From positions 1,922,001 through 1,986,000 of the forward strand of contig NZ_JBBMQM010000001.1 in the NCBI RefSeq assembly GCF_038900055.1: DNA of 64,000 nt, written 5' to 3'. The notes beneath the pieces are model-generated. The model saw only the letters and a list, made by a program, of their open reading frames with translations. It ran no database searches and was not told the DNA's origin. Shown here one piece after another: positions 1 to 64,000 of the stretch (the first letter of the stretch is position 1; each line of letters begins with the position of its first letter). Both the position numbers and the translations under genes were made by a program. The stretch is from Henriciella sp. AS95 (GTDB lineage Bacteria; Pseudomonadota; Alphaproteobacteria; Caulobacterales; Hyphomonadaceae).

Positions 1-645
1 GCGGCCTGAGGCCGAAACGATGTTCGACGTGGAAATGGCGGTTTCGACATCCAGCACGGACAGGTCCCGCGCCTTCAGCCTCGCCGGATCGACGAGCACC
101 TCATACTCAGCGTCGCGCCCGCCAAGCACGGAGACTTCGACGACGCCGTCAATTGACGCAATGAGAGGCCGCAGAGTGAATTGTGCGAACGTCTTCATCT
201 CGACCTGGGACAGTGTGTCGGATGTCAGGGAATAGCCCATGACCGGAAAGATGGTCGGATCCATGCGGCGGATCTGGAAGGCAAAGCCCGGCGGCAGGGA
301 CGGCGCCAGCCTGGCGAGTTCTGATTCCGACTGGAGGGCTGCTGTTACGATGTCTCCCCCCCAGTCGAAGGTGACCGAAACCTCAGCAGAGCCTCGGCTG
401 GTTTGCGAGCGGATATTGCGCACGCCGGGAACGGCGCGGAGCGCATCCTCGACGGGCCGGGTCACCAGCGCTTCCATCTGGTCGACCGGGCGGTCTCCAG
501 CTTCCAGCGACACGGCAAGCCGGGGAAACTGGATGGTCGGAAACAGGCTGACAGGCAGCTGGGTCAGCGCGAAGCCTCCGCCTGCGGTCAGCAGACAAAA
601 CGCGGCAAGGATGAACCGCGCCTGCTGGCTCAGCCACCGGCTCAT
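1..645 (-). CDS. RND efflux pump inner-membrane permease, N-terminal part (cut by window edge)
   Basis: This is the proton-driven inner-membrane subunit of a tripartite efflux pump. Only the first 215 residues are present; the frame stays open to base 1. The N-terminus has one hydrophobic segment (about residues 10-28, FILAAFCLLTAGGGF) followed by LPVSLFPTIQFPRL, the usual RND pattern leading into the first periplasmic porter domain. VTRPVEDALRAVPGV and the region up to residue 215 match the porter subdomain of AcrB/CusA-like pumps. The ATG at 645 overlaps the stop of the adaptor gene as ATGA, so translation is probably coupled. The substrate cannot be told from this part. Confidence 0.9.
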   Translation of the reverse strand, partial: MSRWLSQQARFILAAFCLLTAGGGFALTQLPVSLFPTIQFPRLAVSLEAGDRPVDQMEALVTRPVEDALRAVPGVRNIRSQTSRGSAEVSVTFDWGGDIVTAALQSESELARLAPSLPPGFAFQIRRMDPTIFPVMGYSLTSDTLSQVEMKTFAQFTLRPLIASIDGVVEVSVLGGRDAEYEVLVDPARLKARDLSVLDVETAISTSNIVSASGR

Positions 646-1718
646 TTCGGTGCTTCCGGATTAACTGCCTGGCCGGTTGCGGTGTCGCCAGAGGTCAACT
701 TCATCCCATCCGACAGAATTGCGCCGCCTTTAATGACCACCTGTTCGCCTTCCGAAACTCCAGAGACAATCTCTGTGAGGTCTCCATTCGTCTCGCCACT
801 CTCGACCCTTCGGCGCTCCGCTTTGCCTTGTTGATCAATGAAGACATAGTCGCCCTGTTCGTCTGTAAACACCGCGCTGCGTGGCGTGAGAATGACTTGG
901 GATTTTGTGTCCCCAACAGCCGTGGCGCGCACGGCCTCGCCCGCCAGGAACCCATTACCAGGAGGCAGCGGAACAATGATAGAGGTCATGCGCGTTGCCG
1001 GGTCGACCCGCAGGTCTATGGTCGCAATCGCCGCATCCGTCAGATGAGTTCCGCCATCAAGGCCTGTGAGATGAACGACATCGCCGCTTGCCAGCCGTGT
1101 CGCGTCTTCCAGTTCGAAATTGATCCGGGCCTGTATCGCATCCGGCTCTGACAATCTGACAAGCGGGCTACCCGCCGGAACCACGTCGCCGGGTGAAACG
1201 AGTACAGCATCGACCACGCCGCTCGATTGAGCCGATAGGGTCCGGACGTCACCGATATTCCTGCTCAACGTATTGGCTCTTGCCGTGAGATCATTCGCGC
1301 TCGTCTGTGCCCGCTCCACATCGCCGTCGCTTGCCAGGCCATCGGCCCGCAATCTTTGCTGGCGGGCCAGTTCATCCCGGGCGCCCGCGGCATCAGCCAG
1401 TGCCTGGGTCAGATCGAGGCTGGACGCCGAAGAGGGGGCGAGGCGTAGGAGTGGTGACCCCGCATCCACAGTCGCACCCGGCTGGACAAGGGTTTCTGCG
1501 ACGCGGGACTCGATCTGGGTCGTCAGGACCTGCTGGCGCGAGGGATCAAATTGCACCGTGCCGTAACCGATGACATTGAGCGGGAGATCGCCGCGCACGG
1601 CGGGCGCCGTTGAGACACGGGCGACCGGCTCGGCGACAGGGGGCTCAGACGGCTTCGAGCATCCAGCTAGCAGGGAAAGTGTCAGGATGGCGATAGAAGG
1701 AAACAGGCGCTTTTTCAT
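642..1718 (-). CDS. RND efflux periplasmic adaptor (membrane fusion lipoprotein)
   Basis: This 358-residue protein is the periplasmic adaptor that joins the RND pump to the outer-membrane channel. It starts with a lipoprotein signal whose lipobox is LLAGC (Cys about residue 20), so it should be lipid-anchored. An N-terminal lipoyl-like half (VAETLVQPGATVDAGSPLLRL), a short helical hairpin (about residues 100-155) and the second lipoyl half (SSGVVDAVLVSPGDVVPAGS) follow in the usual order, then beta-barrel and membrane-proximal domains. ATGA overlaps join it to the TolC-like gene upstream and the pump gene downstream. Confidence 0.92.
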   Translation of the reverse strand: MKKRLFPSIAILTLSLLAGCSKPSEPPVAEPVARVSTAPAVRGDLPLNVIGYGTVQFDPSRQQVLTTQIESRVAETLVQPGATVDAGSPLLRLAPSSASSLDLTQALADAAGARDELARQQRLRADGLASDGDVERAQTSANDLTARANTLSRNIGDVRTLSAQSSGVVDAVLVSPGDVVPAGSPLVRLSEPDAIQARINFELEDATRLASGDVVHLTGLDGGTHLTDAAIATIDLRVDPATRMTSIIVPLPPGNGFLAGEAVRATAVGDTKSQVILTPRSAVFTDEQGDYVFIDQQGKAERRRVESGETNGDLTEIVSGVSEGEQVVIKGGAILSDGMKLTSGDTATGQAVNPEAPK

Positions 1719-3079
1719 TTGTTTGTGTCCAGTGGCTGGCCGAGCGCTGTTTCCAGCGCGATTGATGCTTCGGCAGCCGAGAGTGCCAGCGTGTCTGCGA
1801 GGATTTCCTTGTCGAGTGCGGCCAGGCGTGTCGCAGCGGCAGATGTCTCGGCGATGTCGCCTCGGGCAGCTGCGGCCTCGGTTCGGGCAGCCTGGTCAGC
1901 GATACCCGACAGGCCTCTTATGACGTCAGCGCGTTGCCGGCGCGCAATCTCGAAAGCTGACACGGCTGATCCGATGTCCGCGCGAACGGTTTCGGCGCGC
2001 GCCTGATATTGCGCTTCCAGCACCGACAGGTCGGCCTCGGCCACTGCAATATCGCCGCGCGCCTGGTTCCAGACGGGAAGCGTGAACGTCACGGCCGGTC
2101 CAAGGGTACGGATGTTGCCTGTGTCTCGCCCGGCATTGATGGCAATTGAAGGTAGCGGGAAGCGGGACGCGTCGGCGACAGCAACCCCTGCGCTGGCCGC
2201 GCTCAAACCGTCCCGCAGACCTTTCAGGTCTGCGCGCAGCTCCAGAGCGCGCGCAAAGAGGTCCGGCATCGCGGGAAGATCGGCACTGAACGCTGGCGGC
2301 TTTTCTACAAGAATCGTGAGGCTTGGCGAGACGCCGAGCAGGCGATTTAAATCGAGGCGCGCTGCGGCAAGCTGGCTCTCTGCTGTGCGGTCCCGATCGG
2401 CGGCATCTGCGGCGCTCAGCCGCCGGGCATCGACCTCAACGGCGGCGATGTCGCCGCGCCCAGCTGCGCGCAGGGTGCGATCGAGGTCCTGATCGGCGAC
2501 TTGCCGATATTGGATCGTCTTTTGCCGCACCTCTTCGAGCCATGATATCCGGCAGGCCAGCAGCTTGGCATTCTGCCGTGTTAGCCATTCAGCCCAGACT
2601 ATGTCCTGGCGAACACTGGCCGCATTGGCTTTGGCTGCCTCAAGCCTGGCAGGTCGGGTCGAAAGTCCTGCCAGATCAAGTCCCAGAGACCCCGCGATGG
2701 CGAGGACTTCATTGGTTCCGTTCAGCGGCGCATCCACACCCAGGCTAAGGCTGGGATCGGGCAGTAGCCCTGCGGCAAAGATCTGGGCCTCGGCAAGGCC
2801 GGCCCGCGCCCGCATGGCATTCAGGTCTGGATTACCGAGCACGGCAAGCCCGGCGAGCTCGTCTGAAGCAAGAGGTGCGGCCGTCGACATCGAAGCGCCC
2901 GTGTCGGAAATCTGAGGCGCTGTGTAAGTCTGTACAGGCGTCGCGCAGGCGGCCAGGATAAGAAAAACTGGCAGGACCATAGGTGTTTTGATCGCGCTTC
3001 GTAAGCTTGGTTTGGTCACGGACCGAAACCCGCAAGCGTTTCGGTATAGTCGAGGGCTCCCCCTGTGCCGATCAAACAT
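1715..3079 (-). CDS. TolC/NodT-family outer-membrane efflux lipoprotein
   Basis: This 454-residue protein is the outer-membrane channel of the same efflux system. It shows the TolC-family duplication, with two long helical stretches (about residues 70-240 and 270-450). A lipobox (LAAC, in LILAACATPV) lies about 45 residues from the start. The ATG at 3079 is preceded by AGGAGG inside the end of the upstream gene, so I keep this start although it puts a long basic stretch before the hydrophobic core. The internal GTG (3019) and ATG (2980) give a more ordinary signal peptide but have weaker ribosome binding sites. Its stop overlaps the adaptor start as ATGA. Confidence 0.88.
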   Translation of the reverse strand: MFDRHRGSPRLYRNACGFRSVTKPSLRSAIKTPMVLPVFLILAACATPVQTYTAPQISDTGASMSTAAPLASDELAGLAVLGNPDLNAMRARAGLAEAQIFAAGLLPDPSLSLGVDAPLNGTNEVLAIAGSLGLDLAGLSTRPARLEAAKANAASVRQDIVWAEWLTRQNAKLLACRISWLEEVRQKTIQYRQVADQDLDRTLRAAGRGDIAAVEVDARRLSAADAADRDRTAESQLAAARLDLNRLLGVSPSLTILVEKPPAFSADLPAMPDLFARALELRADLKGLRDGLSAASAGVAVADASRFPLPSIAINAGRDTGNIRTLGPAVTFTLPVWNQARGDIAVAEADLSVLEAQYQARAETVRADIGSAVSAFEIARRQRADVIRGLSGIADQAARTEAAAARGDIAETSAAATRLAALDKEILADTLALSAAEASIALETALGQPLDTNK

Positions 3080-3362
3080 TATCGCCTCCTAGGATAAGGG
3101 TTTTGAGCCAATGCGGCGCCATTCGATCCAATCTGGGGTGCCGGTTGATTTGTCTTGCCATCCACTGCTTACCCTGGCGTGAGTTGCGGGCCAGCAAAGC
3201 CGCGCCCGCCACGCCAATTCCAACGCCGATCGGTATGAATGGAAACGGCGTCAGGATCGCGATAGGAACAGACAGGATGAGAAGCAGTACGCCCGTCCCC
3301 GCCAGACTGACTCGCCAGACGGATACTCTCTTGCGGGGGCTGTTTTGTACTTGCTCAGTCAC
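3072..3362 (-). CDS. small two-helix membrane protein of the efflux operon
   Basis: This 96-residue protein has a basic N-terminus and two close hydrophobic segments (about residues 18-36 and 42-57) joined by a proline-rich turn (TPFPFIPIGVG), which recalls PGPGW-type small membrane proteins. A basic tail follows. Its start overlaps the kinase stop and its end overlaps the start of the TolC-like gene, so it is made as part of this operon. Its function is unknown; a role in assembly or signalling would be a guess. Confidence 0.75.
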   Translation of the reverse strand: MTEQVQNSPRKRVSVWRVSLAGTGVLLLILSVPIAILTPFPFIPIGVGIGVAGAALLARNSRQGKQWMARQINRHPRLDRMAPHWLKTLILGGDNV

Positions 3363-4737
3363 GTGATTTCAACGCCTCCGAAAATGGTTTAAATCCCACG
3401 CGGACCGCTAGACCAGGCTTTGCATCTGAAAGTCGCAACCCGGCCTTATGCAGGTCGGCAATAGCCTTCACCAGGGCAAGTCCGAGGCCGGACCCCGGCG
3501 TATGTCGCGCCTTGTCGAGACGGTAGAACCGCTCTGTAACCCGCTCATATTCCTCTGGTGGAATGCCCGGTCCATCGTCGGATACGCTAAGCCAGACGCC
3601 ATTCAGGCCGGAGCCGGTTTCGAGCCGGATTGTTGCGCCCTGACCCGCGTGCCTGATCGCATTCTCGATAAGGTTGGCGCCAAGTTGGGTGAGAAGGTCC
3701 TGATCACCATGTACGAGCGTGTTGGCATCCATGTTTGAAGAAACCAGTAATGTCTGTCCCGCATCGTCGCAGACTGCAGCATAGGCCTCGTACAGGGCTG
3801 CTGCGATACCGGCGATCGGGACAGCGCGAAATTTGGCCTTGCGGGCCCCCGCTTCGATTTGCGAGATTCGTAACAGCGCATCGAATGTGTTGGTGATCTG
3901 ACGGATATTCGACGACGCCTGATTCAGTTTGTCCTGAAGCGCCGGCTGGTTGCTTGCTTCCAGGGTCAGGCTCTCAACCTGGATGCCGAGACGATTGATG
4001 GGCGTGCGCAGGTCATGGGCGATATCAGCGCTGACCTGTTTTATGCCAAGAACGGTGGCCTCCAGTTGTTCAAGCGCATCATTGATACGCTCGGACAGTC
4101 GGCCGAGATCGTCGCTGTGCCCATGCGTTTCTATTCTTTGCTGCATCTCCCCTGCGGCAACCTTGCTCAGAACGCTTGAGATCGCTTCGATCCGCAACTG
4201 TCCGCGGCGGGACAATATGAAGGCAACCAGTGCCGAAAGGAGCGTTACAATCAGGGTCGCCGCACCGAAGGACTTGAGCACCGTGCGGGCAATATCGTCT
4301 GTATCTTCATAACTGCGCGCGGTAATCAGGCGAAGATCACCGATTTGCCGGCTTGTCAGGAGGTATGTGTCGTCATCGTCCTGTCCCAGCCGGGTTCCGG
4401 ACACATCACCGACTGCCAGGTCTTGTGGATCGGGCAGGCGGTGACCGGCGAGAAATGTTCCATCCGCAAGTCCGAGCCAGACGATGTCATCCTCAGGGTC
4501 TAGTGCAGTAGCACGCGCCCTAGTCGCCTCGACAAGCGCGTCTCTTCCATCTCTCTCAAAGGTGTCAGCCAGTTCGACCGACATCAAGACGGCAGCCTGT
4601 TCCACGCGGCGATCAAGGTCGTCATGGATCGCCTGGAAGGCAATCCAGCCCGCGCCGAGATTGGCCAAGACGAATAGGCCTGCCAGAACCATGGCAAAAC
4701 GAAAGTACGTGCTTCGAAGAAGATCCCGGCTAAACAC
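3355..4737 (-). CDS. sensor histidine kinase
   Basis: This 460-residue inner-membrane kinase has TM1 (about 12-34), a periplasmic sensor region of about 120 residues, TM2 (about 156-176), a HAMP linker, HisKA with the phospho-acceptor in SADIAHDLRTPINRL (His241), and HATPase boxes: the N box with LIENAIRHAG (about 356-365), DDGPGIPPEE (about 387-396) and GSGLGLALVKAIA (about 415-427). It should phosphorylate the response regulator encoded just upstream, whose 3' end it overlaps by 8 bases. The position suggests it controls the efflux operon; the signal is unknown. Confidence 0.93.
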   Translation of the reverse strand: MFSRDLLRSTYFRFAMVLAGLFVLANLGAGWIAFQAIHDDLDRRVEQAAVLMSVELADTFERDGRDALVEATRARATALDPEDDIVWLGLADGTFLAGHRLPDPQDLAVGDVSGTRLGQDDDDTYLLTSRQIGDLRLITARSYEDTDDIARTVLKSFGAATLIVTLLSALVAFILSRRGQLRIEAISSVLSKVAAGEMQQRIETHGHSDDLGRLSERINDALEQLEATVLGIKQVSADIAHDLRTPINRLGIQVESLTLEASNQPALQDKLNQASSNIRQITNTFDALLRISQIEAGARKAKFRAVPIAGIAAALYEAYAAVCDDAGQTLLVSSNMDANTLVHGDQDLLTQLGANLIENAIRHAGQGATIRLETGSGLNGVWLSVSDDGPGIPPEEYERVTERFYRLDKARHTPGSGLGLALVKAIADLHKAGLRLSDAKPGLAVRVGFKPFSEALKSRD

Positions 4738-5401
4738 GAAGCGTGTATCCTACATTCTTGATCGTATGTAGAAGCTCAGTCTCAAAGGGTTTGTCGATCT
4801 TGGCGCGCAAGCGGCTGATATGGGTCTCGACCACTGTCGTCTGAGGGTCGAAATGGAAATCCCAGACCTGCTCGAGCAGCATGGTTCGCGACAGCACACG
4901 CCCTTCGGACCGCATGAAATATTCAAGGAGCTGGAATTCCTTTGTGAGGAGCTCAATAGGTTGTCCGGCGCGCGTCACGGACCGGCGCACCAGATCCATT
5001 TCGAGATCGGCAACAGTTAGTCGAGTCTGCTCAACTACCTGGGTGGGGCGCCTGCTAATGGCGCCGAGGCGAGCTGAAAGTTCGGAGAAGGCGAACGGTT
5101 TGGTCAGGTAGTCATCGGCGCCGGCTTCCAGGCCTTCGACACGGTCATCAACACCGCTGACCGCCGTGAGGAACAGGACAGGGGTCTGTACATTGGCGCC
5201 CCGCATCGCTTTCAACATGGACAATCCGTCCATGCCGGGAAGCATGCGGTCGAGGATGGCAGCGTCATACGAAGCGCGAAGCGCCAGGGTCAGCCCGTCG
5301 ATGCCGTCTGTAGCATCGTCCACTACGTGTCCGGCGCCGCGGAGGCCATCGAGCACATATTTGCGGGTGACGTCATCATCCTCGACCAGCAGTATTTTCA
5401 T
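4730..5401 (-). CDS. OmpR-family response regulator
   Basis: This 223-residue protein has a receiver domain with the acidic pocket EDDD near residue 8, the phospho-acceptor Asp51 (AILDRMLPGMDG) and Lys101 (YLTKPF), followed by an OmpR/PhoB winged helix (about 125-223) with VVETHISRLRAKID as the recognition region. It precedes and overlaps its kinase. The likely targets are its own operon and the efflux genes downstream. Confidence 0.95.
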   Translation of the reverse strand: MKILLVEDDDVTRKYVLDGLRGAGHVVDDATDGIDGLTLALRASYDAAILDRMLPGMDGLSMLKAMRGANVQTPVLFLTAVSGVDDRVEGLEAGADDYLTKPFAFSELSARLGAISRRPTQVVEQTRLTVADLEMDLVRRSVTRAGQPIELLTKEFQLLEYFMRSEGRVLSRTMLLEQVWDFHFDPQTTVVETHISRLRAKIDKPFETELLHTIKNVGYTLRV

Positions 5402-5430
5402 GTTTCAGCCCCCTGCGCCGACCGGTTCTG

Positions 5431-5751
5431 TCAGTCTTCCATCTCGGTTTTCAGCACTTCGCCAGTCGCCGCGTCGATGATCACTTCGACTTCTTCATTG
5501 TCAGATCGCAGGACCTCTATCGAGTAGGCCCAGTGGCCATCTTCTTCTTCGAACTCACCAGACAAGGCCCGGCCATCGCCAGCTTCTTCGGCAATGCGCA
5601 CCGCATCACGAAGCGATACAGTCGAAGCGAGGAATGCTGCAGCCTCGCTTTCGGAATCATCCTCTCGGCTATTTTCGCTGGCAAAGGCCGCAGTCGTTCC
5701 GGAAATCATCACGAGCGCTGCGGCAAAGATCTTAATAGGAGCATTTTTCAT
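5431..5751 (-). CDS. periplasmic PepSY-domain protein
   Basis: This protein of about 106 residues has a signal peptide (MKNAPIKIFAAALVMISG, cleavage near AFA-S) and one PepSY domain (about residues 40-106), seen in SLRDAVRIAEEAGDGRALSGE and VIIDAATGEVLKTEMED. It is acidic and lies directly upstream of the two-component pair, a frequent arrangement in which the PepSY protein is a target or modulator of the sensor. I prefer the ATG at 5751 because it begins a normal signal peptide; an in-frame ATG at 5763 is possible. Confidence 0.85.
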   Translation of the reverse strand: MKNAPIKIFAAALVMISGTTAAFASENSREDDSESEAAAFLASTVSLRDAVRIAEEAGDGRALSGEFEEEDGHWAYSIEVLRSDNEEVEVIIDAATGEVLKTEMED

Positions 5752-5770
5752 AGTGTGTTCCATATCTTGA

Positions 5771-5805
5771 GATTACCCTCTCAACCCTGCCGGAGTGATT
5801 ACCCT
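5771..5805. promoter_or_regulatory. repeated ACCCT / GATTACCCT elements upstream of the PepSY-two-component-RND operon
   Basis: GATTACCCT occurs twice in direct orientation (5771-5779 and 5797-5805), with a third ACCCT between them (5784-5788). They lie 20-55 bases upstream of the first gene of the operon. Direct repeats in front of an OmpR-type regulator's own operon are the usual layout of its binding sites, so this is a candidate autoregulatory site. The inference rests on position and repetition only. Confidence 0.35.
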
Positions 5806-6341
5806 ACTGATCTCAATTACGCCGTTCGGCCAATATACATCGGTGTAAGCTTAGCACGCGCGAAACGCGCGACTGGTGCGCAGGGCTATCGTTCATCAGC
5901 GCTAGCGTGTCGGGTAGGCTTCTTTTAGCGAGCGAATTTGTATTCTCACGCGAATATTTGCATGGCTTCTGAAGCAGAAACGAAGTTGAATGTGTCGTGT
6001 AAATTGGGCGCTTGAGACGCAGTTCGGATCAAAGGATCAAGCATGTTGCCGGAATGCACCAAAAGCTTGTCAAGTTTACATATGGCACAGCCTACATGAT
6101 TGAAAATCCAGCCAATTTTATTGTCGGAGCCGCTGACGGTAAAAGTTATCCACAATATTCTGCGAACTGCAGTAATTATTGCAGGATACGCAACTAGTTC
6201 ATCATCGAGTGGGAATGATCCGAGGTCTCCCGCGACCGATTAAGGACATTCGAAAACCAATTAAAAACAGATGCTTGTCGTCAAAGGACCATCACTATCG
6301 GTCAGTGCTGTGCTTTGACGCCCAGTTGCGACCCCGGATTT
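5806..6341. other. intergenic stretch without a supported gene
   Basis: About 540 bases between two minus-strand operons. Short open frames exist on both strands (for example 5946-6155 minus and 6012-6197 plus), but none has a convincing ribosome binding site, recognisable protein or coding-like composition. It is more AT-rich than its surroundings. It must hold the promoter of the efflux operon and the 3' end of the catabolic operon. Confidence 0.5.
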
Positions 6342-7655
6342 TCATGCCGCTTTTGTCTGGTCTATCCGGCGATGCATAAACCAGGCGAAAATCATGGCCA
6401 TGATGGTCGCTCCAATCGCCGTCAGCACGATTGCGTTGGATAAGGATTGTGTCCCGCCGATCTGATCGCTCAGGCGCGCGACCACCACAGGCCCGAGCCC
6501 TTGCCCGAGCAATCCGAGAGAAAGCAGATGCGTCGCCATCAATCTGGCTCGCATTGCGGGTGGCGAAGCCTCCTGAATGACGATGGCAGGCATCACCATC
6601 GCCGCGGACAGGAACATATAGGTGACCCCCAGACTGATGAGAAACAGCACCGTCTGCCCTGACATCAATCCGAAGCTGAGCGAAGCGCCCGCAAGCAGCG
6701 CCGCTATGCCAATGACGAATGGTGTATTGCTGCCGCCAAGACCTGTGGCCAGCCGCCGGACGATCAGGGGACCGCACACTGTGCCCACAATGCCGGCTGG
6801 GACGCCGACTGAACCGAGTGCGATACCAGCTTCTGATAATCCAAAGGAATAGGTTCGAACCAGAAGAGTCGGGGCCCAGGAAAGCAAGCCCATAGCAAGC
6901 GCGGCAAGTGTGCCGACGCTCAGGAACATCAGGACAAAGAAGCGCCCTTCGTGGAGAAGGTACGACAGGACTTGCTGTGCAGTCGCAATGGGTACCGCCC
7001 CTTCATTCTGGACGGCACGGCTTGGCGGGCCAATCAGAAATGCCGCGATAAGCGCGAGAAATAGACCCGGCGTTCCGACGATAATCAGGGTCGTGCGCCA
7101 GACATCCATACTTATAGCGGCAGAGAGATGTGTCGCGGCGTCTACCGCAAGGCCTCCGATAAAGAATGAACCCGACCCCATGAGTATGCCGACCGCCATA
7201 TATATACTGGTCGGCAATGCTCGCTGCGCTTTGGGGAACATATCGGCAATCACAGCAATAGCGACGGGTGTGAGTGCGGCCTCTCCGACTGCCACTCCAA
7301 GACGACCAATGGCGAGCTGTGAAAAGCTTTCGGCAAAGCCGGAGCCAATCGTCGCGACACTCCACAAGGTAGCCCCGCCGACCAATACGAGCCGTCTCGC
7401 GCCGGCGTCTACGAAATGGGCAAGCGGCAAACCGATCAGCACGTAAACCAGCGCAAATCCGATACCGATGAGCAGACCGATTTGCGTGTCGCTGATGCCG
7501 AGGTCCTGGGTGACGGGGTCGACAAGGAGCGCAAGGATCATCCGGTCAACAAATGAGATGACATAAAGCGTGCACAGGACTGCCACGGCGCTCCATGCCA
7601 AAGCGGCTGATTGCGGTCTTTCGAGTCCGACCGGACCGGAAATACTAGCCGGCAT
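6342..7655 (-). CDS. MFS transporter (spinster-like)
   Basis: This 437-residue inner-membrane transporter has about twelve hydrophobic segments. Near the N-terminus it has VDRMILALLVDPVTQDLGISDTQIG, the pattern of aromatic/organic-acid and spinster-like MFS members, followed by an MFS motif-A-like loop (GLPLAHFVDAGARR). Its start overlaps the end of the VOC gene by 11 bases, so it is the last gene of the operon running from 12647. It most likely imports or exports a substrate or intermediate of this catabolic island; the compound is unknown. Confidence 0.9.
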   Translation of the reverse strand: MPASISGPVGLERPQSAALAWSAVAVLCTLYVISFVDRMILALLVDPVTQDLGISDTQIGLLIGIGFALVYVLIGLPLAHFVDAGARRLVLVGGATLWSVATIGSGFAESFSQLAIGRLGVAVGEAALTPVAIAVIADMFPKAQRALPTSIYMAVGILMGSGSFFIGGLAVDAATHLSAAISMDVWRTTLIIVGTPGLFLALIAAFLIGPPSRAVQNEGAVPIATAQQVLSYLLHEGRFFVLMFLSVGTLAALAMGLLSWAPTLLVRTYSFGLSEAGIALGSVGVPAGIVGTVCGPLIVRRLATGLGGSNTPFVIGIAALLAGASLSFGLMSGQTVLFLISLGVTYMFLSAAMVMPAIVIQEASPPAMRARLMATHLLSLGLLGQGLGPVVVARLSDQIGGTQSLSNAIVLTAIGATIMAMIFAWFMHRRIDQTKAA

Positions 7656-8145
7656 TTTCGGATTTCCACTTTTCGTGGATTTCCGAAATGTTCATGGGCC
7701 AGCCTATCGGGTTCTCTTCAAAGGGGGGATCCATTTGCGGAATCGTGGCAATTCCCTCAGCGTAGGAAGGATAGGTTTCTGACCACAGCTCGATGAGATT
7801 CTGATCCGGGTCGCGGACGTAGATGCCTTTGCCCAGCCTGTGGTCTATGGCCTTTTCAGCGGACACGCCTGCGGCGAGCGCGCGGTCGTAGATCCTCATG
7901 GAATTGTCAAAAGAGCCCGTATCAATTGCGAAGTGGTAGAGGCCCACTTTCTTGACTTGCGGCGGGCCGAATTCCTCGGCTGCCTGGGCCAAAGCCAGGT
8001 CGTGATGTTTCTCCCCAAAGCTCAAGGCGAAAAACCGCCCCGGTGAACTCGCTAGCACGCGCATGCCAAATACGTTGACGTACCAGTCGGCAGTCTTCTG
8101 AACATCGGCACAATATAAAGCCACGTGGGTGATGAATGGCGTCAT
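7645..8145 (-). CDS. VOC-family metalloenzyme (extradiol dioxygenase/glyoxalase-like)
   Basis: This 166-residue single-module protein has the expected metal ligands: His near the start (ITHVALYCADV), a second His (LYHFAIDTG) and a Glu near the end of the module (NLIELWSE). This fits a type I extradiol ring-cleavage dioxygenase or a related lyase. AGGAGG lies just upstream of the ATG. It sits between the ferredoxin oxidoreductase and MFS genes in the operon. One VOC module is short for a classical two-domain extradiol enzyme, so the activity is open. Confidence 0.85.
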   Translation of the reverse strand: MTPFITHVALYCADVQKTADWYVNVFGMRVLASSPGRFFALSFGEKHHDLALAQAAEEFGPPQVKKVGLYHFAIDTGSFDNSMRIYDRALAAGVSAEKAIDHRLGKGIYVRDPDQNLIELWSETYPSYAEGIATIPQMDPPFEENPIGWPMNISEIHEKWKSENAG

Positions 8146-8262
8146 TCTGGCTTCCTCCTATTTGTTATTCTTTATGAAATGGCGCGCCGGTGATGCTTTG
8201 CAGGTCTTTGAAATCCGTGCCGAAAATCCTGCGGACGATGAGCCGGCCATTGATGACGTCGA

Positions 8263-11200
8263 TCATGGCGTCGCGCCGGCAGAGGTCCTGGCGCTCCGCG
8301 CCTGTTCAAGCTCGCCATCCTGCTTTCGCCAGTCCTCGTAATTCTGGGCCTTCACATGACCATAGCCCCGAACGTGCTGGATCGCTTCGATCCGCCCCGT
8401 CCAGTGGTGCAGGGAGGTTTCGTCCAGGGACGCGATGGCGCGGTCCACGAGTGCTTCGAATTCAGGGATGAGCTGGCGTTCCAGCTTGCGGTCTTCCGTC
8501 CAGCCGAAGGGGTCGAAAGGCGTGCCACGCAGAAAGCTGAATTTGGCAAGTATCTTGAGGCAGGGCCGCATCCACGGTCCGAACTTGATCTTCTGAGGGT
8601 GGCCCGAGGGGCCGGACTTCCGCGCGATGACCGGCGGCGCCATATGGTAGGAGACCTTCGCCTTGGCTCCGTACTTTTCGCGCAGCCGTTGCTCGAATTC
8701 CGGTGATGTCAGAAGGCGGGCGACTTCATACTCGTCCTTGTAGGTGAGCAATTTGGCATAGCTGCTCGCAACAGCGTCCGCAAAGCCATTCGGCGTTCCG
8801 CTGACGTCAGCTTCAGCGGCTTCAGCGCGTTTAACCAGTTGCTCGAAACGTTCGGCCAGCTTTGAACCGCCATAGGACCGCACCTTCTCTGTCAGGAACT
8901 GGCGGGACGGCGACAAGGTCTGGGTCGGTTCGCCTGAGCCGCGCCTGCTGCCAGCAGCGATTATCTCGCTTCGGCCAAGCTGGAGCGCCGCGAGATTCTT
9001 GCTGACCGAAACGCCCAGTTCCTGGATCGCGGCCTCAATCGATTCAATTTTTACCGGCAGGTATCCAGACTGTGCGGCGGCGCCGAGCAGGATGAGATTC
9101 GCCGCATGCGGACCGCCGATCTTTTCCCGTGCCAGATCGTGTGCCGACAGGACCGCCAAGTCCCGCACACCGCCCGCCAGATAGGCCTGCACATCGCTCT
9201 CGGAGAACTGGAAATCCGGATCCAGCTGAAAGTGTGCAGTCGGTTCGGCATGTTCGTCAGCGATCGCAATCGTGTGATCCGGATTCAGCATTGGAAAGGC
9301 GAGATTTTGCGTCGCTGCGATCGGGTCGCAGGCGATCAGGACATCGGCTTCTCCTGCCTGAATTTGCGGGCTTTTGATCGGCTCGTCATTTCCGATCCGG
9401 ACATGGGTGACCACCGCTCCATTCTTCTGGGCAAGGCCGGTCATGTCGAAAGTGTGAGCCGTGCGGCCTTCGATCTTTGCGGCGCGGCTGATGATCTGTC
9501 CAAGGGTGACGATGCCCGTACCGCCGATGCCAGTAAGCAGGACATTCCAGGTTCTGCTGCTGTCACCGACAAATGCCGCTGGGGCTTTTATGTCGCCCGT
9601 CGTTGAAGGCGGGCTTTCAACCTGCTTGCCCTCGATGGATACGAAGGAGGGGCAGAAGCCCTCGACACAGGAAAAATCCTGATTGCAGCTTGCATGGTCG
9701 ATGCGGCGCTTCACACCGAGTGGCGTCTTCAGCGGCGCGATCGAGACGCAGTTCGATTTCTTCGAACAGTCTCCGCATCCCTCGCACACAGCTTCATTGA
9801 TCTCGACCTGTTCGGCGGGTGTTTCGAGCTGTCCCCGCTTCCGCATGCGGCGCTTCTCCGCGGCGCAAACCTGATCGAAAATCAGAACCGTGACGCCGGG
9901 GATTTGGGCCAGTTGTTTCTGGACGGTTTCGAATTCGGTTCGGGGATAGACCTTTACCTTGCCGGGCAAGGGCGTGCGATAGCGCTTCGGGAACTCCGCA
10001 ACGATGGCGACCTCGGCAACGCCCTCTGCCAGACACTGACTGGCAATGATCTCAGGCGACAACGCGCCGTCATGTTCCTGGCCGCCCGTCATCGCCACAG
10101 CGTCATTGAACAGAACCTTGTAGGTGATGTTCACCTTACCCGCCACTGCTTGCCGGATGGCGAGGGTGCCAGAGTGGAAATAGGTCCCATCACCAAGATT
10201 CTGGAAGATATGCTGGCGATTTGAGAACGGGGCCATGCCAACCCAGTTCGCCCCTTCGCCGCCCATCTGGGTGGGCGGAAGGGTTTTGCGGTCCATCCAC
10301 ATCGCCATGGTGTGACACCCAATTCCGGAGAGGGCGATCTCGCCGTCTTCGACCTTGGTCGACCGGTTATGGGGGCAGCCCGAACAGAAATAGGGCAGGC
10401 GAGAAATTGGGGCAGGCGCGTTAAGGAGCGCCGCAGGGCCCGGCTCATCAAGCGCTGATGCCCGAGGGGCTTCGATATCCCTGGCGCGCAATTTGGGAAG
10501 AATGGCGCCCGCAACGGTCCTGGCGTCCAGCGATTTTGCTGCCGGTAGCTGGTACTGGCCGCCGGACGTCATCTTTCCGCTTATCGCCGGACGCGGTTCG
10601 GGCAGGTCGTAGAGGGCCGCGCGGATCTGGTCTTCGATGAGGTTGCGCTTCTCTTCGACGATGATCAGTTCGTCGTAACCTTCGGCAAAACGCCGGGCCG
10701 CATCGGGATCAATCGGCCAGACGAGACCGATCTTGTAGATGCCAATCCCAAGGTCCGCGGCGCTTTCGGGATTGAGGCCGAGGAGATCAAGCGCATCCAG
10801 GACATCGCCATAGGCTTTGCCCGATGTGACGATGCCGATGCGTTTGTGCGCCGGGCGGGTGATGACCCGGTCGATCTCGTTTGCGCGGGCAAACTCATGG
10901 ATACGGGGTAGCCTGAACTCTTGAAGACGAGCATCAGCTGCCATCGGCTCGTAGCGCCATTGCACATTGACGCCTTCGGGCGGTGCCGGGGCAGGGTTGT
11001 TGGGGCGGTTTATCACGGGCGCCGACGGCAGCGGTGAAATCGTCGAGGCTTCCGCGAGCTCGTTCACGCATTTCAAGCCGATCCACAGCCCCGAATAACG
11101 GGACATCGCCCAGCCCTTCAGGCCGAACTCGATGATTTCAGGAATGGTCGAAGGGGCCAGGACGGGAATAGAAAAGGAGGCCAGCGTGTGATCGCTCTGG

Positions 11201-11628
11201 TGGGCCGTCGTCGATGACTTGCCCTGATGGTCGTCACCAGCAACGACAAGCACACCGCCATGTTCTGCTGCGCCAGCGAGGTTTCCGTGTCTCAGGGCAT
11301 CACCAGCGCGGTCGACACCCGGTCCCTTGCCATACCACATCGCGAAGACACCATCGAACCGATGTTCCTGGAGAACTTGCCCCTGTTGAGACCCCCAAAC
11401 TGCAGTGGCGGCGAGTTCTTCGTTCACACCAGGCTGAAAAACGATGCTGCGTTCAGCAAACTCAACTTGCTTGCGTTTGAACATCTGATCGAGCCCGCCG
11501 AGCGGCGAGCCTCTATAGCCGGAGATGAAGGCAGCCGTATTGAGGTTTGACGCCCGATCGAGATCGGATTGGAGGAGTGGAAGCAAGGCCAGAGCTTCGA
11601 GCCCGGAAAGGAGAGTACCATGCTGCAT
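8263..11628 (-). CDS. indolepyruvate ferredoxin oxidoreductase, fused type
   Basis: This large 1121-residue enzyme would oxidatively decarboxylate an aryl or branched 2-oxoacid to its acyl-CoA, passing electrons to ferredoxin. The order is an N-terminal pyrimidine-binding half (SGYRGSPLGGLDQ, VNEELAATAVWG), a TPP-binding half with FCSGCPHNRST and NLGDGTYFHSG, a cysteine cluster (CEGCGDCSKKSNC plus later cysteines) for Fe-S, and the gamma-type domain (LLTGIGGTGIVTLGQ). This is the fused, oxygen-tolerant form typical of Proteobacteria. It starts 2 bases after the reductase gene stop. Indole- or phenylpyruvate-like substrates are known for the family; here the substrate is unknown. Confidence 0.93.
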   Translation of the reverse strand: MQHGTLLSGLEALALLPLLQSDLDRASNLNTAAFISGYRGSPLGGLDQMFKRKQVEFAERSIVFQPGVNEELAATAVWGSQQGQVLQEHRFDGVFAMWYGKGPGVDRAGDALRHGNLAGAAEHGGVLVVAGDDHQGKSSTTAHQSDHTLASFSIPVLAPSTIPEIIEFGLKGWAMSRYSGLWIGLKCVNELAEASTISPLPSAPVINRPNNPAPAPPEGVNVQWRYEPMAADARLQEFRLPRIHEFARANEIDRVITRPAHKRIGIVTSGKAYGDVLDALDLLGLNPESAADLGIGIYKIGLVWPIDPDAARRFAEGYDELIIVEEKRNLIEDQIRAALYDLPEPRPAISGKMTSGGQYQLPAAKSLDARTVAGAILPKLRARDIEAPRASALDEPGPAALLNAPAPISRLPYFCSGCPHNRSTKVEDGEIALSGIGCHTMAMWMDRKTLPPTQMGGEGANWVGMAPFSNRQHIFQNLGDGTYFHSGTLAIRQAVAGKVNITYKVLFNDAVAMTGGQEHDGALSPEIIASQCLAEGVAEVAIVAEFPKRYRTPLPGKVKVYPRTEFETVQKQLAQIPGVTVLIFDQVCAAEKRRMRKRGQLETPAEQVEINEAVCEGCGDCSKKSNCVSIAPLKTPLGVKRRIDHASCNQDFSCVEGFCPSFVSIEGKQVESPPSTTGDIKAPAAFVGDSSRTWNVLLTGIGGTGIVTLGQIISRAAKIEGRTAHTFDMTGLAQKNGAVVTHVRIGNDEPIKSPQIQAGEADVLIACDPIAATQNLAFPMLNPDHTIAIADEHAEPTAHFQLDPDFQFSESDVQAYLAGGVRDLAVLSAHDLAREKIGGPHAANLILLGAAAQSGYLPVKIESIEAAIQELGVSVSKNLAALQLGRSEIIAAGSRRGSGEPTQTLSPSRQFLTEKVRSYGGSKLAERFEQLVKRAEAAEADVSGTPNGFADAVASSYAKLLTYKDEYEVARLLTSPEFEQRLREKYGAKAKVSYHMAPPVIARKSGPSGHPQKIKFGPWMRPCLKILAKFSFLRGTPFDPFGWTEDRKLERQLIPEFEALVDRAIASLDETSLHHWTGRIEAIQHVRGYGHVKAQNYEDWRKQDGELEQARSARTSAGATP

Positions 11629-11630
11629 GT

Positions 11631-12647
11631 CTAATTGACCTCGACCAGAACTTTGCCTTGCGCCCGGCCGGCAATCACATCGGCGAGCGCTTGCGGGGCT
11701 TTTTCGAACCCCTTTCGGATATCTTCCCGGGCGGTCAGTTCGCCTTCACGCCACCAGGCCGCCAGGCGCGAAAGGGCCTCGGGAACCTTGTCTTCGAAGT
11801 CACGGATGAGGAATCCTCTCAGCATTGCCCGCTTTACAAGGATCGTTCTTAGATGCCTTGGTCCGGTGTCGGGCCGATCTGGATTTGCGTAGAAATCCAT
11901 CGTTCCAAAGACGACGACCCGGGCGTGCAAGGCGAGATGGCTCATGGCAGCATCGTGAATTGTTCCGCCAACGGAATCGAAGAAGACATTGATGCCATCC
12001 GGAGCAGCCTGCTGGATCGCGGATTCCACATCGTCCGTCTTGTAGTTGATGGTCGCGTCGGCGCCGATTGACGTCACGAAGCGACATTTCTCGGGGCTGC
12101 CCGCGACGCCGATGACCCTACAGCCAAGCTTCTTTGCGATCTGGACGACGAGTGCGCCCACAGCGCCCGATGCAGCCGTAACAAGAACCGTATCGCCCGG
12201 TTGAGGCTGTCCAATCTCAGTCAAGGCCAGATAGGCGGACAGTCCGGATGAGCCGAGAACCCCCAGACTTGCCGAGATAGGCCAGGGACCGGTCTCAACG
12301 GCCCTGAGCTCATTGGCGTTGACCACGGCTTGCTCTCGCCAGCCGAGCCAGTGTTCAACGATGTCTCCAGATTTGAATTGCTCAGATCGCGATGCGACGA
12401 CTTCGCTGAGTGCTCGACCGGTCATGACTTCACCGGGGTGGACAGCTGCGGCGTAACTTGATCTGTCCATGAGGCGCCCGCGAAGCAGGGGCTCGATTGA
12501 CAAATAGCGTGCCTTGACCAGGACTTCCCCGTCCTGAAGTTCGGGCAAGTCGACTTTCGCAAGCTCGAAGTGATCGGCCCGCACATCGGCTGCGGGACGG
12601 CTGACAAGCTTCCATGCCAGACAATCGGTTTGTGTGACCGTGCTCAT
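11631..12647 (-). CDS. NADP-dependent medium-chain reductase, CurA/prostaglandin-reductase-like
   Basis: This 338-residue soluble reductase lacks the catalytic zinc ligands of alcohol dehydrogenases and has the nucleotide-binding segment TAASGAVGALVVQIAKKLGC plus YKTDD and FDSVGG. The family (CurA, leukotriene B4 dehydrogenase) reduces the C=C bond of enones. I use the ATG at 12647 because AAAGGCGGG precedes it; the ATG 24 bases upstream has no such site. It is the first gene of the minus-strand catabolic operon, directly behind the paired-repeat operator at 12666-12693. Confidence 0.9.
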   Translation of the reverse strand: MSTVTQTDCLAWKLVSRPAADVRADHFELAKVDLPELQDGEVLVKARYLSIEPLLRGRLMDRSSYAAAVHPGEVMTGRALSEVVASRSEQFKSGDIVEHWLGWREQAVVNANELRAVETGPWPISASLGVLGSSGLSAYLALTEIGQPQPGDTVLVTAASGAVGALVVQIAKKLGCRVIGVAGSPEKCRFVTSIGADATINYKTDDVESAIQQAAPDGINVFFDSVGGTIHDAAMSHLALHARVVVFGTMDFYANPDRPDTGPRHLRTILVKRAMLRGFLIRDFEDKVPEALSRLAAWWREGELTAREDIRKGFEKAPQALADVIAGRAQGKVLVEVN

Positions 12648-12665
12648 AACCCGCCTTTTCAGTAA

Positions 12666-12693
12666 TTGCATGCAACTTGACTAGTGCATGCAA
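12666..12693. promoter_or_regulatory. paired ATGCA operator in the divergent catabolic promoter region
   Basis: A perfect palindrome TTGCATGCAA (12666-12675) is followed by TGCATGCA (12685-12692), centres 18 bp apart. It lies about 20 bases upstream of the reductase operon. The same paired motif occurs before the TonB receptor, the FAD hydroxylase and the sulfatase, and once before the GntR gene, so I infer a GntR binding site. Confidence 0.6.
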
Positions 12694-12932
12694 TAATGCT
12701 GTGTCAACTCGAACATCAGGCAGTTGGAGAGGGCGGTCGGGTTTGGCCACGACAAAAGCAGTGACCCAGAATCATGTGTCCAGGGTGAGAGCCTGCTCAG
12801 CCCTGGCAGGCCTGCTCCAGGGCCACGATTACCATTGCTTTTCAAGGGGCTGAGAGGTCGCCGCTCAGCAATTGAGATAAGCGTCGCCGCTGTACTCAGG
12901 GGTGATGCACTTAACGTGAAGGGAAGAATAAA

Positions 12933-13367
12933 ATGGATGAGATGCAGCGCGCTTTGATCGAAAAGCAGTGTGAAAGGCTGTCGATCAGATTTGCAAATTA
13001 TGTCGACCAGGGGCGGGCTGAGGACGTTGCGACTCTGTTTTCGGACGATGGTTCGTTTTCCCGGGCTGGCCAGGTTCTCGATGGCCCTGACCAGCTGCGC
13101 GCGTTTCTGGAAAAGCGTCCGCCCGAACGCGTCACCCGTCATGTTTGTACAAATATCGACGTGAACCTGGTGAGCCCGAATGAAGCGACTGGGGTCACCT
13201 ATTTTCTGCTGTTTGAAGGAAGCCGGGCGGCTGATTCCGAGGGGCCGCTGCCTCTCATGTCTCCAGCTGCCCTCGGGGAGTACCACGACACTTTCGTGCT
13301 CACTCCGCAGGGCTGGCGCATCAAAGAACGATCCGCCCAAGCCGTCTTTCGTCAAGTGGAGGGCTAA
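12933..13367 (+). CDS. SnoaL-like (NTF2 fold) protein
   Basis: This 144-residue protein has an NTF2-like cone fold pattern: IRFANYVDQGRAEDVATLFSDDGSF near the start, then GPDQLRAFLEKRP and a C-terminal strand EYHDTFVLTPQGWRIKERS. Family members include small dehydratases, isomerases and ring-hydroxylation-associated proteins, so a role on an aromatic or cyclic intermediate is plausible. AAGGGAAG lies ahead of the ATG. It is 2 bases upstream of the fumarylacetoacetase-family gene and divergent from the reductase operon. Confidence 0.82.
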   Translation: MDEMQRALIEKQCERLSIRFANYVDQGRAEDVATLFSDDGSFSRAGQVLDGPDQLRAFLEKRPPERVTRHVCTNIDVNLVSPNEATGVTYFLLFEGSRAADSEGPLPLMSPAALGEYHDTFVLTPQGWRIKERSAQAVFRQVEG

Positions 13368-13369
13368 TC

Positions 13370-14215
13370 ATGAAAATCGTCAAATTCTCTTTCCAGAACC
13401 TGTTCGGTGAAGGTGTCGTCGAAGGTGACCAGGTTCGCGTCGCGCATCTGTCTGAGGTTCCAGATGCGCTCCAGGCGCCATTCACCCTGTCATCCAGAAC
13501 AGAAACTGAAATCAACGATCTACTCGCGGGGGCTGGCAGAAGCATACCTTTGAGCGAGGTCGACCTGCTTCCGCCAATTCATCCTGCGTCGAAGCTGATT
13601 TGCCTTGGTTTCAACTACAAGACTCATGTCGAGGAAACGCACTCGGACATGGGTGAGGCACCGGCTCTTTTTGCCAGATGGCAAGACTCGATCGTGGGCG
13701 ACGGCTCAGATGTCCTGCTTCCGCCCGAGTCGGACACGTTCGACTTTGAGGGTGAAATTGCGGTCGTGATCGGCAAGGGAGGGCGCCGGATATCGCCCGA
13801 CAGCGCTGCAGGTCATGTCTTTGGCTACACATGCTTTTTCGATGGCAGTATCAGGGCGTTTCAGATGCATTCCCCAACGGCGGGAAAGAACTTTCCCAAG
13901 TCTGGCAGTCTCGGCCCCTGGATCATGACGGCCGACGAAGCGGGCGATCCCGCCGCGTTCGGTCTTGAGACTTACGTCGCCGGCGAGCAGATGCAATCCA
14001 CGCGTGGAGACCTCATGATTTTCGGCGTTGCGGATGTCATCTCCTATGTTTCTCAATTCACGAACCTGTCGCCGGGGGACGTGATCGCGACGGGAACGCC
14101 AGGAGGTGTCGGTGCGAAACGGACGCCTCCGCGTTGGCTGAAGCCAGGTGAAGAGGTGGAGATCAGGATCTCCCCGATTGGAAGCCTGAAGAACACAGTT
14201 GCCCTGGAAGCCTGA
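13370..14215 (+). CDS. fumarylacetoacetate hydrolase-family protein
   Basis: This 281-residue protein has the FAH C-terminal fold: LICLGFNYKTHVEE, the metal-binding FDFEGEIAVVIG (two Glu of the E-x-E motif plus a later Asp), GKNFPKSGSLGPWIMT and GDVIATGTPGGVG. Relatives cleave C-C bonds in, or isomerise or decarboxylate, oxo-acids produced by ring cleavage. The usual GYT..ND.S..D stretch reads GYTCFFDGSIRAFQ here, so substrate choice may differ. GGAGG precedes the ATG, and it forms a two-gene unit with the SnoaL-like gene. Confidence 0.9.
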   Translation: MKIVKFSFQNLFGEGVVEGDQVRVAHLSEVPDALQAPFTLSSRTETEINDLLAGAGRSIPLSEVDLLPPIHPASKLICLGFNYKTHVEETHSDMGEAPALFARWQDSIVGDGSDVLLPPESDTFDFEGEIAVVIGKGGRRISPDSAAGHVFGYTCFFDGSIRAFQMHSPTAGKNFPKSGSLGPWIMTADEAGDPAAFGLETYVAGEQMQSTRGDLMIFGVADVISYVSQFTNLSPGDVIATGTPGGVGAKRTPPRWLKPGEEVEIRISPIGSLKNTVALEA

Positions 14216-14588
14216 CCCGTGAAACGGGATATGAGAGATTTACTCATCGTTTGTGTCGCGGCCGGCTGGCATTGCTGCCTCCATGGTCGCGACCAAGCTT
14301 GGCCCAGTCCACACGGTTGTTGAGCGCCGAAGCGGGGTGCATCGCTACCCCCCCCCAGCCCCATGTCATAAAGGCAAGAGCTCATACCACCGTTGCTAAG
14401 GATCTCGCTGAAAAGCTCCGTGCTCACCTTCGTTTCGGGACGTCATGAGTTCTCATCGGTAATCCCTGCTGCCGCCAGATCTGGCAAATAAGGGCGCGAA
14501 TCCGGGGTGGTCGTGGCTCTTCTCTGATGCGCCCTGAGGGCGATTTCTGAACGGGCACACTGTGTACAAAACAGCACAAAGACCGACA
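14216..14588. other. intergenic stretch before the TonB receptor promoter
   Basis: About 370 bases with no supported gene. It contains a run of nine C (14348-14356). Open frames here on the minus strand overlap the hydrolase gene and resemble no known protein. Its right end leads into the receptor promoter. Confidence 0.5.
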
Positions 14589-14618
14589 TTGACATGCAAA
14601 ATACGTAAATGTATGCAA
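14589..14618 (+). promoter_or_regulatory. sigma70-type promoter overlapped by the paired ATGCAA operator (TonB receptor)
   Basis: TTGACA (14589-14594) and TATGCA (14612-14617) are separated by 17 bases. The two ATGCAA copies (14594-14599 and 14613-14618) sit on the two promoter boxes, 19 bp apart. A repressor bound there would block RNA polymerase directly. The receptor start lies about 110 bases downstream. Confidence 0.55.
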
Positions 14619-14725
14619 TGTTGCGTTTGCACGCATAAGAATGGCGATTTTCAGCACGGGCTCTCAAGAAAGCCCGCACGAAACGACGTGCATAGCCAAG
14701 CAATTGTGCATAGGGAGGAAACAAC

Positions 14726-16933
14726 TTGCTTAAAATAAAATCGGGATACTGTGCTGCCACTTCACTGGTGACGGCCCTGGTGGCTCTTGTGCCGGCGTCT
14801 GCGTACGCGCAGGACGCTAGCGCTGAAGATGCGAACGACCAATCGAAAAGGTTGGGGACTGTTACGGTGACGGCGCAGAAAAGAGAAGAATCGAGCCAGG
14901 ACGTGCCCGTGGCGCTGACGGCTTTCTCTGGCGACATGGCAGAAGAAGCAAACATCGTCGCCGTGGAAGATCTGGCACGTTTCACGCCCGGCCTGAATAT
15001 CGTTCAGTCAGATGCCGCAAGGACGCGCATCCGGATCAGGGGCGTTGGCAGCCAGAAGTTCGACATCGGATCGGATCCGTCCGTGGGCGTCTTTATTGAC
15101 GAAGTCTACATTCCCCGGTTCAGCGGCGCCGAATTCGCATTGCTCGATGTTGAACGTATCGAAGTTCTAAAGGGACCTCAGGGCACTCTTTTCGGCCGGA
15201 ATACCCCTGGTGGTGCCATAAGCGTCATTACAAAAGACCCGTCAGACACGTTCGAGGGATTTGTTGAGGCGGGGATCGGCAACAAGGATAGCTATTCCTT
15301 CAAGGGACGAGTTGCGGGACCGCTCAGCGACACAGTCAGCGCCAGTCTGAACTATGGTGAGGAGACGGAGGGCGGCTATGTCAAAAACGACCTCACCGGC
15401 AACACGAATGACGAGACATCGCGGGCAGCGATCGCGAAACTCAAATTCGAACCCGACAGCACGCTCTCGATCACGGCCAGCCTCCAGTACACAGACATCG
15501 AAGCTGACGCCATCCTGGCCGGTAGCGAGGCAACGCTTCCGAACTCCCAGGCTTTGCCGTTATTCCTGTTTCCGCCGGGCTCTACAGTCACGGTCAATGA
15601 TGATCCGTTTCTCGCGACGGCGAACCTAGATGGTGGCCTCAACATTAAATCAATCATGCCGATACTCAGAATCGAGAAGGATTTCGGCGACCTGACATTG
15701 ACCTCGATCTCTGCCTACAGGGACAGCGAATTCGATGCCATTGAGGACTTTGACAGAACATCCGCTGATGTTGGCCGGACGGCTATCGAGGAAGAATCGA
15801 CCACCTTCTCGCAAGAGCTTCGCGTTTCGAACGCAAACTTCATTGCGGGCCTATTCTTCTATAATGATGATGCATCACGGTCGGATGGTTTCAACTGGTA
15901 TAGTGCGTCGGTTCCATACGCTCTGGCGGGGGGCAACATTGCAAGGGATTCGGCGATTGTTGACCTCGAGACAGAGAGTTGGGCGATATTCGGCCAGTAT
16001 GAATTCAATCTCACTGACCGCCTCAGCCTGACACTTGGCGGTCGGTACACTGAGGACACGAAGAATTACACCCTCGCGGCGGAGTCGAATGCTCCGGGTG
16101 TCCCACCGGTAGCCGTGCCTTATGAGACGACTGGCGAGCTGACCTTTGACAGTTTTGATCCCAAGGCGTCGCTCGAGTTCAACCCGACCGAAAATGTGTT
16201 GCTTTATGCAAGCTATAATCAGGGCTTCAAGAGCGGCGGCGTGCAGTTCACGGCGTTCCGCGAAGCGCTTGCAGATCTCGTCTTCGAGCCGGAAGACATT
16301 GACGCCTACGAAATTGGCGTGAAGGCGGACCTGCTCAACAAGACCCTCCGCGTGAACTCCGCAGCCTACCAGTATGATTATGCAAATTTGCAGCTGCAGC
16401 GGGTTGAAGTGGTCGATGGAAGTCCATCTTCGGTCACCCGCAACGCAGCCGAGGCAGAGATCAAAGGGCTCGAACTGGACGTCACCTGGCTCCCGACGGA
16501 CGAGTTGCTGCTGCGCGCCGGCTACAACTACCTCGATGCCACGTTCCAGGATTTTGTTCTGCCTCTGACCGGTGACGACCTGAGCGGGAATACGATGCCG
16601 AACAGCCCGGAACACACATTGTCTGCGACGATCGACTATCAGAAGCAGTTGAACAATTTGTGGACCCTGGGTCTCGGCGCAGACTGGTTCTGGTCAAGCG
16701 AACAGAACCATGACGTCTTTGATGATGATCCTGTCACACAGCAGGATGCCTACAATACCGGACAGCTCAGAATGTCGCTGACGTCGCCAAATGAGGGGAT
16801 GCGGATATCGGTCTTTGCCGACAATGTGACGGACGAAACCTTCCCCCGAATCCTTCTTCGCCGCCAGACGGAAGTTCTGACGAATTATTCTGATGGTATT
16901 CGTTACGGGGCAAAGGTGCGGTTCAGCTTCTAG
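14726..16933 (+). CDS. TonB-dependent outer-membrane receptor
   Basis: This 735-residue receptor starts at a TTG preceded by GGAGG. It has a signal peptide ending near AYAQ-D, a TonB box-like stretch (TVTVTAQKREES), a plug domain (about 60-170, RIRIRGVGSQKFDIGSDPSVG, LKGPQGTLFGRNTPGGAI) and a 22-strand-type barrel ending in the aromatic-terminated KVRFSF. This subtype is common in sphingomonads and Caulobacterales for uptake of aromatic and other organic compounds. It stands alone between a regulated promoter and a terminator, so it is probably the island's uptake porin. Confidence 0.95.
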   Translation: MLKIKSGYCAATSLVTALVALVPASAYAQDASAEDANDQSKRLGTVTVTAQKREESSQDVPVALTAFSGDMAEEANIVAVEDLARFTPGLNIVQSDAARTRIRIRGVGSQKFDIGSDPSVGVFIDEVYIPRFSGAEFALLDVERIEVLKGPQGTLFGRNTPGGAISVITKDPSDTFEGFVEAGIGNKDSYSFKGRVAGPLSDTVSASLNYGEETEGGYVKNDLTGNTNDETSRAAIAKLKFEPDSTLSITASLQYTDIEADAILAGSEATLPNSQALPLFLFPPGSTVTVNDDPFLATANLDGGLNIKSIMPILRIEKDFGDLTLTSISAYRDSEFDAIEDFDRTSADVGRTAIEEESTTFSQELRVSNANFIAGLFFYNDDASRSDGFNWYSASVPYALAGGNIARDSAIVDLETESWAIFGQYEFNLTDRLSLTLGGRYTEDTKNYTLAAESNAPGVPPVAVPYETTGELTFDSFDPKASLEFNPTENVLLYASYNQGFKSGGVQFTAFREALADLVFEPEDIDAYEIGVKADLLNKTLRVNSAAYQYDYANLQLQRVEVVDGSPSSVTRNAAEAEIKGLELDVTWLPTDELLLRAGYNYLDATFQDFVLPLTGDDLSGNTMPNSPEHTLSATIDYQKQLNNLWTLGLGADWFWSSEQNHDVFDDDPVTQQDAYNTGQLRMSLTSPNEGMRISVFADNVTDETFPRILLRRQTEVLTNYSDGIRYGAKVRFSF

Positions 16934-16956
16934 TTCCTCCCGCGTCTTGTTGGACT

Positions 16957-16994
16957 GGCCGCGCTCACGAACCGTGCAGCGCGGCCGCTTTTTT
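16957..16994 (+). terminator. rho-independent terminator after the TonB receptor
   Basis: GGCCGCGC (16957-16964) pairs with GCGCGGCC (16979-16986) across a 14-base loop and is followed by a run of six T (16989-16994). Confidence 0.85.
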
Positions 16995-17099
16995 GGGACG
17001 CGATCTCACGCTAGCTCAGCTTTCGTCGAGATGGCAGGGCTGGTCGGCGGTTGTGCCTCCGGCGAAACGGCAAAGGGCGAATGCCTGGAGGGAGGGGAC

Positions 17100-17696
17100 A
17101 TGTCAGACAACGAACAGCTTGACAGGGTCAGGATAGGTCATCTCATCCTCCAGGAACGCGTTGCGCGCGATACTGGCAGGTGGGATCAGATGCGGGCGTG
17201 CTATTCGGGCAACTCCACTATCGATATTTCCTGGTTCAGGGGAAGCGGTTTCGATTTTGTCGACGTCTCCCGCGAGGCGGCGGACAGCGGCAGCGCTTCA
17301 TTCCACAAAATGGAGCCCTGCCTTGTTGATATCAAAGGTGATCGCGCGAATGTTAATGTTGGCGTAGCCATTCACCTGCGGACTTTGATGAACAATGTGG
17401 AGGTGCTGCTCATCGGCCACGGACGCATGCTTTTTCGCGTCGAGCGACGTGCTTCAAATTGGCTCATCAATCATCTGACGGGCATTTATGTCATGGATAC
17501 ACTGCAGCCCGCCGTCCCGGGAGAGGCAGTGAGTGTCGATCGCGAGCGCCTCGCAACCTATCGCGCTTCATATCGATATCTCTCCTACCTGCTGGAATTG
17601 TCTGGCCGGCCGGTAAGCCAGGACCTGCCCGGCGTGGACAGGCCCGACAGCGTTGACGCCATCCTGACGGCAAATACTGATTGGCTAAATCAGTGA
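17100..17696 (+). CDS. SnoaL-like (NTF2 fold) protein, second copy
   Basis: This 198-residue protein has an N-terminal NTF2-type pattern (RIGHLILQERVARDTGRWDQM, CYSGNSTIDISWFRG) and the strand-rich middle CLVDIKGDRANVNVGVAIHL of bile-acid-dehydratase/SnoaL-like proteins. The ATG at 17100 follows GGAGGGAGGGG; the open frame extends further upstream, into the receptor gene, but has no site there. It has a C-terminal extension of about 60 residues. Function unknown, probably in the same pathway. Confidence 0.8.
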   Translation: MSDNEQLDRVRIGHLILQERVARDTGRWDQMRACYSGNSTIDISWFRGSGFDFVDVSREAADSGSASFHKMEPCLVDIKGDRANVNVGVAIHLRTLMNNVEVLLIGHGRMLFRVERRASNWLINHLTGIYVMDTLQPAVPGEAVSVDRERLATYRASYRYLSYLLELSGRPVSQDLPGVDRPDSVDAILTANTDWLNQ

Positions 17697-17758
17697 TCTA
17701 ATGGAGGAGGCAGCGCGCTCACTATTGAGCCGCAAGAAATCGGAACGAGTTCTGGTGA

Positions 17759-18490
17759 TCAGTCTTTGACAAGTCGCAGGAATGGATAGCGCTCGATTTC
17801 TTCAGAGTTCTCCTGAAGCGATGTGAGAACGCGTTCGAGGTTTTGACGCGCATTGTGGATATGCTGCTTCAGGGCGTTTTCTGCCCGGACAGAGTCGCGC
17901 GCAACAATCGCCTCGTAGACCCATTTATGGTCCTGCTGGGCGCGTTCGATCACGGCTCGAATTGATTGGAAGTCGCGGGTCGTTGCCGCGATGGATTTGG
18001 CCGCGGCGAGCGGAATGGATTCGAATTTCTGCATCATTTCACAAAGCACTTCATTGTCCGCCGCCTTGATGATGGCATTGTGAAACTTTCCGTTGATGTC
18101 GGCGAACATCAGGGCATCTGAATAGTCGAGCTCTTCTTTCAGCAGGAGGCCATCAACCTGAAGAAGATACCCCTTCAGGTCCGAGTTCATTTCACGCGAA
18201 ATGCCATTATGAGCTGCCAGCCGGGCTGCCATGCCTTCGAGTGTTTCGCGAACGTCAACAGCAACCATAATATGCTTGATCGAAAAACGCCGGACGACGA
18301 AGCCGCGATTTGGCGTGTATTCGAGCAGGCCCTCATTTGCCAGTTCGGTGAGGGCGAGCTTCACTGGCGTCCGGGATGTGTCGAGCCTCTCGGCGATATG
18401 CTTCTCTTGCATACGTTGACCAGCCTCGAACTCGCCCGTCATGAGCAGTTCGCGCAGTTTGGTGACAATATATTCGGTTTGAGTGGCCAC
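17759..18490 (-). CDS. GntR-family transcriptional regulator (FadR subfamily, FCD domain)
   Basis: This protein of about 243 residues has an N-terminal winged helix (RTPVKLALTELANEGLLEY as recognition part) and a C-terminal all-helical FCD ligand domain (about 95-230) with the usual Asp/His metal ligands (FADINGKFHNAII, HKWVYEAIVARD, LKQHIHNARQNL). I choose the GTG at 18490, preceded by AGGGA; an earlier ATG gives an unlikely Cys-rich leader. A single TTGCATGCA site lies 61-69 bases upstream of this start, suggesting autoregulation. It is the natural candidate to read the paired ATGCA operators. Confidence 0.9.
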   Translation of the reverse strand: MATQTEYIVTKLRELLMTGEFEAGQRMQEKHIAERLDTSRTPVKLALTELANEGLLEYTPNRGFVVRRFSIKHIMVAVDVRETLEGMAARLAAHNGISREMNSDLKGYLLQVDGLLLKEELDYSDALMFADINGKFHNAIIKAADNEVLCEMMQKFESIPLAAAKSIAATTRDFQSIRAVIERAQQDHKWVYEAIVARDSVRAENALKQHIHNARQNLERVLTSLQENSEEIERYPFLRLVKD

Positions 18491-18550
18491 GGAACATCCC
18501 TGTGTTTTACACTCATTGTAGTTTAGACGCGTTTGTCGGAATCGACAAGA

Positions 18551-18559
18551 TTGCATGCA
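18551..18559. promoter_or_regulatory. single ATGCA operator upstream of the GntR gene
   Basis: TTGCATGCA has the same core as the paired operators at 12666, 14594, 18783 and 20690. It lies in the upstream region of the regulator gene. Confidence 0.45.
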
Positions 18560-18781
18560 CCTGCAGCTCAATCGACTTCAAATTGGCCGGCCATCCTGTG
18601 TTTGCACAATGACTGGCGGACCACTGCAGCCTGCCCAACCATCACGCTCTACCCTGGTCTGTAGTGCGCTTGAAGAATCCGAGGTTTTCTCCAGCTCGGC
18701 GCAGTTCCATTATCACGCTTCCAGTTCATGGGTGCGACAGAAATGACCATGCGTACTGACAGATTCATGGTTGCCAACAAG

Positions 18782-18807
18782 CATGCAATAATACAAAAAG
18801 TATGCAC
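18782..18807. promoter_or_regulatory. paired ATGCA operator before the FAD hydroxylase
   Basis: CATGCAA (18782-18788) and TATGCA (18801-18806) are 19 bp apart. The segment between is A-rich (ATACAAAAAG). The hydroxylase start is about 60 bases downstream. The flanking region 18560-18781 holds no supported gene. Confidence 0.55.
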
Positions 18808-18864
18808 AAATTCGGTTTTATTTTCCGAGACAGATGAAATTCACAAGGAAGAGGAGCGGCGGCC

Positions 18865-20613
18865 ATGAGGGAATTCCCGGTAACAATCGTAGGGGGCGGG
18901 CCTTCCGGGCTTCTGGCGTCCGCGCTGCTGACTCGTCATGGCATCGAGCACCTCGTGGTTGAGGCCCGCCAAGGGCTCCACAGGGCGCCGCAGGCGCATG
19001 TGCTGAACACCCGCTCTTTGGAAATATTTCGGCAAATTGGCGTGGATACCCGAATTCTGGACGCCGCGACGGTGGTGGAGAAGCAGCGCTACATCACCTA
19101 CTTCGATCAGCTCAAGGGGCTGAGCTACGGGGCTCTGGACATCGGTGCGCGGCGGAGCGGGCAGGATTTCCTGGAATCGCTAAGCCCGACGCGCGCAGCA
19201 AACCTGCCGCAGGACCAGCTCGAGGAGATCCTCTTCGAGAAAGCCCAACAGAGCGAGGTCGCTACCATCCGTTTTGGCACGCGATGCACCGGCCACGCGC
19301 AAACGTCTGACGGGGTGATCGTCGATCTGTCGGATGAGAACGGACAGGACTATCAGGTTCGCTCAGACTATCTGATCAGCGCTGAAGGTGCTGGCAGCGG
19401 CACGCGGCGCCGAATGGGAATTGAAATGGAGGGGCCTGTCGGCATTGCTCATTTCATCACCGTCTATTTCAAAAGCGACCTTGCCGGGCTGTTGAAGGGC
19501 AGGGAAGGGGTGGTGCACTGGTGCCTGAACCTGAAGACCCCAGGAATACTGGTCGTGCACGATGACAAGGAACGCTCGGTTCTGATGATCCAGTACAATC
19601 CCGAGACCCATTCCCCAGAAGATTTCACTGAAGCAGTGTGCGCCGACTATCTGCGCAACATTATTGGAGACGAGTCGCATCCGTTTGAAATCAAAAGCCT
19701 CGATACCTGGGTGATGAATGCGCAGGTCGCCAAGTCCTATGGCGAAGGACGTGTTTTTCTCGTTGGTGACGCCGCTCACCGTTTCCCGCCAACAGGTGGT
19801 CTGGGGCTGAATACCGGCGCCCAGGACGTGTACAATTTTATCTGGAAACTGAGAGAAGTCCTGAGCGGCAATGCCGAAGCCAGCCTGCTTGAGACCTATG
19901 AAACCGAGTGCCGCCCGATGGCCTTGGTGAACTGCCAACACAGCCTGACGAATATGCTGAGGGGGGTAGAGGTGCCAAATGCCATCGGCCTTGGAGAAGA
20001 TGCGGATTTATCGGAGACGAATATCGCCATCCTGAGACAAGGCGGTCAAGCTGCGGCCGAAAGGCAAGCGACGATTCAGGAAGCAATCGAAGGGCAGTTG
20101 CCGCACTATGTGTCCTACGGACTGGATCTCGGGAGCGTGTATGAGGCGGGCGCCCTGGTGCGCGATGGCGAGGCGATCGTCGATGCGGCGGAAAACCCGG
20201 TCGAGTACCGGCCGAATGCTCAGCCCGGAGCCCGGTTCCCCCATTTCTGGGTGAAGCATGGCGGTGTTCGCAAGTCAGTGCACGACCTGTTGTCCTATGA
20301 TGGGTTCACGATGATTGTCGGGCCGGACGGTAGCGCATGGAAATCGCTGCTCGCTGAGCTCGATGAGTGTTCCTTCGGCATCAACCTTGTGGAAATTGGA
20401 CCGCAACAAGCGGTTCAGAACGAGGATGATGCGCTAGCTCGCCTTTGCGGAATAGCCGGCGACGGCGCCATACTGGTGCGTCCGGATGGCCATGTCGCCT
20501 GGCGTGAAAAGTCACTCCCCGCCAATCCCAAGGCCAGTCTTGAGCAGGCGATCGCTGCTGCGTTTCCGACAAAGTTGCGCTGGCGTGATGATGTCCCGGC
20601 GGGCGCTCACTGA
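18865..20613 (+). CDS. FAD-dependent aromatic hydroxylase (PheA/TfdB/MhpA type)
   Basis: This 582-residue group A flavoprotein monooxygenase hydroxylates an aromatic ring using NAD(P)H and O2. It has the FAD motif IVGGGPSGLLASALL near the N-terminus, the second FAD motif VFLVGDAAHRFPPTGGLGLN (about residues 295-315) and a C-terminal thioredoxin-like domain typical of phenol/2,4-dichlorophenol and 3-hydroxyphenylpropionate hydroxylases. GAGGAG lies ahead of the ATG. It would prepare a catechol-like intermediate for the VOC enzymes nearby. Confidence 0.92.
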   Translation: MREFPVTIVGGGPSGLLASALLTRHGIEHLVVEARQGLHRAPQAHVLNTRSLEIFRQIGVDTRILDAATVVEKQRYITYFDQLKGLSYGALDIGARRSGQDFLESLSPTRAANLPQDQLEEILFEKAQQSEVATIRFGTRCTGHAQTSDGVIVDLSDENGQDYQVRSDYLISAEGAGSGTRRRMGIEMEGPVGIAHFITVYFKSDLAGLLKGREGVVHWCLNLKTPGILVVHDDKERSVLMIQYNPETHSPEDFTEAVCADYLRNIIGDESHPFEIKSLDTWVMNAQVAKSYGEGRVFLVGDAAHRFPPTGGLGLNTGAQDVYNFIWKLREVLSGNAEASLLETYETECRPMALVNCQHSLTNMLRGVEVPNAIGLGEDADLSETNIAILRQGGQAAAERQATIQEAIEGQLPHYVSYGLDLGSVYEAGALVRDGEAIVDAAENPVEYRPNAQPGARFPHFWVKHGGVRKSVHDLLSYDGFTMIVGPDGSAWKSLLAELDECSFGINLVEIGPQQAVQNEDDALARLCGIAGDGAILVRPDGHVAWREKSLPANPKASLEQAIAAAFPTKLRWRDDVPAGAH

Positions 20614-20688
20614 ACGGCCTGACGTATCGTACGGCGCGGGTGAAAATCTGTTCCCGGGCCTTGCGGTGGAGACAATAGAGCTTAAAAG

Positions 20689-20728
20689 CATGCAAAGTAT
20701 AAAAAGCATGCTTTATGGTTCGGCATGC
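20689..20728. promoter_or_regulatory. paired ATGCA operator before the sulfatase
   Basis: ATGCAA (20690-20695) and GCATGC (20706-20711) are 18 bp apart, with a third GCATGC at 20723-20728. They fill the gap between the hydroxylase and sulfatase genes, so the sulfatase unit probably has its own regulated promoter. Confidence 0.5.
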
Positions 20729-20764
20729 GAATGAGCTGGGTGCGCCAGCCAGGAGGAAGCATAG

Positions 20765-22348
20765 GTGTTCGAGATGATCATGGACCGATTTCTTGTCGCA
20801 GGCAGACGTGTTGCTCTGACCGGCATTTGCGCCCTTGTGTCGGCTTGCATGCCGGCCCAGGGCACTGAGCAAGAGGCGGCAGTCGTCGAGGCGGGCAGTC
20901 GGCAGCCGAACATCATTGTTATTCTCGCCGATGACCTTGGCTTCAATGATATTTCGCTCAACGGGAATCCGCTTGTTCGAACCCCGAACATAGATCGGCT
21001 CGCGACGTCGGGTATCCGCTTCAGTCACGCCTATTCGGCAAATGCCGTCTGCGCCCCGTCCAGGGCGGCGCTTCTGACCGGACGACACCAGCAGGCCTTC
21101 GGTTTTGAGTTCAACCCAATCATTCCTCCGTACATTGAATCGCTGCCTGCAACGCAGGCGGACGTTACTGAGACCGGGCCCGAACACACTGGAACGTCCA
21201 AGGATCAGTATCCGCCCATGAGCGAGATCGGCATTCCGGATTCCGAGCTAACGATCGCACAGCGCCTGAAGGCGGCAGGATATTCTACGGCTCATATTGG
21301 CAAATGGCACCTGGGCAGCGCGCCGGGCAAGCGGCCTGCGGATAAAGGCTTCGACAGGGTCTACGGTTTCCTCGCTGGAGCAGCGCTTTTTGCGCCGGCT
21401 GACAGGGACGGAATCGTCAACGCCCATCTCGAGGACCCTTTCGATGCGATGGTCTGGGCGAACGTGACGAACGCGATTAGTGACGATGGTGAAATCATCC
21501 ATCCGGACAGGCATCTCACGGATGCCTTCGCAGATGAGGCCGTCGAATTCATCAGCGAGAACAGGGAAGACCCGTTTCTGCTCTATCTCGCCTTTAATGC
21601 GCCGCATAACCCGCTGCAGGCGCGGCAGGACTATTACGACCGCCTGTCCTTCATCAAGGACCACAAGACGCGCGTCTACTATGCGATGGTCGAACAGCTC
21701 GACGACGCGATCGGACGGGTCCTGGACGCCGTCGATGAGGCCGGCCTGTCGGAGGACACGCTGATCATCTTTGCCAGCGACAATGGCGGTGCGTCCTACA
21801 CCGGTATTCCAGTTCATAATCTGCCTTATCGCGGCTGGAAGGCGACCTTCTTCGAGGGCGGTATCGTTGTACCGATGCATGCCTACTGGCCGGGACACAT
21901 TCAGCCCGGTCAACTGGTGACAGATCCCGTCAGCCTGCTCGATATCGCGCCGACCATTCTGGAAGCAGCAGGTCTGCCAATACCCGAGACGTTCGATGGC
22001 CAAAGCCTTATCGGTGCGGATGCAGTCTCCAGCGATCCATCAGTGAGCCGGCCATTCTTCTGGCGCGCCGAGCACTACAGGGTCGTGCGCGACGGGAAAT
22101 ACAAGCTCCAGATATCTGAATTCCCCGAAAAAACTTGGTTGTTCGATCTGGAGAAGGATCCCGGCGAGCACGTGAATATTGCCGACGCCCATCCTGACAT
22201 TGTGAGCCGCCTGAAAGACGAGCTTTCGTCTTGGGAGGCCACACTCGCCGAGCCGATCTGGCCGGCAATGGAGCGGCGGCGGGAGTTTCTGGATGGGTAC
22301 CAGGACCCTGAAGTTCCGGACCAGGAATACATCTATTATCCGCTGTGA
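20765..22348 (+). CDS. type I sulfatase, predicted lipoprotein
   Basis: This 527-residue enzyme hydrolyses a sulfate ester. The signature CAPSRAALLTG (Cys96) is where the formylglycine nucleophile is made by a sulfatase-maturing enzyme, which is not in this window. Metal ligands are seen in ILADDLGFND (about 54-62) and FASDNGG. The N-terminus has a hydrophobic stretch and a lipobox-like VSAC, so the enzyme may be exported and lipid-anchored. The GTG start at 20765 follows AGGAGG by 8 bases. Its place between an aromatic hydroxylase and a VOC gene suggests an aryl or similar organic sulfate. Confidence 0.92.
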   Translation: MFEMIMDRFLVAGRRVALTGICALVSACMPAQGTEQEAAVVEAGSRQPNIIVILADDLGFNDISLNGNPLVRTPNIDRLATSGIRFSHAYSANAVCAPSRAALLTGRHQQAFGFEFNPIIPPYIESLPATQADVTETGPEHTGTSKDQYPPMSEIGIPDSELTIAQRLKAAGYSTAHIGKWHLGSAPGKRPADKGFDRVYGFLAGAALFAPADRDGIVNAHLEDPFDAMVWANVTNAISDDGEIIHPDRHLTDAFADEAVEFISENREDPFLLYLAFNAPHNPLQARQDYYDRLSFIKDHKTRVYYAMVEQLDDAIGRVLDAVDEAGLSEDTLIIFASDNGGASYTGIPVHNLPYRGWKATFFEGGIVVPMHAYWPGHIQPGQLVTDPVSLLDIAPTILEAAGLPIPETFDGQSLIGADAVSSDPSVSRPFFWRAEHYRVVRDGKYKLQISEFPEKTWLFDLEKDPGEHVNIADAHPDIVSRLKDELSSWEATLAEPIWPAMERRREFLDGYQDPEVPDQEYIYYPL

Positions 22349-22414
22349 CCGGCAGGGCCGGACGCGCGCGGGTGACTGAAATGCCGACTGGCGATCAATA
22401 TGAGAGGAGCCAAA

Positions 22415-23074
22415 ATGGAAACGAAGCTGCAGTACAAGCGCTCGCGCGAAGCCAGCGACCGCATTCGCCCCGCCTCACTGGCGCACATCGTTCTGCGCAC
22501 CGGCCAGCACCAGAAAATGGTGGGCTGGTATGAGCATGTTCTCAACGCGGAGATCGTCTATTCCAACGATCATCTGACGTTCCTCACCTATGATGACGAG
22601 CACCACCGGATCGCAATCGCGAAGCTTCCTGTGACCGGGCGCCGGGACAAGAGCCGCGCAGGCGTCGATCACATCGCTTTTACCTATGAGTCCCTCCCAT
22701 TGCTCCTGGAGAACTGGAGTCGGCTGCAAGAGGACGGGATTGAGCCGATATGGTGCATCAATCATGGGCCGACGACGTCCATGTATTATCAGGATCCTGA
22801 CGGCAACGTGCTTGAGCTGCAGGTCGAGAATTTCGAATCAGACAGTGAAGTCGATGAGTGGATGAGCTCTTCGGATTTCGACATCAATCCGATTGGCGTT
22901 GATTTTGATCCGGCCGAAATGAAGCGCAAGTTCGATTCCGGGGTTCCGGTCGAGGAGCTGAAGGTCAGACCCAGGATCGGTAAACGGAGCGCCAGCACAG
23001 TTCCAACGCCTTATATCGGCAAGTTTGCCGCCACGATGACACGTGTCGCGAAACTGCTCGGCAAGGACGTTTAG
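22415..23074 (+). CDS. VOC-family protein (extradiol dioxygenase-like)
   Basis: This 219-residue protein has a VOC module with ligands in LAHIVLRTGQH (His), VDHIAFTYE (His) and VLELQVENF (Glu), the pattern of iron-dependent ring-cleavage enzymes. A C-terminal region of about 80 residues follows (SDFDINPIGVDFDPAEMKRKF). GAGGAG precedes the ATG at 22415. It is 66 bases after the sulfatase and 42 bases before the ligase, so likely co-transcribed. Confidence 0.85.
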   Translation: METKLQYKRSREASDRIRPASLAHIVLRTGQHQKMVGWYEHVLNAEIVYSNDHLTFLTYDDEHHRIAIAKLPVTGRRDKSRAGVDHIAFTYESLPLLLENWSRLQEDGIEPIWCINHGPTTSMYYQDPDGNVLELQVENFESDSEVDEWMSSSDFDINPIGVDFDPAEMKRKFDSGVPVEELKVRPRIGKRSASTVPTPYIGKFAATMTRVAKLLGKDV

Positions 23075-23116
23075 TCCATCCTGCCACTCAGGCTGACCCA
23101 GGAGTCCTCTTCAAGC

Positions 23117-24706
23117 ATGCGACCTTCAACTATTGATCCTGCCTGCAATCCATTCGCCGGCTGGGATATCCGCACGCTTCTAAACCGTCAGGCTGCGCGG
23201 TTTGGCGACAAGCCCTGTCTCATCTGGGAACCTCTGGATGGACAGGAAGAGATCTGGACGTATGGCGAGTTCGTCAGCAGGCTGAAGGAAGTTGGCGCGG
23301 GGCTTTATGCGCGTGGCATTCGGGCTGGCGACCGGGTCATCGTGCATCTGGACAACTGCCCGGAGCAGATGTTCGCCTGGCTAGGCTGTGCCTGGATTGG
23401 GGCCGTTGCTGTCACGACGAATTCGAAGTCCAGCAAGGCTGAACTTTCCTACTTTGCCGAAAAGTCAAAAGCACGCGCTGCCATCACCCAGCCAAAGTTC
23501 GCCGACCTGATCGCCGACGCCTTCGGCGGCGCGGAGTGGATTGTGGTCACCACCACCGATACGGGGGAGCCGCCGGCAGAAATGGCAGGATCCTACGAAC
23601 CGTTCGAAAGCCTGTCCGGCGCATCGGCGACTCTGCCGGACCGGGACGCCGACTGTACCGCTCCCTTCGGTGTTCAGTTCACGTCTGGCACGACATCGCG
23701 TCCAAAGGGCGTTGTGTGGACCCATGCGAACGCCCTGTGGGGCGGAAGGGTGAGCGCCCTGCATGAGGGGCTCGGGCCAGAGGACGTCCACCTGGTCTAT
23801 CTTCCGATGTTTCACACAAACGCGCAGATCTATTCTGTCATGGCATCGTTGTGGGTGGGAGCAGGCATCGTGCTGCAACCGCGTTTTTCCGCATCCCGTT
23901 TCTGGCCTGTGGCGCTGAAGCATAAGTGCACCTGGACGTCGATGGTGCCGTTCATGGTCCAGGCCCTTCTTGAGTATCCGGTTCCCGACAATCATTCTTT
24001 CCGGTTCTGGGGGAATGCTGTCTGCGACCTGCCATCGGACGCGCATTTCGGCGTGCGGTCGATTGGCTGGTGGGGCATGACGGAAACAATTACACACGGG
24101 ATCGTCGGTTCAGTGCACCATGCTGATCGGCCCAAATCCATGGGCCGGGTCGCGCCCGAATACGAAATCGCCATTGTGTCAGCCGATGGCCGTCCGGCAG
24201 GATTGGGAGAGACCGGCGATCTTCTGATCAGGGGCCAGCGCGGCCTGTCGCTCTTTCTCGAATATCTCGATGATCCAGTGGCGACCGAAGCGGCCTTCAA
24301 CGAAGACGGCTGGTTCGTCACAGGAGACCGTGTGAAGATCTCGGAAGACGGCTGGCTGATCTTTGCGGATCGGTCGAAGGACATGCTCAAGGTCGGCGGG
24401 GAGAATGTCGCCGCTTCGGAAGTCGAGAGCGTCATCTCGGCTTTTCCGGACGTTCAGGAAGTCGCCGTGGTCGCGAAACCTCACAAGATGCTTGATGAGG
24501 TCCCCGTGGCGTTTGTACGGCTCAGCGACCCCGTCTCGCATGCGCCAGAGGGAATAGTTGACGCGCTTGCCCGCCACTGCCGGGGAGAGCTTGCGAGCTT
24601 CAAGGTGCCGGTGGAATTTCATGTGGTCGACGAGTTGCCACGATCCACACTCAACAAGATTGCCAAGGCAGAGTTGCGTAAGATGTTAGTGACTGACGGG
24701 CACTGA
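23117..24706 (+). CDS. ATP-dependent acyl-CoA ligase (AMP-forming)
   Basis: This 529-residue ANL-superfamily enzyme activates a carboxylic acid to its CoA thioester through an acyl-AMP. Motifs in order are FTSGTTSRPKGVVWTH (P-loop, about 193-208), GWWGMTE, GWFVTGDRVKISEDGWL, DRSKDMLKVGGENVAASEVE (hinge) and the catalytic lysine in STLNKIAK near the end. It is the last gene of the plus-strand catabolic unit and would prepare a cleavage product or side chain for beta-oxidation. Confidence 0.92.
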   Translation: MRPSTIDPACNPFAGWDIRTLLNRQAARFGDKPCLIWEPLDGQEEIWTYGEFVSRLKEVGAGLYARGIRAGDRVIVHLDNCPEQMFAWLGCAWIGAVAVTTNSKSSKAELSYFAEKSKARAAITQPKFADLIADAFGGAEWIVVTTTDTGEPPAEMAGSYEPFESLSGASATLPDRDADCTAPFGVQFTSGTTSRPKGVVWTHANALWGGRVSALHEGLGPEDVHLVYLPMFHTNAQIYSVMASLWVGAGIVLQPRFSASRFWPVALKHKCTWTSMVPFMVQALLEYPVPDNHSFRFWGNAVCDLPSDAHFGVRSIGWWGMTETITHGIVGSVHHADRPKSMGRVAPEYEIAIVSADGRPAGLGETGDLLIRGQRGLSLFLEYLDDPVATEAAFNEDGWFVTGDRVKISEDGWLIFADRSKDMLKVGGENVAASEVESVISAFPDVQEVAVVAKPHKMLDEVPVAFVRLSDPVSHAPEGIVDALARHCRGELASFKVPVEFHVVDELPRSTLNKIAKAELRKMLVTDGH

Positions 24707-24710
24707 GCGC

Positions 24711-24726
24711 GGCTGTTCAAACAGCC
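24711..24726 (+). terminator. weak hairpin after the ligase gene
   Basis: GGCTGT and ACAGCC pair across a four-base loop 5 bases after the stop. There is no T run, so this is at most a weak or factor-dependent end. Confidence 0.3.
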
Positions 24727-24929
24727 TGCCAAGCAACAAGATCTTTCGATGAGATAGCTTCGCCAACTCATTCAGAACACTGGCTTAAGCTCTGTTGTTA
24801 ACGACAAGCGTTGGCGTTGTGCTCATTTTCACGAGCCAATTGTCGGCATGTTGGTCGACATCAGACAATCCCGGCGCCCACGCCGACAGGTCGGCGCTCC
24901 TGCCTTTTGCGGTCGCGATAGCCCGAGGA

Positions 24930-24958
24930 GGGTCGATCGATATCATATCGATTGACCC
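24930..24958. repeat. 29-bp interrupted palindrome between convergent genes
   Basis: Two 14-base arms, GGGTCGATCGATAT and ATATCGATTGACCC, face each other around a single C with one mismatch. It lies in the roughly 375-base gap between the ligase and the outer-membrane barrel gene, which point toward each other. No T run follows on either strand. It may be a protein-binding site or a bidirectional hairpin. I see no gene in the rest of this gap. Confidence 0.6.
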
Positions 24959-25082
24959 GCATGTCTACTCCCGGACTTTGGAGAGGACAGCGGACACATC
25001 CGTCTTGTAGCCGCTTCGAACATCTTGCGTTCGAGAAGCATGCGCCAGTTATCCGGAAGCGCCGCAGGACCGTTATAGAGAT

Positions 25083-26369
25083 TTAGCTCAAACTGAATGT
25101 GGTCTTTATCCAGACGCGATCGGTCTCGGCGTATTGTCCGAAGATGCCATCCGCCTCTCCCCAAACGAGGTCGAGGCCAGCATCGAGCCGCACTTTATCT
25201 GTTGCGCGCCATGAGATGGACGGACGAAACGTACCATCACCTTCGTTGAGCGACGCCAGTAACTCTGCGCCAAGACGAAGGGTATCATTCGACAGCGTCT
25301 TCTGCAGTTTGAGCGTCGCGACGACATCGGTAGAGGGGCGCACAAGGTCAGGTCCCGTGATGTGGTCCACGCCCAGCTGTGCATTGGCGAAAAGGCCGTC
25401 CGGCAGGTCCCAGTCGACACCCAGTCCAACAAGCCACCGTTGCCTGTCATCCGTCGTCGGCGTTGCAGACTGCAGATTGACCGGTTGGTCGGAAATGGAT
25501 GCTGCTTCAAGGCGCCAGACCCGCGGCCCGCTCGAGCGTTGCCATGTCGCGCCGACAAGTGTGCGGGAGTCATATTCAAGCGCGACGCCTGTGGTCGATG
25601 CCCGGAAAACCGGCTCCGTGTCTGGCCCATGGATGATGAGAAAGGACGCGTCATTTGCGCCGAACCTTCTCGATGCCTTCACGCCGAGCGTGGGCTCGTC
25701 CGAAAGTTTGACGTGGAGGTCTGGAAGTGAAGCCGCCGCCGGCAGCCCGGCGCGATAGCGCGGTGCCCGAACCGCATACGTATCTCCAGGTATGGCGAAC
25801 TGATCGGCCGTCCCATCCAGGACGCCAGCTATATCCCACCGCGTGCCGGCGTGTTTGAACTGCGCCCGCGCGCCCCAGCGAGACATACGGTCGGGTCTCT
25901 GATCAATGAAAACAGCCTCCCGCCGCCGGACCGCATCGAACCGGTCAGTGACCTGCAAGCCATCAAGAACGCCCCATGCGAGAGTCTGTTTGCCGAGCGT
26001 CACGCGGGTTGATCGTTTGCGCCAGCTGAGCGTCGCCTGATCGATCTCGATGCGCGTGCTGTCTCCAAGTTCGAGAGGATGTGACGCTTCATCATAGGTT
26101 TGCAGACTACCAAGACCGACCATCGCATGAGCACTTTCGAGGCGCAGGGAAAGGTCGCCTCGCCAGCCTGATGAGAGATCAATCTCGAAGTCCGGACGAA
26201 TGTCCAGACGCAGCCTGTTCGCCTCGTCATTTCCAATCGAAATGGCCGCGAACTGATTGGTTTCGACAGATGTTTCGACCTTCCCTGGCTCCGCCATAGA
26301 GGCTCCTGCGGAAAGGACTGAAATGGCCGTGACCAGGATGCCGCGAGGACACCGGTCACCCATCAACAT
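25083..26369 (-). CDS. outer-membrane beta-barrel protein (DUF1302-like)
   Basis: This 428-residue protein has a signal peptide ending near ASMA-E and many alternating amphipathic strands, ending in KTTFSLS with a C-terminal aromatic pattern. Sequences such as VTLGKQTLAWGVLDG resemble DUF1302-type barrels, which occur with MMPL/RND exporters and a LolA/DUF1329-like protein. It overlaps the LolA-like gene by 14 bases. The probable role is the outer-membrane part of a lipid or lipophile export route; family assignment is tentative. Confidence 0.75.
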   Translation of the reverse strand: MLMGDRCPRGILVTAISVLSAGASMAEPGKVETSVETNQFAAISIGNDEANRLRLDIRPDFEIDLSSGWRGDLSLRLESAHAMVGLGSLQTYDEASHPLELGDSTRIEIDQATLSWRKRSTRVTLGKQTLAWGVLDGLQVTDRFDAVRRREAVFIDQRPDRMSRWGARAQFKHAGTRWDIAGVLDGTADQFAIPGDTYAVRAPRYRAGLPAAASLPDLHVKLSDEPTLGVKASRRFGANDASFLIIHGPDTEPVFRASTTGVALEYDSRTLVGATWQRSSGPRVWRLEAASISDQPVNLQSATPTTDDRQRWLVGLGVDWDLPDGLFANAQLGVDHITGPDLVRPSTDVVATLKLQKTLSNDTLRLGAELLASLNEGDGTFRPSISWRATDKVRLDAGLDLVWGEADGIFGQYAETDRVWIKTTFSLS

Positions 26370-27162
26370 CGGGTATGCCGTAGGCCAGTGTTTCAGGGTC
26401 GAAAATCGATTGGTCCAACTGCGGAACGTGGTGCATGCCGGTGAAGCTCACCGCCGTTGAGTGTCCGGTCTGCTGGTTGGTGGCCGTGAAGGCGAGCGCT
26501 GTGTGAACGCCGCCAATGATCTCGATTTCCAGAACTTCGACGCGCTTCAGGGGCTCGCCATCTGTGTCGGTATAATCAATCCAGACCGGAAAAGCGGTCT
26601 CCAAGTCGATCCCGGCGCGAAAGCTCCCATAGCCCATCTCCGCTCCAATTTCCGGTGTGCGGGCCTGCCCGGTCAGGATGGGCAAGGAGCCATTCTCTGC
26701 GTCATGAGCCTCGATGGCGAAATCCCAGTCATCGAGACCGAATTTGAAGTTGTCCTTGATGTCGCCATAGGTGAGATCGGTCCCGAGAAAATAATCGCCC
26801 CGATCAGATGCGGGCAGCCGCCGGACCCGGTCCGTGGCAGGAAGGTAGAGCCAGTTCTCATCCTCGGCCGCGGCGTGATTGAAGCTGAGAAATGCCGTGT
26901 CTTCAATCATGGCGGGTTCGGTGAAATAGATCGCGATCCGTTCGGTGTCGTCCTTTTCGGAATGGATCATTAGCGCTTCGCGCTCACGTACGCGCGATGA
27001 GCTGTTTTCCAGGCGGAAATGCATGGTCCCGACCCGGCCTTCATTCGCTGCGCGCTCGGCAACGAGCTTGGCAAGGTCGTTTGCGTTGATGGGCTCCTGC
27101 GCGCCTGCCAGACCTGGGGTCAACCAGACCAGGCAAAGAGCGATAGCATTACGCGACAACAT
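26356..27162 (-). CDS. LolA-like outer-membrane lipoprotein-sorting protein
   Basis: This 268-residue periplasmic protein has a signal peptide (cleavage near AGAQ-E) and a LolA-like half-barrel (about 60-265): ENWLYLPATDRVRRLPASDRG and GTDLTYGDIKDNFKF are typical of the LolA_like family found beside MMPL exporters. It is likely a periplasmic carrier of a hydrophobic ligand rather than the housekeeping LolA. It overlaps the exporter gene upstream by 14 bases. Confidence 0.85.
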   Translation of the reverse strand: MLSRNAIALCLVWLTPGLAGAQEPINANDLAKLVAERAANEGRVGTMHFRLENSSSRVREREALMIHSEKDDTERIAIYFTEPAMIEDTAFLSFNHAAAEDENWLYLPATDRVRRLPASDRGDYFLGTDLTYGDIKDNFKFGLDDWDFAIEAHDAENGSLPILTGQARTPEIGAEMGYGSFRAGIDLETAFPVWIDYTDTDGEPLKRVEVLEIEIIGGVHTALAFTATNQQTGHSTAVSFTGMHHVPQLDQSIFDPETLAYGIPDVDG

Positions 27163-29515
27163 GGGTTTTACCTCCCTCTGTGACTTTGGCGCCGATTGAC
27201 CAGATCGCTGGAACGATCACGAGCGCGCCGACCAGCGACCCGATCGCGCCGACAGACACGAGAAAGCCAAACCAGCGCAGGGGCGGGGCAGACGATATAC
27301 AGATAACGGCCAGCGCCACGCCGAGGGCGATGGCAGAGTAGAAGCAGGCGCGAGCGACAATATCGTATCCGCCGCGAAAGGCGTTGATCCCAAACGCCCC
27401 CGCCTCGTGCTGCCTTTTCACGAGCGAAATGAGATGAATGCCGAAATCGATGCCAAGGCCCGTCGCAATCGCCGCAGTCATGGACGTCGCAGGCGCGATA
27501 TCGATCCCGAAGAGGCCCATCGTTGCATAGACGCTCACAATGCCAACGAGAACCGGCACCATCGAAAGCGCCGCATACTTCAAAGACCTGAATACGAGGA
27601 CGGTCGAAAGGAAGACGAGCGCGATGGCAAGTCCCAGGCCACGGAAATGGTTCTGCGCGAGCAGCGACATCCAGCCATCGTTCACAGCGACCCGGCCGCT
27701 GATATCCGCGGTCAGTCCGCTCTCGGCTTGCCACGCTGACAGGATGTCCTCAACCTGATCGACAACCGGAAGCGTCTGGCGATAATTGTCTGTATCTAGC
27801 TGCGCGCGGATGAGCGCCCGCGAATGATCAAAATCGATCTCTTTCTTGAAGTCCTCCGGCGGGGCCGACGCTTCGTATAGAAACATGTACTGGCCTGGTG
27901 CGCGAGCCGCATCGGGAAGGCTCCCGGCCGGCGCGCCGGTCAGCACCTGATGCATCAGCGAGATATATTCATCGATGCCACTGACTTTTGCGACACGCGG
28001 CAAACCTCCGATCTGTGCGCGCAGGCCCTGGATGTCTACCAGGGCTTTTGGAGTCATCAGTCCGCCGGCCGTTTCGGACGACACGACAACGTCCAGAAAA
28101 TTCACGCCCCCCAATCTTGTATTGATCTCCTGATCGGCTTGGCGAACGGGATCGGCGGCGGTGAAGTAGCGTTGGCGTTCGTAATCGAACTCGGCCTGGA
28201 GCGCGAAGCTTGCGAGCAGGCTGACCAGTACGAGGACGGCGGCAAGCGCGCGCATCGGTTTCTTGAAAACCGCTATCGTGATGGCGCCCACCATCGCGTC
28301 GACGCGGTTCTTCCTGGCTTCCTTGTTTAGAGCCTTCTGGGAGGGGCGCAGATCGGTGAGGATCAGTATGGACGGCAACAGCACGAGGCTGAGCAACCAG
28401 GCGGCGGCAACGCCGAGCGCTGCAAACAAGCCGAATTCGCTGATCGGTTTCATCGCAGCGCCGAATGACAGCCCGATGAAAGCAGCGATGGTCGTGACAC
28501 TCGTAAGCGTGACCGGAAGCTTTGCTTTGTCGAGCGCGAACCGTGTGGCCTGTAGAGCGCTGAGCTCGACGTCCTCTCTGCGTGCACGAAGATAATAGGT
28601 CGAGATATGGAGCGAGTCAGCGACGCCAATGGCCATGATGACCACGGGAAGCGCCGTCGTAATCAGATAATAGTGCGACCCAAGCCATCCCATCATGCCG
28701 ATTGCCATCGCAGCCGATCCGGCGATAACCAGAAAGGGGCCGAAGGCGGCCGCTGGACTCCGCAAGGCCAGAAACAGAATGAGCAGCACCGTCACGACCG
28801 CTGCCGGAACGAAGATTTTGGTGTCGTGATCAACCATCTCAGAGAGGCGCGCATTCATGGCCGCCACTCCGGCGATCTGCACGTCGAACAACCCGGATGC
28901 GCTTTCATTTGCCAGCACCGAAATTGCTTCGACGGTCGCCAGCGCCTTGTTCGGATCTTCGACCGGTACAATGACACTAATCAAGCGCTCATCTTCCGAC
29001 GCCAGAAGGCCCGCCAGCATCGGCATCGACTGGAAACGCGCCCGCGCCGTTCCTGCATCGGCGTTTGAAAGCAGGCCAGCCTCGACGATCGGGTCCACAA
29101 CAAGATCACCGTCATTTCCGCTGATCGCGTTCTGGCTGGCGAGGCTGATGACGTCGTTCTTCTTCACTCCGTCAATTTGGCGAACGGCGATATCGATCTC
29201 TCGCAGCGCTGAGAGCCGAGCCGGGGTGAAAACGGTTTCACCCTCAGGAACCGTCAGACCTATGATCACGGGATCTTCAAGACCGAACAGTTGTTCTGCA
29301 ATGTCCCGGTTGATAGCGGCGGGGTGATCGCCGGGAACGAATGCATCAACTGATGGGTCTTTTTCGACCCTGATCAGACCTGCACCACAAACGAGTATCA
29401 GTAACAAACATGCCAACAAGGCGCGCCACGGCCGACGCAACAGGCTTTCCTGTAATGTCCCAAGCGGCTTCGGCGTGGTGTCTCCCCGGAAGTACACCGG
29501 CTCTGTTTCCATCAT
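27149..29515 (-). CDS. MMPL/RND-superfamily lipid exporter
   Basis: This protein of about 788 residues has two repeats of one plus five membrane helices and two periplasmic domains. AIGVADSLHISTYYL and GLGIDFGIHLISLVKR are the conserved helix-4-type motifs of the two halves. HPAAINRDIAEQLFG belongs to the first porter region. Start: the ATG at 29515 follows GGGGAAG, while an in-frame ATG 45 bases upstream has no site. It is first in a three-gene overlapping operon with the LolA-like protein and barrel. Relatives move lipids or hydrophobic molecules. Confidence 0.9.
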   Translation of the reverse strand: MMETEPVYFRGDTTPKPLGTLQESLLRRPWRALLACLLLILVCGAGLIRVEKDPSVDAFVPGDHPAAINRDIAEQLFGLEDPVIIGLTVPEGETVFTPARLSALREIDIAVRQIDGVKKNDVISLASQNAISGNDGDLVVDPIVEAGLLSNADAGTARARFQSMPMLAGLLASEDERLISVIVPVEDPNKALATVEAISVLANESASGLFDVQIAGVAAMNARLSEMVDHDTKIFVPAAVVTVLLILFLALRSPAAAFGPFLVIAGSAAMAIGMMGWLGSHYYLITTALPVVIMAIGVADSLHISTYYLRARREDVELSALQATRFALDKAKLPVTLTSVTTIAAFIGLSFGAAMKPISEFGLFAALGVAAAWLLSLVLLPSILILTDLRPSQKALNKEARKNRVDAMVGAITIAVFKKPMRALAAVLVLVSLLASFALQAEFDYERQRYFTAADPVRQADQEINTRLGGVNFLDVVVSSETAGGLMTPKALVDIQGLRAQIGGLPRVAKVSGIDEYISLMHQVLTGAPAGSLPDAARAPGQYMFLYEASAPPEDFKKEIDFDHSRALIRAQLDTDNYRQTLPVVDQVEDILSAWQAESGLTADISGRVAVNDGWMSLLAQNHFRGLGLAIALVFLSTVLVFRSLKYAALSMVPVLVGIVSVYATMGLFGIDIAPATSMTAAIATGLGIDFGIHLISLVKRQHEAGAFGINAFRGGYDIVARACFYSAIALGVALAVICISSAPPLRWFGFLVSVGAIGSLVGALVIVPAIWSIGAKVTEGGKTHVVA

Positions 29516-29657
29516 CTCGTTTCTTCCCCTCTGGCGCGTCCCCCACGCCTGCGGCTTCATGGGGCTTAACGAGAAAGGGGCGGAGAACCGGACAACTTGT
29601 TTTGCAACTTTCTTGAACTTTTCTGCGGAGTGCGCCTTGCTAGGGGGAAATTCCAGA

Positions 29658-30236
29658 ATGGATTCCTTTATGAACGGCGAGAATGAGACGGGCGCGACGG
29701 GCTATAGCGATGAAGAACGAAAGATCGCCGGAGGCTTTATCGAACTTGCCTATGAGCCTTTGCTGGAACTGGCCCGAAACCGGCGCCGCCGCGCTGGATT
29801 TCACGATACGATGATGACTGAGGACATCTTGCATGAGAGCTTCATGAAGCTGAGCGGCAAGACGGTCTGGCAATCTCCCGAACAGTTTCTGCGAACGGCA
29901 AGCCTCGCCATCCGCCAGGTCATTGTGGATCATGCCCGGCGCAACCTGACCGCGAAGCGCGGCGAGGGGAAGTCCGCCGTGGAATACATCGATGACGAGA
30001 CCGTGCTGCCGGAGTTCAGTGAAACACCCGAGCAAATTCTGATCGTCAATGATCTGCTTCAGCAATTGGAGGCGGCGCAACCTCGGCTCGCAAAGATTGT
30101 CGATGCACGGTATTTTTCCGGAATGACGGAAGCTGAAACGGCGTCTGCTTTTGGGCTTTCGGAACGCACAGTCCGGCGAGACTGGCAAGCGGCCCGCAAC
30201 TGGTTGGCCAAGATGATGCAGGCAGCAGACAGTTAG
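29658..30236 (+). CDS. ECF sigma factor, kinase-associated type
   Basis: This 192-residue sigma-70-family protein has a region 2 (ILHESFMKLSGKTVW, FLRTASLAIRQVIVDHARRN) and a region 4 helix-turn-helix (MTEAETASAFGLSERTVRRD). These resemble ECF factors encoded beside serine/threonine kinases. AGGGGGAAA lies upstream of the ATG at 29658. It runs toward a kinase gene that ends 3 bases away on the other strand and is divergent from the exporter operon. Confidence 0.9.
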   Translation: MDSFMNGENETGATGYSDEERKIAGGFIELAYEPLLELARNRRRRAGFHDTMMTEDILHESFMKLSGKTVWQSPEQFLRTASLAIRQVIVDHARRNLTAKRGEGKSAVEYIDDETVLPEFSETPEQILIVNDLLQQLEAAQPRLAKIVDARYFSGMTEAETASAFGLSERTVRRDWQAARNWLAKMMQAADS

Positions 30237-30239
30237 CTT

Positions 30240-32588
30240 CTATTCGATTCCTGCCTGAGCCAAAATCTGCAGACGGGCAGTCAGCTCTGGGCTTTGCCTG
30301 ATGATCTGCACGTCTGGCTCAAGCGTATCATAGGCGGCTTGCGCGGCCTTCTTGCCATCCAGTTGAAGGACGACCTCAATCTTCGCGAGCTTGAAGAGTT
30401 CCGCCACACGGGGAGAGGAACTCAACTTCTCCGGATCCGCCGCGACGGACGAGAGTGCGCGGCGTGCGCCTTCGTCTCCCAAATGTGCAAGGATAATGGC
30501 CCGCCTCAGTTTCATTTCTACAACTGTATCGGATTGAGGGCCGCTATAACGCTCCACGAGCGGCAGGGCCGCATCCATCTCCTGCAGCGCCTGTTCATAC
30601 TGTCCGCTTCTCAGCGCAACCTCTGCCTTGATCGCATTGGCTTCGCCAAGCTCACGGCTAGCGCCTTTCCTCTCAGCGGCCGTCCGGATGACGCGTTCGG
30701 CAAGGTCTCCGGCGCGCTCAACGTCCCTTGTGTGCCAGAGCTCGAACAAGGCAAGGCTGATGAGAGCTGTATCGGACCCGGCAACTTCCATCAGCGGATT
30801 AGCGTCGATGATATTCACGACGTCCCTGGTGGCCTCGTAGGCCGCATCCATATCGCCTCGCAGTTGGCGCATCTTCGAGGTCTGGCGCAAGTAGTACATC
30901 CGCAGAGGATCGACAGGTTCGCTTGCGAGGCCGGTCTGCAGGAGCGCTTCGGCGGCTCGGATGTCTGCTTCCTTTTCCGATACGATCGCGACCTGTGCCG
31001 CCGCAGAAATATGGTCTGCGGTGCCGGCGTCAAAGCTGCTGGCGTAACTGGCCTCAACCTGCCTGAGGAGGGGGAGGGCTTCCTCTTTGCGTCCCGATGA
31101 CATGTAGGCAACAGCGAGTAATTGTCGGCCATACTCTAGCAGATCGGTGGACCCGTAACCTTCCTCCAGCCAGGGTTCAAAAACCTCGATCGCGCTCACA
31201 TAGTCATTCCTGAAGAGAAAATTGCGCCCGATCGCGTAGCTGAGAAAAGCGGCGTTTCTCGGGTCACTTTCACGAAGGTCATGAGCCTGGCGCCACCGGT
31301 CCTTGAGCGTGTCGGTCTGGCGCTCGACATCGGCCTCGCCAGCAAACAGCGATTGCAGGGCGTCCGCATAGGCTGACTGTGTCTCATAAAAAAGGTCGGC
31401 ACGTTTGAGGTAGAACTGCGCCCGTCTCAGGCTCTCTTCCGACTGCGCCAGTGCCTCGTTCGCCCGCGACGCTTCAGCCGACGCTTCACTTGCAAATTTA
31501 AGACTGAAGGCAAGCCCGGCCGCAATTGCTACGAGACAAATGGCAGCCAACGTCGATGAAAGCGGGTGCCGCTGCAGGAATTTGAGGCCGGCATACCAGG
31601 TGCCACTTGTGCGAGCCGCAACGGGACGCTTCTCGAGATACGCCGATATGTCATCGCTCAATGACGCGACTGTCGAATAGCGGTCGGCTGGCTTGCTCTG
31701 AAGCGCCTTCTGAATGATCGCCGTCAGGTCCGCATTTGCCAGCGCGTCCGCATCGGCCCGCATTCCACCATCGGGCAGTCTTTCCGGCAGAGCGCCCACA
31801 AGAATTTCGTGCAACAGCACGCCCAGCGCAAAGATGTCGGTCTGGACCGAGACGGGCTCACCCTTCAACTGTTCCGGGGCGGCCGTCGCAAGTGTGAGCG
31901 CCCCTCGAACACCGCTGTCATCTTGTAGATCTGTAGAAATGCCAAAGTCGATAAGCCGGGGTGAACCCGTCTTGGAGATCAGGACGTTGTCGGCCTTGAT
32001 ATCACGATGCAAAGTCAGTTTTGCATGAGCATGTGCAACAGCGTCACAGACGTCCTGGAACAGGCGGAGCCGCTGCGTCCTGTCCGGGTGCTCGCTGCTG
32101 ACATATTGCGAAATGGGCCGCCCATCGACGTATTCCATGGCCATGTAGGGACGACCATCTTCTGTCGTTCCGCCATCAATGATGCGGGCAATGCCTGGAT
32201 GCTCCATTAGAGCAAGACGCCTGCGCTCATCCTCGAAACGATTGCCTCGCTGCGGACTGATGCCTTGAATGACCTTCAGGGCAACGGTCTGGTCATACAG
32301 CCCGTCGGCGCGGTGAGCGCGGTAGACATCTCCCATACCGCCGCGGCCGATATGGCCGTCAATCTTCCACGGACCAATGCGTGCGCCTTCCTGAAGAGGC
32401 GGCGACCAGGGATCGGCTTGTCCGGCTGATGTGGCCAGCAAATCGTCGGCAGGGCTGGTCAGCCGTAAAAGCCGCTCAACGACCTCTGCATCATCCGATG
32501 TCGAGATCGTTTGAAGAAAGTCCGACAGTCGTCCTTCCTCAAGCGTACGCCCGTGCTCAACTTTCGCGACAATTTTTGCCCAATCCAA
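30240..32588 (-). CDS. membrane Ser/Thr protein kinase with TPR-like C-terminus
   Basis: This 782-residue protein has a kinase domain at about 75-320: glycine loop GRGGMGDVYR (81-90), VALK (Lys105), HRDIKADN (194-201), DFG (214-216) and APE (237-239), so it should be active. One membrane helix follows (about 344-365), then about 400 residues of helical TPR-like repeats that would lie in the periplasm. The layout is that of PknB-like kinases paired with ECF factors; it may phosphorylate or sense for the sigma factor next door. Confidence 0.92.
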   Translation of the reverse strand: MDWAKIVAKVEHGRTLEEGRLSDFLQTISTSDDAEVVERLLRLTSPADDLLATSAGQADPWSPPLQEGARIGPWKIDGHIGRGGMGDVYRAHRADGLYDQTVALKVIQGISPQRGNRFEDERRRLALMEHPGIARIIDGGTTEDGRPYMAMEYVDGRPISQYVSSEHPDRTQRLRLFQDVCDAVAHAHAKLTLHRDIKADNVLISKTGSPRLIDFGISTDLQDDSGVRGALTLATAAPEQLKGEPVSVQTDIFALGVLLHEILVGALPERLPDGGMRADADALANADLTAIIQKALQSKPADRYSTVASLSDDISAYLEKRPVAARTSGTWYAGLKFLQRHPLSSTLAAICLVAIAAGLAFSLKFASEASAEASRANEALAQSEESLRRAQFYLKRADLFYETQSAYADALQSLFAGEADVERQTDTLKDRWRQAHDLRESDPRNAAFLSYAIGRNFLFRNDYVSAIEVFEPWLEEGYGSTDLLEYGRQLLAVAYMSSGRKEEALPLLRQVEASYASSFDAGTADHISAAAQVAIVSEKEADIRAAEALLQTGLASEPVDPLRMYYLRQTSKMRQLRGDMDAAYEATRDVVNIIDANPLMEVAGSDTALISLALFELWHTRDVERAGDLAERVIRTAAERKGASRELGEANAIKAEVALRSGQYEQALQEMDAALPLVERYSGPQSDTVVEMKLRRAIILAHLGDEGARRALSSVAADPEKLSSSPRVAELFKLAKIEVVLQLDGKKAAQAAYDTLEPDVQIIRQSPELTARLQILAQAGIE

Positions 32589-33012
32589 TATCGCCCCTCC
32601 AGATTGCGATTGGCCCTCGCATTCCAGTTAAATGCTAGATCATCACCATCCGGACAGGCAATGAGATATAGTCATCGGGCCCGATCCCTGTATCGGGCAC
32701 TGTCCTGCGATGCGCACGCCGGCTTGGTATCCAACGACCCTGTCCAGACGGTAGGATCTCCCTTTCAAACGGGTGAACCTCGGCCACAAGATCGGGGTGG
32801 CAAGCACTGCGTTCGGAGCACGGCTGCGCATCGCTCAACGGCCTGGATCGCGCTGGACGAAAACTTCGTGAAATAAGTTTAATAAACGCCCGAGTTTCTA
32901 ATTGACGAATGGTTAATAGTTGTTAATGTTCCCGCTGAGCGTGCAGCGATGTGGGGACATTGTCGCCTAGATGGTCTGGGTCGGGCACGCCTTAAAAAAA
33001 CGGGGACAATCA
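32589..33012. other. intergenic region upstream of the curli genes
   Basis: About 420 bases between the kinase start and csgF with no supported gene; small open frames on the minus strand (32635-32838) resemble nothing known. The right half is AT-rich and carries the probable curli promoter. Confidence 0.5.
32902..32929 (+). promoter_or_regulatory. probable promoter of the curli operon
   Basis: TTGACG (32902-32907) and TAATGT (32924-32929) are 16 bases apart in an AT-rich stretch about 85 bases before csgF. Confidence 0.4.
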
Positions 33013-33582
33013 ATGAGGGGACGCCTTTCAGCAGCATTGCTGTACACTGCAGCCGCCATGGCTGTCAGTGTTTCTGCCTCAGCACAGGAGCTTGTCTACG
33101 AGCCCATAAATCCCTCATTCGGGGGAGATAGTTTCAACTCGTCTCATCTTCTTGGCACAGCAAACGCCCAGAATGATTACAAGGACCCTGACCAGAAGAA
33201 TAACGCCGCGAGCCAGTCAGAACAATTCGTCCGCCAGCTGCAAAGCCGTCTCCTGTCCTCGCTCGCCGGAGAAGTGAATGAAGCAATATTCGGCGACAAT
33301 CCGCAGGATTCCGGCACGATCACCTTCGGCGACCAGATCATTGAGTTCTATCGAGGGCTTGATTCGGTCCAGCTCACCATTACAGACCTGACGACAGGCG
33401 CCGTAACCGAGATTGAAATTCCGCTTCTCTATGCCGGAGGCTCAACGGGTTCCTCCTCCGCTGCTGGTCCGTCCAGCCTTGGTGCAATGAGCGGTCTGTA
33501 TGGCGACGAAGGTCGGGAGTTGGGCGTAACGTCCGGGGCCTCGATTACCGGTGAGGCCGATACCGAACCGGGGATCTACTGA
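33013..33582 (+). CDS. csgF: curli assembly protein CsgF
   Basis: This 189-residue protein has a signal peptide (cleavage near ASAQ-E). The mature start ELVYEPINPSFGGDSFN and the later NAQNDYKDP match CsgF, as do FVRQLQSRLLSSL and VQLTITDLTTGAVTEIEIPL. CsgF caps the CsgG channel at the cell surface and couples secretion to nucleation. It is about 50 residues longer than the E. coli protein, mainly through a Gly/Ser-rich C-terminus. Its stop is 1 base before csgG. Confidence 0.93.
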   Translation: MRGRLSAALLYTAAAMAVSVSASAQELVYEPINPSFGGDSFNSSHLLGTANAQNDYKDPDQKNNAASQSEQFVRQLQSRLLSSLAGEVNEAIFGDNPQDSGTITFGDQIIEFYRGLDSVQLTITDLTTGAVTEIEIPLLYAGGSTGSSSAAGPSSLGAMSGLYGDEGRELGVTSGASITGEADTEPGIY

Positions 33583-33583
33583 C

Positions 33584-35041
33584 ATGTGGAAGATCCTCAA
33601 AGCATCGATTCTTGCCGGAGCCGCAGCAGCAATGCTCTCTGCTTGCACGACACCGATAGGCGCAATGCGGTCCATCGTAAACGAACCGGCCATTTCTGAA
33701 GTCGTGACTGAAACCCAATCTTCGCTTCGTGCGCTTCCGCCGCCAAGAGAGCGTGCAGCCGTTGCCGTGTACAGCTTCGAAGACCAGACGGGTCAGTTCA
33801 AGCCGACTTCAGGTGTGCAGACGCTTTCCAAGGCGGTAACCCAAGGCTCGACCTCGGTTCTCCTGAAAGCGCTACAGGACGCGGGAAACCGCTCCTGGTT
33901 CACGGTCATCGAACGCGAAAATCTCGATAACCTTTTGAAAGAACGCCAGATCATTCGGGAGATGCGCCGTCAGTATCTCGGTGAAGAAGACGTCAATGAA
34001 GCAGCCCTGCCGCCGCTTCTGTTTGCGGGCATCATCCTTGAGGGCGGCATTATCGGGTATGACTCCAACACGGTGACCGGCGGAGCCGGTGCTCGCTTTC
34101 TCGGCATCGGTGCCCATGCGAATTATCGCGAGGACAAGGTGACAGTGTATCTGCGCGCCGTCAGCGTGAAGACGGGTGAGGTCATCACCACGGTCGTGGC
34201 GTCAAAGAAGATCGCATCTGTTGGCGTTGCATCGAACGTGTTTCGCTATGTCAGCTTCAAGGAGCTGCTTGAAGTCGACACTGGTATAACAACCAATGAG
34301 CCGGATTTGCTGGCTTTGCGCCAGGCAACGGAAAAGGCAGTCGAGCTTCTCATTCTGGAGGGCGCTGACCTCGGCGTCTGGGGCTTCGCCGATCGTGTCG
34401 CTGGAGCCGACATTCTGGAACAGTATCGCGCTGAACGCGACGGCGTCTTCGACGACATGGAGTCAGCATACGCCTCGCGATCAACTGCGCCTGTCCGGCA
34501 GGCCGCCGTGTCGACGACAGCAGACCAGGAAGTCAGTGCTGCAGAAGCGGCGTTGCCCGCAGGAACTGATGCTCAGCGATCACCGCCTCAGTCTGATGTC
34601 GAAAGCAAGCCAGCGACACAATCGCCTCAGCCGTCGAGTATGCCGCTGAACAAGCCGGTCAATCACGGCAAGCGACGCGCTTCCCGAACACTTACCAATT
34701 CAGATTTCCTACCCAAAGAAGGCGTGCTGACAACAGTGTCGAACACGAAATTCCCGGTCCAGGAACAGATTACCGCGCAGACCATCTCCGCGGTACCAGC
34801 GGTCGTCATACCTGTCGCGCAAGGGGACGGCGCAGACGGGCAGACGACCGCTGACTTTTACAAAGCCGCTATTAGCAGCCTACCGGCGCTGAGCGGTTCG
34901 AGTCTTGGATGGCAGAACTGGCAACGCCGAGCGTGGCGGACATTGCCAGTCACAAGCCGAAAGGCCCATCGAAATTGGAAGGCGCATGATGCGTTGTTCA
35001 GACCCGCCCAAGGGACAGAAATTAGACTGGGCGGTTGGTGA
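33584..35041 (+). CDS. csgG: curli secretion channel CsgG with long C-terminal extension
   Basis: This 485-residue lipoprotein (lipobox LSAC) forms the nonameric outer-membrane curlin secretion pore. The core (about 20-290) has AVYSFEDQTGQFKPTSGVQT, WFTVIERENLDNLLKERQII and GIILEGGIIGYDSNTVTGGAG, all typical of CsgG. E. coli CsgG has 277 residues; here about 190 residues of Ser/Pro/Ala-rich sequence follow. The last 50 residues look out of frame (Trp/Arg-rich). Another frame from about 34876 to a TGA at 34987 reads GAERFESWMAELATPSVAD, which looks more protein-like, so a one-base deletion near 34876-34890 is possible. Confidence 0.9.
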   Translation: MWKILKASILAGAAAAMLSACTTPIGAMRSIVNEPAISEVVTETQSSLRALPPPRERAAVAVYSFEDQTGQFKPTSGVQTLSKAVTQGSTSVLLKALQDAGNRSWFTVIERENLDNLLKERQIIREMRRQYLGEEDVNEAALPPLLFAGIILEGGIIGYDSNTVTGGAGARFLGIGAHANYREDKVTVYLRAVSVKTGEVITTVVASKKIASVGVASNVFRYVSFKELLEVDTGITTNEPDLLALRQATEKAVELLILEGADLGVWGFADRVAGADILEQYRAERDGVFDDMESAYASRSTAPVRQAAVSTTADQEVSAAEAALPAGTDAQRSPPQSDVESKPATQSPQPSSMPLNKPVNHGKRRASRTLTNSDFLPKEGVLTTVSNTKFPVQEQITAQTISAVPAVVIPVAQGDGADGQTTADFYKAAISSLPALSGSSLGWQNWQRRAWRTLPVTSRKAHRNWKAHDALFRPAQGTEIRLGGW

Positions 35042-35088
35042 AGGGGGCTCGCCAATAGCGAGCAGAGCGAAGTTTAAAGGAGTAGATC

Positions 35089-36492
35089 ATGCGCAAACAC
35101 CTTCTACTTGGAGCCTCAATGGCCCTTGTGTTGGCGGCGCCTGCGTTCGCAAATGAATCTGACGTCAGTCAGTCTGGCTCGTCGCAGTCCGCAACCGTCG
35201 TTCAGACGGGTGGAACGTCTGGCAAGTCAGGCATTTCGCAAGCTGGCATCGACAATTCAGCATCGGTGACCCAGGGGGATATCGGGGATCCGTTCGTTGG
35301 TGTCTTGAATGAGAGCGAGGTCGACCAGCACGGTCTTCGCAACGATGCGACGATTATCCAGTACAGCACAGGCACAGCGGGCGCAGCCGCCAACAATTCG
35401 TACATGAAGCAGGATGGCGACGATGATATCGTGGATGTTCTGCAGAACGGTACCGGCAACGACTCCGACATCTATCAGGATGACGCCAGCGTCGGCGCAA
35501 TTGGTGTTAATCAGTTCGGTGCAAGCAACGCATCGGCAGTCGAGCAGACCGGCGATGGGGGCATCGTCACGGTCGAGCAGGGACTGACCAATCCAGGCGC
35601 AGACGGCAACTCATCGATCGTGAACCAGTATGGAGGCCTTAACGAGGCCATCGTCACCCAAGACGACACGGGCAATGCGTCAGACGTCATGCAAGTCGGT
35701 GCCGAAAGCCTTGTGACGGTTGCTCAGTCGGGGGCGACCAATACTGTCGACATCGATCAGGACGCGTATGCCGGCTCGACTATCGAAGTGACGCAAATCT
35801 CCACGAATGCGATTGGGAGCTCGTCCTTCCTTTCACAAGCAAGTGCTTCCGGCTCGGCTCTGAGCGTGATGCAGATTGGCTCTGAAAACATGGTCGGCGA
35901 CAGCCTTTCACCGTTCGTTCAATCGAGCTCGAACTCGACCATTGACCTCGCCCAGCTTGGCACCGCCAACACGATTGCCGGCTCGCAGGCTGCCAGCAAC
36001 AACGCCATGACGATTATCCAGTCGGGTGAGAACAATTCGGCGACGGCCTCTCAGGTAACCATTGGAAATGCGATGATGGTCAGCCAGACGGGCGCCTACA
36101 ACGTATCCTATACCGAGCAAAGCGGCGAAGCTCTCAAGCTGACGCTAGATCAACTCGGTTCCGGCCTGAACTCTGCGACAATACTCCAGAGCGGGAATCT
36201 CAACGAGATGATCGTTATTCAGGATGGTGCGTCCAACTCTGCCGATATCAAGCAGAAGGGCGACAACAATACGTTGAATGCTGATGCGCTTGGTGCCGGC
36301 AACAAAGTGATCGTTGAACAGGGAGCCAGCGGCAACTTGATTGATATCGACCAGGACTCCGATGGGTCCAGAGCTCGCATCTATCAGGGCGGCGGCAATG
36401 GCAATGAAGTCTACGTCACCCAGGCGACCGACGGATCTGATTCTTACGTCTTCCAGACCGGCTGGGGCAACTACGCCCACGTGACGCAATAA
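35089..36492 (+). CDS. curlin-repeat major fibre subunit (CsgA-like)
   Basis: This 467-residue secreted protein has a signal peptide (cleavage near AFAN-E) and roughly twenty curlin-type units of about 22 residues with the pattern Q-x-G-x-x-N-x-A-x-V-x-Q, for example ILQSGNLNEMIVIQDG and QKGDNNTLNADALGAGN. It would stack as a beta-solenoid and polymerise into functional amyloid. E. coli CsgA has five units, so this fibre subunit is much longer. AAGGAG precedes the ATG. It is the first of three curlin-type genes. Confidence 0.9.
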   Translation: MRKHLLLGASMALVLAAPAFANESDVSQSGSSQSATVVQTGGTSGKSGISQAGIDNSASVTQGDIGDPFVGVLNESEVDQHGLRNDATIIQYSTGTAGAAANNSYMKQDGDDDIVDVLQNGTGNDSDIYQDDASVGAIGVNQFGASNASAVEQTGDGGIVTVEQGLTNPGADGNSSIVNQYGGLNEAIVTQDDTGNASDVMQVGAESLVTVAQSGATNTVDIDQDAYAGSTIEVTQISTNAIGSSSFLSQASASGSALSVMQIGSENMVGDSLSPFVQSSSNSTIDLAQLGTANTIAGSQAASNNAMTIIQSGENNSATASQVTIGNAMMVSQTGAYNVSYTEQSGEALKLTLDQLGSGLNSATILQSGNLNEMIVIQDGASNSADIKQKGDNNTLNADALGAGNKVIVEQGASGNLIDIDQDSDGSRARIYQGGGNGNEVYVTQATDGSDSYVFQTGWGNYAHVTQ

Positions 36493-36543
36493 AAAGGAGA
36501 GACATCAGCTTTCGGGCTGATCAAGGTGCAGGATGTTTCATTC

Positions 36544-37614
36544 ATGAAAAGACTCCTCACATCCATGCTGGCGATCGCTGCCCCAGCAGCGATCGCTTCG
36601 GCGCAGGTTGGCGTACCGGAAGCGTACCGGAACGCTACGATGATCGAGCAGATCGGATCGGCCAATCGGACGATCGTCAATCAGCGTTTCGGCGGAGGTA
36701 CTGCCGGTGCTTCCAACTCTCAGATATTGCAGGTTGGATCACAAAACCGGATTCACGTTTCGCAAGCCAGCCACATAGCTGCGAATGCAGGCGGATTCGA
36801 CAACTATGCGACGGTGGAACAGCGATCAGACGCGAGCCGTGCGACCGTTCATCAAATCCATGATTATACTGCCACGGCAACCAATGAAGCGATTATCCTT
36901 CAACGGTCCAATCTCGCAAACGCCACGATCATGCAGCGCGGCGCTCGCAATTACGGGATCATCAGACAAGGTGAGCTGACGACTGAACCGCGAGCGCGTC
37001 TCGAGCAAAACGGCACAAACAATTTTGCGGACATTGTTCAGACGAGCAATGAGGGTGTGGTTCTTGTCAACCAGGGCATGTTTGACTGGGCACCTTCAGA
37101 AACGCTTGCCCAATCGGCTGACAATCTCGTGACAGTGCTGTCAGGCGGCATCAATCCTTTTATCAAGGTCGAGCAGGCCGGAGACGCCAACACGACCGAT
37201 ATCATCGAAAGCGGCGTCAATGGCGTCATCGATGTCACGTCCACGGCATCAATGAATACGTCTTCAGTTGAGCAGTTCGGCGTCGACGGATTGGCAACCA
37301 TTGAGCAACTCACGGGCAGTGTGAATGATGCGGGAATCTCACAGCATGTAGACGATGTTGGCAGTTCTGCCCTGATTGAGCAGTCAGGTATCGGCAGCAC
37401 ATCTTTGATAGAGCAGCGCGATACCGATGGACTGGGCGGTGGCAATACTGCCATTTCGCGGCAGTCCGGCACGAACTGGGTATCGGATCTGATCCGGTCC
37501 ACAATCGTTCAGGATGGCGCTGGCAACCTTGCTATTGTCGATCAAAAGTCGGCTGTCGCAAGCTCCAACATCGAGCAGGTTGGGTCCACGCACTCTGCCA
37601 GTGTGGCTCAGTAG
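36544..37614 (+). CDS. curlin-repeat fibre subunit, second copy
   Basis: This 356-residue protein has a signal peptide (MKRLLTSMLAIAAPAAIASA) and many degenerate curlin units such as MIEQIGSANRTIVNQ, IMQRGARNYGIIRQG and SSNIEQVGSTHSASVAQ at the end. I choose the ATG at 36544 because it begins the signal peptide; the GTG at 36526 would add six residues. It lies 51 bases after the first curlin gene and probably forms part of the same fibre. Confidence 0.87.
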   Translation: MKRLLTSMLAIAAPAAIASAQVGVPEAYRNATMIEQIGSANRTIVNQRFGGGTAGASNSQILQVGSQNRIHVSQASHIAANAGGFDNYATVEQRSDASRATVHQIHDYTATATNEAIILQRSNLANATIMQRGARNYGIIRQGELTTEPRARLEQNGTNNFADIVQTSNEGVVLVNQGMFDWAPSETLAQSADNLVTVLSGGINPFIKVEQAGDANTTDIIESGVNGVIDVTSTASMNTSSVEQFGVDGLATIEQLTGSVNDAGISQHVDDVGSSALIEQSGIGSTSLIEQRDTDGLGGGNTAISRQSGTNWVSDLIRSTIVQDGAGNLAIVDQKSAVASSNIEQVGSTHSASVAQ

Positions 37615-37627
37615 GGAAGGTTCAGAC

Positions 37628-38212
37628 ATGTATTCTGCAACCACGCCCATTTTGGTCCGCTACGTAGCCATGAGCCTGACGGCATTCATTCTGTCGGGTG
37701 CTGTGGCAATGGGACATGAGGGAGACGGAGAGTCTCGCCGCAGCGACGCCGGCGGTGAATACGAGGCGCTGAACAGAGACCCTTACAAAGACTTGACGGG
37801 TAGCGATCTAAAAGACGGCGCCATCAGCTTCGACGTTTCGCCAATTGATAATGATCGTCTTTACGATGGCCCCGGAAATAATGTCGTGATCGTGCAGAAG
37901 GGCAACGCCAACACTGTCACTGTTCGTCAGGATGGGGAAAACAATCTCCTGATGTCGTCACAGAGTTCCTTCAGGGGAGGGAACGTCGCCGAAGTCGTGC
38001 AATCTGGTAATTTGAACAGCTCGACTTTGCTTCAGTACGGCGATGACAATCTCTACGCACTTCAGCAAACCGGAAACGATAACTGGTCGGCCGCGACGCA
38101 ATATGGCGATGGAAATGTGTTCGAACACATCCAGACCGGCGATAGATTGGGGTTCGCGATCACTCAGTACGGCGAATCGGCCATCAAAGTTACCCAATCA
38201 GGGGGGCGATAG
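37628..38212 (+). CDS. small curlin-repeat protein (CsgB-like nucleator candidate)
   Basis: This 194-residue protein has a hydrophobic signal region (about 8-28) and, after an acidic linker, about six curlin units: VQKGNANTVTVRQDGENN, VQSGNLNSSTLLQYGDDN, LQQTGNDNWSAATQYGDGN and a final AIKVTQSGGR. Its size and number of units are near those of E. coli CsgA/CsgB. As the shortest of the three it is the best candidate for nucleator, but the sequence alone does not prove this. GGAAGG precedes the ATG at 37628. Confidence 0.85.
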   Translation: MYSATTPILVRYVAMSLTAFILSGAVAMGHEGDGESRRSDAGGEYEALNRDPYKDLTGSDLKDGAISFDVSPIDNDRLYDGPGNNVVIVQKGNANTVTVRQDGENNLLMSSQSSFRGGNVAEVVQSGNLNSSTLLQYGDDNLYALQQTGNDNWSAATQYGDGNVFEHIQTGDRLGFAITQYGESAIKVTQSGGR

Positions 38213-38221
38213 GAGAGCACG

Positions 38222-38755
38222 ATGCGCCGGACTTCATTTCTCGCCACCGCGTTCTTCATGGCTGTTTCGCCGGCCGTCGCCGATGGCGAGGCGCTAATTG
38301 GCCAGCTTGGAAACAATAGTGAAGCGACCGGCGAGCGTAGTAGCGCAGATTTAAGTCAAATCGGCCAACGTACCGTCGAGGCTGGCCGTCTGGTGGATCA
38401 AATCGATGCCTCTCAGCCCCTCCAGACCGACATCGACGAAAGCGCTGTGGGAGAAACGCTGCCATCAGAGCTGGCAAAGGGCGAATGTCTCCTCACCAGT
38501 CGTCAGGAAATTCTGGTTGAGTACCTGATGGAAGAGGGCCGGGTTTTTAGCGACACGTGCGAAGTTTTGAACTGGCTTGACGGCGGCGATGGTGAGGACC
38601 CGGATGAACGGGATCTGTTCAATGTGATCTTCGGCCCAGAAGCGCAGCGTCTGAAGCAAGCTGAGCTGGAGCGTCTGGAAAAGGAGCAAGCCGAGTTTGA
38701 AGCGCGAGCCAGGATTATGGACGCGATAAATTATGGGTCGTCCACGGACGGTTGA
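38222..38755 (+). CDS. unrecognised secreted protein of the curli locus
   Basis: This 177-residue protein has a signal peptide (cleavage near AVA-D, residue 20) and one curlin-like remnant (IGQLGNNSEATGERSSADLSQIGQR, about 26-50, shown by its Q/G/N spacing). A globular acidic middle part has two cysteines (89 and 113) that could form a disulfide. A charged helical tail (AELERLEKEQAEFEARAR) looks like a coiled coil. It does not resemble CsgE, CsgC or CsgH. It starts 9 bases after the small curlin gene. I infer a fibre-associated or assembly factor. Confidence 0.75.
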   Translation: MRRTSFLATAFFMAVSPAVADGEALIGQLGNNSEATGERSSADLSQIGQRTVEAGRLVDQIDASQPLQTDIDESAVGETLPSELAKGECLLTSRQEILVEYLMEEGRVFSDTCEVLNWLDGGDGEDPDERDLFNVIFGPEAQRLKQAELERLEKEQAEFEARARIMDAINYGSSTDG

Positions 38756-38890
38756 TACCTCGGCCCACACCCGTCCCGTGCGGACTTGTTGGAAAAATAT
38801 AGTCTTACTGCATCCAAATGCTGCCTTGGATGCATCTTGATCCCAGAAGCTTCGCAAATCGATTGCGCGGCAAATTGCAGGATCGAAATC

Positions 38891-39253
38891 ATGGAAGATG
38901 TAATTGTCCCTATTGTGTTGTTCGGGGCTATTGTTGGCGTTGTCTGGCTGGTTAGCTATTTCAACCACCGCAAGCGTCAGGTGACCCAGGAGACGCTACG
39001 TATCGCTATTCAGAACGGTGAGTCCCTTTCACCTGAGATGATTGAGCGTCTGTCGCAGACACAGGATCCAAAGCGGGCGGATATGCGCCGTTTTGTGATC
39101 GTTGGCAGTATCACGCTGGCCTTGTGTGCGATCGCTTTTATTGCCCCGATCGACGACAAAGACGGTATTCGCGGTGTACTGGCTGCGGCGGTCATTCCGG
39201 GCGCGTTGGCGCTGGCCTATCTCGGACTGTGGCGTTTCGGGCATGAGCGCTGA
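38891..39253 (+). CDS. small membrane protein (DUF6249-like)
   Basis: This 120-residue protein has an N-terminal membrane helix (about 5-23), a charged cytoplasmic segment (SYFNHRKRQVTQETL, NGESLSPEMIERL) and two further hydrophobic segments (about 68-86 and 94-113). This matches DUF6249-type proteins often found beside an ECF sigma factor. It overlaps the sigma gene by 11 bases, so it may be a sensor or anti-sigma partner. I choose the ATG at 38891 after AGGA. Confidence 0.75.
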   Translation: MEDVIVPIVLFGAIVGVVWLVSYFNHRKRQVTQETLRIAIQNGESLSPEMIERLSQTQDPKRADMRRFVIVGSITLALCAIAFIAPIDDKDGIRGVLAAAVIPGALALAYLGLWRFGHER

Positions 39254-39809
39254 GCTGATAAGGTTTCCCGGAGGCATGGATGTGACGCCAACCAGCGATC
39301 CTGACCTTGCAGCCTTGGCGGTTCGAGGAGACCGAACCGCCTTCGCTGAACTGGTCAGCCGCCATCAGGGCAAGGTTCGCGGCATGATGCGACGCTTGTC
39401 GGGCTCTGCGGCCGATGGTGACGACCTTGCTCAGGTGGCATTTGTCACCGCTTGGGAAAAAATCTCGACCTATTCGGGAGGCCGATTTCAAAGCTGGGTA
39501 TGTGCCATCGCTTACCGATGTTTTCTTCAAGCCAAACGCAGGGAAAAGCCGCAAGTCCCGCTGGACGCCGCTACCGAACAGACTGCACCAGAGGCACCAG
39601 TAGGCCTGAAACAAGACCTGAGCTCTGCCCTTAACCAGCTTAGCGAACCGCAACGCTTATTGGTGGTGCTCTGTACGCAGGCCGGTCTCACTCACGCTGA
39701 GGCGTCACGCTTGCTGGATTGGCCATTGGGGACTGTGAAATCGCATCATTTGCGAGGGACTTGGCGGCTCCGGGAATTACTGTCAGACTATAGATTGAGC
39801 GCAGGATAA
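39243..39809 (+). CDS. ECF sigma factor
   Basis: This 188-residue sigma factor has region 2 (LAALAVRGDRTAFAELVSRH, DDLAQVAFVTAWEKISTY, FQSWVCAIAYRCFLQAKRR) and region 4 (LTHAEASRLLDWPLGTVKSH). The ATG at 39243 overlaps the upstream membrane-protein gene; a later ATG at 39276 is possible. With the flanking membrane proteins it forms a signal-transduction unit that may control the adjacent curli genes. Confidence 0.92.
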   Translation: MSAELIRFPGGMDVTPTSDPDLAALAVRGDRTAFAELVSRHQGKVRGMMRRLSGSAADGDDLAQVAFVTAWEKISTYSGGRFQSWVCAIAYRCFLQAKRREKPQVPLDAATEQTAPEAPVGLKQDLSSALNQLSEPQRLLVVLCTQAGLTHAEASRLLDWPLGTVKSHHLRGTWRLRELLSDYRLSAG

Positions 39810-39814
39810 ACGAA

Positions 39815-40162
39815 ATGACCACCGAAAAAGACTTCGATCTAGAGGCGATGTTCCAGGCGGAAGATGAGGCGCTGCCCGAGCAACCGTTCACACAATCTGT
39901 GATGTCCCGCATTTCCTATGCCTCGATGAGGCGCCGCGTCGTTCTTGGGGCAGGATGCCTGGCTGGTGCCGCTGCGGCGCTGGCAATCCTTCCTGCCGGA
40001 TTGATTAGTGCGACCGAGAGTGTTGGCCGGTTCAAGCTACCGGAATTGTCGATGCAGTCGCTGGAGACGTTTGCACAGAACCCATACTCGTTCGCGGTGC
40101 TTGCCATCGCAGGTGGATGCGCAGCACTCTTGGCTGGATGGGGGCTTGAAAAAGCCGGCTAG
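39815..40162 (+). CDS. small membrane protein, possible anti-sigma factor
   Basis: This 115-residue protein has an acidic N-terminus (FDLEAMFQAEDEALPEQPFT), a conserved-looking basic turn (SYASMRRRVVLG) and two hydrophobic segments (about 44-66 and 92-110). It starts 5 bases after the sigma gene, the usual place for an anti-sigma factor. The His-Cys-Cys zinc motif of ZAS anti-sigma factors is absent. Confidence 0.7.
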   Translation: MTTEKDFDLEAMFQAEDEALPEQPFTQSVMSRISYASMRRRVVLGAGCLAGAAAALAILPAGLISATESVGRFKLPELSMQSLETFAQNPYSFAVLAIAGGCAALLAGWGLEKAG

Positions 40163-40221
40163 ACAGCGTCGACGCGGCGTCATCATTTACAAACGGCGTC
40201 CCGGATAGGCAGAAGAGCGGC

Positions 40222-41241
40222 ATGGCGACTTCCGATGCGACTTCAGTAGCTCCCGAAACGATGCGTGCGCTTTCGGTAAGTCAAATTGCAGAGAGCTTTG
40301 AAGGCTGCAGCGTTCGCGACGTCCCCGTTCCCAAGCTGGATGAGACCGGCCTATTGTTGAAAATTCGAGCCGGTAGCCTCGGGTTTCCCGACCTCTTGAT
40401 GACGCGCGGTGGGTATCAGTACAAACCGACGCTTCCTTTCATCCCCGGCGGCGACGTCGCTGGTGAGGTTGTCGCGGTCGGATCAAAAGTTTCCGGCTTT
40501 TCCATCGGTGACCGGGTCGTCACAGCTGGCGTGGGCGGAGCTTTCGCTGAGTATGGCGTCTACCCGGCGGCGCGAGCCCGCAAAATACCAGACCATCTCG
40601 ATTATGCTGAGGCCGCATCAGTCGGTTCAGCATATGTCACCGCATATGTCGCCCTGATTCGCCGCGCAAACATCAAAGAAGGTGAGTGGCTGCTGGTTCA
40701 CGGCGCCGCAGGCGGTGTCGGATTGGCCGCCGTCGACCTGGGCAAGCATCTCGGCGCGAAAGTCATTGCCGCTGCCTCATCCGACGAAAAGCTGAAGGCC
40801 ATCAAGGAGGCTTACCAACCAGACGTACTGATCAATTCGTCCAACGGATTCCGCGAGCAGGTCAAAGAGGTTACCGGGGGCGGCGCGGATGTCATTTATG
40901 ATCCCGTGGGAGGCGACGTCTTTGATGAGAGCGTCCGATGTATCGCGTTCGACGGACGTCTTCTGGTTGTTGGCTTTGCATCAGGACGCATCCCGTCCGT
41001 GTCCGTAAATATGCCGTTGATAAAGGGGTTTTCAGTCGTTGGCGTGCGCGCCGGTGAGTACGGCCGGAGGTTTCCCGAGAAGGGCCGTGAGAATTTGGAC
41101 GAGGTTTGGAGACTCGTCGGCGAACGAGCCGTGACCCCTCATGTGCACGGCGTCTATGCGCTTGATGACTGGCGCAAGGCCTTCGAAGAAATGGATGGAC
41201 GACGTGTGATCGGCCGGGTCATTATTGATCCTTCGAAGTGA
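40222..41241 (+). CDS. NADPH:quinone oxidoreductase-family protein
   Basis: This 339-residue zinc-free medium-chain reductase has the GroES-like fold (FPDLLMTRGGYQYKPTLPF, IPGGDVAGEVVAVG), the nucleotide motif HGAAGGVGLAAVDLGKHLGA and YDPVGGDVFDES. Relatives reduce quinones or enoyl compounds with NADPH. It converges on an FAD monooxygenase and their 3' ends overlap by 20 bases. Confidence 0.92.
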   Translation: MATSDATSVAPETMRALSVSQIAESFEGCSVRDVPVPKLDETGLLLKIRAGSLGFPDLLMTRGGYQYKPTLPFIPGGDVAGEVVAVGSKVSGFSIGDRVVTAGVGGAFAEYGVYPAARARKIPDHLDYAEAASVGSAYVTAYVALIRRANIKEGEWLLVHGAAGGVGLAAVDLGKHLGAKVIAAASSDEKLKAIKEAYQPDVLINSSNGFREQVKEVTGGGADVIYDPVGGDVFDESVRCIAFDGRLLVVGFASGRIPSVSVNMPLIKGFSVVGVRAGEYGRRFPEKGRENLDEVWRLVGERAVTPHVHGVYALDDWRKAFEEMDGRRVIGRVIIDPSK

Positions 41242-42442
41242 CGTCGTAGCCGTATATCCAGTCGAGCCGCGAGCGGACAAAGGCCGGCGCGACCTGTCCG
41301 GCCATCCACATGGGGCCGTAAGTGCCGAGGCGCGAGAGTGTACTGCGCCGATGGAAGACACCCATGTTTGAACGCGATGCCGCCTGCATTCGTGCCGTAC
41401 GTAGCAGGCGTCGCGATTGGTATACGGCGAGGCCGGAAGGGATATCAGTAGCGTCGCTTAAACTATCGGCGAGGACCCACGCATCTTCGATTGCCATAGC
41501 GGCGCCCTGGGCCTGAAATGGTAACATGGGGTGGCAGGCATCCCCGAGCAGCGCGACCGATCCATCGACCCAGCGCTCAAGCGGTGCGCGGTCGAACAAG
41601 GCCCAGCGAAAATGCTCGTCAGCTTTATTGATGAGCTCCGTCAAACAGAGATCCCAGCCAGCAAAGTCAGCGAGCGCTTCGGTCCTTGTTCCTTGATCGG
41701 TCCAGCTTTCATTAGTCCAGTCCTGTCTCTCAACGACGCCGACGAAGTTCGCGAGCTCTCCGCCTCTCAGCCGGTAAGTCACAGCATGCCGGCCCTTGCC
41801 AGCCCACACGCACGCCGTCGGCGGAGGCTGGCGCGTTAGTCGTTCCATCGGCACTGTCATCCGCCAAGCCACGTTTCCTGTGAATCGGGGCGTGTCAGCA
41901 CCGAGCATCCTCGTTCGGATCACTGAGTGGATGCCGTCTGCGCCAACAATAAGAGGAGCGGTGAGAGGTTCACCGGATGCTAGCTGCAGAACGGGCCCAT
42001 CCGAGTTTTCAGAGTAATTCTCAACTCTGGCACCGAAACTGATTTTAGCGTTCCCCGTGTCTCTGACTGCATCGGCAAGCGCCTCGACGAGGTCCGCTCG
42101 GTGAATGTGCAAATAGGGGGCGCCCCATCTCGACTCGGCTTTTTCCCCGAGTGGGATCCGGAAAACAGATTTGCCGGATCGACCAAGCCTCAATTCCAGG
42201 GCTTGCGGTTCAAACCCGCCCGCCTGAATGGCATGAGCGACCCCAAGCGCGTCGAGCACCTTCATCGCATTGGCGCTTAGCTGCAGTCCCGCGCCGACCT
42301 CTTTCAGAGACGGCGCCGCTTCCAGCACGTGCACCATCCAGCCCTTTCGGGCGAGTGCCAGGGCAGCCGTCAGCCCGCCGATACCCGCGCCGACCACGAG
42401 CGCGAGCTTGCCAGTTTCGTTTATGGCAGAGGTCTCATTCAT
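41222..42442 (-). CDS. FAD-dependent monooxygenase (salicylate hydroxylase-like)
   Basis: This 406-residue flavoprotein has the N-terminal FAD motif VVGAGIGGLTAALALARKG, the acidic end of strand two (LEAAPSLKEVGAGLQL), and the second FAD motif ALLGDACHPMLPFQAQGAAM (about 295-315). The layout is that of salicylate/6-hydroxynicotinate monooxygenases. It is distinct from the larger hydroxylase at 18865. The substrate is unknown. Confidence 0.9.
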   Translation of the reverse strand: MNETSAINETGKLALVVGAGIGGLTAALALARKGWMVHVLEAAPSLKEVGAGLQLSANAMKVLDALGVAHAIQAGGFEPQALELRLGRSGKSVFRIPLGEKAESRWGAPYLHIHRADLVEALADAVRDTGNAKISFGARVENYSENSDGPVLQLASGEPLTAPLIVGADGIHSVIRTRMLGADTPRFTGNVAWRMTVPMERLTRQPPPTACVWAGKGRHAVTYRLRGGELANFVGVVERQDWTNESWTDQGTRTEALADFAGWDLCLTELINKADEHFRWALFDRAPLERWVDGSVALLGDACHPMLPFQAQGAAMAIEDAWVLADSLSDATDIPSGLAVYQSRRLLRTARMQAASRSNMGVFHRRSTLSRLGTYGPMWMAGQVAPAFVRSRLDWIYGYDVTSKDQ

Positions 42443-42552
42443 CGCACAGATTTATCAGGCGAACGCCGGCCTGTCTTTGGTTCGATTTGTCGCCATGCTT
42501 GCCGGTCGACAAAAAAAGAAGGACAATCGAACCAAGACGGCGGGAGGGCCTG

Positions 42553-43134
42553 ATGATCTATTTTATTGCTGGATTAATCGTGTTTTTTGGCACGCACCTG
42601 TTCACGACATTTCGGTCTCGCGAGCCGGGCAAGGACATCAAGACCAAGCTGGGCTACGGGCCTTATATGGGATTGTACAGTCTTGTAGCGATCGGTGGCC
42701 TTGCGCTGATTGTCTACGGATATGGCGCAATGCGTCCATCAACGATCGTCTGGCTCCCGCCCGTGTGGACCAGACACCTCAACATCACCATCCAGCTCTT
42801 CGCCTTTGTGATTCTGTTTGCGGCCTATTTGCCGACGGGCTTCATCAAGAAGACCTTGAAGCACCCGATGCTGGTCGGCGTGAAACTCTGGGCGGTTGGG
42901 CATTTGCTAGCGAATGGGGAGCTGAATTCCATAATCCTGTTCGCCAGTTTTCTGGCCTATGCCGTCATTGACCGGATCGTTCTGAAGAAGCGCGGAGACA
43001 ATGGGCCGCCTCCAGGCGTCAAACCGAATATTATGGGTGATATTGGCGCACTTCTCATCGGTGCAGGCTTCTGGGCCGCAATGGTTTTCGGCCTGCACAA
43101 GATTTTGTTCGGGATGCCGGTCCTTGCGGGCTAA
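42553..43134 (+). CDS. NnrU-family membrane protein
   Basis: This 193-residue protein has about six hydrophobic segments and opens with IYFIAGLIVFFGTHLFTTF. GPYMGLYSLVAIGGLALI and HPMLVGVKLWAVGHLLANG are conserved NnrU-family segments. Relatives are linked to nitrogen-oxide metabolism or heme-type reactions, though their role is poorly known. GGGAGG precedes the ATG at 42553. Confidence 0.9.
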   Translation: MIYFIAGLIVFFGTHLFTTFRSREPGKDIKTKLGYGPYMGLYSLVAIGGLALIVYGYGAMRPSTIVWLPPVWTRHLNITIQLFAFVILFAAYLPTGFIKKTLKHPMLVGVKLWAVGHLLANGELNSIILFASFLAYAVIDRIVLKKRGDNGPPPGVKPNIMGDIGALLIGAGFWAAMVFGLHKILFGMPVLAG

Positions 43135-43541
43135 GACCTACGGGGCAGGAACCGTGCGAGCAGCGGCGCGAGTGCCATCGCCAACAATCCGATCGGAAAA
43201 AGCCTTCCGTTGCTGACGTCGAAGCTGGTAAGGTATTGGCTGATCGTCATGCCCATGATGCCGAGAGCGAATAGGCTCTCAATCAGCAGCAGGATCAGCG
43301 TACCCAACACACCCGTGAGCAAGAGAACTCTTCCGTCAGAAGCATGACGCCGCCCGAGCGCTCAGCCCACCGCGACAATTGATAGCGTCACAAACGGAAA
43401 CTCGATCAGCTCGCCTGCGGTTTCTCCGAACAAAGGAATAAGCGACATTTCTCGTGTGGCGCCGAACAAAAAACCGATCAGGAAAGCGATGAAGCCATAG
43501 GCTGTCGCGGTCTTGAGGAAGGAGCCGGGTTTAGATGACAT
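43131..43541 (-). pseudogene. small membrane protein gene interrupted by an in-frame TGA
   Basis: From the ATG at 43541 the frame reads 59 residues to a TGA at 43364-43362, then continues in the same frame to 43131 without another stop. Read through, it makes one coherent membrane protein of about 136 residues: helix GFIAFLIGFLFGATREMSLI, then LFGETAGELIEFPFVTLSIV, then (after the stop) LGTLILLLIESLFALGIMG and FPIGLLAMALAPLLARFL. The stop falls after IVAVG and before ALGRRH, where a tryptophan is likely in relatives (TGG to TGA). No good start lies after the stop (only a TTG at 43322). It is divergent from panB. Confidence 0.7.
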
Positions 43542-43602
43542 GGTTTCACAAACTAGCATGGTTTCTTGTCGGCAGGCAGGACGCGCGCTAAGGCTCATGC
43601 CC

Positions 43603-44469
43603 ATGTCAATGCAAAGCCAAATTCGACGGAAAACCGTTCGCGATATCGCAGCAGCCAAGGGCGGTGAGCCTCTGGTCTGCCTCACCGCCTATGATGCGCC
43701 CATGGCAGAGATTATGGACCCCCATGCTGATGTCATTCTGGTCGGCGACAGTGTCGGCATGGTCGTCCATGGCCTGCCGTCGACGGTCGGGGTCACCATG
43801 GAGATGATGATCCTGCATGGCCAAGCCGTCATGCGGGGATCCCAGCAGGCGTTCGTTGTCGTGGACATGCCGTTCGGCAGCTACGAAACCAACGCCGATC
43901 AGGCATTCTTGAACGCAGCGCGCCTCATGAAGGAGACGGGCTGTCAGGCGGTGAAGATCGAGAGCGGCGCTTATGCAGCTCAACAGATTCGTCACCTGGT
44001 GGATCGCGGTGTCCCCGTAATGGGGCATGTCGGTCTTCGGCCGCAGGCCATCAACGTCGTTGGCGGCTTCAAGGCCCAAGGGCGCAATGACGATGAGCGT
44101 CAGCGTGTCATGGAAGAGGCAAAGGCGGCTGAAGAAGCCGGTGCGTTCTCAATAGTCATCGAAGGCGTGGCTGAAGACCTTGCTGAGGAAATTACAAAAA
44201 GTGTTAGCATTCCGACGATAGGGATCGGTGCGTCGGCGTCCTGCGATGGCCAGATCCTGGTAACCCACGACATGCTCGGCCTGTTCGACTGGACCCCTAA
44301 ATTTGTTCGCAAATACGGCGGAATGCGTGAAGAAATCGAGAAATCTGTTAAAGGGTACGCCGATGATGTGCGCGCCCGCGCTTTTCCCGGTAGTGCAGAA
44401 ACTTACAAGCTGACCAAAGCTGACGACAAACGGCTTTCTCGCCTTGGCGGGGACAAATCCGGCAGTTAG
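43603..44469 (+). CDS. panB: 3-methyl-2-oxobutanoate hydroxymethyltransferase
   Basis: This enzyme of about 288 residues transfers a hydroxymethyl group from methylenetetrahydrofolate to 2-oxoisovalerate, the first committed step of pantothenate synthesis. It shows LTAYDAPMAEIMD, ILVGDSVGMVVHGLPSTV (metal-binding Asp), VVVDMPFGSYE, KIESG and VMGHVGLRPQ. Among nearby ATG codons, 43603 has the best spacing from TAAGG. 43597 and 43609 are alternatives. Confidence 0.95.
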   Translation: MSMQSQIRRKTVRDIAAAKGGEPLVCLTAYDAPMAEIMDPHADVILVGDSVGMVVHGLPSTVGVTMEMMILHGQAVMRGSQQAFVVVDMPFGSYETNADQAFLNAARLMKETGCQAVKIESGAYAAQQIRHLVDRGVPVMGHVGLRPQAINVVGGFKAQGRNDDERQRVMEEAKAAEEAGAFSIVIEGVAEDLAEEITKSVSIPTIGIGASASCDGQILVTHDMLGLFDWTPKFVRKYGGMREEIEKSVKGYADDVRARAFPGSAETYKLTKADDKRLSRLGGDKSGS

Positions 44470-44515
44470 GGTGCGCCAGCTTTGGCGTTGGAAATGAACA
44501 GGTGGAGTAGGCCAG

Positions 44516-45265
44516 TTGGCTGATATCTTTGAAGAAGTTGAAGAAGGTCTCCGACAGGACCGCGCTGCCAGGCTCTGGAAGCGGTATGGCGTGTTCGCCT
44601 ACATCGCTGCAGCATTGCTGATCGGCGGCGTGGCGTTGAACGAATACTTGCAGACGCGTGAAGCCGAAACGACGGAAACGAGCGCGCTGGAGTTTGAGGC
44701 TGGGACGGACGATCTGGCCGCCCAGAACTGGGAAGCCGCCACGTCGACGCTGGAACCTCTGGCAAACGAAGATGTCGATATTTCTCCATTGGCCGCGAAC
44801 TATCTGGCGGAAGCGCGACTTTCAGGAGGCGCGGATGTTGCTGGAGCGGTAGAAGCTTTGGAAAAGGCCGCAAATACCGATACGCCAATTGGTAAGGTAT
44901 CGCTGATCAAAGCGGCCTATCTGAAGTCAGCGACGATGAATCGCGCGGAGCTTGAGACTTATCTGGGCGGCCTTGCTGACGATGATTCCGGTTTCGGAGC
45001 CCTGGCCATCGAACTGCTTGCTGCAGTTTCGGCGTCTGAGGGCGACTACGCCAAGGCGCGTGAAGATTTCAATTACCTGGCTGTGTCGCATGCTTATGCG
45101 ACCGATGCGATCCAGGCACGCGCTCGCGCAGCGCTGGCTGCCATACCGAAAGAGACTGCTGCCACGCCTGACGACGCCGCTGCGCCAGAGGCAGATGACA
45201 CCGTGACACCTGATACAGACATAGAGCCGGGGCCTGGGGCCGCCGACGGAGAGACACAAGAATGA
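44516..45265 (+). CDS. YfgM-like tetratricopeptide membrane protein
   Basis: This 249-residue protein starts at a TTG after GGTGGAG. It has a short cytoplasmic N-terminus (ADIFEEVEEGLRQDRAARLW), one membrane helix (about 25-43) and a periplasmic helical TPR-like domain. This is the YfgM/TPR_21 family, whose member in E. coli works with SecYEG and periplasmic chaperones. Its stop overlaps the bamB start as ATGA, the same yfgM-bamB-der order as in gammaproteobacteria. The Ala/Pro/Glu-rich tail is low complexity. Confidence 0.88.
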   Translation: MADIFEEVEEGLRQDRAARLWKRYGVFAYIAAALLIGGVALNEYLQTREAETTETSALEFEAGTDDLAAQNWEAATSTLEPLANEDVDISPLAANYLAEARLSGGADVAGAVEALEKAANTDTPIGKVSLIKAAYLKSATMNRAELETYLGGLADDDSGFGALAIELLAAVSASEGDYAKAREDFNYLAVSHAYATDAIQARARAALAAIPKETAATPDDAAAPEADDTVTPDTDIEPGPGAADGETQE

Positions 45266-46608
45266 CCTTCAAATCCTATTACAAGCTGGGGGTCGTCGTC
45301 CTGCTGACAGCGTCCTTGGCTGGATGTTCGTACATGCGCAACCAGCGCGCCGAAAAAGAGCGGCTGACCGAAGAGGAAAAAGCGGGTCGGATCGAAATGG
45401 TGCTGGGCGATGAAACGCTCACGGCCGATCCGGAGCTGGCATCCACCACGATTACGTTGCCTGAGGCGGAAGCTGTTGCAAGCTGGCCTCAAGCCGGGTC
45501 CACCGCCACCAAATCGGTTGGTCATGTTGCTGCGGCTTCGTCAATGCAGGTTGCATGGCGTGTCAATGCGGGCGCGGGGTCTAGCCGAAAATCCGCTCTC
45601 ACCACAGCGCCCATCGCCAGCGAGACGAGCATCTTCGTTATCGATTCTAAACAGACAATTCGGGCGTTTGACGTAAACACAGGCAAGCGCCTGTGGCAGC
45701 GCGAGATGAAATCCGGCAATCGGCGTGACCAGGTCGGCATCGGCTCGGGTCTGGCGCTGGCGGGTGACCGGTTGATTGTCGCGAGCGGCTACGGCTTTGT
45801 CGCTGCTGTCGATGCCTCCAACGGTGCTGAGATCTGGCGGCGTGATATGGAAGCGCCGATGACCGGATCGCCGACGGTTAAAGACGGCCGAGCCTTCGTG
45901 TCATCAAACAATAATGAAGTTTTCGCCTTCAGGATTAGTGATGGTGAAATCCTGTGGACCGATCAGGCCATTTCAGAATCGGCGCGCATTCTTGGCTCTC
46001 CGAGTTCAGCGGCGGTTGAGGACATTATCATTACGCCCTACTCGTCGGGCGAGATCATTGCCTATCTCGCCGTAAATGGCCGCCGGCTCTGGACCGAAGC
46101 CCTGTCGCGTCCTGGACGGTTCACGCCAATTTCGTCGATCAATGACATTGCTTCGCGCCCCGTTGTCGGTGGCGGCCTTGTCTTCGCTGCGAACCAGTCC
46201 GGCGTCATGGCTGCGATCGATGGGCGCTCGGGCAACCGCGTCTGGGTGCAGCCGGTGGGGTCCACATCCGCGCCAACCCTTGTTGGTGAGTACATTTTCG
46301 TTTCAGGAACCGATGGTCAAATCGTTTGCATGTCGGCTGCAACGGGACAGATTTACTGGGTGAAGCAGCTACGTCAGTGGGAAAAGCAAAAGAAGAAAAA
46401 GGGCCGGATTTCCTATGCCGGACCGATTGTTGCGTCCAACCAGGTTCTGGTCGCGTCGTCCCAAGGCGAGCTGATTGCTCTCTCCCCGCAAACGGGAGAG
46501 CGGACAGGGTCTGTCAAGCTGGGCGATCCGGTCTACCTCGAGCCGATTTCCGTCGGCGACAAGGTCTTTGTGCTGACGGATGATGCGCGCCTGATTGCAA
46601 TCCGCTAG
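45262..46608 (+). CDS. bamB: outer-membrane assembly lipoprotein BamB
   Basis: This 448-residue protein has a lipobox (LAGC, Cys about residue 20) and an eight-blade PQQ-type propeller; blades are marked by repeats such as TGKRLWQREM, NGAEIWRRDM and GEILWTDQA. BamB helps BamA insert beta-barrel proteins. The N-terminal region of about 70 residues before the propeller is longer than in E. coli. It lies between the YfgM-like gene and der. Confidence 0.93.
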   Translation: MTFKSYYKLGVVVLLTASLAGCSYMRNQRAEKERLTEEEKAGRIEMVLGDETLTADPELASTTITLPEAEAVASWPQAGSTATKSVGHVAAASSMQVAWRVNAGAGSSRKSALTTAPIASETSIFVIDSKQTIRAFDVNTGKRLWQREMKSGNRRDQVGIGSGLALAGDRLIVASGYGFVAAVDASNGAEIWRRDMEAPMTGSPTVKDGRAFVSSNNNEVFAFRISDGEILWTDQAISESARILGSPSSAAVEDIIITPYSSGEIIAYLAVNGRRLWTEALSRPGRFTPISSINDIASRPVVGGGLVFAANQSGVMAAIDGRSGNRVWVQPVGSTSAPTLVGEYIFVSGTDGQIVCMSAATGQIYWVKQLRQWEKQKKKKGRISYAGPIVASNQVLVASSQGELIALSPQTGERTGSVKLGDPVYLEPISVGDKVFVLTDDARLIAIR

Positions 46609-46656
46609 ACGGCTGCGCTCACTCGCCAAATCTGAAATTCGGGGAAGGGGCGCACC

Positions 46657-48237
46657 ATGCCATTGAAAATTGCGATTGTCGGCCGCCCGAATGTGGGCAA
46701 GTCCACACTGTTCAACCGGCTCGCCGGCAAGCAGCTTGCCCTGGTCGATGATCAGCCAGGCGTGACTCGCGACCGCAAGGAAGCGCCGGGACGGCTGGCA
46801 GACCTGCCGCTCATTCTGATCGACACGGCCGGGTTCGAGGACGTCAATGACGATTCGCTGGAAGCGCGGATGCGTATGCAGACCGAAGTCGCTATCCGCG
46901 AGGCTGAGCTGGCCCTGTTCCTGATCGATGCGCGTGAAGGCGTGACGCCGATGGATGAACGCTTTGCTGACGTCCTGCGCCGCGCCGATCTGCCGATCGT
47001 GCTGGCCGCGAACAAGGCCGAGGGCAATCAGGGCGATATCGGCATGGCCGAAGCCTGGGGCCTTGGTTTTGGTGAGCCTGTTGGACTGTCGGGCGCGCAT
47101 GGCGAGGGTATGGGTGACCTTTACGGTGCCATCCGCGAGGCGCTTGGCGAAGAAGCGTTTCTGGCGTCATTCGCTGAAGATGACGCCGCTGAAGGCGAAG
47201 GTTTCGATGACGAGATCCTCGACCGCATGGCCGAGATTGATGTCGACAATCCCAACATGACAGAAGACGAGCTGACGGCAGCGCTCGAAGCGGCAGGCAT
47301 TGATGACGCCGCAGAAGCCGAAGCGCAGCTGAAGGCACGCGAAGAAGCGCGTAAGAAGCCCATCCGCCTTGCCATTGTCGGGCGCCCGAATGCCGGCAAG
47401 TCGACGCTGATCAACCAGCTGCTGGGCGAGCAGCGCGTGCTGACCGGACCGGAAGCCGGCATTACGCGCGATTCGATTTCCGTGGACTGGATGTATGAAG
47501 GCCGCAAGGTCAAACTGGTCGACACTGCTGGCCTCCGCCGAAAGTCGAAGGTGCAGGAAAACCTTGAGCGCATGTCGACCGGCGAAACAGTACGTTCGCT
47601 GAAATATGCTGACATTGTCGCGCTCGTCATGGACGCCGATGAGGCCTTCGAGAAGCAGGACCTCCAGATCGCGGACCTGGCCATCCGCGAAGGCCGCGGC
47701 CTGGTGTTCGTGATTTCCAAGTGGGACCTCGTCGACAACCATGCGCAGAAGATGCGCGAACTCTCCGAAATGGCGAAGGCACTGCTGCCGAATGCCCGAG
47801 GGGCGCCGGTCGTGACTTTGTCGGGGCTTACAGGCAAGCGCGTCGATCGCTTCATGCCGGCCGTTGCCAAAGTCTATGATGACTGGTCTGCCCGCGTGAA
47901 GACGGGCGATCTGAACCGCTGGCTGCGCTATACGATTGAGCGCAATCCGCCGCCTTCAGTACACGGCAAACGGATCAAGCCTCGCTACATGGCGCAGATG
48001 AAATCCCGGCCGCCGACTTTCGTGCTGATCGCGTCGCGCGGCGAGCAGATGCCGGAGCAATATAAACGCTTTCTTGTCAATGGGATACGCGAAGGCTTTG
48101 ATCTTCCCGGCGTGCCGATCCGTCTGTTCGTTCGCCAAGGGGCGAACCCTTACGCTGATAAGTACAAGCCGCAGAACCAGAAGAAGACGAGCGGGCGCGG
48201 CAAGGGCAAGACGCGCAGCATCAACAAGCGCAAGTAG
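46657..48237 (+). CDS. der: ribosome-associated GTPase Der (EngA)
   Basis: This 526-residue protein has two GTPase domains in tandem, each with Walker A (GRPNVGKSTLFNRL near residue 9 and GRPNAGKSTLINQL near residue 245), DTAG, and NKAE or SKWD specificity motifs, then a KH-like C-terminal domain and a basic tail. Der acts in 50S subunit assembly. The acidic linker between the G domains (about 170-230) is long. The yfgM-bamB-der order supports the call. Confidence 0.97.
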   Translation: MPLKIAIVGRPNVGKSTLFNRLAGKQLALVDDQPGVTRDRKEAPGRLADLPLILIDTAGFEDVNDDSLEARMRMQTEVAIREAELALFLIDAREGVTPMDERFADVLRRADLPIVLAANKAEGNQGDIGMAEAWGLGFGEPVGLSGAHGEGMGDLYGAIREALGEEAFLASFAEDDAAEGEGFDDEILDRMAEIDVDNPNMTEDELTAALEAAGIDDAAEAEAQLKAREEARKKPIRLAIVGRPNAGKSTLINQLLGEQRVLTGPEAGITRDSISVDWMYEGRKVKLVDTAGLRRKSKVQENLERMSTGETVRSLKYADIVALVMDADEAFEKQDLQIADLAIREGRGLVFVISKWDLVDNHAQKMRELSEMAKALLPNARGAPVVTLSGLTGKRVDRFMPAVAKVYDDWSARVKTGDLNRWLRYTIERNPPPSVHGKRIKPRYMAQMKSRPPTFVLIASRGEQMPEQYKRFLVNGIREGFDLPGVPIRLFVRQGANPYADKYKPQNQKKTSGRGKGKTRSINKRK

Positions 48238-48272
48238 GGGCGGCGGTACCGTCGCTGATCCAGGCGACGACG

Positions 48273-48974
48273 CTACTGGTCCCTGAACGAAATCCGTACG
48301 CCCGTTCGCGTCTCGCTTTCCTCAAGAAGCGGCGCGAGCTTTTTGGCAACGTCTTCTGGTGTTGGCAGCGTCATCGGGTCTTCGCTGGGCATGGCTTCTG
48401 CGCGCATACCTGTCCGGGTGGCCCCCGGATCAAAGATATTGACGCGCAGGGGCAGGTTTTCGTTTTCGTCCGCCCAGCCGAGAGCAAGATGCTCCATGCC
48501 GGCCTTTGAGGCCTGATAGGGCCCCCAGAAGGCACGCGGGCGCGGGACGACACCGGAACTGATGAAGACGGCTCGCGGCGCTTCAGAGCGTTGCAGCAGC
48601 GGCGCCATCGCACGGATGAGCCGCCAGTTGGCCGTGAGGTTCACTTCAATGGTTTCCTCGAAGCTGCGCGGACCAACCGCCTGAAGCGGGCCCAGCGTGC
48701 CAAGGATGCCCGCATTGGCCAGAAGCCCATCGATACGGCCAAAACGCGTGGCGAGCGCCTGTCCGGCGGTTTCGAAGGCTGACTTGTCCTTCAGGTCCAT
48801 CGGAATCAGCGTGGCTGAGCCACCATCGGCCTTTATCTCATCGTCGAGTTTCTCCAGCGCCAGTTTGGAGCGGGCGACTGCGACGATGTGATGGTTACGG
48901 CGGGCCAACTCAAGCGCAGCGGCTTTGCCAATGCCGCGGGAAGCGCCGGTGATGAGCGTTATACGTTTATCCAT
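48273..48974 (-). CDS. short-chain dehydrogenase/reductase
   Basis: This 233-residue protein has the cofactor motif TLITGASRGIGKAAALEL at the N-terminus, NAGI, the catalytic Ser (FISSGV) and YQASK with Tyr and Lys. The start at 48974 fits the family; an upstream extension would overlap purF. Substrate unknown. Confidence 0.93.
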   Translation of the reverse strand: MDKRITLITGASRGIGKAAALELARRNHHIVAVARSKLALEKLDDEIKADGGSATLIPMDLKDKSAFETAGQALATRFGRIDGLLANAGILGTLGPLQAVGPRSFEETIEVNLTANWRLIRAMAPLLQRSEAPRAVFISSGVVPRPRAFWGPYQASKAGMEHLALGWADENENLPLRVNIFDPGATRTGMRAEAMPSEDPMTLPTPEDVAKKLAPLLEESETRTGVRISFRDQ

Positions 48975-49002
48975 GCGGCGCGGGTTAGCCTGCGAGGCAG
49001 GC

Positions 49003-50442
49003 TTAGTCCAGCAGGGAAAGCTGACGATCCTTGGCGCTATCATCTCGCATATGGTCGACGAGGCGTGTCGGATAACAGCCTGTGAAGCAATGGTCTGAGA
49101 ATTGCGGAACGTTCACATCCCGCTCGACGCCGATTGCTGAATAGAGGCCGGGCACAGACAGGAAGCCCAGAGTCTCAACTTTCAGGAAGTCCCGCATCTG
49201 CTCCAGCGTGTTGTTGGCAGCAATCAGTTCCGACTGGGCGGCCATGTCGATGCCGTAGAAGTCTGGATGAATAATCGGAGGGCTGGCAGAGCGCAGGTGA
49301 ACTTCGCGGGCACCCGCATCACGCACCATCTGCACGATCTTCTTCGACGTATTGCCGCGCACGATGGAGTCGTCGACCAGGAGCACGCGTTTGCCTTCGA
49401 GCACCGCACGGTTTGGCGAATGCTTTTTGGAGATCGATTTTTGGCGACCCGTCTGGGTCGGCTCGATGAAGGTGCGGCCAACATAGTGACTGCGGATGAT
49501 GCCGAGCTGGAACGGAATGCCCGCTTGTTCGGAATACCCGATCGCCGCAGGCACACCCGAATCGGGAACCGGCACGATCACGTCGACGTCTGCCGGATTT
49601 TCCCGCGCCAGCTGATGCCCCATTCGGCGGCGCACCTCATATACAGAACGGCCCTGAACAATACTGTCAGGGCGCGCAAAGTAGACATACTCAAAAAGGC
49701 AAGGGCTTTCCGGACGTTTGGGGAAAGCATGAAAGCTCTCGACGCCCTGTTCGGAAATAATGATGACTTCGCCGTTTTCGATTTCGCGGACAAATTCTGC
49801 ACCGATGATATCAAGTGCGCAGGTTTCCGATGCCAGGACCCAGCCGTCGCCAATCTTGCCGAGCACGAGCGGGCGCAGGCCGATTGGGTCACGGGCGCCG
49901 ATCAGTTTCTTGTTGGTCAGGCCGATGAGGGCATAACCCCCTTCAATATAGGTCAATGCGTCCTGGAAGCGGTCACGCATGAGAGGCTTCGGGCTGCGGG
50001 CCACGAGTTGAAGGACGACTTCGGTATCCATCGTGGACTGGAAGATCGCGCCTTTTTCGATGAGGTCACGGCGCAGCGCCCGGGCATTCGTAATGTTGCC
50101 GTTGTGGGCGACGGCAAAGCCCGATGATGCGAGGTCAGCGAAGATCGGCTGGATATTGCGCAGGGCAGGCTTGCCCTGTGTCGAATAGCGATTGTGCCCG
50201 ATGGCCGAATGACCTGGAAGCCGGGCCGTCAGGTCTCCGCCGAAGTTCTCCCCGACGAGGCCCATATGACGTTCGTTATGGAATTTCTCGCCATCGAACG
50301 TGGCAATGCCGCAAGCTTCCTGTCCGCGATGTTGCAGCGCGTGCAAGCCGAGTGCTGTGAGGAGGGATGCTTCCGGGTGGCCGAAGACGCCTACAATGCC
50401 GCATTCTTCGCGAGGCTTGTCGTCATCATGATCCCAGATCAT
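49003..50442 (-). CDS. purF: amidophosphoribosyltransferase
   Basis: This 479-residue enzyme catalyses the first committed step of purine synthesis. It begins with a short propeptide ending REE before CGIVGVFGH, so Cys14 becomes the N-terminal nucleophile of the glutaminase domain. The C-terminal phosphoribosyltransferase domain has the PRPP loop VLLVDDSIVRGNTSKKIVQM. It is followed upstream by cvpA and radA on the same strand, a conserved neighbour pair (cvpA-purF). Confidence 0.97.
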   Translation of the reverse strand: MIWDHDDDKPREECGIVGVFGHPEASLLTALGLHALQHRGQEACGIATFDGEKFHNERHMGLVGENFGGDLTARLPGHSAIGHNRYSTQGKPALRNIQPIFADLASSGFAVAHNGNITNARALRRDLIEKGAIFQSTMDTEVVLQLVARSPKPLMRDRFQDALTYIEGGYALIGLTNKKLIGARDPIGLRPLVLGKIGDGWVLASETCALDIIGAEFVREIENGEVIIISEQGVESFHAFPKRPESPCLFEYVYFARPDSIVQGRSVYEVRRRMGHQLARENPADVDVIVPVPDSGVPAAIGYSEQAGIPFQLGIIRSHYVGRTFIEPTQTGRQKSISKKHSPNRAVLEGKRVLLVDDSIVRGNTSKKIVQMVRDAGAREVHLRSASPPIIHPDFYGIDMAAQSELIAANNTLEQMRDFLKVETLGFLSVPGLYSAIGVERDVNVPQFSDHCFTGCYPTRLVDHMRDDSAKDRQLSLLD

Positions 50443-50472
50443 CGAAACCTCGCTTAGCTAGCTGCCTGCGAG

Positions 50473-51021
50473 TTATGACGGAGAGATGACTTCGTCAAGG
50501 GTGTCGCGCTGCTGAACGCGCTCACCGACCTGCGGAGCGTAACGTTCTACGTATTCAGCGCCGTTCTCCAGCATGGGGTAGGATTGTGCGTCGCGAATCC
50601 ACTCCGGGATTCTGTCATGATCCAGCGCCATCCGCATAAGAAAAACGAAGAATATGAGCACGATCGCGCCGCGCACAAAACCAAAGACGGCGCCCGCGAC
50701 TCTGTCAAACGCACTAACGCCCTCTGCACCTTGGATCGATTTCGACAAGTTTGCGCCAAACCACGCGACAATCACGTAGACGAGCAGGAAGAAGCCGAGA
50801 AACAGAATGAGGTCGGGTAGCCAATCTGGTGAGTCTTCCGGCATCAGTCTGGCAAGCGATTCGCGCAGAAAGAGACGAGCATAGTAGGCGGCTGCCAAGG
50901 CTGCGATGAATGCGCCGAGCGTCGCCAGCTCCCGCATAAAACCTCGTGCCAATGCCATCAGGGTCGAGATAATCAGAAGGACGATCACGATCGCGTCAAA
51001 GGCTGTGAGGGCGTCCATCAT
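50473..51021 (-). CDS. cvpA: CvpA-family membrane protein
   Basis: This 182-residue protein has four hydrophobic segments (about 7-24, 30-48, 68-88, 104-124) and the CvpA pattern TAFDAIVIVLLIISTLMALARGFMRE. The family is linked to colicin V production and envelope functions. It overlaps radA as ATGA and precedes purF, the common order. Confidence 0.93.
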   Translation of the reverse strand: MMDALTAFDAIVIVLLIISTLMALARGFMRELATLGAFIAALAAAYYARLFLRESLARLMPEDSPDWLPDLILFLGFFLLVYVIVAWFGANLSKSIQGAEGVSAFDRVAGAVFGFVRGAIVLIFFVFLMRMALDHDRIPEWIRDAQSYPMLENGAEYVERYAPQVGERVQQRDTLDEVISPS

Positions 51022-52394
51022 GCGTCTGGTTCCGGACCTAGCAAATCTACAAGCTCAGATAGCCGTGACAGCCCCGTCACGGTCAACCCTTCAATTGCCG
51101 AGAAACTGCCTTCTGGCACGAAAGCGTGCTTGAAACCGAGTCGCTTGGCTTCCTTGAGCCGCTGATCGATCCGGGCAACCGGTCGAATGGACCCCGAAAG
51201 TGCGATCTCTCCAAAAAACACTGATTTCTCTGGCGCAGGCTTATCCGCGAGTGATGTGAGCAGCGCTGCAGCTGCCGCGAGGTCGCCTGCCGGTTCTGCG
51301 ATTCGGTAGCCGCCTGCGACGGACAAATAGACATCGCGGCCGCCAAGCGACACGCCGCAGCGCGCTTCCAGCACGGCCAGCACCATGGCAAGCCGGTTCG
51401 CGTCCCAGCCCACGATGCTGCGCCTTGGGGTGCCATAGGCAGAGTTTGAAACGAGGGCCTGCACTTCGGCGAGGACAGGGCGTGACCCTTCCATCGCGGC
51501 GAACACAGCGGCCCCACCCGACGAATCGCTATCGCTTGAAAGAAAGAGGGCGGATGGTTCGCGCGCTGGTGCCAGGCCGTATTGATGCATCTCGAAAATG
51601 CCGATCTCGTCGGTCGGTCCGAAGCGATTCTTGACCGCGCGAAGGATGCGGAACTGGTGGCCGCGTTCGCCCTCAAAATAGAAGACAGTGTCGACCATAT
51701 GTTCGACGACGCGAGGCCCGGCGATCTGGCCTTCCTTGGTCACGTGCCCCACCAGAATGAGTGCGACATCCGATTTCTTGGCCCAGCGCGTCAGTTCCTG
51801 CGCGCAAGCTCGAACCTGAGCGACGGAGCCAGGCGCTGCTTCCAGATTATCGGACCACATGGTCTGGATGGAATCGATGACGACGAAATCTGGCTTGGCT
51901 GCCTTCAGGGAGGCCAGTACTTTTCGAAGGTCTGTCTCGGTGGCGAGCTCGACCGGGCTTTCAGCAACCTTGAGACGGCGCGCCCGATCCTGGATCTGCG
52001 CGGCGGCTTCTTCGCCGGACACGTAAATTGTCTTCAGCCCGTTTCGGGCAAGTCTGGCGGCGACCTGAAGCAGGAGGGTGGATTTGCCAATGCCGGGATC
52101 TCCCCCGATCAGCGTCGCAGAAGACGGAACAAGACCACCGCCGAAGACACGGTCGAGTTCCTCGACACCGATCTCATGACGTTGTTGTGGCTCAGTTACA
52201 GCGTTAAGCGGCGTGAATTCCGCCTTGCCAGCTTTGCGAGACAAGGATTTGGGGGCGGACAGGCCGCCCGGCGCCGAGGACGACGCTTCCTCCACAAGCG
52301 AATTCCATTCGCCACAAGCTTCGCACCGACCAGCCCATTTCGCATGAACTGCGCCGCAGGATTGGCAAACAAAAGCGGTGTTCGACTTGGCCAT
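51018..52394 (-). CDS. radA: DNA repair/recombination protein RadA
   Basis: This 458-residue protein has an N-terminal zinc finger (FVCQSCGAVHAKWAGRCEAC), Walker A (GGDPGIGKSTLLLQV), the RadA motif KNRFGPTDEIG and a C-terminal Lon-like domain. It processes recombination intermediates and drives branch migration. It is followed by cvpA. Confidence 0.97.
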   Translation of the reverse strand: MAKSNTAFVCQSCGAVHAKWAGRCEACGEWNSLVEEASSSAPGGLSAPKSLSRKAGKAEFTPLNAVTEPQQRHEIGVEELDRVFGGGLVPSSATLIGGDPGIGKSTLLLQVAARLARNGLKTIYVSGEEAAAQIQDRARRLKVAESPVELATETDLRKVLASLKAAKPDFVVIDSIQTMWSDNLEAAPGSVAQVRACAQELTRWAKKSDVALILVGHVTKEGQIAGPRVVEHMVDTVFYFEGERGHQFRILRAVKNRFGPTDEIGIFEMHQYGLAPAREPSALFLSSDSDSSGGAAVFAAMEGSRPVLAEVQALVSNSAYGTPRRSIVGWDANRLAMVLAVLEARCGVSLGGRDVYLSVAGGYRIAEPAGDLAAAAALLTSLADKPAPEKSVFFGEIALSGSIRPVARIDQRLKEAKRLGFKHAFVPEGSFSAIEGLTVTGLSRLSELVDLLGPEPDA

Positions 52395-52446
52395 ATCGAT
52401 AACGCCTAAAGGGGTCCGAGGGATACGTGAAGCTTCGATGAGAGTA

Positions 52447-52458
52447 TTACAAATGTAA
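52447..52458. repeat. inverted repeat TTACAAATGTAA before the UrcA gene
   Basis: The arms TTACA and TGTAA surround two bases. It lies about 95 bases upstream of the UrcA ATG in an AT-rich promoter region. A near-identical element (52969-52982) lies after the gene. Confidence 0.5.
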
Positions 52459-52554
52459 CATTACTATTTTGTAATTATCGAAAAACAATAATTATGTTAT
52501 GGTGTTTTTGCTCAAGGGAACGGGTAAGAAAATAAATACAGAGAGGGACATAAC

Positions 52555-52884
52555 ATGTTCTCGAAGAAACTTGCCATCGCCAGTCTTGCAACCGCCACGC
52601 TCTTTGCTGCTGGTCCAGCCTTGGCGGACGACGCTCCAGAAACCAATTCAGTTGACGTCAGTATCTCAGGATTCGATCTGACAACCGAAGAAGGGTCTGC
52701 GGTCGTCTTGCGGAAGATTGAAAACGCTGCAGAAAAAGTCTGCGGGGCACGATCCGGCCCGCAATCGATCACCGAAAGAAACCTGACCCAGAAGTGTGTT
52801 GCTGACGCAATGTCGGACGCTCTCGACTCACTTTCTGTCGCGCGCCAGCGGCAGGCAGATCTGAAGAATTCCGGCGCAGGCTGA
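52555..52884 (+). CDS. UrcA-family secreted protein
   Basis: This 109-residue protein has a signal peptide (cleavage near ALA-D) and the UrcA pattern with two cysteines (AEKVCG and LTQKCVADAM) that probably pair. The family is common in Caulobacterales, Hyphomonas and sphingomonads; its function is unknown. GAGGGA precedes the ATG. It stands alone, with an AT-rich promoter region and a terminator. Confidence 0.88.
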   Translation: MFSKKLAIASLATATLFAAGPALADDAPETNSVDVSISGFDLTTEEGSAVVLRKIENAAEKVCGARSGPQSITERNLTQKCVADAMSDALDSLSVARQRQADLKNSGAG

Positions 52885-52906
52885 TTCTCAAAATATATAG
52901 GATATT

Positions 52907-52941
52907 CGCCCGGTGCTCAGACAATGGATGCCGGGCGTTTT
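52907..52941 (+). terminator. rho-independent terminator after the UrcA gene
   Basis: CGCCCGG (52907-52913) pairs with CCGGGCG (52931-52937) across a 17-base loop and is followed by TTTT. Confidence 0.7.
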
Positions 52942-52968
52942 CGTATTCGATTAGTCAGAATTTCGATA

Positions 52969-52982
52969 GTTACAGATGTAAC
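52969..52982. repeat. inverted repeat GTTACAGATGTAAC after the UrcA gene
   Basis: A 14-base palindrome of two 6-base arms around GA, matching the element at 52447-52458 in its core. The stretch 52983-53169 up to the MlaF stop holds no supported gene. Confidence 0.5.
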
Positions 52983-53169
52983 TAAGGCGTGCCGCACCAG
53001 CGCGATTTGAAGTGAGCTTCGGTCAATTTGATTACGTCGCTGAGTAAGCTGCGCTGCAGCCAGCAGGGCTTCGCTAACGATTGAGCGTTTTTTCCCGCAG
53101 TGTTTTGCTGTTTAAGCGCAGAGTGCTCTCACATGAGCCGCGCGCGCCCGCAGCACGATGATAAAGAGA

Positions 53170-53934
53170 CTAGATGGCTGGCTGGATCGGCCCTTCGGCG
53201 CGGCCATGCACGAATTGATCAACGTGATCATTGCCAGACGAATCGATCTGCGCTGCTGGCCCGCGCCAGATAATCCGGCCCTCGTACAACATAGCAATTT
53301 CATCAGCGACTTTTCGCGCCGAAGCCATGTCGTGCGTAATGGTCACGGCGGCCGCGCCGAGCGCCTTCACCTGCTCAAGGATCAGGTCATTGATGGCGTC
53401 GGCCGTAATCGGATCAAGGCCCGTTGTCGGCTCGTCGAAGAAAATGAGATCTGGCTTGGTGATGATGGCGCGGGCGAGGGCAACGCGCTTCTGCATCCCA
53501 CCTGAAATTTCAGCCGGGTAGAGATCAGCGACGGATGAGCCGAGCCGAACTTTCTTGAGCGTTTCGATGGCCCGCTCTCTGGCGTCCGATCGTTTCATTT
53601 TTTCCGCATTGAGAAGCCGGAAAGCGACATTCTCCCAGACCGTCAGGCTATCGAACAGTGCGCCTGACTGGAACAACATGCCAATCCGCGCCCGCATGGC
53701 CTCGCGTTCCTTGCCTTGATCATGCGTGACGTCCTCGCCGTTGAACAGGATCTGTCCGGCGTCAGGCGTCATCAGGCCGAGCGCATTCTTGAGCATGACA
53801 GACTTGCCGGAACCCGACCCTCCGAGCACGACAAGCGAATGCCCAGGGGCAACATCAATATCGACGCCGCGAAGGACGTGGTTGGCGCCAAAGCTTTTCT
53901 CAACACCTTTGAGCTGCAGGATGGGCTGGGTCAT
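53170..53934 (-). CDS. mlaF: ABC transporter ATPase (MlaF-like)
   Basis: This 254-residue ATPase has Walker A (LGGSGSGKSVMLKNAL), the signature ISGGMQKRVALARAI, and Walker B with IFFDEPTTGLDP, all close to MlaF. With MlaE it would energise phospholipid transport for outer-membrane asymmetry. It starts 3 bases after the permease gene. No MCE-domain (MlaD) gene is adjacent in the window. Confidence 0.92.
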   Translation of the reverse strand: MTQPILQLKGVEKSFGANHVLRGVDIDVAPGHSLVVLGGSGSGKSVMLKNALGLMTPDAGQILFNGEDVTHDQGKEREAMRARIGMLFQSGALFDSLTVWENVAFRLLNAEKMKRSDARERAIETLKKVRLGSSVADLYPAEISGGMQKRVALARAIITKPDLIFFDEPTTGLDPITADAINDLILEQVKALGAAAVTITHDMASARKVADEIAMLYEGRIIWRGPAAQIDSSGNDHVDQFVHGRAEGPIQPAI

Positions 53935-53937
53935 CGC

Positions 53938-54753
53938 TTAAATTCCTATCCGCACGAACAGGGTGGACAGCATGTAGTTGGACGCAAGGACCAGCACTGC
54001 CGCGCCGACCATGGAAAGGGTCGCTGCCCGGCCGACGCCGGTGGCGCCAGCTTTCGATCTGGAGCCCTGATAACAACCCATGATCGCGATCACTGCGCCA
54101 AACACGACGGCTTTGATCAGGCCGACGACAATATCATCGGTGGTCACGAAATCCACCGTGTTGCGAAGATAGGTGGTGGAATCAAAGTCGAGTGCGAAGA
54201 CACTGACGAGCCAGCCGCCCATCACGCCGACAATGTCTGCGATGAGGACAAGAATGGGCAGGGTAATGCACGCCGCAACAAACCGCGGGGCATAGAGATA
54301 ACGGAAGGGATTTGCTGAGAGGGTTTTCAGCGCGTCGATCTGCTCTGTGACCTTCATCGCGCCAATCTCGGCCGCGATGCCCGCCGTGACTCGGCCCGCC
54401 AGCATCAGGCCGGTAATCGTAGCGCCCAGCTCTCGAGTGATACCGAGAACGACAATGTTCGGCACGAATTGCTCCGCCCCGAACCGGTTACCGCCGGTGT
54501 AAATATTCAACGCGAGCGCAGCGCCGATAAACACGGCTGACAAACCGACAACAGGAAGGGAGTAGAAACCGATTGCGATGATCTGCTTCCAGACCTGGGC
54601 GAGGTTCCAGCCGGGGCTTAGCGCTGACGCAATTGTGCGGCCGGCAAATAGCGACAGGCTACCTGTCTCGGCGAACAAGCCGATAGCGCCCCGTCCGAGC
54701 CATGCGAGCGGATTGGGGAAGCCGCCGGTTTTAGTCGTAGAGCCGTCTGACAC
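53938..54753 (-). CDS. mlaE: MlaE-family ABC transporter permease
   Basis: This protein of about 271 residues has five to six membrane segments and the MlaE patterns PVVGLSAVFIGAALAL, ITGLMLAGRVTAGIAAEIGAM and SRSKAGATGVGRA. The start is uncertain: the GTG at 54753 has AGGATTGGGA ahead of it and overlaps the end of alr; an ATG at 54780 is also in frame but has a poor site. It pairs with the MlaF-like ATPase. Confidence 0.9.
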   Translation of the reverse strand: MSDGSTTKTGGFPNPLAWLGRGAIGLFAETGSLSLFAGRTIASALSPGWNLAQVWKQIIAIGFYSLPVVGLSAVFIGAALALNIYTGGNRFGAEQFVPNIVVLGITRELGATITGLMLAGRVTAGIAAEIGAMKVTEQIDALKTLSANPFRYLYAPRFVAACITLPILVLIADIVGVMGGWLVSVFALDFDSTTYLRNTVDFVTTDDIVVGLIKAVVFGAVIAIMGCYQGSRSKAGATGVGRAATLSMVGAAVLVLASNYMLSTLFVRIGI

Positions 54754-55792
54754 GATGTCCCAATCCTGTAACAAGTTCATAGCCGACTGTGCCGGCGCAT
54801 TTTGCCTGCTCCTCAAGAGGAGCATCCGGCCCGATGAATTGGGCGAACCCGCCCGGTTTGGCAAGGTCTGATGCTGCGCTCACATCGATCGTGATGAGGT
54901 CCATCGATACTCTTCCCATGATCGGACAACGAATGCCGCCGAGCGTTGCAACCCCCTGATTGCCAGCAGACCGAGGGAAGCCGTCGCCATAGCCCAGCGC
55001 AACGGTTGCGAGCAGGGTGTCCTGCTTCAGCTCACATGTTGCGCCGTACCCAACTGTCTCATCGGGGCGTGCTTTCTGAACCGTGAGGATCGGCGCTTCC
55101 AGCGTCATTCCGGGGAGGATGTCGACACCTTCCGGCGGTCGCGGGCCGCCCCCATACAGGCCGATTCCAGGCCGGGTCACGTCAAAGCCGTACATTTGTC
55201 CGAGAAAGCATCCGCCGGTATTGGCCAGGCTGGATTGTATCGAGGTTAACGGACGGATCAAATCACCAAACGTGTAGCACTGACGGGTATTAAGCGGACA
55301 TTTTGGATCGTCGGAATCGACCAGATGGGACATCACGTGAGTCAACGCTGTTCCCCTGGTAAGGTCCAGCATTCGAGCAACGTCATCGGGGCGCACGCCA
55401 AGTCTGTTCATGCCAGTATCGATATGGACAGCGAACGGGATCGTACGATTGTACGAAACCCACTCATCAATTGCCGGCAGCGAGTTCAGGACGGGGACCA
55501 GCTGGGCGTCCCGTACAAGTGTACGATCCTCTTCCTGCGCGCCATTGAAGACCATAATCTTCGCATCAGGTCCGACCGCTTCGCGCAGCTCGGCGCCTTC
55601 TTCCACGTAGGCAACAAAGAAGGTCCGGCACCCGGCATTGTGTAGCGCGCCGGCAACCTGTGCGACGCCATGACCATAGGCATTCGCTTTTACAACGGCG
55701 CCAGTTTCACTTGCTGGCGTTAGCGCACCAATGGTCCGCCAATTCGCAACAATGTTGTCGAGATGAATTGTAGCGCGCGGATGAAGACTCAT
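54731..55792 (-). CDS. alr: alanine racemase
   Basis: This 353-residue PLP enzyme makes D-alanine for peptidoglycan. It has the PLP lysine in VVKANAYGHG (Lys35), FNGAQEE, the dimer-interface GYGDGFPRS and MGRVSMDLITIDV. It follows dnaB and runs into the mlaE gene by overlap. Confidence 0.95.
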   Translation of the reverse strand: MSLHPRATIHLDNIVANWRTIGALTPASETGAVVKANAYGHGVAQVAGALHNAGCRTFFVAYVEEGAELREAVGPDAKIMVFNGAQEEDRTLVRDAQLVPVLNSLPAIDEWVSYNRTIPFAVHIDTGMNRLGVRPDDVARMLDLTRGTALTHVMSHLVDSDDPKCPLNTRQCYTFGDLIRPLTSIQSSLANTGGCFLGQMYGFDVTRPGIGLYGGGPRPPEGVDILPGMTLEAPILTVQKARPDETVGYGATCELKQDTLLATVALGYGDGFPRSAGNQGVATLGGIRCPIMGRVSMDLITIDVSAASDLAKPGGFAQFIGPDAPLEEQAKCAGTVGYELVTGLGHRVRRLYD

Positions 55793-55946
55793 GCATTCGC
55801 GTTAATCTGAGCGGCTTGGTTTGGCAAACCCTGCTGTGGGGAGCAATGCCGGTTTTCGCGCCCTGCCTGCTTTGCGTCACAACCGCTTCGCAGATCAGCC
55901 CACTGAGCGCCCGCCGGGCGATAACGAACTCCGTTTGGTTTAATGA

Positions 55947-57434
55947 TCACTCATAGTCGTCATCGGCGGGCGCGCGGTCCAGATTGCCGAAACGGGTGGT
56001 ATTCGCATCGAATGCAAGCACGACGCGGCCGATCGGGCCATGGCGCTGCTTGCCAATGATGACTTCGGCGGTGCCATAGACTTCGTCCATACGCTGGCGC
56101 CACTTGGTCCACTTCTCTGCGGCCTGAGGATCATCACCACCAGCTTGGGGCTCCGTCCGCTCCAGATAATAGGACTCCCGATAGACGAACATCACAACGT
56201 CTGCGTCCTGTTCGATCGAGCCGGATTCGCGCAGGTCAGACAGTTGAGGCCGCTTGTCGTCTCTCTGCTCCACCGCACGCGATAGCTGCGACAGGGCAAC
56301 GACCGGAACGTTGAGGTCCTTGGCAAGGGCCTTCAGCGACATCGTAATCTGCGTAATTTCCTGAACGCGAGATTCTCCCGCCTTGCCGGAGGAAGCGGTC
56401 AAAAGCTGCAAATAGTCGATCACCACCATATCGAGACCAATGGTCCGCTTGAGGCGGCGAGCCCGCGCGGCGAGCTGGCTGACCGAGATGCCACCCTGGT
56501 CATCGATGTAAAGCGGCAGGTTCTGGAGCTCCTCAGTCGCTTCACGGATTTTCTCGAAATCCTGCGCGTCGAGATCACCCTGGCGGATGCGGTGGGCGTT
56601 GATACCCGTCCGCTCAGCCACGATACGCGTCGCAAGCTGTTCGGACGACATCTCCAGCGAGAAGAAGGCCACCACAGCGCCTTGAACGGTCTTCTTCGAG
56701 CCGTCTTCCTGAACCTCGCGCTTGCAGTGGTGCGCTGCGTTGAAGGCGATGTTCGTCGCCAGCGTCGTTTTACCCATCGATGGGCGACCGGCGAGAATGA
56801 CGAGGTCAGACCGGTGAAAGCCGCCCAGCTTCTGGTCCAGATCGTCGAGATGGGAGGCGATGCCAGCAATCTTGCCGTCCCGCTTATAGGCCGCTTCGGC
56901 CATGAGCAGCGATTCTTTCAGAGCCGCTCCGAATGTCGCGAAGCCTCGGCCGGACGACCCCCGATCGGCCAGGTCGAAAAGAGCGCGCTCGGCCAACTCC
57001 ATCTGGCGGTCACCGTTTTCATCGGCAGCAGGGCGATAGGCGCGTTGCTGCACGCTGGCCCCAATGTCGATCAGCTCTCGCCGCATCGAGAAATCACGGA
57101 TCATGTGTGCATAGTCCGAGATCTCGGGTCCGAACGCCGCAGAATCGAGAAGCTCCGCAAGATAGGCGGCGCCGCCGATCTCCTGCAGTTTATCCGCCTT
57201 TTCAAAGTGCTCGCGAAGCGTGATCCCGTCCGCAACGCGGCCTGACTGGATCATGTTTGAGCAGACTTCGAAGATTTCCTGGTGCGGAATTGAGTAAAAA
57301 TCACCCGGTCTCAGCGTGTCTGCGACGCGCTGAAAAGCGTTATTGTCATACAGGATTGCGCCGATGACGGCGGCTTCTGCGGACAGATTGTGCGGTGCCT
57401 CCACAGTGGAGGGCGGGTTCGACATATCGTTCAT
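55947..57434 (-). CDS. dnaB: replicative DNA helicase DnaB
   Basis: This protein of about 495 residues has the DnaB N-terminal helical domain (LSAEAAVIGAILYDNNAF, FYSIPHQEIFEVC) and a RecA-like motor with Walker A (GRPSMGKTTLATNIA), VVIDYLQLL and the C-terminal DLRESGSIEQDAD. The ATG at 57434 fits the family; an upstream TTG-initiated extension (57473) is less likely. It is downstream of rplI, separated by a terminator. Confidence 0.97.
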   Translation of the reverse strand: MNDMSNPPSTVEAPHNLSAEAAVIGAILYDNNAFQRVADTLRPGDFYSIPHQEIFEVCSNMIQSGRVADGITLREHFEKADKLQEIGGAAYLAELLDSAAFGPEISDYAHMIRDFSMRRELIDIGASVQQRAYRPAADENGDRQMELAERALFDLADRGSSGRGFATFGAALKESLLMAEAAYKRDGKIAGIASHLDDLDQKLGGFHRSDLVILAGRPSMGKTTLATNIAFNAAHHCKREVQEDGSKKTVQGAVVAFFSLEMSSEQLATRIVAERTGINAHRIRQGDLDAQDFEKIREATEELQNLPLYIDDQGGISVSQLAARARRLKRTIGLDMVVIDYLQLLTASSGKAGESRVQEITQITMSLKALAKDLNVPVVALSQLSRAVEQRDDKRPQLSDLRESGSIEQDADVVMFVYRESYYLERTEPQAGGDDPQAAEKWTKWRQRMDEVYGTAEVIIGKQRHGPIGRVVLAFDANTTRFGNLDRAPADDDYE

Positions 57435-57588
57435 GGTTTGGACCAGTGTGACTGCATTTGCGATATTAACCAAGAGAGCATCGAGATTGCAGGCTTGACT
57501 CGCAGCTAACCAGCGCGGTTTTGCGGTCGGTCCACAGAGGATTCTTTAGCTGTGGACAAGCCCGGATAGACCGGGGGTTCCGGTCACG

Positions 57589-57622
57589 AAAAAAGGCCGC
57601 ACCCGATTGAGCGCGGCCTTTT
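57589..57622 (-). terminator. rho-independent terminator of the rpsF-rpsR-rplI operon
   Basis: AAAAGGCCGC (57591-57600) and GCGGCCTTTT (57613-57622) form a strong stem with a 12-base loop. On the minus strand the stem is followed by a T run (six T, complement of 57589-57594). It lies 21 bases after the rplI stop. Confidence 0.9.
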
Positions 57623-57643
57623 GAAAAAGACGTGATGGTTGGC

Positions 57644-58234
57644 TTAGTCTTCGTCGCTCTCGCGGGCCGTTTCCATCATTTCAGCATTCGCTTCCGCCAT
57701 TTCTGCGGCTTGCTCTGCGGCTGCACCTTGTTGCTCAGCCTGGATGGTTTCGATGACATCTTCGCCAGCAGCCTGACGATCAGCTTCTTCCTGCGAACGA
57801 GCGACGTTCACAGAGATTGAAACCGCGACTTCAGCGTGAAGGCGCACGTCCATCTCGTAGATGCCAATCGTCTTGATCGGCTGGTCCAGCTTGATCTGGC
57901 CGCGGCGGACCTTGAAGTCTTGCTCGGCCAGCGCATCGACGATGTCGCGGGTCGAGACAGAACCGTAAAGGTTGCCAGTGTCGGAAGACTGACGAATGAG
58001 AACGAGTTCAGTGCCGTCGAGGCTCTGGCCCTGGGTCTCGGCTTCCGAGCGGGCTTCAGCATTGCGCTTTTCAATGACGTCGCGTTCCGCAGCGAAGCGG
58101 GCACGGTTCTTGTCATTGGCAATAAGCGCCTTGCCGCGAGGCAGCAGGAAGTTACGGGCGAAACCGTTCTTCACTGTCACTTCTTCGCCAAGCTCGCCGA
58201 GGTTTTCAACGCGTTCAAGAAGGATGATATCCAT
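57644..58234 (-). CDS. rplI: ribosomal protein bL9
   Basis: This 196-residue protein opens with MDIILLERVENLGELGEEVTVK and NGFARNFLLPRGKALIAN, the hallmark of bL9. It has an acidic, Ala/Glu-rich C-terminal extension (about residues 150-196) beyond the usual 150 residues. It is the last gene of the rpsF-rpsR-rplI operon. Confidence 0.97.
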   Translation of the reverse strand: MDIILLERVENLGELGEEVTVKNGFARNFLLPRGKALIANDKNRARFAAERDVIEKRNAEARSEAETQGQSLDGTELVLIRQSSDTGNLYGSVSTRDIVDALAEQDFKVRRGQIKLDQPIKTIGIYEMDVRLHAEVAVSISVNVARSQEEADRQAAGEDVIETIQAEQQGAAAEQAAEMAEANAEMMETARESDED

Positions 58235-58246
58235 GTGGGTGTCCTC

Positions 58247-58519
58247 CTACTTCACAGTGAATGGCAGAAGCGCGAGCATGCGGGCGCGTTTGATGGCGCG
58301 GGCAAGCTTACGCTGGTTCTTGACGTTCACAGCGGTGATCCGTGACGGGACGATTTTGCCCTTCTCGGAGATGTAGCGCTGAAGGAGTTTTACGTCCTTG
58401 TAGTCAATCTCCGGTGCACCTTCGCCCGAAAACGGGTCGACCTTGCGGCGGCGATTGAATGTCCGGCGGGCCGGAATGTTGGTGATGTTGATATCACCTG
58501 CATTGTTTTCTGATGACAT
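58247..58519 (-). CDS. rpsR: ribosomal protein bS18
   Basis: This 90-residue protein has [34 protein letters not shown] and [19 protein letters not shown], matching bS18, which binds bS6 in the 30S subunit. It lies between rpsF and rplI. Confidence 0.97.
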
Positions 58520-58530
58520 GTTGCTTCCCC

Positions 58531-58869
58531 TTAGTCCTTGCTGCGGCCTTTACGGCCCATCATCGCGGACGGCTCATCGTCGAGCTGATCGACTCTGATC
58601 GTCATGTAACGGATGACGTCGTCGGAGATCCGCTGGCGGCGCTCAAGCTCTGCAATCGCTTCGGCCGGGCCGTCGATGTTGAGCAGGGAGTAGTGACCCT
58701 TGCGCTGCTTGTTGATCGGATAGGAGAGGTTGCGCAGACCCCAATATTCGGTCTTGCCGACCTTGGCGCCTTGGCCTTTCAGCCATTCGCTGAGCTCTTC
58801 GATCTGGGTCTCCACCTGTGCAGGCGAGATGTCCGGCCGAGAAATCAGCACGTGTTCGTAATATGACAT
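58531..58869 (-). CDS. rpsF: ribosomal protein bS6
   Basis: This 112-residue protein has [38 protein letters not shown] and [12 protein letters not shown], matching bS6. The C-terminal tail is short. It begins the operon; its promoter lies in 58870-59025. Confidence 0.97.
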
Positions 58870-59025
58870 TTTGCTTTCCCATGGTTCTGAGTTGCGGCGC
58901 TGGAGTGGCGGGAAACCTCTCCGGCGATGGCCCCTGACATGTGCAGCTCATTCCGCACCGCAGGACCGCATCCCGTTGAAGCGCGGCTTAAACCTTAAAC
59001 TGTGGATAAAATCAAGCCGCCAGGC

Positions 59026-59856
59026 TCAGTCCTCATCGGCCGACCCGGCATTCATGAGCCGCATCAGTTTCTCGCCGGGCAGCCGTTCCATAAATCCAAA
59101 CGTGCCGCTCTCTAAAAGTTCTTCTCCAGCGTCGATCAGAGCGCCATAGGCCAGGCTATTGAAGACTGCGCCGACGCTGACGCGGCGAACGCCAATTTCT
59201 GCCAGTTCAGAGACAGGAACGCGGTTGGCTGAGGGGCCCAAAAGTACGTTCACCGGGCGGTCAACCGACGAGAGCAAGGACTTGATGTCATCGAGCGTGC
59301 GAAGGCCCGGCGCATAGAGACAATGTGCGCCAGCGTCCTGATAGGCCTGCAGCCGGGCAATGGTATCTGTGAGATCCGGACTGCCCGTGAAAAAGTTCTC
59401 TGCGCGCGCCGTCACGATGAACGGGAAGGGCAGGGCATTGGCAACTTCAACCGCCGCAGCCACACGTTCGGTGGCCGCCGCAAGGTCATACTGCTGTCCG
59501 GGTTCGCCGGAGAAGTCCTCGATCGACCCACCGACAAGACCGACCTCCGACGCCATCCGGATTGTTTCGGCGCAGTCTTCGGGCGTATCGCCAAAACCGT
59601 TCTCCAGGTCGGCGGTGACCGGCAGGTCAGTCGCTGCGCACAGCGCTCGCGCATGGGCGATCACCATGTCGCGAGTCACTCGATAATCGTCGACGCCAGT
59701 TGAACGCGCAAAGCCGGCACTCGTGGTCGCCAGCGCCTTGAAACCGAGACCGGCGAGAATTCGGGCCGACCCACGATCCCAGGGATTGGGTAGAGCAAAG
59801 CAACCCTCTTGGTGAAGCGATTGGAAGGCTTTCGCCCGATTTGCCTGACTGGTCAT
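59026..59856 (-). CDS. isocitrate lyase/PEP mutase-family protein
   Basis: This 276-residue TIM-barrel protein shows LPNPWDRGSARILAGLGFKAL, TTSAGFARSTG, LPVTADLENGFG (metal-binding Asp/Glu) and ARAENFF. The family includes oxaloacetate decarboxylase-like and 2-methylisocitrate lyase-like enzymes. The KKCG catalytic motif of true lyases is not visible, so the reaction is uncertain. Confidence 0.88.
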   Translation of the reverse strand: MTSQANRAKAFQSLHQEGCFALPNPWDRGSARILAGLGFKALATTSAGFARSTGVDDYRVTRDMVIAHARALCAATDLPVTADLENGFGDTPEDCAETIRMASEVGLVGGSIEDFSGEPGQQYDLAAATERVAAAVEVANALPFPFIVTARAENFFTGSPDLTDTIARLQAYQDAGAHCLYAPGLRTLDDIKSLLSSVDRPVNVLLGPSANRVPVSELAEIGVRRVSVGAVFNSLAYGALIDAGEELLESGTFGFMERLPGEKLMRLMNAGSADED

Positions 59857-60004
59857 GTCGATCCATTAGCTATGTGTGTGGACGTGCAGGATATGCAGCG
59901 CAAGGCAGCCTGGTCGCCACCCGATACTTGCGCATCAGACTGGACCCTTCTAGGCAGTGCGCCAAACGAAAAAACGATTCACATAAACCAAAGGGCAGGG
60001 CGTC

Positions 60005-60949
60005 ATGACGAAGTTTGCGTTCATTTTCCCGGGACAAGGCAGCCAGTTCATCGGCATGGGCAAGGACCTTGCTGATGCTTTTCCAGAAGCCAAAGCCGTT
60101 TTCGACGAAGTTGACTCCGCGCTGGGCCAAGACCTCTCCAGCCTGATCTGGACGGGCGATGAAGAGCAGCTGAAGCTCACGGCAAACACCCAACCAGCCC
60201 TGATGGCCGTCAGTGTCGCCGCCATGCGCGCTCTGCAATCCAAAGGCGTTGGGCCCGAGAAGGCGGCATTCGTCGCAGGACACTCACTTGGCGAGTACTC
60301 CGCTTTGGCGGCGAGCGGCGCGATCAGCGTTGCGGACGCAGCCCGTGTCCTGCGCATTCGCGGCAATGCCATGCAGGCGGCTGTTCCAGCCGGTGAGGGC
60401 GCCATGGCAGCTCTCCTCGGTGCAGACCCCGATCAAGCCGTTGCGGTGTGTGAACTGGGCGCAGCCGAGGGCGGCGTGTGTGAGATCGCAAACGACAACG
60501 CGCCGGGTCAGATTGTCATCTCTGGCTCGAAAGCGGCTGTCGAGCTTGCCGCGTCCAAGGTGTCAGAGGTCGGCGTGAAAAAGGCGATGATGCTTCCGGT
60601 CAGTGCGCCGTTTCACTGCTCCATGATGCAGCCTGCGGCAGACGCCATGATGGAAGCCCTGGCGGGCATCGAGGTCAAAGCGCCGGCGACGGCGCTTGTG
60701 GCGAACGTGACCGCTGAGCCGACGACTGATCCGGCTGCTATCCGCCAGCAACTGATCGAGCAGGTCACAGGACAGGTCCGCTGGCGCGAAAGCGTCGAGT
60801 TTATGGTCTCACAGGGCGTTGACCTGTTCGTCGAGGCCGGAGCCGGCAAAGTCCTTACCGTGATGAACCGCCGGACGGCTAAAAGCGTCGAGGGGCTGAC
60901 TTTGGGAACACCCGAAGAGGTCGAATCAGTTGCAGAACGGCTCGGCTAG
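60005..60949 (+). CDS. fabD: malonyl-CoA:ACP transacylase
   Basis: This 314-residue enzyme loads malonate onto ACP. It has IFPGQGSQFIGMG at the N-terminus, the nucleophile Ser in GHSLGEYSAL (about residue 98) and His in APFHCSMM. It leads the fabD-fabG-acpP-fabF cluster. Confidence 0.97.
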   Translation: MTKFAFIFPGQGSQFIGMGKDLADAFPEAKAVFDEVDSALGQDLSSLIWTGDEEQLKLTANTQPALMAVSVAAMRALQSKGVGPEKAAFVAGHSLGEYSALAASGAISVADAARVLRIRGNAMQAAVPAGEGAMAALLGADPDQAVAVCELGAAEGGVCEIANDNAPGQIVISGSKAAVELAASKVSEVGVKKAMMLPVSAPFHCSMMQPAADAMMEALAGIEVKAPATALVANVTAEPTTDPAAIRQQLIEQVTGQVRWRESVEFMVSQGVDLFVEAGAGKVLTVMNRRTAKSVEGLTLGTPEEVESVAERLG

Positions 60950-61002
60950 GGCGACATAGTCCCCAACATTGATACGAAACGCTCGGGAAGAAGGACGAAA
61001 CC

Positions 61003-61740
61003 ATGTTTGATCTTACTGGCCGCACGGCGCTGGTAACTGGCGCATCAGGTGGCATCGGAAGCGCGATTGCAAAATCCCTTTCGGATGCAGGCGCAAAAGT
61101 CGCCTTGTCCGGTACCCGCGAAGGTGTCCTCGAAGACGTCAAAGCTTCCCTCTCTGGCGAAGCCGCAGTCGTCACGGCCAATCTCGGTGATGCAGAATCT
61201 GTCGATGGACTTGTTGGCCGCGCCGAAGAGGCCATTGGCCCCCTCGATATCCTCGTGGCGAATGCGGGCATCACCCGCGATGGACTGCTGATGCGGATGA
61301 AGGACGAAGATTGGAATGACGTGCTCAACATCAATCTGGGCTCTTATTACCGCCTCACCAAGTCCGCGATGAGAGGCATGATGAAGCGCCGTCACGGCCG
61401 AATCGTTGGCATTACGTCCGTGGTCGGCGTGATGGGAAATCCCGGCCAGGCGAATTATTGCGCGTCCAAAGCTGGCATGATCGGCTTCACGAAATCGGTG
61501 GCGCAGGAAGTCGGCAGCCGTGGAATCACGGTGAACTGTGTCGCTCCGGGCTTTATCCAGTCGCCGATGACGGACGGACTGCCAGAAACGCAAAAAGATG
61601 CGCTGTTAGGACAGATTCCGGCCGGAAAACTCGGTCAGGGTAGCGACATTGCTGCCGCTGTGGTTTACCTGTCGTCAGATGAAGCGGCCTATGTCACAGG
61701 CCAGACGCTTCACGTGAATGGCGGTATGGCTATGATTTAA
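61003..61740 (+). CDS. fabG: 3-oxoacyl-ACP reductase
   Basis: This 245-residue SDR has TALVTGASGGIGSAIAK, NAGITRDGLLMRMKDEDW, the Ser and YCASK (Tyr/Lys) active-site residues and the C-terminal YVTGQTLHVNGGMAM. It carries out the first reduction of the fatty-acid cycle. Confidence 0.97.
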   Translation: MFDLTGRTALVTGASGGIGSAIAKSLSDAGAKVALSGTREGVLEDVKASLSGEAAVVTANLGDAESVDGLVGRAEEAIGPLDILVANAGITRDGLLMRMKDEDWNDVLNINLGSYYRLTKSAMRGMMKRRHGRIVGITSVVGVMGNPGQANYCASKAGMIGFTKSVAQEVGSRGITVNCVAPGFIQSPMTDGLPETQKDALLGQIPAGKLGQGSDIAAAVVYLSSDEAAYVTGQTLHVNGGMAMI

Positions 61741-61849
61741 GGCTGTTTACCAAACAGTTGAAGCCCTTGGCGACGTGATTATCTTCGTGCTACGGGGCAT
61801 CCCAAGACCGGTTCGGTCTTCCTATCAGACATCATGAGAGAGGTTTTCC

Positions 61850-62086
61850 ATGTCTGACGTTTTCGAGCGTGTAAAAAAGATCGTTGTCGAGAATCTCGAC
61901 GTTGAGGGCGACAAGGTCGTCGAAACTGCAAGCTTCATCGATGACCTCGGTGCTGACTCTCTCGACCTCGTCGAGCTGGTCATGGCTTTCGAGGAAGAGT
62001 TCAACATCGAGATCCCGGACGATGTTCAAGAAAACATTCGTACCGTTGGTGACGCTGTCACCCACATCAAGGCACACGTCTCCTAG
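61850..62086 (+). CDS. acpP: acyl carrier protein
   Basis: This 78-residue acidic protein has the phosphopantetheine site in [17 protein letters not shown] (Ser37). It carries growing acyl chains. A gap of about 110 bases separates it from fabG, so it may have its own promoter. Confidence 0.97.
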
Positions 62087-62095
62087 GAGCTGCTG

Positions 62096-63379
62096 ATGCG
62101 TCGCGTCGTCATTACCGGAATCGGTATCGTGTCCCCGCTTGCAAACGGGACCGAGGCCACATGGGAACGCCTTATTGCAGGCAAGTCCGGAGCGGGTCCC
62201 ATTGACCTGTTCGATACAAAGGATGTGCCCTGCAAGATCGCCTTTCAGGTTCCGTGGAATGACGGCCGCGGCGGCGGCAGTGCGGATGATCCGCACGCCT
62301 TCGACCCCGATAAGGCGGCAAGTTCCAAGGAACGTCGCCGGATCGATGAGTTCATCCTCTACGCGCTTGCTGCATCAGACGAATGCGTCGAGGACTCTGG
62401 CTGGAAACCGGAATCGGACAATGACAAGGAGCGCACAGGCGTTCTGATCGGGTCCGGAATCGGTGGTCTCCAGTCAATCTACGACACGGCAATCACACTG
62501 CACACGCAGGGCGCTCGCCGGGTCAGCCCGTTCTTTATCCCATCGGCTTTGATCAACCTGGCCTCCGGGCAGGTTTCCATCCGTCACGGATTTAAAGGGC
62601 CCAACCACTCGGTCGTCACGGCCTGCGCGACAGGGGCTCACGCCATTGGCGACTCAGCCCGTCTCATCAAATACGGTGATGCCGACGTCATGCTGGCTGG
62701 CGGTGCCGAGGCTGTGATCTGTGAGATCGGCATTGCCGGTTTCTGCGCGGCCAAGGCGATGTCGACCAATTTCAACGACACGCCTGAGAAGGCTTCGCGT
62801 CCCTATGACAAGGATCGCGACGGCTTCGTCATGGGCGAGGGCGCCGCAGTCGTCATGCTCGAAGAGTATGAGCACGCAAAAGCGCGCGGTGCGAAGATCT
62901 ATGCCGAAGTGGCGGGCTACGGCCTCACGGGCGACGCCTATCACATCACAGCACCCGCCGAAGGATCTGAAGGCGGCTACCGCGCCATGAAGATGGCGCT
63001 TGGTCATTCCGGTCTTGATGTGTCCGACATCGACTACGTCAACACCCATGGCACCTCGACGCCAAAAGGCGACGAAGGTGAAATTGGCGCTGTTGAACGG
63101 CTCTTTGGCGATCACACAAAGAACTTGTCACTGTCATCGACGAAGTCTGCGGTTGGCCATTTGCTTGGTGCAGCGGGTGCCATTGAGAGCGCTTTCTGTG
63201 CGCTCGCGATCCGCGACCAGGTGATGCCGCCGACCCTCAATCTGGACAATCCAAGCGTGGACACACCTATCGACCTCATTCCGCACAAAGCGAAAAAAGG
63301 TCAGGTCCGGGCAGCGATGTCGAACAGTTTCGGCTTTGGCGGCACGAATGCCTGTCTGATCCTTAAGCAGGCTGACTAG
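62096..63379 (+). CDS. fabF: 3-oxoacyl-ACP synthase II
   Basis: This 427-residue condensing enzyme has the nucleophilic Cys in VVTACATGAHAIGDS, the two His in NTHGTSTPKGD and KSAVGHLLGAAG, and SFGFGGTNACLIL at the end. It starts 9 bases after acpP. Confidence 0.97.
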   Translation: MRRVVITGIGIVSPLANGTEATWERLIAGKSGAGPIDLFDTKDVPCKIAFQVPWNDGRGGGSADDPHAFDPDKAASSKERRRIDEFILYALAASDECVEDSGWKPESDNDKERTGVLIGSGIGGLQSIYDTAITLHTQGARRVSPFFIPSALINLASGQVSIRHGFKGPNHSVVTACATGAHAIGDSARLIKYGDADVMLAGGAEAVICEIGIAGFCAAKAMSTNFNDTPEKASRPYDKDRDGFVMGEGAAVVMLEEYEHAKARGAKIYAEVAGYGLTGDAYHITAPAEGSEGGYRAMKMALGHSGLDVSDIDYVNTHGTSTPKGDEGEIGAVERLFGDHTKNLSLSSTKSAVGHLLGAAGAIESAFCALAIRDQVMPPTLNLDNPSVDTPIDLIPHKAKKGQVRAAMSNSFGFGGTNACLILKQAD

Positions 63380-63438
63380 TTCCTATTCGCGCGTCGGTGG
63401 GGCAAAGTGGGGCGGAATCAATTGATTGAGTCGCTTCC

Positions 63439-64000
63439 ATGGGTTTTCTGAAAGCAATTTTCGTCCTTCTCATTATCGGCGTCATCATTGGTGGGGCTGC
63501 GCTGGCTGGCGGCTGGATGTGGCTGCAGAATGAAGTCGCCAAGCCTGGGCCAATCATCGAAGAAACAAATTTTCGAGTTGAGTCCGGTGATCACGTCGGT
63601 GCCGTGGCTCAACGCCTCAAAGACCAGGGCATCATTTCAGATGCACGCGCGATGAAACTTCACGCGCGGATCAGTGGCCAAGAGGCTGCCCTCAAAGTGG
63701 GCGAATACGCCATCCCGGCGCGGGCCAGCATGGGCGCAGTGCTCGACCAGCTGGTTGAAGGTGACGTGATCCAGTACCGTATCACTGTGCCCGAAGGGCG
63801 GACCACCGCACAGATTCTCCGCCTGGTAGACGCGCATCCTGATCTTGTCGGTGATCTGCCGGACCGAGACATCGCTGAAGGCACACTGTTGCCGGACACC
63901 TATATATTCGCCTCCGATACATCGAAGACCGCCATCATAGAGCGTATGGAGAAGGCGCAGGACGATCTCCTCGCAGAACTCTGGCCGGAGCGTCAGGATG
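63439..64000 (+). CDS. mltG: endolytic murein transglycosylase MltG, N-terminal part (cut by window edge)
   Basis: The first 187 residues are present. They comprise an N-terminal membrane helix (about 5-27) and the LysM-like/YceG domain with FRVESGDHVGAVAQRLKDQG and VGEYAIPARASMGAVLDQL, then ITVPEGRTTAQILRLVD. The catalytic Glu lies beyond the edge. The fabF-mltG order is common in alphaproteobacteria. Confidence 0.93.
   Translation, partial: MGFLKAIFVLLIIGVIIGGAALAGGWMWLQNEVAKPGPIIEETNFRVESGDHVGAVAQRLKDQGIISDARAMKLHARISGQEAALKVGEYAIPARASMGAVLDQLVEGDVIQYRITVPEGRTTAQILRLVDAHPDLVGDLPDRDIAEGTLLPDTYIFASDTSKTAIIERMEKAQDDLLAELWPERQD

Follow-up and report, generated by a model that had tools for sequence, protein, structure and literature searches.

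Paired palindromes in the promoters of a Henriciella catabolic island are candidate operators of the island's own GntR regulator

Introduction

Which regulator controls a set of operons that, to judge by their sequences, look suited to uptake and breakdown of a sulphated aromatic compound, and through which DNA sites would it act? This question is raised by an island in the 64-kb stretch of Henriciella sp. AS95 DNA analysed here (the window). The minus-strand operon of the island starts with a zinc-type reductase carrying ADH_N_2 (11631..12647, minus), which was assigned from domain and NCBIfam matches, the top NCBIfam match being curcumin reductase with a score below its cut-off. The reductase ORF as listed begins within the first copy of the putative operator; the likelier start is the ATG with its first base at 12647. 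The remainder of this operon encodes a 1121-aa protein with a POR domain, a VOC protein and an MFS transporter (6342..11628, minus). Divergent from the reductase are genes for a SnoaL-like protein and an FAA hydrolase (12933..14215, plus), followed by a TonB-dependent receptor and then a SnoaL-like protein (14726..17696, plus), the GntR regulator with an FCD domain (17759..18490, minus; 243 aa, GTG start) and a FAD-dependent aromatic hydroxylase with FAD_binding_3 and Rng_hyd_C domains (18865..20613, plus). Closely spaced genes for a sulfatase, a VOC protein and an acyl-CoA ligase (20765..24706, plus) probably form a single operon. Domain scans of island proteins turned up no second regulator.

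Results

The putative operator is a 10-bp palindrome with the consensus TTGYATRCAA. The initial annotation had described TGCATGCA-type pairs 18–19 bp apart upstream of the reductase operon, the TonB receptor, the FAD hydroxylase and the sulfatase, as well as one copy upstream of gntR, and both the sequence and our scans bear this out. For scoring, the window was ranked by a matrix trained only on sites of relatives of the GntR. The reductase pair (12666..12693), TTGCATGCAA and GTGCATGCAA with cores 12667 and 12685, 18 bp apart (ranks 3 and 2), lies 19–46 bases upstream of the likely reductase start and about 240 bases upstream of the divergent SnoaL gene; the SnoaL-like and FAA hydrolase genes possibly share it. 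The receptor is preceded by a triplet (14590..14636) of TGACATGCAA (14590), ATGTATGCAA (14609) and TTGCACGCAT (14627), with cores 14591, 14610 and 14628, spacings of 19 and 18 bp, and ranks 42, 1 and 7. A single site, TTGCATGCAC (18551..18560; core 18552, rank 4), stands 61–70 bases upstream of the gntR start and is presumed to serve autoregulation. The hydroxylase pair, AAGCATGCAA and AAGTATGCAC (18779..18807; cores 18780 and 18799, 19 bp apart), holds ranks 13 and 19. Upstream of the sulfatase (20686..20730) are AAGCATGCAA and AAGCATGCTT (cores 20687 and 20705, 18 bp apart; ranks 6 and 46) and, 17 bp on, a weak third copy, GGCATGCG (core 20722, rank 108).

Exact TGYATRCA occurs only four times in the window (12667, 12685, 14610 and 18552), always in island promoters, and these four words take matrix ranks 1–4; TGCATGCA is the form common to relatives and window. 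By the relatives' matrix the other seven island sites are weaker (ranks 6, 7, 13, 19, 42, 46 and 108). Pair scores for the reductase (33.7) and for receptor 14610/14628 (25.6) were above the best pair of every block shuffle (n = 20), among which the top best-pair scores were 20.6, 19.4 and 16.1. Scores of 19.3 for receptor 14591/14610, 13.4 for the hydroxylase and 11.2 for the sulfatase were not above these 20 shuffles; the case for these three pairs is one of position and conservation. The pair at 38809/38827, fourth by pair score in the window, is an inverted repeat of GCATCCAA...TTGGATGC and hairpin-like, and was rejected.

In the 3.87-Mb genome, the pattern GCATRYN{11,13}GCATRY has 23 distinct places, five of them within the island's 8-kb stretch, where about 0.04 would be expected from the density of the other 18; this enrichment is descriptive, because the pattern was shaped by the island sites themselves. 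Stop-to-stop frames of at least 150 codons cover 17 of the 18 non-island places, and also three of the five island places, there on the other strand. The sole non-island pair outside a long frame precedes what by eye is a sugar-transferase-like ORF, and looks like chance. Two further genome matches (C1:2822064 and 2822119) precede another TonB receptor and have no known link to the island GntR. Equal abundance elsewhere in the genome had been named at the outset as a ground for rejecting the regulon; the genome scan found otherwise.

Among 105 family genomes searched, the window's own included, only one (G012) holds a close orthologous island, and conservation therefore rests on one comparison. 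In it, 84 of 88 columns of the site cores are identical to those of the window, against 755 of 1034 other columns in the four intergenic stretches (Fisher 1.6e-7), so that the sites are conserved in the orthologous island, a point on which the initial annotation had made its proposal depend. Identity is complete for the cores of the reductase pair (16/16), the receptor triplet (24/24) and the gntR site (8/8). The hydroxylase cores match at 15 of 16 positions, one changed base giving GCATGC where the window has GTATGC. The first two sulfatase cores also match at 15 of 16, with the changed base nearer the consensus, and the third copy (6/8) is further from it. At the receptor, G012 keeps the sites while the sequence between them has changed, and the 18–19 bp spacing is retained at all four pairs in both islands. 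G012 also has a glutathione-transferase gene that the window lacks, and some 41 bases upstream of the likely start of this gene lie, at a spacing of 19 bp, TTGCATGCAA and TTGCACTCAA, the second of them weaker. As a negative control, the 450 bp upstream of ten sulfatase homologues (42–46% identity; nine genomes and the second copy in G012) showed the exact site in 0/10 and a one-mismatch form in 1/10, a weak control because these homologues are paralogues at that identity and the window's own sulfatase site is also a one-mismatch form.

The GntR protein matches PF00392 in its N-terminal winged helix (56.3 bits; cut-off 27) and PF07729 in its C-terminal FCD domain (62.3 bits; cut-off 24.3). Its recognition helix is SRTPVKLAL. 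With PhnR (TIGR03338) it scores 92.0 bits and does not reach the curated cut-off of 271.5. The closest solved chain is 6z74 (profile E 1.1e-60), which we take to be Atu1419; the residue numbering in PMC7797058 fits. By alignment, the Atu1419 DNA contacts Arg31, Glu34, Arg45 and Thr46 correspond to R26, E29, R40 and T41, and its four zinc ligands to N133, H137, H188 and H210 (Asn/His/His/His); all eight residues are invariant across five aligned members. Two other Atu1419 contacts differ, Arg49 being K44 and Gly66 being N61. From this closest chain we infer that the protein belongs to the VanR group of the FCD subfamily, with six C-terminal helices as against seven in FadR.

A protein search of genome contigs and viral contigs for close relatives of the GntR confirmed none. 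Searching genome contigs with the five-member alignment gave 80 loci at 32–39% identity, 73 of them non-redundant, and an unbiased 8-mer enrichment was run on the 370 bp upstream of each of the 73. The top words were TGCATACA (35/73; expected 0.44) and TGCATGCA (32/73; expected 0.48). Exact TGYATRCA stood upstream of 56 of the 73 relatives, and was missing from 17, as against 4 of 59 other FCD-GntR genes; the Fisher value of 7e-17 is too small, since the test set itself served to choose Y and R in the word and since close relatives do not count as independent cases. Controls comprised 29 FCD-GntR genes from relatives of the window's genome (2/29 with the word; a thirtieth locus, L158, was excluded as cut by a contig end) and 30 FCD genes from four genomes that contain test members (2/30), with none inside a test locus. 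The control stretch was set by position; a stricter helix finder had read only 6 of 30 loci, one with a site.

The motif accompanies GntR relatives in Alpha-, Beta-, Gamma- and Deltaproteobacteria. Three plasmid homologues (35–39% identity) carry TTGCATGCAA, two beside ring-hydroxylating dioxygenase genes and one beside a sulfatase; three of the six plasmid homologues inspected (L218, L219 and L220) have no TGYATRCA upstream. This word is also absent upstream of homologues in G110 (35%) and G124 (32%), and in G038 it lies elsewhere in the island and not directly upstream of gntR. The commonest site spacing in relatives is 21 bp, against 18–19 bp in the window.

Operator word and recognition helix vary together in part. 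TGYATRCA was found with all 45 helices of the form SRTP-x-R-L-A/S-L, and was absent in 10 of 11 cases of SRTP-x-R-A-A-L, where GGTATACC occurred instead in 9 of 11, a weak observation because these are fairly close relatives and other words were equally enriched. A marine branch with the helix SRTPVR-L/I-AF has TGGATCCA instead of TGYATRCA in 5/5. Seven members outside this branch have TGGATCCA as well, six of them with TGYATRCA too. The helix code is not simple, since five other AF-ending helices do carry TGYATRCA.

Discussion

The sites, their conservation and the association of protein and motif across bacteria were computed directly. In PMC7797058, Atu1419 of Agrobacterium fabrum is described as a repressor of hydroxycinnamate catabolism genes and of itself, a tetramer (dimer of dimers) whose operator, ATGTATACAT, is a 10-bp palindrome with an essential G at position 3. 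Its sites are 109–190 bp apart, DNA is looped between palindromes 190 bp apart, and methylenetetrahydrofolate is the proposed effector. Like these, the window sites are short 10-bp palindromes with a G at position 3 of the consensus, and the window GntR agrees with Atu1419 at the four DNA contacts and at the four zinc ligands listed above. Unlike Atu1419, with SRTPVREAL, the window GntR has SRTPVKLAL as recognition helix, and the window lacks the Atu1419-type operator ATGTATACAT, with no exact TGTATACA anywhere in it.

According to PMC4609117, Ms0535 of Mycobacterium smegmatis, a FadR/VanR-like GntR, was footprinted on CCTTGCATGCATTCTTGCATGCAAGG, which contains two TGCATGCA copies; two-step binding was suggested, and Ms0535 was reported to activate a permease gene and itself. 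Both systems have tandem TGCATGCA, 12 bp apart in the Ms0535 operator and 18 bp apart at 12666–12693, a likeness at the level of the sites. FCD GntR proteins of Cupriavidus and Caballeronia, beside ring-hydroxylating dioxygenase or glutamine-synthetase-family genes, share 35–37% identity, the helix SRTPVRLAL and upstream TGYATRCA; unlike in the window, their sites are mostly 21 bp apart and the neighbour enzymes differ. Our literature search found no experimental study of that branch and, beyond Ms0535 and Atu1419, on a cursory look nothing evidently relevant to the motif in GntR. In Escherichia coli, three dimers of the FCD GntR NanR bind a repeated operator (PMC8012715); its repeats, (GGTATA)3, differ, and NanR is only a distant match (6on4, E 7e-7).

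From these sequence comparisons, we consider it highly likely that the island's own GntR, an FCD protein with Atu1419 as a near relative, uses the sites as operators and would repress until its ligand binds. The suggestion that this GntR is the binder came with the initial annotation, and it is strengthened by the 8-mer search that started from the protein, by the rarity of the word at other FCD GntR genes, by conservation in G012 and by the Ms0535 footprint. We infer that this protein binds the sites and does so as a repressor, not as an activator, and we likewise infer its ligand and the substrate. Each palindrome would take one dimer of winged-helix domains, and over the promoter region a pair 18–19 bp apart would bring two dimers next to each other or seat a single tetramer across both copies; two dimers are plausible, but Atu1419, the closest relative with a solved structure, forms a tetramer. 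Ligand-free GntR would repress its own gene, by way of the single site, as well as the operons of the reductase, receptor, hydroxylase and sulfatase. A pathway compound entering the metal-containing FCD pocket would release GntR, and uptake, desulphation and ring oxidation of the sulphated aromatic would be switched on together.

GntR might bind the sites in another way, either as a tetramer that joins two promoters in a DNA loop (18552 and 18780, 228 bp apart, could be such a case) or to activate, and not as two promoter-blocking dimers. This we regard as unlikely, though a serious competitor: the Atu1419 tetramer loops DNA across 190 bp (PMC7797058), and the sign of regulation could differ, given that Ms0535 was reported to be an activator (PMC4609117), but every one of the four pairs, in the window as in G012, has the 18–19 bp spacing, which argues for side-by-side binding as the main arrangement. 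That another regulator binds the sites, the gntR gene being merely adjacent, is improbable. Similar sites do stand before another TonB receptor, outside the island; against this, the motif tracks GntR relatives across four proteobacterial classes and the domain scan of island proteins showed no second regulator.

Still harder to credit is that the repeats are −35/−10 elements of duplicated promoters and not operators. Their 18–19 bp spacing is promoter-like, and at the receptor TTGACA (14589–14594) and TATGCA (14612–14617) are indeed separated by 17 bases, as initially described; the promoter overlap read from them is not supported by a sigma-70 scan, which calls nothing there. Moreover, the words are palindromic, occur at other spacings in relatives, track the regulator, and were kept in G012 where the receptor spacer diverged. 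Chance can be practically dismissed even with the hydroxylase, sulfatase and one receptor pair within shuffle range, being contradicted by the placing of all four exact words, by the core identity in G012 and by the association with relatives.

Very probably, the shared site is an ordinary but previously undescribed switch tied to the island's own regulator. Less expected are the 18–19 bp spacing and the link, a partial one, between recognition helix and operator. A broader reading, which we offer tentatively and do not favour, is that the GntR belongs to a widespread undescribed FCD branch in which helix and operator change together, and that the island has a distinct close off-phase pair (18–19 bp, about 1.75 turns) where relatives usually have 21 bp. 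If this is true, the close pair implies a different dimer–dimer contact than in the relatives.

Our results turn a guess on raw sequence into a catabolic island that is a defined candidate regulon with a testable operator. For many unnamed GntR regulators, some of them encoded next to oxygenase or sulfatase genes, they also suggest a candidate operator, from which targets may be predicted. If the partial helix–operator link is true, the specificity of FCD GntR proteins would be more easily readable from sequence.

Results

The catabolic island (about 6.3–24.7 kb of the window) comprises a minus-strand operon of a reductase, a 1121-aa protein with a POR domain, a VOC protein and an MFS transporter, a divergent SnoaL/FAA-hydrolase gene pair, a TonB-dependent receptor with a SnoaL protein, the gntR gene (17759–18490, minus strand), an FAD aromatic hydroxylase and a sulfatase/VOC/CoA-ligase group. 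Just past the island, a minus-strand cluster (25083–29560) includes an ORF of 803 aa, a LolA-like/DUF1329 protein and a protein of 428 aa to which no Pfam family matched.

The initial annotation placed paired TGCATGCA-type sites before the reductase, receptor, hydroxylase and sulfatase and one copy before gntR. Reading and scanning of the window sequence located the pairs at all four places (12667/12685, 14591/14610, 18780/18799 and 20687/20705), with spacings of 18, 19, 19 and 18 bp, and the single site at 18552. The scan also gave third copies at 14628 (receptor) and 20722 (sulfatase). To keep the test against chance non-circular, the motif was drawn from relatives of the regulator protein, as a matrix of 109 distinct sites upstream of these relatives. 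By this matrix, ranks 1–4 of the window were four island sites; no other exact TGYATRCA word occurs in the 64 kb. Island sites filled 8 of the 20 top-scoring positions; sites 14591, 20705 and 20722 ranked 42, 46 and 108. The reductase pair (score 33.7) and receptor copies 14610/14628 (25.6) scored above every one of 20 block shuffles, whose maximum was 20.6. This maximum was not reached by 14591/14610 at the receptor (19.3), nor by the hydroxylase pair (13.4) or the sulfatase pair (11.2), and a non-island pair at 38809 (16.4) outscored the latter two. This fourth-best pair is an inverted repeat, CTGCATCCAA...TTGGATGCAT (38808–38836), and was rejected as an operator for its hairpin-like look.

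The motif follows the protein. In three plasmid homologues (L044, L045, L046; 35–39% identity), TTGCATGCAA precedes either gntR or the operon next to it; these homologues afterwards entered the search alignment A1. Among the best 80 of 471 loci in a search of genome contigs with A1, 73 had non-redundant upstream regions. Enrichment of 8-mers, run without any motif given and with expectations from the same loci, returned TGCATACA (35/73), TGCATGCA (32/73) and GTATGCAA (31/73) at the top, versus 0.4–0.5 expected. Exact TGYATRCA preceded 56 of the 73 relatives versus 2/29 and 2/30 in two control sets of other FCD GntR genes, none within a test locus; many test loci are Burkholderiaceae, so that these counts are not independent. 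The word was absent upstream of the remaining 17, and also of homologues in two further genomes (G110, G124). The motif is spread over deep branches of the regulator tree, among them those of Ferrovibrio, Bordetella and Verticiella, of one gammaproteobacterial and one deltaproteobacterial MAG, and of the window, whose own branch is long and of unsure exact placement.

Elsewhere in its own genome the motif is not equally common: the paired pattern occurs at 23 places, five of them in the island. WTGYATGCAW occurs at 12 places, of which two are in the island, two lie before another TonB receptor 0.88 Mb from it and eight lie under open frames. At G000:C1:2822064-2822128 (L173:10064-10128), a gene that by eye resembles a TonB receptor is preceded by TTGCATGCAT and TTGCATGCAA at a spacing of 55 bp; close by, also judged by eye, are a large ORF of secreted-enzyme type and a DeoR-like regulator.

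A search of 105 family genomes, own included, turned up a single close regulator orthologue (98% identity), in the same-genus genome G012, whose island aligns with the window in five blocks of 88–93% identity. The sites are conserved there: across intergenic columns 12647–12932, 14440–14725, 18491–18864 and 20614–20764, site cores (11 sites x 8) were identical at 84/88 columns versus 755/1034 (73%) of the others, where gaps were scored as differences (Fisher 1.6e-7). At 18799 and 20705 the G012 base is nearer consensus, and the remaining two of the four core differences are degradation of the weak copy 20722.

The G012 island includes, unlike the window, genes for an FAD monooxygenase and an accompanying CMD-family protein, for an FGE and for a glutathione transferase. 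Its sulfatase-maturing FGE gene (L047:18731-19687) adjoins gntR; the window island is without FGE, and the sole PF03781 match of its genome (G000:C1:3170416-3171279) lies 1.2 Mb away. The glutathione transferase gene, with TTGCATGCAA and TTGCACTCAA 19 bp apart and ~41 bases before its likely start, is a probable further target with the same site architecture. Relics at 14217–14446 of the window align to the FAD monooxygenase and CMD-family gene, both full-length in G012 (L047:12194-14414); judged by alignment, both are mostly lost from the window. After the CoA ligase, G012 has a LysR-like ORF by eye (L047/L048 joined, 26848–27717), where the window has a different cluster.

Discussion

The regulator matches the sequence of the solved chain of Atu1419 (PDB 6z74) with a profile E of 1.1e-60. 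Atu1419 contacts DNA through Arg31, Glu34, Arg45 and Thr46 and binds zinc through Asn137, His141, His192 and His214 (PMC7797058). These correspond to R26, E29, R40, T41 and N133, H137, H188, H210 in the window protein, all invariant in A1, whereas Arg49 and Gly66 are replaced by K44 and N61. By homology, each regulator dimer would bind one 10-bp palindrome, and a site pair may then hold two dimers or else one tetramer. We favour repression, by analogy, because Atu1419 represses and its own effector releases it (PMC7797058). The regulator could instead act as an activator, as Ms0535 of Mycobacterium smegmatis is reported to do (PMC4609117).

Helix composition suggests that the inner bases of the operator may be specified in part by residues of the recognition helix. 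Helices of the form SRTP-x-R-L-A/S-L were accompanied by the word in 45/45 relatives, versus 5/8 for L with final F, 3/6 for I, 1/11 for A, 1/2 for Q and 1/1 for Y, in a 73-member set that is not a random sample, as the first peptide pattern of the contig search required L or I. A-type members have GGTATACC in 9/11; outside the set, an exact word was missing from the 460 bp before gntR in plasmid regions L218 and L219 (A type) and L220 (Y type). Five marine members without the word (Marinobacter, Halomonas, Marinomonas; SRTPVR-L/I-AF) have TGGATCCA in 5/5 and TTGGATCCAA in 4/5. The TGGATCCA palindromes lie upstream of gntR genes that form a sister branch of the regulator in marine Gammaproteobacteria (L115, L121, L123, L125, L127), and a genome from the same order as the window has two copies of TTGGATCCAA (L028:1374 and 1414). 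Five other AF helices do carry TGYATRCA; hence the final F is not decisive, and these exceptions lower the odds that helix and operator change together. Control helices, readable in 38/59 genes, had E at that place in 36, Q in one and D in one; all four word-bearing controls have E, which thus does not exclude the word. Atu1419 itself reads SRTPVREAL by sequence comparison, with operator ATGTATACAT (PMC7797058).

Among 74 site pairs of relatives within 60 bp (at least one site exact, many from near relatives), spacings were 21 bp in 22, 52–53 in 11, 4 (overlapping) in 8, 42, 32 and 59 in 4 each, and 18, 19, 20 and 22 in one each. In G038, of the window's family, two copies of ATGCATGCAT (L049:6421, 6441) with a 20-bp spacing lie close to the start of a TonB receptor and, if a later ATG is used, to that of an FAA-hydrolase-like ORF (by eye). 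Since relatives favour other spacings, and G038 has 20 bp, the 18–19 bp spacing seems to be a local variant; it also differs from the 12 bp between Ms0535 copies (PMC4609117).

This kind of regulator is already known, because a GntR with tandem TGCATGCA operators (Ms0535; PMC4609117) and an FCD-type repressor that acts on aromatic catabolism (Atu1419; PMC7797058) have been published. A paper on the regulator's branch or operator was not found in the open-access literature searched. That we are dealing with an undescribed FCD branch, in which helix and operator change together and the window has distinct close 18–19 bp pairs, is a tentative reading with the balance somewhat against it. The enzyme types of the island point to import and degradation of a substrate that is probably a sulphated aromatic compound.
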